Of a DNA stretch of 20,043 nt, positions 1 through 20,043 are shown piece by piece. Position 1 is the first letter of the stretch, and each line of letters begins with the position of its first letter. The notes beneath the pieces were generated by a model. That model saw only the letters and a program-made list of their open reading frames with translations. It was not told where the DNA came from and made no database searches. The translations under genes and the position numbers were made by a program. The stretch covers positions 1 to 20,043 of the IMG/VR virus record IMGVR_UViG_3300020428_000128. One strand, 5' to 3'. This DNA is from a virus.

Positions 1-42
1 TGCGTTTAAAATTCTAAACTGATCAGTAACAATTGCTGGCAT
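1..42 (-). CDS. Probable baseplate wedge protein gp8, N-terminus only (cut by window edge)
   Basis: Only the first 14 codons are present (MPAIVTDQFRILNA), reading off the left edge. The AIVT..FR pattern resembles the start of T4 gp8 (AIVTSKFR) as I recall it, and similar openings occur in marine T4-like phage baseplate proteins. Position supports this: in T4, gene 8 follows genes 25-6-7 in the same direction, and here the start lies after gp25, gp6 and a giant gene. A perfect T4 late promoter box ends 26 bases before the ATG, as expected for a virion gene expressed late. No strong Shine-Dalgarno sequence is seen; the leader is A-rich. The gp8 identity is inferred from a very short peptide plus gene order. 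Another late structural protein is possible. Confidence 0.55.
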   Translation of the reverse strand, partial: MPAIVTDQFRILNA

Positions 43-67
43 GATTATAAATTAGACATTTTTTCTT

Positions 68-76
68 TATTTATAG
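68..76 (-). promoter_or_regulatory. T4-type late promoter for the gene starting at 42
   Basis: The minus strand reads CTATAAATAAAG, containing the exact T4 late promoter octamer TATAAATA, which gp55 recognises together with the sliding-clamp-activated polymerase in T4. It sits alone in the 52-base gap between the giant gene's stop (95-97) and the next ATG (42). Expected initiation is a few bases past the box, around 60-63, giving a leader of about 20 bases. The same 12-mer TATAAATAAAGA recurs at the promoter of gp25, which argues against chance. Confidence 0.85.
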
Positions 77-94
77 ACATAATTACACTGTTTA

Positions 95-3000
95 TTATAA
101 TCCAGTAACTACCCTTATAGAACCAGTATTTCTAAGTCCAGGTTCTGCATCAACACCACCATAATTTCTTCTTTGAATAGTTGGGAATGTTGATAGTCCA
201 GAATCAACAGTTAGACCAGTAACTCCAATAGAAATTGGTGATGTTGATCTAGTTCCATTATATAATCTACCCCAAGTTAATTTTCCAAGAGATATTGTTG
301 CACCGATATTAGTTTGATCATAGAAACCAGTTGTTGCTATTCCAACAATACCGTTAGTTGTACTTAGAACATTACATGTAATTTCTGCCTGATTATCATT
401 CAATTGAATGAATGAATGAACCTTGTAGATATTATCAAGGAAAGTTGATCCAATTGAAACAATTTCATCATCATTATTATCAACAGAAGTAACTCCAGAT
501 CCAACAGATATTTTAGTATCTTTAATTAGAACAGGATATCCAACTGCTAATTTATTTGCATTTGATTTAAATGATGTGAAGAAGAACTTAAGTTGTTTTC
601 CACCACCAGCATTTGTTCCTGTTATTCCAGTAATAATACCAGTATAACCCTCAACATTTGAGAAAGAAGTAATCTTCTCAGTTTCATATTGTGGATGTCT
701 AACTATACACTGAGGTGGATTTATTTCACTATATCCCAATCCAATATTAGTAATATCATAATCAGTTACTTTTCCATCTACTATAGTTGCAGTTGCTTCT
801 GCAAATGTAGATACACCAACAACAGCATACTTAGATTTTTCAGTTGTTCCAATACCAACACCAATTGGAGCAGCAATGCTTATTGTGGCAGCAGAACCAA
901 CATAACCACTACCAGAATTATCTATATTTAAAGATGTAATTGTTCCAGCAGCACTCACATTAGCAGATATTGCTGCAGGAGTTGAAGTTGCTGGTGACAT
1001 TAATAATGCATCGACTGCACTAATAACCACATTATATCTGTCACCAGATTCTAATGCTGGATTGTCTATATCTTCATAGAAGAATGATTCTGCATCATCT
1101 ACAAATATTCCACCAGTAAGACCAGCACCATCAGTAGTAGTTACATCATAAATTACTTTTGCTGTTGGATATATTTGAGGTTCAATAGTTTCTCTTGCTT
1201 TAGAAATTAATTCACCTTTAATAATTTTATCTTCTTTTTGTTTTGTCCAATCAAGAGGTTTGGATTGATTTTCATTAATACCAATACCACGATACATTGT
1301 AGTTTCAACAAGATCAGAACCAAGAATATCTTTTATAGTTCTTTCTTTTTCTTGGTCTATAGTATCTGGATATGATGGATGCTTATGAAGAATAACATCA
1401 TCACCAATCTTAATAGTTTCATTCACATTAACAAGTTCAATATCAACACCATCTTGACCTTTATAGAAGAATACATCAACTTTATCACTTGCCATTGGTG
1501 CTTCAGTAAATGTAAATGTTGTTCCACCTTCAAACTGATAAGCATATTTTGGTGTTTGTAGAACACCATTTACGAATATTAGTAAAACAGCATTTAAATC
1601 TATTTGATCACCTAATACTGAGTCTTCATCAATTTCAAAACTTAATAGTTGTCCATTAAAGAATAGTGGGAATCTTCTTCTAGTTCCATTCTGCATGGAA
1701 TTTAAACTATCAATGAAATCCAATTCTCCAAATTGCCAAGCAGAGAAGTAGTCATTAAATGTTTGAACAACTTCTAATTCAAACTCTTGTAATGGTTGCT
1801 GTAATCTCTTATCAACAACTAATCCAATTGGTTTAAATTTATCACCAACAGCAAATGAATGACCAGGTCTTGAAATAGTAAATTCGGATATTTCAAACAT
1901 ACTCTTAGCAGTACCAACTGAAGTTCTAGCAGCACCAACTTTTAAATTCATTAATAAATTCTTTCCAGTATCTTCAGTTTTTCCTACACCTAATCTAGAA
2001 ATACCAACAACTGGCATATCTTCATAAACTGGTTGTGGAGTTTCAATCAGAGGATTAACGTATTTTGCACCAGGATTCTTCACAGTAAATTCTAATGCAC
2101 CACCAGTTCCAGCAGGTGATTTACCTACCTGCAATCTCATAGTGTTTATTGTTACCTTACCAACAGGCAATGCTGTATTGTATGCTGGATCAGTTGTTCT
2201 TGGGTATGCATGGATTGTTTGATAACTATCTTGAGCACATCTGAATATAAGAGAGTTAGGTGCGATTGTTGCAGTTGCATTTGATTTTTGAATACAACCA
2301 TTTACAGTTTTACTAGGTACGAATGTATGTGTAAATTGTGATTCAGATGGATTTGGATTTACATTAACTCTGAATGTATCTACACTAGGAACTGCTGCGA
2401 TACTTAACCATTTTCCACTTGCATAATCAGTTGGTCTTGGATATGAATGCTCTGTTTGATTGTTATCTTTAGTACATGTAAATGTTAGACCATAATTTTC
2501 AATTAAAATCTTATCACCAACTTGATATCCATGATTAGTTTTAGTTAGAGTTAGATTTCCAGTATTCTTAACATAAGATGCATTTGTTGGTGTTATGGTA
2601 GAAGCACCACTAACATTATGATTATTACTAGTAATAATTAATTCACCAGTTGATGGTTCATAAGTTGCATCTGTTATAGTTGTAGTTCCATAGGAAACTG
2701 TAACGCTATTTGCTTGAGAACTTTCAAATTTATGCTTATTAGTTGCAACTTTTGTTTCAATAACAGCACCAGTTCCACCACCTCCACCAGATCCAACATT
2801 AATAGTAATTGTATTTGATGTAGCATTATCAATTCCTAATGTTTGTCCAGCAGCTGGATCAGTTGATCTTGGATATGGATGAACACTATTATGATTATCT
2901 CTAGAACAAGTAAAGTTCAAAGATTCTGTTACGATTGTAACAGTATCGGTTGTTCTAGATAATGCTTGTTTTGCAACATCTTGATTACTAACAAATGCGT

Positions 3001-6000
3001 GTGTATAATTTCCACCAGTTGTTACTGCATTCGGATTAGCACTAGAGAAAGTATGTTTTGTTATATTTGTTGATGGTATTGTAGTTAATGTTTGGATTGT
3101 AATAGATGTATCTGTAACAGATTCAATCTTGATTGCAGTATCATTGAAAGGATCTGTTGCCCTTGGATATGCTTTTTCAGCAGAGTTGTTATCTACATCA
3201 CACATGAATTTGATCGATTCAGATGCAAGTTTGATACTTGTACCTGGTCTTAGAGTATGAGCACCTATTACCAATTCCATCAAACCTGTAACTGGATCAT
3301 AATTTGCATTAGAAGGTGTAAATGATACTCCAGGTGATGTTCCAACATTAATATCAAATGTAAATTGAGTTACATTGCTAATAGTAATCCATTTTCCACT
3401 TATAGGATCAGAAGGTCTAGGATAAGTCTTCTGAGATACATTACCATCCATATCACAAGTGAAGGTTATTGAATTATCTGCTATCTTAATATAATCGCCA
3501 TTTGAGAAATTATGACCATTAGTCAATACACCTGCAGTAATTGTCACCGCACCAGTTGTTGGATTATAAGTAGCACCATCTATATCATGTAAAGTTGCTT
3601 GTGATAATCCGTGATTATTACCTATTGTTAATATTAAATCACCAGTAGATGAAGCATAATCAACAGTTGATGGTGTAAAGTTGGTTGTTGTATTAGCAAC
3701 AATTGAATTTGCACTAGATGAGACAAATTTGTGAGCAAATTCTATATCACTAACAATAACAGAAACAGGATCTCTATATCCAGAACCAAATGTTAGATCA
3801 TTGAAGAACTCATATGTATATCCACCACCATGATAGGTATGAGGAATAGTAGTCATTCCCACTTGAACTTCAAATGTTCTATCAGATATAATACCAACTA
3901 CTGGTAATGCTCTTTCATGATCTTGGAAAATTGAAGTTGTAATACCAACATAGTTGAGAGTCTGAACAGCATTTGCAGTTGCAGAAACAAATGTATGAGG
4001 ATCTGTATTAGTTGGAGTTGTTCCTAATAAAACATTAACCTTAAAAGTATCTGGGGTTACTGTATCGATGTAAAGATACTTGTCAAATGCAGGATCAGTT
4101 TCTCTAGGATAAGATTTACTTCCACCACTACCAAATGTGCAACTGAATACTAATGATTCTTTCTTAAATTTAATAGCATCACCATTTTGAAGTCCATGAT
4201 TAACGATTTTTATTGTTAATTCACCAGTTGATGGATCATATACTGTGCCACCAGTAACAGGAGTACCAACATCTTTAGTTGGACACTTGAATTCCAGATC
4301 CTTCAAATGAACAGTTTGTGGATATCCAAGAGCATAACCATGAGTAGTATTGGTAGTAACTGTTATAATTCCAGTTTTATTATCATAAGCAGCAGTTTGA
4401 ATACCTAAACTATATTTTGAAGATGTACCGACTCCAACAACATCAGTAATAGAACCAGCAGCAAATAAATTAGTATTATTTTTTAGATTTGCTTTAACTG
4501 TTGCACCAACAAGAGGAGCATATCCAAGACCAGGTGTTGATCCCATAGAAACAATCAGACCACCTCTTGGTAATTGATTTTGATTAATATCAAACTCAGA
4601 CTGCATTGGAGTTCCATTTTCTGAGCTAATTCCTGTAAATACAACACTAGAAATACCAACATTAGTATCTGTATCAAATTCGTAGTTATTACCTGCATTA
4701 TTAAAGGTAAGTGGTGTTTGGAATACACCATTAATGAATAATATACCGTTTCCAATACCAACACCTGTTATTGTGTTAGCACCACCAACAGTCATAGTAT
4801 AAGTTTTTCCTATTCCTGTAAATACATCAGAAATATCATCAAATACCATATTTGTATCATAATTACTCCTTAAGAAGGTTCTTCCACTAAATTCTGCCTT
4901 TACATAAGGTAAGTTTGTATCATTTCTTCTTTCTCTTGTATTTCCTTTTGGTGGATCTAAGAACCATACAGTACTATCAACAAGGTTAAATGATCCTCTA
5001 TGAACCATAGCAGTGCTTACACCAGCGTGTGGAGTTGCTCCTATACCCAAAGATCCTCTTCTAACTTTAACCACTGGTAAAGTGGATATACCTAGTGAAA
5101 CGTCTTTAGAATCATTAATTATTCCTTCTGGCAAACTGGAGAAACCAACTTGCTCAACCTTCATATATTCCTCACCAATCTTTAGAACATCTCTAGGTTG
5201 AACAGAACTAATACCACTAAGAACAAATTGTGAAGTTCCAGCACCAATAGCATCTCTTGTATGATGTTCAATAGTAGTAAATGTAATTGGTTGCTGAACA
5301 ATTCCATCTAATCCAATAACAGTCTTGGATAGTTTCTTAGTCATATCCAATGTATGTGCATTACCTTCACCTACACCAGTAAATGTTATTGCAACACCAG
5401 CAGTAATATATTCTTTTCTACTGTATAATTTGAATTTATCTTCATCTATAACCTTAACAAATACAGTTTCTGGTAGTATAGTTGTTACAAGACCAGCATT
5501 GTTTGTTGTAGATGCTATAGAAACTGCTGTTGCACCAACTCCAACAAAACTAGATCCAGGTTTATAAGTTAGTTCTTCATTATCATTGAAGAAATGATCT
5601 GCAATAGTAAATTGACCACTATGTTTTTCTAATTGAGTTGTATCTGCAGGATTAAATACCTTCCTGTAAATTGGAATACCTTCATGTTTTAGTTCAAAAT
5701 TAACCTTATTTGCCCTATCACCATTTTTACCATCATAGGCAGATAGGAATAATTCTCTTGATGTTGGACCAATCTTAAGTGGATCTGGAGTATTTACAAA
5801 ATCATTTACAGTATTAAACACTGTATTGAATGATTGAACTTCAATTAATGATGTTTGGGATGTATCTGGATAGAAATTAATATCAACAAAATCCCCACTT
5901 GTAACAGATCCGAAAGTACCTATTCCAGTATTAGAAGATCCTATAAATGGATATTGAATTGTTGTAACATCACCCGAATCTTGTAGAGTAACAACCTGAT

Positions 6001-9000
6001 GTATTGCAGATTTTTGCATTTCATTGCAAACTCTTACAATAGATTTAACAGAACTATCAATTCTCTTGTCAATTCTAGTAACTAAAATTGGAGTTGAAGT
6101 TCCAGTTTTGTATAATGACTCTAATCTAGCACTTCTTTCTGAACCACCTGGTTGTCCAGGAACAGAATAACGATAAGTTGATATACCAGCCGTAGTAGTT
6201 CCCAATCCAACAATATTTGCACTTACATTAATAAGTTTTTTGGTTTGATTTTCACATTCTAAGTATATTTTTCCAGATTCGTATTTTGCAGTTAGAATAC
6301 CAACTCTAGATGCACTGTAAGTAGAATTTAAAGTATCTACATATGTTTCTGCATAGTAGATATTAGTACCATCAAAATCAACAGTTACTTCACCATAATT
6401 GATAATCTTAGTAATATCATCCTGAAGTAATACATCAGCAACAAAACCATTAAAATCGGTTTCTGGGAATTCTGCAATTGTTGTTGTTGTAAATCCTATA
6501 ATATTGTTATTTGTATCAGTGCTGGCAATAGAAGCTTTAACATTAATACCAGTAATATCAATACTACCAATTGACTGCGATCCAGAAGTAATTGCATTAC
6601 TTGTAAATTCAGATTTAAGAACTTTTATATCATGATCACGATCATTTGGATCTGTAGGACTGAATAGTAAAGTTTTTCTTCCAAATAGATCAGAAGTTGC
6701 TGTAAAATCACCCAATTTCATATTTGAGAAATCTCCTGACTTCTCCACTAAAAATGCATTGGTTGTAGTAGTTAATACTGTTAATTCATTAAGTTGAACA
6801 TCATAGGTATCCGCATTTGTTGTTTGAATTAGATATTTTGTGAAATCATTTTCTACTTCTTCAATTTCAGTAAATGAATCTTGATATCCTTTACTTGAGA
6901 ATCTACCACTAATATCATCATGAAGTAAAACTCTGTTGGATTTACATTTTGTATAATCAGTTAATTTTAAGTTATCAAAAGTAATAAATTTAGATTTTGT
7001 TGGATCATTTTCTGGTCTAGCATCATAATCTCTTGCAAGATCAAAGTTGTTTATAGTATCAACTCTCTTATCATCTAAAATATCAACAACTATAACTGGT
7101 GTTGCTTGAATTGTAGTTCCAATACCAACTTTAATACTGGAAGCTATACCAACATCAGCAAAATTCTTAAGACCTGATGGATGAACTAATCTATTGATAG
7201 GATCAACTAATTTGTCCCAAGTAACTGGACTCTTAATAGAATATGAAAGATTTTGATAATAATCGTTGTTAGGAAGAACTTGGAAATCTTCATCCAATTT
7301 ACCAATATTATCAATCCATCCATATTCCTGTTTATTAGAATAATCTACTTTAAACTTAGCTCTATTTCCAACAATAGAAGTAACTGTCGCACTAACATTA
7401 CTATTAGAACCTTTAAGTCTATCTCCTATCTGTATATCATAAGTACCATCAATTTTAATAAAATCTTCTCTAGATTCTACAACAACCAAATCCTTTGAAA
7501 GGAATAAACCATTTTCTTCAAGTAGTAAATTCTCATTAAGTAAGAATTTACCTCTTTTCTGAACTACTTCAAATACAGGATAGTTTGATTTGTTTATAAT
7601 ATTTGCATATCCAGATTGGAATGTTTTTGCAACACCTGGATTTGTTGTTAATCCAGCTACACTATATTCTACTACTGCTGGATTTGAATTTGTATAATTC
7701 TCTACTTTAAAGAATTGGAATTGATAATTCTCAGAATTATATCCTGTTCCACCAGTATCAATACCTGCAGAACCAATATTACCTTGAGTTCCAATACCAG
7801 CTTCACCATATAATTCAACACCTTCAACAAATACTTCATCACCATTAGCAAAAGGTGGAGTAATAAATCCAGTTATCGGTGTTTCTAATGTACAAGTAAT
7901 AATTCCTGAGAAACTACCTGCCATTGAATTAATACCAATACCATTTGAGTTATTAACTGCAACAACTCTATGATTTACAGAATTTAATCCTTGTATTGGT
8001 GCAATAATCTCAATAGTTGATATTGATTGATTAGGTGTATTTGCAAGTGCAGAAGTTTCATCCACAACTTTATCACTTTCTGGATCATAAACGATTATAT
8101 CAGGTGATGAAAGATACTCAGAACCACCGTCAATTACATTAATACCAGTTATACTATCTACATTGTCAATTCTAATAACAGGAGATACAAATGCTTCTGG
8201 GTTTAAAGTCTTATCTGATGGATACTCGTAACCAATATCAACAATTCTAACATCACCAATTCTTCCAATTGATGTTGATAGTGCAACAATATTTGCATTC
8301 TTACCATTTAAACTATTAACAGATACAAATTTAGGAATACGCTTATAATCAAATCCCCTAGAAATTACCTTAATATCTTTAATTGCACCAGTAACAGTTT
8401 TTGATTCTGTAGAATATTCTATTGTTTCACACTGATCTTCCATATATGAAAGAAGTTCTGGAACAGATCTTGGAGAAATCTTAAATGTATCTGCAGTAAT
8501 ATCAAAAACTCTATAAGATCCACTATAAACACTATCAACAAATTTAATTTCAGAATAATTTTTAACTAGAGGATCTGCTGTACTAATATAACCAGACTTT
8601 TCTACTGCATAGAATAGTGATGTAGGTGTGGTCTCACTAAACGTGAGAGATATTGTAGACATTGATCCAACACCAACAGTACCAACACCTGTTCTATTAA
8701 ATACACTGCTATCTTGAGAACTAATAAATTCATTCTCAAAATTATTATCATAGAAGAATTTAAGATCATAACCACTTAAACTAGTGTCAGAGACATTAAA
8801 TGATAATGTAGAATTTTTTGTAGATCTAATTTGAGGATTAATTAATGAAAGTACGTGATTTTGACCACCAGTTGATGTAATTCCAACTAATCTTGGTGGA
8901 TTAACTTCCACATCACTTAAAGTTTCACCCAATCTAAATTCATTTGAACTTAACTCATAAACATAATAAGAAGGTTCTGTTAATCCCTCTGCTGGATCAT

Positions 9001-12000
9001 CATTACCAAAAATATCTGTACCACTGTATAAAAGTTTATCGCCAGTTTTATATCCATGATCATTTAATGTTATTGAAGAAGTTACAGTATTAATACCAGT
9101 TGAATTAAATCCAACACTATTAACTAATAACTTTTCATATTCTGAATCAAATGTTAATCCTAATGGTGCAGTAGATCCAAGTCCAACAACAGCATTAGGT
9201 AAAACATTTAGATTAATAATGTCACCATTACTTAATCCATGTGTTGTAGTATTTGCTAATCCAATCTTAGTAACTATTGTTGAAGTAATTTTATTAATAT
9301 CACCTGTAACTTGAGTATGATTAGTCTCTAAAAGATATTCAAAGTCATCAGATCCATTACCGTGGAAGAATAAACCTTCACTTGTACTTCCAATTGAAGT
9401 TCTCTCAGTTACAAGACCAACATAGTTTTCACCTTTATTGATGGCATAAACAGTAGAGGTATCAGTAGTGACATTTGGAATATTAAACAAATTGGTTGGT
9501 TGATCACTATCACCCACAACCAATGATGAAGCAGTTCCTCTCTTTGTAAATGTTAATTCTTGACCAGTCTTAAATGGGTGATTTGGAATATAAATCGTTC
9601 TAGTTAAAATTGGTGTCTCTGTAGTTGTTTCTCCTACAACATAATCAACAGTAATACTACTACCTGCAGTTGTTCCAACACCTACCGATTGTCTAGCATT
9701 GAAGTATGCAACATCATTACGGGTAGAATTAAATTTTTCAGTCTTAACTGGTATAGTAATTTCTTGATTTAATATATCAATTCTAGATCCATAAGTATGA
9801 GCAACACCTACACCAAACCTTTTTACTCTTAATATAGATCCAACGTCAAAAATATTCAAAACTTTAACTATCTCATCATCCTTAATTCTTAAAGTAGAAC
9901 CAATAGAAACAGTTTTAGGGATAATATTTACATAAAGATCATCTACTCTACCCTGAGTTATTGCATTAGCAGTCATAGACTTAGCTAATCCAATAGTATC
10001 GGTGCTAACACCAACAATAAATGAATTTGTAAGATGAACTATAGAACTACTCAATCCAGAAATAGAAACAGTATCCTTATCATTTAATTCAATGAAAGGA
10101 GCATATTTTGCAACAACTTCATTACCATTCTTCCATGTAAATACTGCATTCTCAAATGTTTCTAATTGAGTTTGAATACTAGAAACACCAATACCTGCTA
10201 ATGATGTAACTTGACCACGAAGACCTGTTCCACCTGTGTTAGTATCATCAAAATCAGTATAATCACCAACTTTATAATCTCTACCACCATCTAAAACTTG
10301 CAGTTCATCAATTATACCCGTTGTAACAGATTCTACGGTTGTTAATTGTCTTAAGAATTCATTAGACTCTACAATAAAATCATTATCCGCTAAAGGATCA
10401 CCTACCTTATATGGGAAGGTATTTCTAGATAAATTGGAATTATTGAAATCAAATTCTTGTGTTAATGTTGTATTTGATGATATGAATGGAGATCTATACG
10501 TTTTACCAACAAAATATGGGAAACTTGGATCTAATGTATTAGTTTGAGTACTTTCTGATACACTAGCAAAATACGCATAAACACCATTAGGAAATTCATC
10601 AGTTTTACAAAATCTTCCATTATGCTCATCTAAATTTCCACTGTCTGGATTAAACTGCCAATCATTAACAAAATATCCTTCAACAAACTCTTCTACATGA
10701 TCTGGGCGATCTACAACTTTACTTTTATCTAATTTGTATCCAGATGTTAAAATTCCTACATTAGGACCTAATTTACTTGGATCAGTGTATCCATATGGAC
10801 CATAAATTGGATTTCCATCAAATGCCCAACCAATAATAGGTGAGTGCTTTGATCCATCATCCTTAAAATTACTTGCAATATCTGAACTATATCCATGTAC
10901 AGAGAAATGTAAATTATCACCACCATCAGATATTAAAGCATTATTACCTTGCCTCTTTTGATTATCAATTGTTAATTTTCTAACTCTTGGTTCAAATAGA
11001 GCATTCTTACCCCTAGAAACAACAGATAGTGTGAGTTGATTGCTAGTATATCCAATACCACTATTAATTACTTTTACATCCGTTAATTTTCCATCAGTAA
11101 CTATTGGATTAAGAATAGCACCATTACCAAAAACACCCGTAGTAGTCATACCAACGGATTCTACTCTAATTTCTGGAGGTGAATTGTATTCAGATCCTCT
11201 ATTTAAAACATGAACATCAACAATTTTACCGTCAACAACAGATGCTTTTACTACACCATTTTTTCCATTTTGTATAGTTACTTTTGGATTTCTTTGATGA
11301 TTTAATATTGTGCTTCCATATTTACTTCCCTTTTCATAAAGATAAGTGTCAATAATACCACCAGTAACAATCGGGGTAAAATTAAATGTTCCTGTAGCAG
11401 TTGAACCAAAAGAAACTTGGCAATTTACTTCAATATCTGGATATTTAAAAGTTTGTAATCCTGTTCCTTGACTGGTTAATTGAACATAATTACCTCTATC
11501 ATAATTAACTTTTGAATCTGCTAATCTAAAAGAATTATCATCAATTTTTAATATGTAATAATTAACACCATTTAATCCACCGATTACAGTGCCAGATGTT
11601 GTATATTCAATAAAATCACCATCCGCAAATCCATGTTTATTGAAGTTTATCTTTGCATATTCAGTAGATACATTTTCAGGTTTTAGGTATAAATTTCTAT
11701 GCTGATAACCAGAACCTGGATTTATTACCTTGACTGATTGTAATGTCTTTTTAGATATTGTTCTAAACTTATGAATACCTGCAGCATCTGTTGCTGTAGA
11801 AATTCCTATTGTATTAATACCTGCTAATGCTTCATCTTTTGAATTATGTAATTGTACTGTTCTAGAATTTATTATTCTAACACTATATGGAGCACCAGTT
11901 GCTAATGTTCCAGTAGCAGTATTAGTTTGTGATTTATATGGTCCAATACCTATAGGATAATTTCCATTACTATTATAATAAACTACCTCACCTGTAGTAA

Positions 12001-14566
12001 GGAAATGATCAGTTTTGAATGATATAGTTTCATCTTCAATTGATAATCCACCAGCAAAGAAAATATCTCTACTATCAAATTCTAATTCTCTAAATCTATT
12101 ACCAATAATGGGTTCTAGTAAGCATCCAGATCCATTACCACCAGTTAAAGATATTGCTTTTACTTCCTCAATATCAAAATCATGAGGATCTACAAAAACA
12201 TTTTTAACAGAACCACTAATGACTGGTTCTACTAAAGCATCTACTCCACCACCAATACTACTATCCAATACTAATTTTGGTGGATTTACTACATCATATT
12301 CATCTCCAGAATTATATACATCTACAGATTCAATAGGACCATAGTAAATATAATCCTCCGAAATTGGTGATCTAATCTGAACACCATCAATTAATATTCC
12401 AATATCATTAATAGGTTCTTGATTACTACCAGAAACGTATAAATTTTGGGTCAGAGGGAATTTACGTAAAATCTTATTTGCTGTTAATTTCTTATTATTT
12501 TGATTTAACTTTACTAGTTCATGACTTGATATAGATGTTTTTTCTTTTACTCTAACACAATTAGTTTCGTTAAAAATTAGACTCCTTGAACGGTACAGTC
12601 TAACGCTTGTAACACCAATGTTTGCACCCATTGGTATTTTTTCAATGTAATAAGTATCACCCGATACTAACCCTTCTAGGGCATTATCAGAGTTATATAC
12701 AACTGCATCTCCAGTAATTAATCTAAAATCACTACTAGGGAACTCAATCATTCCATAATCATCAGTAACTTTGTTATGATCTGATAGATTTGGAATAGCA
12801 GATGCTATTCCTACAGAAATAATTTTAACATTAGAACCTAATGTATAACTTGGTAATGAGTTTGAAGCAACATATAGATCTTTATCATCATCAACATAAA
12901 CATTTGAAACACTAGATAAAACTTTTGAATCACCTTCTAATATTTCTACACCATTACTGGTTGCTTTAATTAATTTTCTTCTTATATCATAATATGCACC
13001 AGATACTGGATTAAATGAAGATAATCCAGATAATGTAACTTCAGTATTATTTAAACCAACATTAGTAATTTCAGCAAATGCAATTTCAACAGTTTCAGAG
13101 TTTCTCTGTAATATCTCAACCTTGTCACCCTTCTTTAAACTAGATTTATCTACAGCACTTGATAATCTAAAGGTAGATCCTACAATTTCCTCAACCTGAT
13201 ATCTACAACTTGTATTATAAATCCATGAATTTGCAAAAATTTCCTTATAAGTCTTATTGATAGATGGATTAGATATAGATTCTCCAACATTCTTAACGTA
13301 AATCCTTTCTCCAGCATTAACTAAAGATATATCAGAAACTGCTCTAAATTCAGATAAAACACCAGTAATTCTTAAATCAACTCTCTTTGTTAGATCACCA
13401 TCTTCATAACCAAATATAACTTCATCAGCCCTAACATCAGATCCAGCAGAGATTGATTCAACTATATTACTACATCCAAAGAATTGATTAACAGATGTTG
13501 AAGTATATGTAATAGAATTAATACCACATAAAACATATCCACTTTTAGCAAATCCAATAGTTGAATCAACTGTAAGTACATTATCACCAACTGAAGTATT
13601 CTCTAATACTTTAGTTTTACCTGGAATTGTGAATATTCCATTAATTAAGTCTCTATCATCAAAACCAACAAATAGAGAGATCTTGTAATATACTTTATTA
13701 TCTCTAGTTAATATCTCAACTTCAGAAACAGATCCACTAGTATCTAAATCTGTAGATTTTGTAATCGTTTGTCCTACTAATTTTGAAGGATCTCCACTTA
13801 TAGGTTCAGCAATTATAACTTCTCTTCTTATAAACTCAGAACTAGATGGTTTGATTAATCTTTCTTCCAAATCTAAAACAATAGATTCTTCACCAAATAA
13901 TACTTTTAATAGAATTTTTATAGATTCTTCAATACCTTTGGATTGATAGAATGATCTTGCATTCTTAATAAAGTTACCAACATCAAGATCAGATACAAAA
14001 TCATTATTTTCTAATCCAGGTAAAAAAGTTTTCTTTAACTTTTTATAGAATTCTTGTATGAATAAAACACTTAAATTAGTTACTTCAGACCCTATTACAT
14101 GATCTTCTGCTACAGTATCTTCAAAAACTAAACCTTCTTTATTGACATTATCTAAAGAAGTGGATATTCCAACACTAAACCCACTTATTCCACTAAAACC
14201 ACGAATAAGACCTGTAAATGTAGTATCATTCTTACCCTGATATGTAATAATCTCATTACCAATCTTTAAAAGACCGTATGTATCAGGAAATCCTTTAGTT
14301 GAAGTTACAGTAAGTGTTTCTGATGTTTTATCAAGAGCTGATGTTGTTACAGTAGTTCCAAATACAACTTCAGGAACTAAATTATCAACTTTAAGATATT
14401 GGTCAAAATTATCAATTAAATCGGTTGCACCACCCTGAAATTCTTGGGAGAGATAATATTGTTTGAGAAATTCCGTAGTTAATGGAAAATCAGACCTAAT
14501 AAACTCAGGTAACTGACTTTCAATTATTGTATTAACTTGAATTCGCTTATCGATGCCTATGCTCAT
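95..14566 (-). CDS. Giant modular virion protein, gp7-position baseplate/tail structural protein (4823 aa)
   Basis: One uninterrupted frame of 4823 residues (roughly 520 kDa) starts directly at the gp6 stop (TAAATG, no gap); GAGAG lies about 7 bases upstream of the ATG. It occupies the place of T4 gene 7 (a wedge protein of about 1030 aa) but is over four times longer. Residues 1-270 form a non-repetitive N-terminal part typical of marine T4-like phages (IESQLPEFIRSDFP, then FIQEFYKKLKKTFLPG). The rest is beta-rich and modular: repeated HG..GD..Y units, at least eleven v.V.n.GsgY units, repeated L.IG.E-type units, a YHYH domain near 1235-1335, a six-copy Cys/YPR-TDP array at about 3390-4170, a poly-Gly linker near 3925, and a C-terminal FVNGVLQTP / DKVDVFFYKG segment near 4325-4370. 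No signal peptide, membrane segment or catalytic motif was recognised. A structural baseplate role is inferred from position and composition; equivalence to gp7 is not shown. A long tail fibre or adhesin-like component is the alternative. Confidence 0.9.
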   Translation of the reverse strand: MSIGIDKRIQVNTIIESQLPEFIRSDFPLTTEFLKQYYLSQEFQGGATDLIDNFDQYLKVDNLVPEVVFGTTVTTSALDKTSETLTVTSTKGFPDTYGLLKIGNEIITYQGKNDTTFTGLIRGFSGISGFSVGISTSLDNVNKEGLVFEDTVAEDHVIGSEVTNLSVLFIQEFYKKLKKTFLPGLENNDFVSDLDVGNFIKNARSFYQSKGIEESIKILLKVLFGEESIVLDLEERLIKPSSSEFIRREVIIAEPISGDPSKLVGQTITKSTDLDTSGSVSEVEILTRDNKVYYKISLFVGFDDRDLINGIFTIPGKTKVLENTSVGDNVLTVDSTIGFAKSGYVLCGINSITYTSTSVNQFFGCSNIVESISAGSDVRADEVIFGYEDGDLTKRVDLRITGVLSEFRAVSDISLVNAGERIYVKNVGESISNPSINKTYKEIFANSWIYNTSCRYQVEEIVGSTFRLSSAVDKSSLKKGDKVEILQRNSETVEIAFAEITNVGLNNTEVTLSGLSSFNPVSGAYYDIRRKLIKATSNGVEILEGDSKVLSSVSNVYVDDDKDLYVASNSLPSYTLGSNVKIISVGIASAIPNLSDHNKVTDDYGMIEFPSSDFRLITGDAVVYNSDNALEGLVSGDTYYIEKIPMGANIGVTSVRLYRSRSLIFNETNCVRVKEKTSISSHELVKLNQNNKKLTANKILRKFPLTQNLYVSGSNQEPINDIGILIDGVQIRSPISEDYIYYGPIESVDVYNSGDEYDVVNPPKLVLDSSIGGGVDALVEPVISGSVKNVFVDPHDFDIEEVKAISLTGGNGSGCLLEPIIGNRFRELEFDSRDIFFAGGLSIEDETISFKTDHFLTTGEVVYYNSNGNYPIGIGPYKSQTNTATGTLATGAPYSVRIINSRTVQLHNSKDEALAGINTIGISTATDAAGIHKFRTISKKTLQSVKVINPGSGYQHRNLYLKPENVSTEYAKINFNKHGFADGDFIEYTTSGTVIGGLNGVNYYILKIDDNSFRLADSKVNYDRGNYVQLTSQGTGLQTFKYPDIEVNCQVSFGSTATGTFNFTPIVTGGIIDTYLYEKGSKYGSTILNHQRNPKVTIQNGKNGVVKASVVDGKIVDVHVLNRGSEYNSPPEIRVESVGMTTTGVFGNGAILNPIVTDGKLTDVKVINSGIGYTSNQLTLSVVSRGKNALFEPRVRKLTIDNQKRQGNNALISDGGDNLHFSVHGYSSDIASNFKDDGSKHSPIIGWAFDGNPIYGPYGYTDPSKLGPNVGILTSGYKLDKSKVVDRPDHVEEFVEGYFVNDWQFNPDSGNLDEHNGRFCKTDEFPNGVYAYFASVSESTQTNTLDPSFPYFVGKTYRSPFISSNTTLTQEFDFNNSNLSRNTFPYKVGDPLADNDFIVESNEFLRQLTTVESVTTGIIDELQVLDGGRDYKVGDYTDFDDTNTGGTGLRGQVTSLAGIGVSSIQTQLETFENAVFTWKNGNEVVAKYAPFIELNDKDTVSISGLSSSIVHLTNSFIVGVSTDTIGLAKSMTANAITQGRVDDLYVNIIPKTVSIGSTLRIKDDEIVKVLNIFDVGSILRVKRFGVGVAHTYGSRIDILNQEITIPVKTEKFNSTRNDVAYFNARQSVGVGTTAGSSITVDYVVGETTTETPILTRTIYIPNHPFKTGQELTFTKRGTASSLVVGDSDQPTNLFNIPNVTTDTSTVYAINKGENYVGLVTERTSIGSTSEGLFFHGNGSDDFEYLLETNHTQVTGDINKITSTIVTKIGLANTTTHGLSNGDIINLNVLPNAVVGLGSTAPLGLTFDSEYEKLLVNSVGFNSTGINTVTSSITLNDHGYKTGDKLLYSGTDIFGNDDPAEGLTEPSYYVYELSSNEFRLGETLSDVEVNPPRLVGITSTGGQNHVLSLINPQIRSTKNSTLSFNVSDTSLSGYDLKFFYDNNFENEFISSQDSSVFNRTGVGTVGVGSMSTISLTFSETTPTSLFYAVEKSGYISTADPLVKNYSEIKFVDSVYSGSYRVFDITADTFKISPRSVPELLSYMEDQCETIEYSTESKTVTGAIKDIKVISRGFDYKRIPKFVSVNSLNGKNANIVALSTSIGRIGDVRIVDIGYEYPSDKTLNPEAFVSPVIRIDNVDSITGINVIDGGSEYLSSPDIIVYDPESDKVVDETSALANTPNQSISTIEIIAPIQGLNSVNHRVVAVNNSNGIGINSMAGSFSGIITCTLETPITGFITPPFANGDEVFVEGVELYGEAGIGTQGNIGSAGIDTGGTGYNSENYQFQFFKVENYTNSNPAVVEYSVAGLTTNPGVAKTFQSGYANIINKSNYPVFEVVQKRGKFLLNENLLLEENGLFLSKDLVVVESREDFIKIDGTYDIQIGDRLKGSNSNVSATVTSIVGNRAKFKVDYSNKQEYGWIDNIGKLDEDFQVLPNNDYYQNLSYSIKSPVTWDKLVDPINRLVHPSGLKNFADVGIASSIKVGIGTTIQATPVIVVDILDDKRVDTINNFDLARDYDARPENDPTKSKFITFDNLKLTDYTKCKSNRVLLHDDISGRFSSKGYQDSFTEIEEVENDFTKYLIQTTNADTYDVQLNELTVLTTTTNAFLVEKSGDFSNMKLGDFTATSDLFGRKTLLFSPTDPNDRDHDIKVLKSEFTSNAITSGSQSIGSIDITGINVKASIASTDTNNNIIGFTTTTIAEFPETDFNGFVADVLLQDDITKIINYGEVTVDFDGTNIYYAETYVDTLNSTYSASRVGILTAKYESGKIYLECENQTKKLINVSANIVGLGTTTAGISTYRYSVPGQPGGSERSARLESLYKTGTSTPILVTRIDKRIDSSVKSIVRVCNEMQKSAIHQVVTLQDSGDVTTIQYPFIGSSNTGIGTFGSVTSGDFVDINFYPDTSQTSLIEVQSFNTVFNTVNDFVNTPDPLKIGPTSRELFLSAYDGKNGDRANKVNFELKHEGIPIYRKVFNPADTTQLEKHSGQFTIADHFFNDNEELTYKPGSSFVGVGATAVSIASTTNNAGLVTTILPETVFVKVIDEDKFKLYSRKEYITAGVAITFTGVGEGNAHTLDMTKKLSKTVIGLDGIVQQPITFTTIEHHTRDAIGAGTSQFVLSGISSVQPRDVLKIGEEYMKVEQVGFSSLPEGIINDSKDVSLGISTLPVVKVRRGSLGIGATPHAGVSTAMVHRGSFNLVDSTVWFLDPPKGNTRERRNDTNLPYVKAEFSGRTFLRSNYDTNMVFDDISDVFTGIGKTYTMTVGGANTITGVGIGNGILFINGVFQTPLTFNNAGNNYEFDTDTNVGISSVVFTGISSENGTPMQSEFDINQNQLPRGGLIVSMGSTPGLGYAPLVGATVKANLKNNTNLFAAGSITDVVGVGTSSKYSLGIQTAAYDNKTGIITVTTNTTHGYALGYPQTVHLKDLEFKCPTKDVGTPVTGGTVYDPSTGELTIKIVNHGLQNGDAIKFKKESLVFSCTFGSGGSKSYPRETDPAFDKYLYIDTVTPDTFKVNVLLGTTPTNTDPHTFVSATANAVQTLNYVGITTSIFQDHERALPVVGIISDRTFEVQVGMTTIPHTYHGGGYTYEFFNDLTFGSGYRDPVSVIVSDIEFAHKFVSSSANSIVANTTTNFTPSTVDYASSTGDLILTIGNNHGLSQATLHDIDGATYNPTTGAVTITAGVLTNGHNFSNGDYIKIADNSITFTCDMDGNVSQKTYPRPSDPISGKWITISNVTQFTFDINVGTSPGVSFTPSNANYDPVTGLMELVIGAHTLRPGTSIKLASESIKFMCDVDNNSAEKAYPRATDPFNDTAIKIESVTDTSITIQTLTTIPSTNITKHTFSSANPNAVTTGGNYTHAFVSNQDVAKQALSRTTDTVTIVTESLNFTCSRDNHNSVHPYPRSTDPAAGQTLGIDNATSNTITINVGSGGGGGTGAVIETKVATNKHKFESSQANSVTVSYGTTTITDATYEPSTGELIITSNNHNVSGASTITPTNASYVKNTGNLTLTKTNHGYQVGDKILIENYGLTFTCTKDNNQTEHSYPRPTDYASGKWLSIAAVPSVDTFRVNVNPNPSESQFTHTFVPSKTVNGCIQKSNATATIAPNSLIFRCAQDSYQTIHAYPRTTDPAYNTALPVGKVTINTMRLQVGKSPAGTGGALEFTVKNPGAKYVNPLIETPQPVYEDMPVVGISRLGVGKTEDTGKNLLMNLKVGAARTSVGTAKSMFEISEFTISRPGHSFAVGDKFKPIGLVVDKRLQQPLQEFELEVVQTFNDYFSAWQFGELDFIDSLNSMQNGTRRRFPLFFNGQLLSFEIDEDSVLGDQIDLNAVLLIFVNGVLQTPKYAYQFEGGTTFTFTEAPMASDKVDVFFYKGQDGVDIELVNVNETIKIGDDVILHKHPSYPDTIDQEKERTIKDILGSDLVETTMYRGIGINENQSKPLDWTKQKEDKIIKGELISKARETIEPQIYPTAKVIYDVTTTDGAGLTGGIFVDDAESFFYEDIDNPALESGDRYNVVISAVDALLMSPATSTPAAISANVSAAGTITSLNIDNSGSGYVGSAATISIAAPIGVGIGTTEKSKYAVVGVSTFAEATATIVDGKVTDYDITNIGLGYSEINPPQCIVRHPQYETEKITSFSNVEGYTGIITGITGTNAGGGKQLKFFFTSFKSNANKLAVGYPVLIKDTKISVGSGVTSVDNNDDEIVSIGSTFLDNIYKVHSFIQLNDNQAEITCNVLSTTNGIVGIATTGFYDQTNIGATISLGKLTWGRLYNGTRSTSPISIGVTGLTVDSGLSTFPTIQRRNYGGVDAEPGLRNTGSIRVVTGL
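2100..4390 (-). repeat. Array of about six Cys/YPR-TDP beta modules inside the giant protein
   Basis: The composite unit runs: Y.P.TG.L.I (a short beta segment), then (N/T)HG...GD.I.I, then SL.F.C..D, then YPR.TDP, then an I..V...TF.VNV stretch ending near HTF.S..NAV. The YPR-TDP cores are encoded near 2187-2209, 2427-2446, 2855-2878, 3150-3170, 3404-3425 and 4091-4110. Each follows a single conserved Cys by roughly 10-13 residues. Spacing between cores is irregular (about 80 to 230 residues) because the Y.P.TG/HG..GD segments are inserted in variable number. Copies have diverged at the DNA level, so this is old duplication rather than recent expansion. The function of the module is not known to me. 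Confidence 0.8.
10555..10862 (-). other. YHYH domain within the giant protein (about residues 1235-1338)
   Basis: The translated segment has the hallmarks of the YHYH family: H-SPIIGWAFDGNPIYGPYGY at the start, then about 50 residues later LDEHNGRF, then F(P)NGVYAYFAS. The family is named for a YHYH motif and occurs in bacterial secreted proteins and in marine phage structural proteins; its biochemical role is not established. Here it is embedded between GSGY-type beta repeats (about residues 900-1190) and further beta-rich sequence, so it is an inserted globular domain and not a separate gene. Confidence 0.75.
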
Positions 14567-16507
14567 TTATTTTCTCTCTAGATCTCCATTAGAGTAACTT
14601 GATGTGTAATAGTCTCTTGAGAATACAACGCCCGAAACATCTTCTCCAGAAGCAATTACGTCCTTAACCATATTTATTCTACTATTTGAAACATCAAATG
14701 TAAGATAAAGATCTTTAAGACCAATAATATCGTTAGAATCGGGAAACGCTTGTATTTCTAGCAAATTATTGCTTACTGACGTTGATGTTATATTTAACGT
14801 ATTTAAAATTATCTCTCCTTTTGTATAATCAACTGTTCCTGCTGATTTTGCAATAACTTTCAACTCATCTTTTTGATTTCGTGTAATAACACTCAAAATA
14901 CCCTTTCCACTACCATCTAAAGTACCATCTTCTTTCTTATTTGGTATATCAGTTAAAAATACAACATCATTTGACCCAGATACGGTAAATCCAGTACTCT
15001 TAATGTTAAATCCTTCAGGATTGATGTGAAATTTATTACCAAAACACAATTCATACTGTGCAAAGGTGTCAATTAGGACTTTTAGATCTCTTCTAATCTT
15101 TACTTTCGTAATATTTGATGTAATTGCAGTATCAACACGATCAATTAATTGTAAAATCTTACTATATTTAAATCTACCACCAAATTTGTTAATATCAACG
15201 GTATTTGAGTAATTTGTAAGAGAATCTACGATTCTTGTGCGTAATCTTTCATTATTTGTCACCTGAGATGTGTTATAATAGATGTCTGAATCTATTTCCA
15301 CATATAAAACCTTCAAATCTACGATTTCTGAGTTAATTCCAGCAATCGCATAACTCTTTAACTTGTTTTTTATTTGCTGTTTATCAAAATCAGAGACAAA
15401 TGTACCATTTTTTGGTTTTATACTGATTTGAACTTGACCAAATTTGGGAGGAGTCAGTTCTTCACCCCCAACAACGGCAACAGACTCTGTTTTTGGGTAA
15501 ATTGTCTTGATTATTGCCTCATAATCCCTACCTGTAACCGCCCTGTATTGAGAAGAATACAGTCTAGGTGCAAAATACTTAATAGAAGAAACATCTTCCA
15601 TCTCAGCACCGTTTGAAGCACCATTTACAGTGTTTATAGTAACTCCAACTGATGGAATTACAGTTTGTACATTAACATCACCAGGGTCTCTATCGGCAAA
15701 TACACCTTGAAAATCAAATTCAGAAGCACCATTACCAGTTTCACCATCAGTAACAAGGTATCTTACTGTTACAACGGAGTTATTGTCTAGTTTTTTACCA
15801 AAATAACCATCACCAAACAGTATTTCATATCTTTCATCTTGAATTTCCTGTACAAAGAAGATTTCTGAGTTCTTATCAATCTTCAAAATGTTATCAATCA
15901 TGGAAAATTCTCTTCCAAGACCAGTATCAGCAGGACCACTTACAAATACAGTAATACTTGAAGCATCAATATTGCCATTTGGTAGTATAAATTTTTGATC
16001 TGTATTATTATTTGCAATAAATTGTGCAGATAATACCGTTCCTTGAGAAACTTCTATAGGTGAATCTGCAGATCCAAAGGTTGCAACCCCATTTACAATG
16101 GGAACAGACATTGATTGTGTTCTTGAGAACGAATATGTGCTATTATTTGTCTTTCCTACGCATACTAAACCAGGTTTTAGATGTAATAATGGTCTAGTTG
16201 AGGCAGTTTCTACTGTAAAATGTACATGTGCCTTTGCAGAAGTCTTTGAACGTGGTACATAACCAATATTTCTTGCCAAAGAAACTACATTTTCTCTAAT
16301 TGTTGCAGAATCTAGGAAAGATTCATTCGCAATTAAGTTTGCATTGAATGCGTTTATATAAGTATTGTATGCTAAAGTATCAATTAAGATTGAAAAGTTA
16401 GAACCTTCAAAATCAAAATCAGTAAAATTGCTGTTTGCACGAAGATAATCCCTTATTTGGGATTTAATCTGATCAAAATCTAAGCTTGTAAATTGAGTAA
16501 AAGGCAT
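14567..16507 (-). CDS. gp6: Baseplate wedge subunit gp6
   Basis: This 646-residue protein matches T4 gp6 in length (about 660 aa) and place. T4 gp6 dimers form the iris ring around the central hub and connect the wedges through gp25, gp53 and gp7. The N-terminal part (residues about 8-95) has the conserved gp6 pattern SLDFDQIKSQIRDYL, then FEGSNFSILIDTLAYNTY, then RENVVSLARNIGYVPRS. A baseplate-J-like region (about 305-415) contains YFAPRLYSSQYRAVTGRDYE followed by IYPKTESVAVVGGEE and IKNKLKSYAI. The start ATG lies 4 bases after the gp25 stop, and the stop abuts the ATG of the giant gene, so the three genes probably form one translationally coupled late unit expressed from the promoter at 16944-16951. 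No frameshift or truncation is seen. Confidence 0.95.
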   Translation of the reverse strand: MPFTQFTSLDFDQIKSQIRDYLRANSNFTDFDFEGSNFSILIDTLAYNTYINAFNANLIANESFLDSATIRENVVSLARNIGYVPRSKTSAKAHVHFTVETASTRPLLHLKPGLVCVGKTNNSTYSFSRTQSMSVPIVNGVATFGSADSPIEVSQGTVLSAQFIANNNTDQKFILPNGNIDASSITVFVSGPADTGLGREFSMIDNILKIDKNSEIFFVQEIQDERYEILFGDGYFGKKLDNNSVVTVRYLVTDGETGNGASEFDFQGVFADRDPGDVNVQTVIPSVGVTINTVNGASNGAEMEDVSSIKYFAPRLYSSQYRAVTGRDYEAIIKTIYPKTESVAVVGGEELTPPKFGQVQISIKPKNGTFVSDFDKQQIKNKLKSYAIAGINSEIVDLKVLYVEIDSDIYYNTSQVTNNERLRTRIVDSLTNYSNTVDINKFGGRFKYSKILQLIDRVDTAITSNITKVKIRRDLKVLIDTFAQYELCFGNKFHINPEGFNIKSTGFTVSGSNDVVFLTDIPNKKEDGTLDGSGKGILSVITRNQKDELKVIAKSAGTVDYTKGEIILNTLNITSTSVSNNLLEIQAFPDSNDIIGLKDLYLTFDVSNSRINMVKDVIASGEDVSGVVFSRDYYTSSYSNGDLERK

Positions 16508-16511
16508 ATTA

Positions 16512-16913
16512 CTATCTTGTTGGTTCTAAAAGGAACGAAAATTCTTGTGTTGGTGCTTCTAATCCACGTATATCGAAGAATACTGTTACATCAAATGCAT
16601 TTGAATCTGGATTCACGTTTAATTCCACGTTTAAGTTTTCAATTCTTGGTTCATATCTAGTTACTGATTCAACAATTTGGTCTTTTATAACGACCTTTAA
16701 TGTTGGATAGTAGTTTTCAAATAAACTTGCTCGAATATCAGTACCTAATGATGAATTAAAGAACCTTTCAGTTGGAATGGTTTCAACTAAATTTCTAACA
16801 GACCTAGTAATGGCACGTTCATTGTTTAAAGATGTTATATCTTTAGTCACAGGATGTGGTTTAAAAGATAGACTGATATCTTTAAATGCTTGTGATGTAC
16901 GTTTTACTGCCAT
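16512..16913 (-). CDS. gp25: Baseplate wedge subunit gp25 (GPW/gp25 family)
   Basis: The protein has 133 residues; T4 gp25 has 132. It shows the family pattern: SLSFKPHPVTKDI near the N-terminus (residues 14-26), AITRSVRNLVETIPTERFF (34-52), SLF.NYYPTL (63-72) and the hallmark EPR motif at residues 88-90 within TRYEPRIENLNVEL. In T4, gp25 joins the gp6 ring to the gp53 region and helps start sheath assembly; homologues include the T6SS protein TssE. It is the first gene after a perfect late promoter, with a leader of about 25-30 bases. AGG directly touches the ATG and a clearer AGAGG lies further upstream, so ribosome binding is not textbook. The gene ends in tandem in-frame stops, TAG TAA, before gp6. 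Confidence 0.95.
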   Translation of the reverse strand: MAVKRTSQAFKDISLSFKPHPVTKDITSLNNERAITRSVRNLVETIPTERFFNSSLGTDIRASLFENYYPTLKVVIKDQIVESVTRYEPRIENLNVELNVNPDSNAFDVTVFFDIRGLEAPTQEFSFLLEPTR

Positions 16914-16943
16914 CCTAAATGGTATATTTAGTATTATCCTCTT

Positions 16944-16951
16944 TATTTATA
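16944..16951 (-). promoter_or_regulatory. T4-type late promoter for gp25-gp6-giant gene operon
   Basis: The minus strand carries an exact TATAAATA octamer followed by AAGAGG, in the 48-base gap between the oxygenase stop (16962) and the gp25 ATG (16913). It shares the 12-mer TATAAATAAAGA with the promoter at 68-75. Expected initiation near 16936-16939 would give a leader of about 25 bases carrying only gp25, gp6 and the giant gene downstream. I found no other exact octamer on the minus strand when scanning the window by eye. Confidence 0.88.
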
Positions 16952-16961
16952 CCTAATTTTT

Positions 16962-17669
16962 TTATTTTGATCCGTGTGATGGATATTCATCTACCCAAGA
17001 GGTGCAGATATACTTTGTACCACCAATTGGAGGGTTTCCACGGTGTGTATGCGTCCAAGCAGCAGGAAAAATAACGTATTTACCTATTTTTGGTTTAACT
17101 CTTACCGATTGATATAAAAATTCAGTCTCTCCACCTTCAAAATCATCGTTTAAGTAGAGTATAGTAACTAATTGACGATAAGGTGCATTAGAACCATGAT
17201 CAGCATGCCAATTATGAAAACCTTCACTTGGTTTTGTCCTTTGTAACTTAGCAACCTTAGAGTCCATTTGTTTCAACCCTAACGTTTCATATTTGTTTAT
17301 ATAATTATCAATCGCAATTCGTGAAGTAATATTCCAAGCACGGAATACATCAGTCATACAATCAAATCCATAGGAATCTACTTCAGGATAAGCATACCCT
17401 ATAGGATCAAACATATTCTTTCTTATTCCAGAAGCAAGCACTTCATTTACATATATTTGAGTATCTTTTACAATTTGATCATTTCGATACCTATAAGCAT
17501 CACTACTTTCTAAATGCTCAAAAAACTCTACAAAAAAACCCAGATTCAATTGAATCGGGTCAAATTGGTATTCACTAATAAAATTAGAATGATGTTGAAC
17601 ATCTAATAATCTAGGTTCTTCTGCTCTTGCAAATTGATGAATGGGAGACTTCCCTTCAACATGTTTCAT
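16962..17669 (-). CDS. 2OG-Fe(II) oxygenase, prolyl-4-hydroxylase-like (235 aa)
   Basis: This is a probable non-heme iron, 2-oxoglutarate-dependent dioxygenase. The C-terminal half has the full facial triad on a double-stranded beta-helix pattern: H155-x-D157 in FHNWHADHGS, the distal His (H208, less likely H206) in FPAAWTHTHRGNPP, and a basic 2OG-binding residue (K219) in GGTKYICTSW. Strand motifs RQLVTILYLND and GGETEF between them are typical of the prolyl 4-hydroxylase alpha-subunit superfamily. The N-terminal 140 residues are family-specific and I recognise no further domain there. The ATG overlaps the stop of the preceding 48-aa gene (ATGA), implying coupling. It is the last gene before the gp25 late promoter. 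Its substrate (protein side chain, nucleotide or small molecule) cannot be read from sequence. A terminator-like hairpin lies inside the gene. Confidence 0.85.
   Translation of the reverse strand: MKHVEGKSPIHQFARAEEPRLLDVQHHSNFISEYQFDPIQLNLGFFVEFFEHLESSDAYRYRNDQIVKDTQIYVNEVLASGIRKNMFDPIGYAYPEVDSYGFDCMTDVFRAWNITSRIAIDNYINKYETLGLKQMDSKVAKLQRTKPSEGFHNWHADHGSNAPYRQLVTILYLNDDFEGGETEFLYQSVRVKPKIGKYVIFPAAWTHTHRGNPPIGGTKYICTSWVDEYPSHGSK
17532..17560 (-). terminator. Terminator-like hairpin with T-tract inside the oxygenase gene
   Basis: On the minus strand, ACCC + GATTCAATTGAATC + T + GGGT is followed by TTTTTT. This gives a stem of five A/T-rich pairs closed by AATT, one bulged T, four further pairs at the base, then the T run. 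It has the layout of a Rho-independent terminator for leftward transcription but lies within the coding sequence (about residues 37-46). It could attenuate transcripts running into the rest of the gene or could be fortuitous. The stem is short and weak in GC. Confidence 0.35.
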
Positions 17670-17812
17670 CTTCCTTGTCCTCGGTATCTTTTAGGTGCTT
17701 TATTTCGAGACGAAGCGGCATACTTTGAATGTTTGCCAGTTCCTTGACGAGTCTTTTTCGGGGTTGTTTCTACAAATGTAGATCCAGTTAGACTTTGCTT
17801 AAATTTTGCCAT
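17666..17812 (-). CDS. Small, strongly basic phage protein (48 aa)
   Basis: A 48-residue protein running MAKFKQSLTGSTFVE to the C-terminus KRYRGQGR. It holds 13 Lys/Arg, one Glu and one His, a net charge near +12, with no hydrophobic segment long enough to span a membrane. Basic residues are spread over residues 19-48, interspersed with Gly, Ser and Thr, which suggests a disordered nucleic-acid-binding or acidic-partner-binding peptide. The start lies 2 bases after the stop of the 54-aa gene, and its stop overlaps the next ATG by four bases (ATGA). Small proteins of this look occur in marine T4-like phages near these genes, to my recollection. I know no assigned function. The coupling on both sides and codon-by-codon continuity support it being real. 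Confidence 0.75.
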   Translation of the reverse strand: MAKFKQSLTGSTFVETTPKKTRQGTGKHSKYAASSRNKAPKRYRGQGR

Positions 17813-17814
17813 AA

Positions 17815-17979
17815 TTAAACTTGCTTAATTTCAGTTCTTAACCTTTGTGGATTATGAGAACCATTGTCATAAAATTCATATGCAAGGTCCTCCATAGTAT
17901 TAAAGTATTCATCTTGGGTTAGATCTTCAAAAAGAAGTTCATCACCCTCAAAGATACTATATAACTCTTGTTTTTTCAT
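17815..17979 (-). CDS. Small acidic phage protein (54 aa)
   Basis: A 54-residue protein beginning MKKQELYSIFEGDELLFEDL and ending RLRTEIKQV. It carries 13 Asp/Glu against 5 Lys/Arg (net about -8) and is rich in Phe/Tyr, with a likely helical middle (TQDEYFNTMEDLAYEFYD). The start lies inside the end of the glycosyltransferase gene (23-base overlap in another frame). The stop is 2 bases before the basic 48-aa gene. GTAGG lies just upstream of the ATG and may serve as a weak ribosome site. No known domain was recognised. The pairing with a basic neighbour suggests a shared role, but that is inference. Confidence 0.7.
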   Translation of the reverse strand: MKKQELYSIFEGDELLFEDLTQDEYFNTMEDLAYEFYDNGSHNPQRLRTEIKQV

Positions 17980-18712
17980 GACCTACACGAACACGAGGAT
18001 CACACCATATCTCAAAACCTGCTTCCTTTGCATCGAGGCAGAACGAGACGTCTTCGCCACACATATCCTGAACTTCGCCTGATTCAAAGACTTGCATCTT
18101 AGGAGCGAACCAAGGATACTTCATTTCTTCATGTTCAAATACACCATTCTTAATTAGCGTCCAACCAAAACCAGTGTAATCTACGGTAAATGGTTTCTTT
18201 CTTTTCGAGATGCTTTCGATGGTTTCGTGATTCATTACACCACCATTGGAGCGAAAATCGTCTTCTTCCATCCAGTGTGCAACCGAGGTGGTTTTGCCGT
18301 CTTCTGTGCAGTACCAACCAGCAGCGATGTCCTTATCCATAAGAACTATCTGCCAGAACTTCTCAGTGTTAAACACAATATCACTATCGATCCATAGTTG
18401 ATAATCATATGGTAACTGTCCGTCCCAAGGTTTCTGATCAGGACCACGAAGTACATTTGCACCTAAGCACTTACATCGTGCAAAATTGACCATTGATGAG
18501 TAATCCTGAGAGATTTGGATACTTGCTCCACTCTGTACCAGATCAAAACATATTTGTACAAAGCTCTTTAAAAATTGATATGATACTCCTCTACCAGGCA
18601 AACAGAATACGACTGTCTTCCCCTTGACCATCTCCTTTGCCTTATCATAATCGAACTCAGGTTCTTTCTTGACAACGGGAGATTTCGCTTTAACTGTAAA
18701 TCCTTTTCCCAT
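17957..18712 (-). CDS. GT-A fold glycosyltransferase, family 2-like (251 aa)
   Basis: Probable nucleotide-sugar-dependent glycosyltransferase. Residues 31-40 (GKTVVFCLPG) look like the first beta strand and nucleotide-binding loop. The DxD metal/nucleotide-sugar motif is clear at D109-S-D111 in YQLWIDSDIVF. An acidic pair E220-D221 in CGEDVSFCLDAKEAGF fits the catalytic-base position, and H245 in VRVGHEK fits the C-terminal metal-binding His of GT-A enzymes. No membrane segment or signal peptide is present, so it is cytoplasmic. It starts after a sigma-70-like promoter in the preceding gap and overlaps the 54-aa gene by 23 bases. GC reaches about 43-52% per 60 bases in the stretches I counted, against about 32% in a sample of the giant gene, suggesting different origin or constraint. 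The acceptor is unknown: virion protein, DNA base or host glycan are all possible. Confidence 0.8.
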   Translation of the reverse strand: MGKGFTVKAKSPVVKKEPEFDYDKAKEMVKGKTVVFCLPGRGVSYQFLKSFVQICFDLVQSGASIQISQDYSSMVNFARCKCLGANVLRGPDQKPWDGQLPYDYQLWIDSDIVFNTEKFWQIVLMDKDIAAGWYCTEDGKTTSVAHWMEEDDFRSNGGVMNHETIESISKRKKPFTVDYTGFGWTLIKNGVFEHEEMKYPWFAPKMQVFESGEVQDMCGEDVSFCLDAKEAGFEIWCDPRVRVGHEKTRVI

Positions 18713-18734
18713 AACGTTATGTAATTACCATAAT

Positions 18735-18763
18735 ATTATACATCAATTTACTTATAACGTCAA
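18735..18763 (-). promoter_or_regulatory. Host-type sigma-70 promoter for the glycosyltransferase gene cluster
   Basis: On the minus strand TTGACG (18758-18763) and TATAAT (18735-18740) are separated by exactly 17 bases. The -10 is a perfect consensus and the -35 matches in five of six positions. The element lies wholly within the only sizeable gap of the region (18713-18776). Initiation is expected near 18728, giving a leader of about 15 bases without a Shine-Dalgarno sequence. This points to early expression by unmodified host polymerase of the glycosyltransferase and the three genes after it, unlike the late virion genes. AT-richness makes chance -10 matches easy; the correct spacing and location raise confidence. 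Confidence 0.7.
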
Positions 18764-18776
18764 TGAAGTTCGGGTA

Positions 18777-19403
18777 TTACCCTCGTATATTGTTAAGTAT
18801 TAGATCACCACCAAATGGTAGTTTAGGAAAGGTATTAAAAGATAAACTAACTCGATTATATTCTGAACGATTCTGAGGCACACTATGTACTAATTGACTT
18901 GAGAATAAAACTAAAGAACCAGGTATAGATGCTACATCACGAGTTGTACAAAGATATGGATTATACTCTGAAGTATCCATTATCTGATCTTCAAACGAAT
19001 AACTAAAGTTCTTTAATTGACTATGAAAACGTATTGGAGAACCATGTTCTTCTTCTGATGCAATATAAAACGTACCACTTAGAAAACTATTACTATGAAA
19101 ATGAGCAGGTAAATCCTGACCTGGTTTATTTACATTTACCCAAGAATTCTGTATCGTAACCTCATTCTTTGTATTTACTATCTTCTCTGCATAATCTTGA
19201 ATACATTCTTTAAACCATTCTTGTAGAACAGAAAACTCCTTCTCATCTAAAATCCAACGATTTACACTCTTACAGTTACCATTGACCTCTTGATCATAAT
19301 CTAATGTCTGAATATATTTAAAGATAGATTCTATATCTCCATCCCATTGATATGCAACAACAGGTGCTATTGCAAACGTTTCAATTAAGTTACCTTCTAC
19401 CAT
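18777..19403 (-). CDS. Putative 2OG-Fe(II) oxygenase, TIGR02466-like (208 aa)
   Basis: The protein fits the TIGR02466 group of putative 2OG-Fe(II) oxygenases. QNSWVNVNKPGQDLPAHFH (residues 85-103) is followed by SNSFLSGTFYI, the pattern where family members bind metal before an SG-x-Y-Y strand. PGSLVLFSSQLVHSVPQN supplies the distal His (H173), and R184 in NRVSLSFN is the likely 2-oxoglutarate-binding Arg. The proximal motif reads H101-F-H103, so the usual HxD is HxH here. The start overlaps the previous gene's stop by one base (TAATG), indicating translational coupling with the 193-aa oxygenase. No ribosome site of its own is obvious. Stops at 18777, just before the sigma-70 promoter of the next unit. 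Substrate unknown. Confidence 0.75.
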   Translation of the reverse strand: MVEGNLIETFAIAPVVAYQWDGDIESIFKYIQTLDYDQEVNGNCKSVNRWILDEKEFSVLQEWFKECIQDYAEKIVNTKNEVTIQNSWVNVNKPGQDLPAHFHSNSFLSGTFYIASEEEHGSPIRFHSQLKNFSYSFEDQIMDTSEYNPYLCTTRDVASIPGSLVLFSSQLVHSVPQNRSEYNRVSLSFNTFPKLPFGGDLILNNIRG

Positions 19404-19984
19404 TAGAAATAATTCACTGCAATTAATACTCTTTTCTTTGTATTTGTAGGGGTTGAACTACAATGAGGTCTTGAACCATCATGAACACATAATCTATTTC
19501 TTTTACTTACAACCATATTCTGTTGTTGAAAGATATCTCCACCACCCTTACGAGAAAACTCTATGGGCGATTTAAAATCTTCATCTTGTTTTGCATTAAT
19601 CTCTACATCTTCATCTGCCATTAATGTAAAACCATCATTATCATTCATATAAAACAATGCAGCATTATGTGAGTAATGCATATCAACATGAGGACTATGT
19701 ACAATCTGCTTACCTTGATTCATATACATTATTGCTCTTGTTCTTATAAGTGCCTTTACACCAATTGAATGATAAAACTGTTCTAAAACATTATGCATAT
19801 CACTCTTTGGTCTATTATTCTCAAAGATAGGATGAACAAAGTAAAATGCTTCATCTATAGAATCAGGATCACCATGATAGGCAACTTCTTCCTGTAATGA
19901 CCACCACGCTTTGTTTAATTCGTTTTGTATATGTTCAAAATAATCTTGATCTAAATGATCATCGATTACATTATATGATTTCAT
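19403..19984 (-). CDS. 2OG-Fe(II) oxygenase-like protein (193 aa)
   Basis: This looks like another compact phage 2OG-Fe(II) dioxygenase. HSPHVDMHYSHNAALFYMND (residues 96-115) contains the H99-x-D101 pair followed by a beta strand ending in Asn-Asp. The C-terminus contains the distal His (H174; H168 is a less likely alternative) in HDGSRPHCSSTP and R185 in KKRVLIAVNYF, eleven residues later, as expected for the 2OG-binding Arg. GGGDIFQQQNMVV (147-159) forms the strand between. It overlaps the 208-aa oxygenase gene by one base, so the two are probably co-translated. An AGGA lies about 16 bases before the ATG, too far for a good ribosome site. The substrate is unknown; the fold call rests on motif pattern only. 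Confidence 0.7.
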   Translation of the reverse strand: MKSYNVIDDHLDQDYFEHIQNELNKAWWSLQEEVAYHGDPDSIDEAFYFVHPIFENNRPKSDMHNVLEQFYHSIGVKALIRTRAIMYMNQGKQIVHSPHVDMHYSHNAALFYMNDNDGFTLMADEDVEINAKQDEDFKSPIEFSRKGGGDIFQQQNMVVSKRNRLCVHDGSRPHCSSTPTNTKKRVLIAVNYF

Positions 19985-19987
19985 AGT

Positions 19988-20043
19988 TTAATAACTGGCA
20001 TCCTGTAGTAGATCTTTTTGATCCTCTGTGTATTCAATCTCTT
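19988..20043 (-). CDS. C-terminal end of an unidentified gene (17 codons, cut by window edge)
   Basis: The frame entering from the right edge reads EIEYTEDQKDLLQDASY and stops with TAA three bases before the ATG of the 193-aa oxygenase. The acidic, helix-prone composition and tight spacing fit the phage gene packing. A second frame is also open here (ending KIYYRMPVIKL with a TGA overlapping the next ATG), so frame choice is uncertain. No family can be named from so few residues. Confidence 0.4.
   Translation of the reverse strand, partial: EIEYTEDQKDLLQDASY

Follow-up and report, generated by a model that had tools for sequence, protein, structure and literature searches.

The C-terminal part of a giant gp7 protein of a marine cyanomyovirus carries six copies of a Cys/YPR unit, which we read with moderate confidence as a single small barrel repeated in tandem and by nesting, acting as host-contact modules and changed by shuffling. 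The window, that is, the whole stretch of DNA that was analysed, corresponds to a viral fragment of 20,043 bases recorded in IMG/VR. It holds on the minus strand an ORF of 4823 aa (95–14566), which carries the array and is assigned as a gp7-like baseplate wedge protein by PHROGs, homology to P-SSM2 and gene order. The match to phrog_2885 (baseplate wedge subunit) reaches 4426 bits, with its best stretch at aa 1–3631. The closest known counterparts of the ORF are the gp7 proteins of Kyanoviridae; among these, the direct orthologue, P-SSM2 gp7 (PSSM2_111, YP_214343.1), occupies the same place after gp25 and gp6, and identity to it is 70.2% over aa 1–999 of the ORF and 73.7% over its C-terminal 646 aa. 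In the window, gp25 (16512–16913) and gp6 (14567–16507) are followed by the array ORF; P-SSM2 shares this order and continues with gp8, before which the window ends. Judged from its sequence, the ORF encodes the "baseplate wedge" protein gp7 of a marine cyanomyovirus resembling P-SSM2, the name gp7 being based on gene order and annotation. The only Pfam or NCBIfam family detected on the whole ORF is YHYH (aa 1219–1339), which lies outside the array, and the same search found no endosialidase domain. When the array, the whole protein and the unit profile were compared with PDB sequences, no credible match appeared, and no solved structure, T4 gp7 included, matched the ORF.

The six units lie on the minus strand between positions 2054 and 4255 of the window, in a single open frame. 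An earlier note, made from the sequence alone, had proposed a six-copy repeat in which F.C..D is followed by YPR and TDP. All six copies were recovered, with 11–12 residues between F.C and YPR and with the motif starting at aa 3474, 3702, 3787, 3885, 4029 and 4108 of the ORF. The pattern F.C.{8,14}YPR.[ST]D, found six times in the protein, was absent from 2000 shuffles of it (mean 0.0). While F.C...YPR is present in every unit, the surrounding residues are less regular than had been described: the Asp of F.C..D is kept in five of the six (unit 1 reads FSCTFG), and TDP is exact in four of the six, being replaced by SDP in unit 2 and by TDY in unit 5. The segments Y.P.TG.L and HG..GD, formerly taken for accessory elements, belong to the unit itself, which is about 90–107 aa long and of which they form the first strands, as seen in the consensus over 836 copies (PTAATYDPTTGVLTLTIGNHGLKAGDSIKIADNSLTFTCAKDNNATEHTYPRATDPASGKWLEITNVTTNTFTVNVGKSPSTNTTTHTFVSATANGVKK). 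Their spacing looks irregular because the N-terminal halves of units 4 and 6 are degenerate, extra half-units are present and a split unit seems to surround unit 1.

All features of the array are on the minus strand. Unit 1 (aa 3438–3543; 3938–4255) has a confident fold in model m437154da3621, and its Cys/YPR hairpin, FSCTFGSGGSKSYPR, corresponds to an empty site of nested insertion (see below). Unit 2 (aa 3662–3750; 3317–3583) runs straight on into unit 3 (aa 3751–3857; 2996–3316); both were delimited by profile search and are covered by model m5f084deb262a. The profile search also placed unit 4 (aa 3862–3963; 2678–2983), unit 5 (aa 3993–4100; 2267–2590) and unit 6 (aa 4085–4171; 2054–2314). 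Two extra half-units precede units 2 and 5, namely a Y...TG half-unit at aa 3634–3658 (3593–3667), recognised by its motif and a weak hmmsearch domain (score -1.2), and a Y.P.TG half-unit at aa 3966–3992 (2591–2671), also an hmmsearch domain. Finally, a seventh unit, split and degenerate, seems to surround unit 1. Its N half (aa 3392–3430; 4277–4393) ends in F-K-C, aligns by hhalign with positions 4–42 of the unit profile (prob 90, E 1.4e-6) and is domain 1 of the hmmsearch. The possible C half (aa 3559–3625; 3692–3892), which has lost YPR, is tentative and corresponds to a weak hmmsearch alignment with profile positions 66–101 (score 0.0). When aa 3386–3624 were modelled together, only unit 1 was confident and the outer halves had pLDDT below 50; nesting in the window is thus based on the N half, as read in the sequence, from which unit 1 appears to be inserted into a degenerate outer unit.

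The strong constraint suggested by the earlier note is borne out by a sample of 183 units that are less than 70% identical. In this sample, the Cys is found in 100% of the units, Tyr-Pro-Arg in 99, 100 and 99%, the Asp of TDP and the Gly of TG in 97% each, the Asp after the Cys (D42) in 90% and the Phe before the Cys in 89%. Among the histidines, that of HTF (H87) is conserved in 96% of the units where it is present and that of HG (H20) in 87%, and position 48 is His in 69% and Lys in 24%. The unit consensus contains one Cys per unit.

The pair formed by units 2 and 3 is predicted to be all-beta, with a mean pLDDT of 89.5 (55 sequences), and unit 1, modelled separately, reaches a pLDDT of about 90. 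These two independent AlphaFold models agree on one fold, and this predicted fold is more probably a small beta-barrel than the beta sandwich considered before. In the model of units 2–3, the Cys ends one strand and, after a short turn, YPR begins in the next one, a layout that would place Cys and YPR on opposite arms of one hairpin. The Foldseek candidates for units 2–3 were re-aligned using VIA-align. The best match was the phi92 endosialidase at 256–337 (Z 7.5, rmsd 2.1, 75 aligned), together with the E1 enzyme UBA1 at 214–294 (Z 7.2) and the K1F endosialidase barrel (Z about 7.1), a Z of 7, which is below 8, being supportive and also compatible with a shared arrangement without common descent; the model of unit 3 is the one matched to the endosialidase barrel and E1 FCCH. 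For unit 1, the best 40 matches comprise only E1 FCCH and endosialidase barrels (Z 5.7–7.3), unrelated matches reaching at most 5.3. Here the Z was 7.3 for UBA1 214–297, 7.2 for the phi92 barrel and about 6.3–6.4 for the K1F barrel (424–508; 20% identity over 79 residues), the endosialidase barrels being 20–25% identical to the unit. Foldseek gave zero matches in the PDB with E below 0.001, and its FNIII pairs have E of at least 0.006, TM of at most 0.26 and an rmsd of about 15 Å.

Sequence comparisons point in the same direction. Sub-threshold matches to PF12195 were seen in nine of 55 members (best 3.8e-4) and to PF16190 in eight of 55 (best 0.0041). The consensus, unit 1 and an HGFADGD segment located outside the array score 14–16 bits with PF12195 (End_beta_barrel), missing its gathering cut-off of 35 bits, and the HGFADGD segment scores 14 bits with PF16190 (E1_FCCH), for which the cut-off is 29.5 bits. 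When the unit profile is run along the K1F tailspike (1064 aa), its best local match, TIHVPDHGLFVGDFVNFSNSAVT at 443–465, falls inside the barrel. A second stretch of this protein, KYPRMTD at 988–994, was considered as a counterpart of the unit and dropped as a chance match. Since these weak lines of fold and sequence agree, the unit is placed, with the support of prediction, among the small beta-barrels of the endosialidase-barrel/E1 FCCH fold group; it is filed in neither PF12195 nor PF16190, as the cut-offs are missed. The earlier statement that the repeat matches no named domain holds insofar as no family reaches its cut-off, but the fold does resemble the PF12195 and PF16190 domains.

Segments with HG..GD that lack F.C or YPR occur elsewhere in the ORF and are among the best-scoring ones outside the array. 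The HGFADGD segment (aa 965–1050; 11417–11674, minus strand), devoid of Cys/YPR, gives 0.013 with End_beta_barrel and 0.055 with E1_FCCH, both sub-threshold, and is among the better non-array segments when compared with the unit profile. An HGYKTGD segment (aa 1822–1915; 8822–9103, minus strand) gives 0.22 with End_beta_barrel and is the top scorer against the unit profile among the segments wholly outside the array region. Both segments are likely plain relatives of the YPR-unit barrel.

Comparison of related loci indicates how the array changes. In most gp7 loci, window units 1–6 have one-to-one counterparts in the same order, and the additional units of the relatives are found between units 4 and 5, between units 5 and 6, and inside unit 1. 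Of the ten unit matches of P-SSM2 gp7 (5195 aa), units 1–4, 9 and 10 are the counterparts of window units 1–6, at 67–84%, and the four extra ones, which include a nest, are located between the counterparts of units 4 and 5. Given that profile boundaries alone do not prove nesting, nests were counted only as matched N-unit-C triples; unit fragments also end at profile positions 23–29 (half units) and 64–74 (units running into the next). This yielded 31 cases, 19 of them distinct, of a broken outer unit with a whole second unit in the break; the complete genome of the isolate P-SSM2 has one nest. Two break points are used, either between F.C and YPR or just after YPR, and the second half of the outer unit resumes at the profile position matching that at which the first half stops.

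The site in unit 1 (FSCTFGSGGSKSYPR), empty in the window, is occupied in loci L034, L035, L037, L039 and L042 by about 100 residues containing a complete extra unit, and is also filled in L043 and L052. The empty locus L023 and the filled locus L034 share about 98% identity along roughly 2160 aa, with the exception of unit 1, in which L034 has a 107-aa insert with the nested unit and four-fold degenerate sites drop to 56%. When L023 is compared with the window, the four-fold sites of unit 1 reach about 90%, and those elsewhere mostly 33–75%. This pattern points to the exchange of a single unit by recombination and not just to conservation, so that unit 1 is best explained as having been swapped singly between lineages. 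The module shuffling inside the gene proposed in the earlier note is thus strongly supported and, with nested insertions and single-unit exchange, is more elaborate than was thought.

The unit profile detects 836 units across 82 reading frames, with 2–31 per frame. The array used as query matches 368 phage records at 725 places, and the consensus matches 328 phage records, all named Synechococcus, Prochlorococcus, cyanophage or marine virus; the annotations at the matching places are gp7, structural protein, tail fibre and short tail fibre. In P-SSM2, units are present in gp7 and in three annotated tail-fibre proteins (PSSM2_022, 293 and 301), the match in 293 being weak. Among cellular genome assemblies, only four contigs match the consensus, all of them binned in marine MAGs and none labelled cyanobacterial; these are probably mis-binned phage. 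T4-GC 969, a protein of phage S-SM1 that has two units, was identified by mass spectrometry of purified virions of this phage (PMC3037559), and at least one carrier of the unit is therefore a virion protein.

In our reading, tandem and nested copies of the predicted barrel decorate the C-terminal part of the gp7 baseplate wedge, and the sequences show that this array grows and changes through insertion of units, exchange of a single unit between lineages and nesting of whole units. The Cys and YPR may serve as structural staples pinning the two arms of the hairpin; with the arms pinned, the loop between Cys and YPR could lengthen or hold a second domain while the barrel stays intact. This loop would face outwards, and the modules, exposed on baseplate and fibres, may make contact with glycans or other structures of the host surface, in the way that the K1F barrel contacts polysialic acid, in which case shuffling of the units would alter the contact surface. 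Polysialic acid binds at the K1F barrel, which is also a hotspot of host discrimination and whose loops, including S460, influence which strains of E. coli the phage infects (PMC12632334). In the profile alignment, S460 corresponds to position 31 of the unit, and the Cys/YPR hairpin comes directly after the aligned part. On the other hand, the K1F barrel is reported to be largely tolerant of mutation (PMC12632334), which counts against a contact role. An adhesive or host-contact function of the YPR units is what we infer, and the K1F barrel provides a lead to it and not a proof. We consider it rather unlikely that the Cys/YPR hairpin is in addition a docking socket accepting a further copy of the unit, from which recombination would build branched, Russian-doll-like adhesive trees on the baseplate.

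Alternatively, the array could be a structural spacer or stiffener without any ligand, its beads lengthening a baseplate arm or holding neighbouring proteins, and copy number setting length only. We regard this as possible, though not probable. The varying number of units (2–31) combined with fixed hydrophobic and turn positions and a fixed Cys/YPR would fit such a role, as would the divergence of the copies, which spacers can display, and the presence of units in both gp7 and fibre proteins. However, nesting alters the shape sideways and not the length, exchange of single units between lineages by recombination is typical of surface-contact regions, and the K1F barrel, related in fold, has a glycan site (PMC12632334).

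A metal or redox site made up of the invariant Cys and of conserved His and Asp residues, or pairing of Cys between units, would agree with the conservation of the Cys, H20, H87, H48 and D42 in the 183 units but is very improbable. Indeed, H20 lies in the HG..GD turn, which is also found in K1F (DHGLFVGD) and in the segments of the ORF without F.C or YPR, and so seems to be a residue of such turns in general; H48 is replaced by Lys in 24% of the units; and one Cys per unit in the consensus makes a disulfide inside one unit unlikely. As to the array being an artefact, i.e., a chance repeat, low complexity or an error of metagenomic assembly, the window is a fragment record, but zero motif arrays are expected in shuffles, P-SSM2, an isolate, and dozens of independent contigs have the array too, and a nested case occurs in the complete P-SSM2 genome. 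We give next to no credence to this explanation, which the isolate genomes refute.

The barrel that we favour as a host-contact module can be compared with known systems. The endosialidase beta barrel (PF12195; K1F endoNF about 425–506, phi92 about 256–337) is, like the YPR unit, an all-beta barrel of about 80 residues; it sits in a phage host-contact protein and shares with the unit the motif HG(L)..GD.(V/I).(F/I). The YPR unit differs from it by the added F.C...YPR hairpin and TDP loop, by forming arrays and by nesting, and it is carried by a baseplate wedge protein, whereas the endosialidase barrel is part of a catalytic tailspike. E1 FCCH (PF16190) is similar in the arrangement of the barrel (Z about 7 over 75–79 residues), but it is a domain of eukaryotic ubiquitin-activating enzymes and has no functional link to the YPR unit. 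Ig-like decorations of phage structural proteins are exchangeable small beta domains on virion proteins. Their likeness to the YPR units in role is by analogy only, and their fold class probably differs, FNIII/Ig matches having TM of at most 0.26 while the barrel matches align at 2–3 Å. The carrier genes are already known and annotated. In PHROGs, the best stretches of phrog_1276 (unknown), phrog_5342 (tail fiber) and phrog_18802 (structural) fall on YPR units; these are whole-protein clusters, in which the unit is not described as a domain, and our literature searches found no title or abstract on the YPR unit, its fold or its self-nesting.

Marine cyanomyoviruses count among the most abundant viruses of the ocean, and for many of their giant proteins of baseplate and fibres the annotation goes no further than structural or hypothetical. 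With the YPR unit recognised, hundreds of repeats spread over at least 328 phage records acquire a predicted fold. Self-nesting at a fixed hairpin, with the site empty in one phage and filled in another that is otherwise about 98% identical where the two were compared, documents domain insertion in nature in an unusual way. The finding also offers the testable idea that these phages may change the surface that they present to the host by exchanging copies of one small barrel and nesting them in each other and, should the hairpin prove to be a docking socket, this would be a modular host-recognition system not described before.

At the locus L023, whose reading frame also carries YPR units, residues 1387–1548 of the encoded protein were compared with residues 3433–3593 of the gp7-like protein of the window. 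Within unit 1, the silent sites of L023 are almost the same as those of the window, while outside this unit the L023 protein is diverged from that of the window. Judged from these sequences, unit 1 of L023 looks like the product of a single-unit recombination event. The gp7 ORF also houses, outside the YPR array, a YHYH domain (PF14240; Pfam, 88 bits) at residues 1219–1339 (10550–10912, minus strand).

Two 2OG-Fe(II) oxygenase genes (16962–17669 and 18777–19403, both on the minus strand) adjoin the baseplate genes, as is also the case in the Prochlorococcus phage P-SSM2. The gene at 19403–19984 (minus strand) has a P-SSM2 counterpart annotated as denV (endonuclease V). This label may be wrong, since the window gene has no endonuclease Pfam match and phrog_274 weakly matches its oxygenase-like neighbours as well.

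Units are likewise carried by further giant ORFs (L060, L071, L074, and L077; 20–31 units each), several of which contain nested units, i.e., whole units inside another unit. Long unit arrays are also encoded on contigs binned in Planctomycetaceae, Dehalococcoidia, and Euryarchaeota MAGs (L089–L092); these contigs are probably mis-binned cyanophage DNA.
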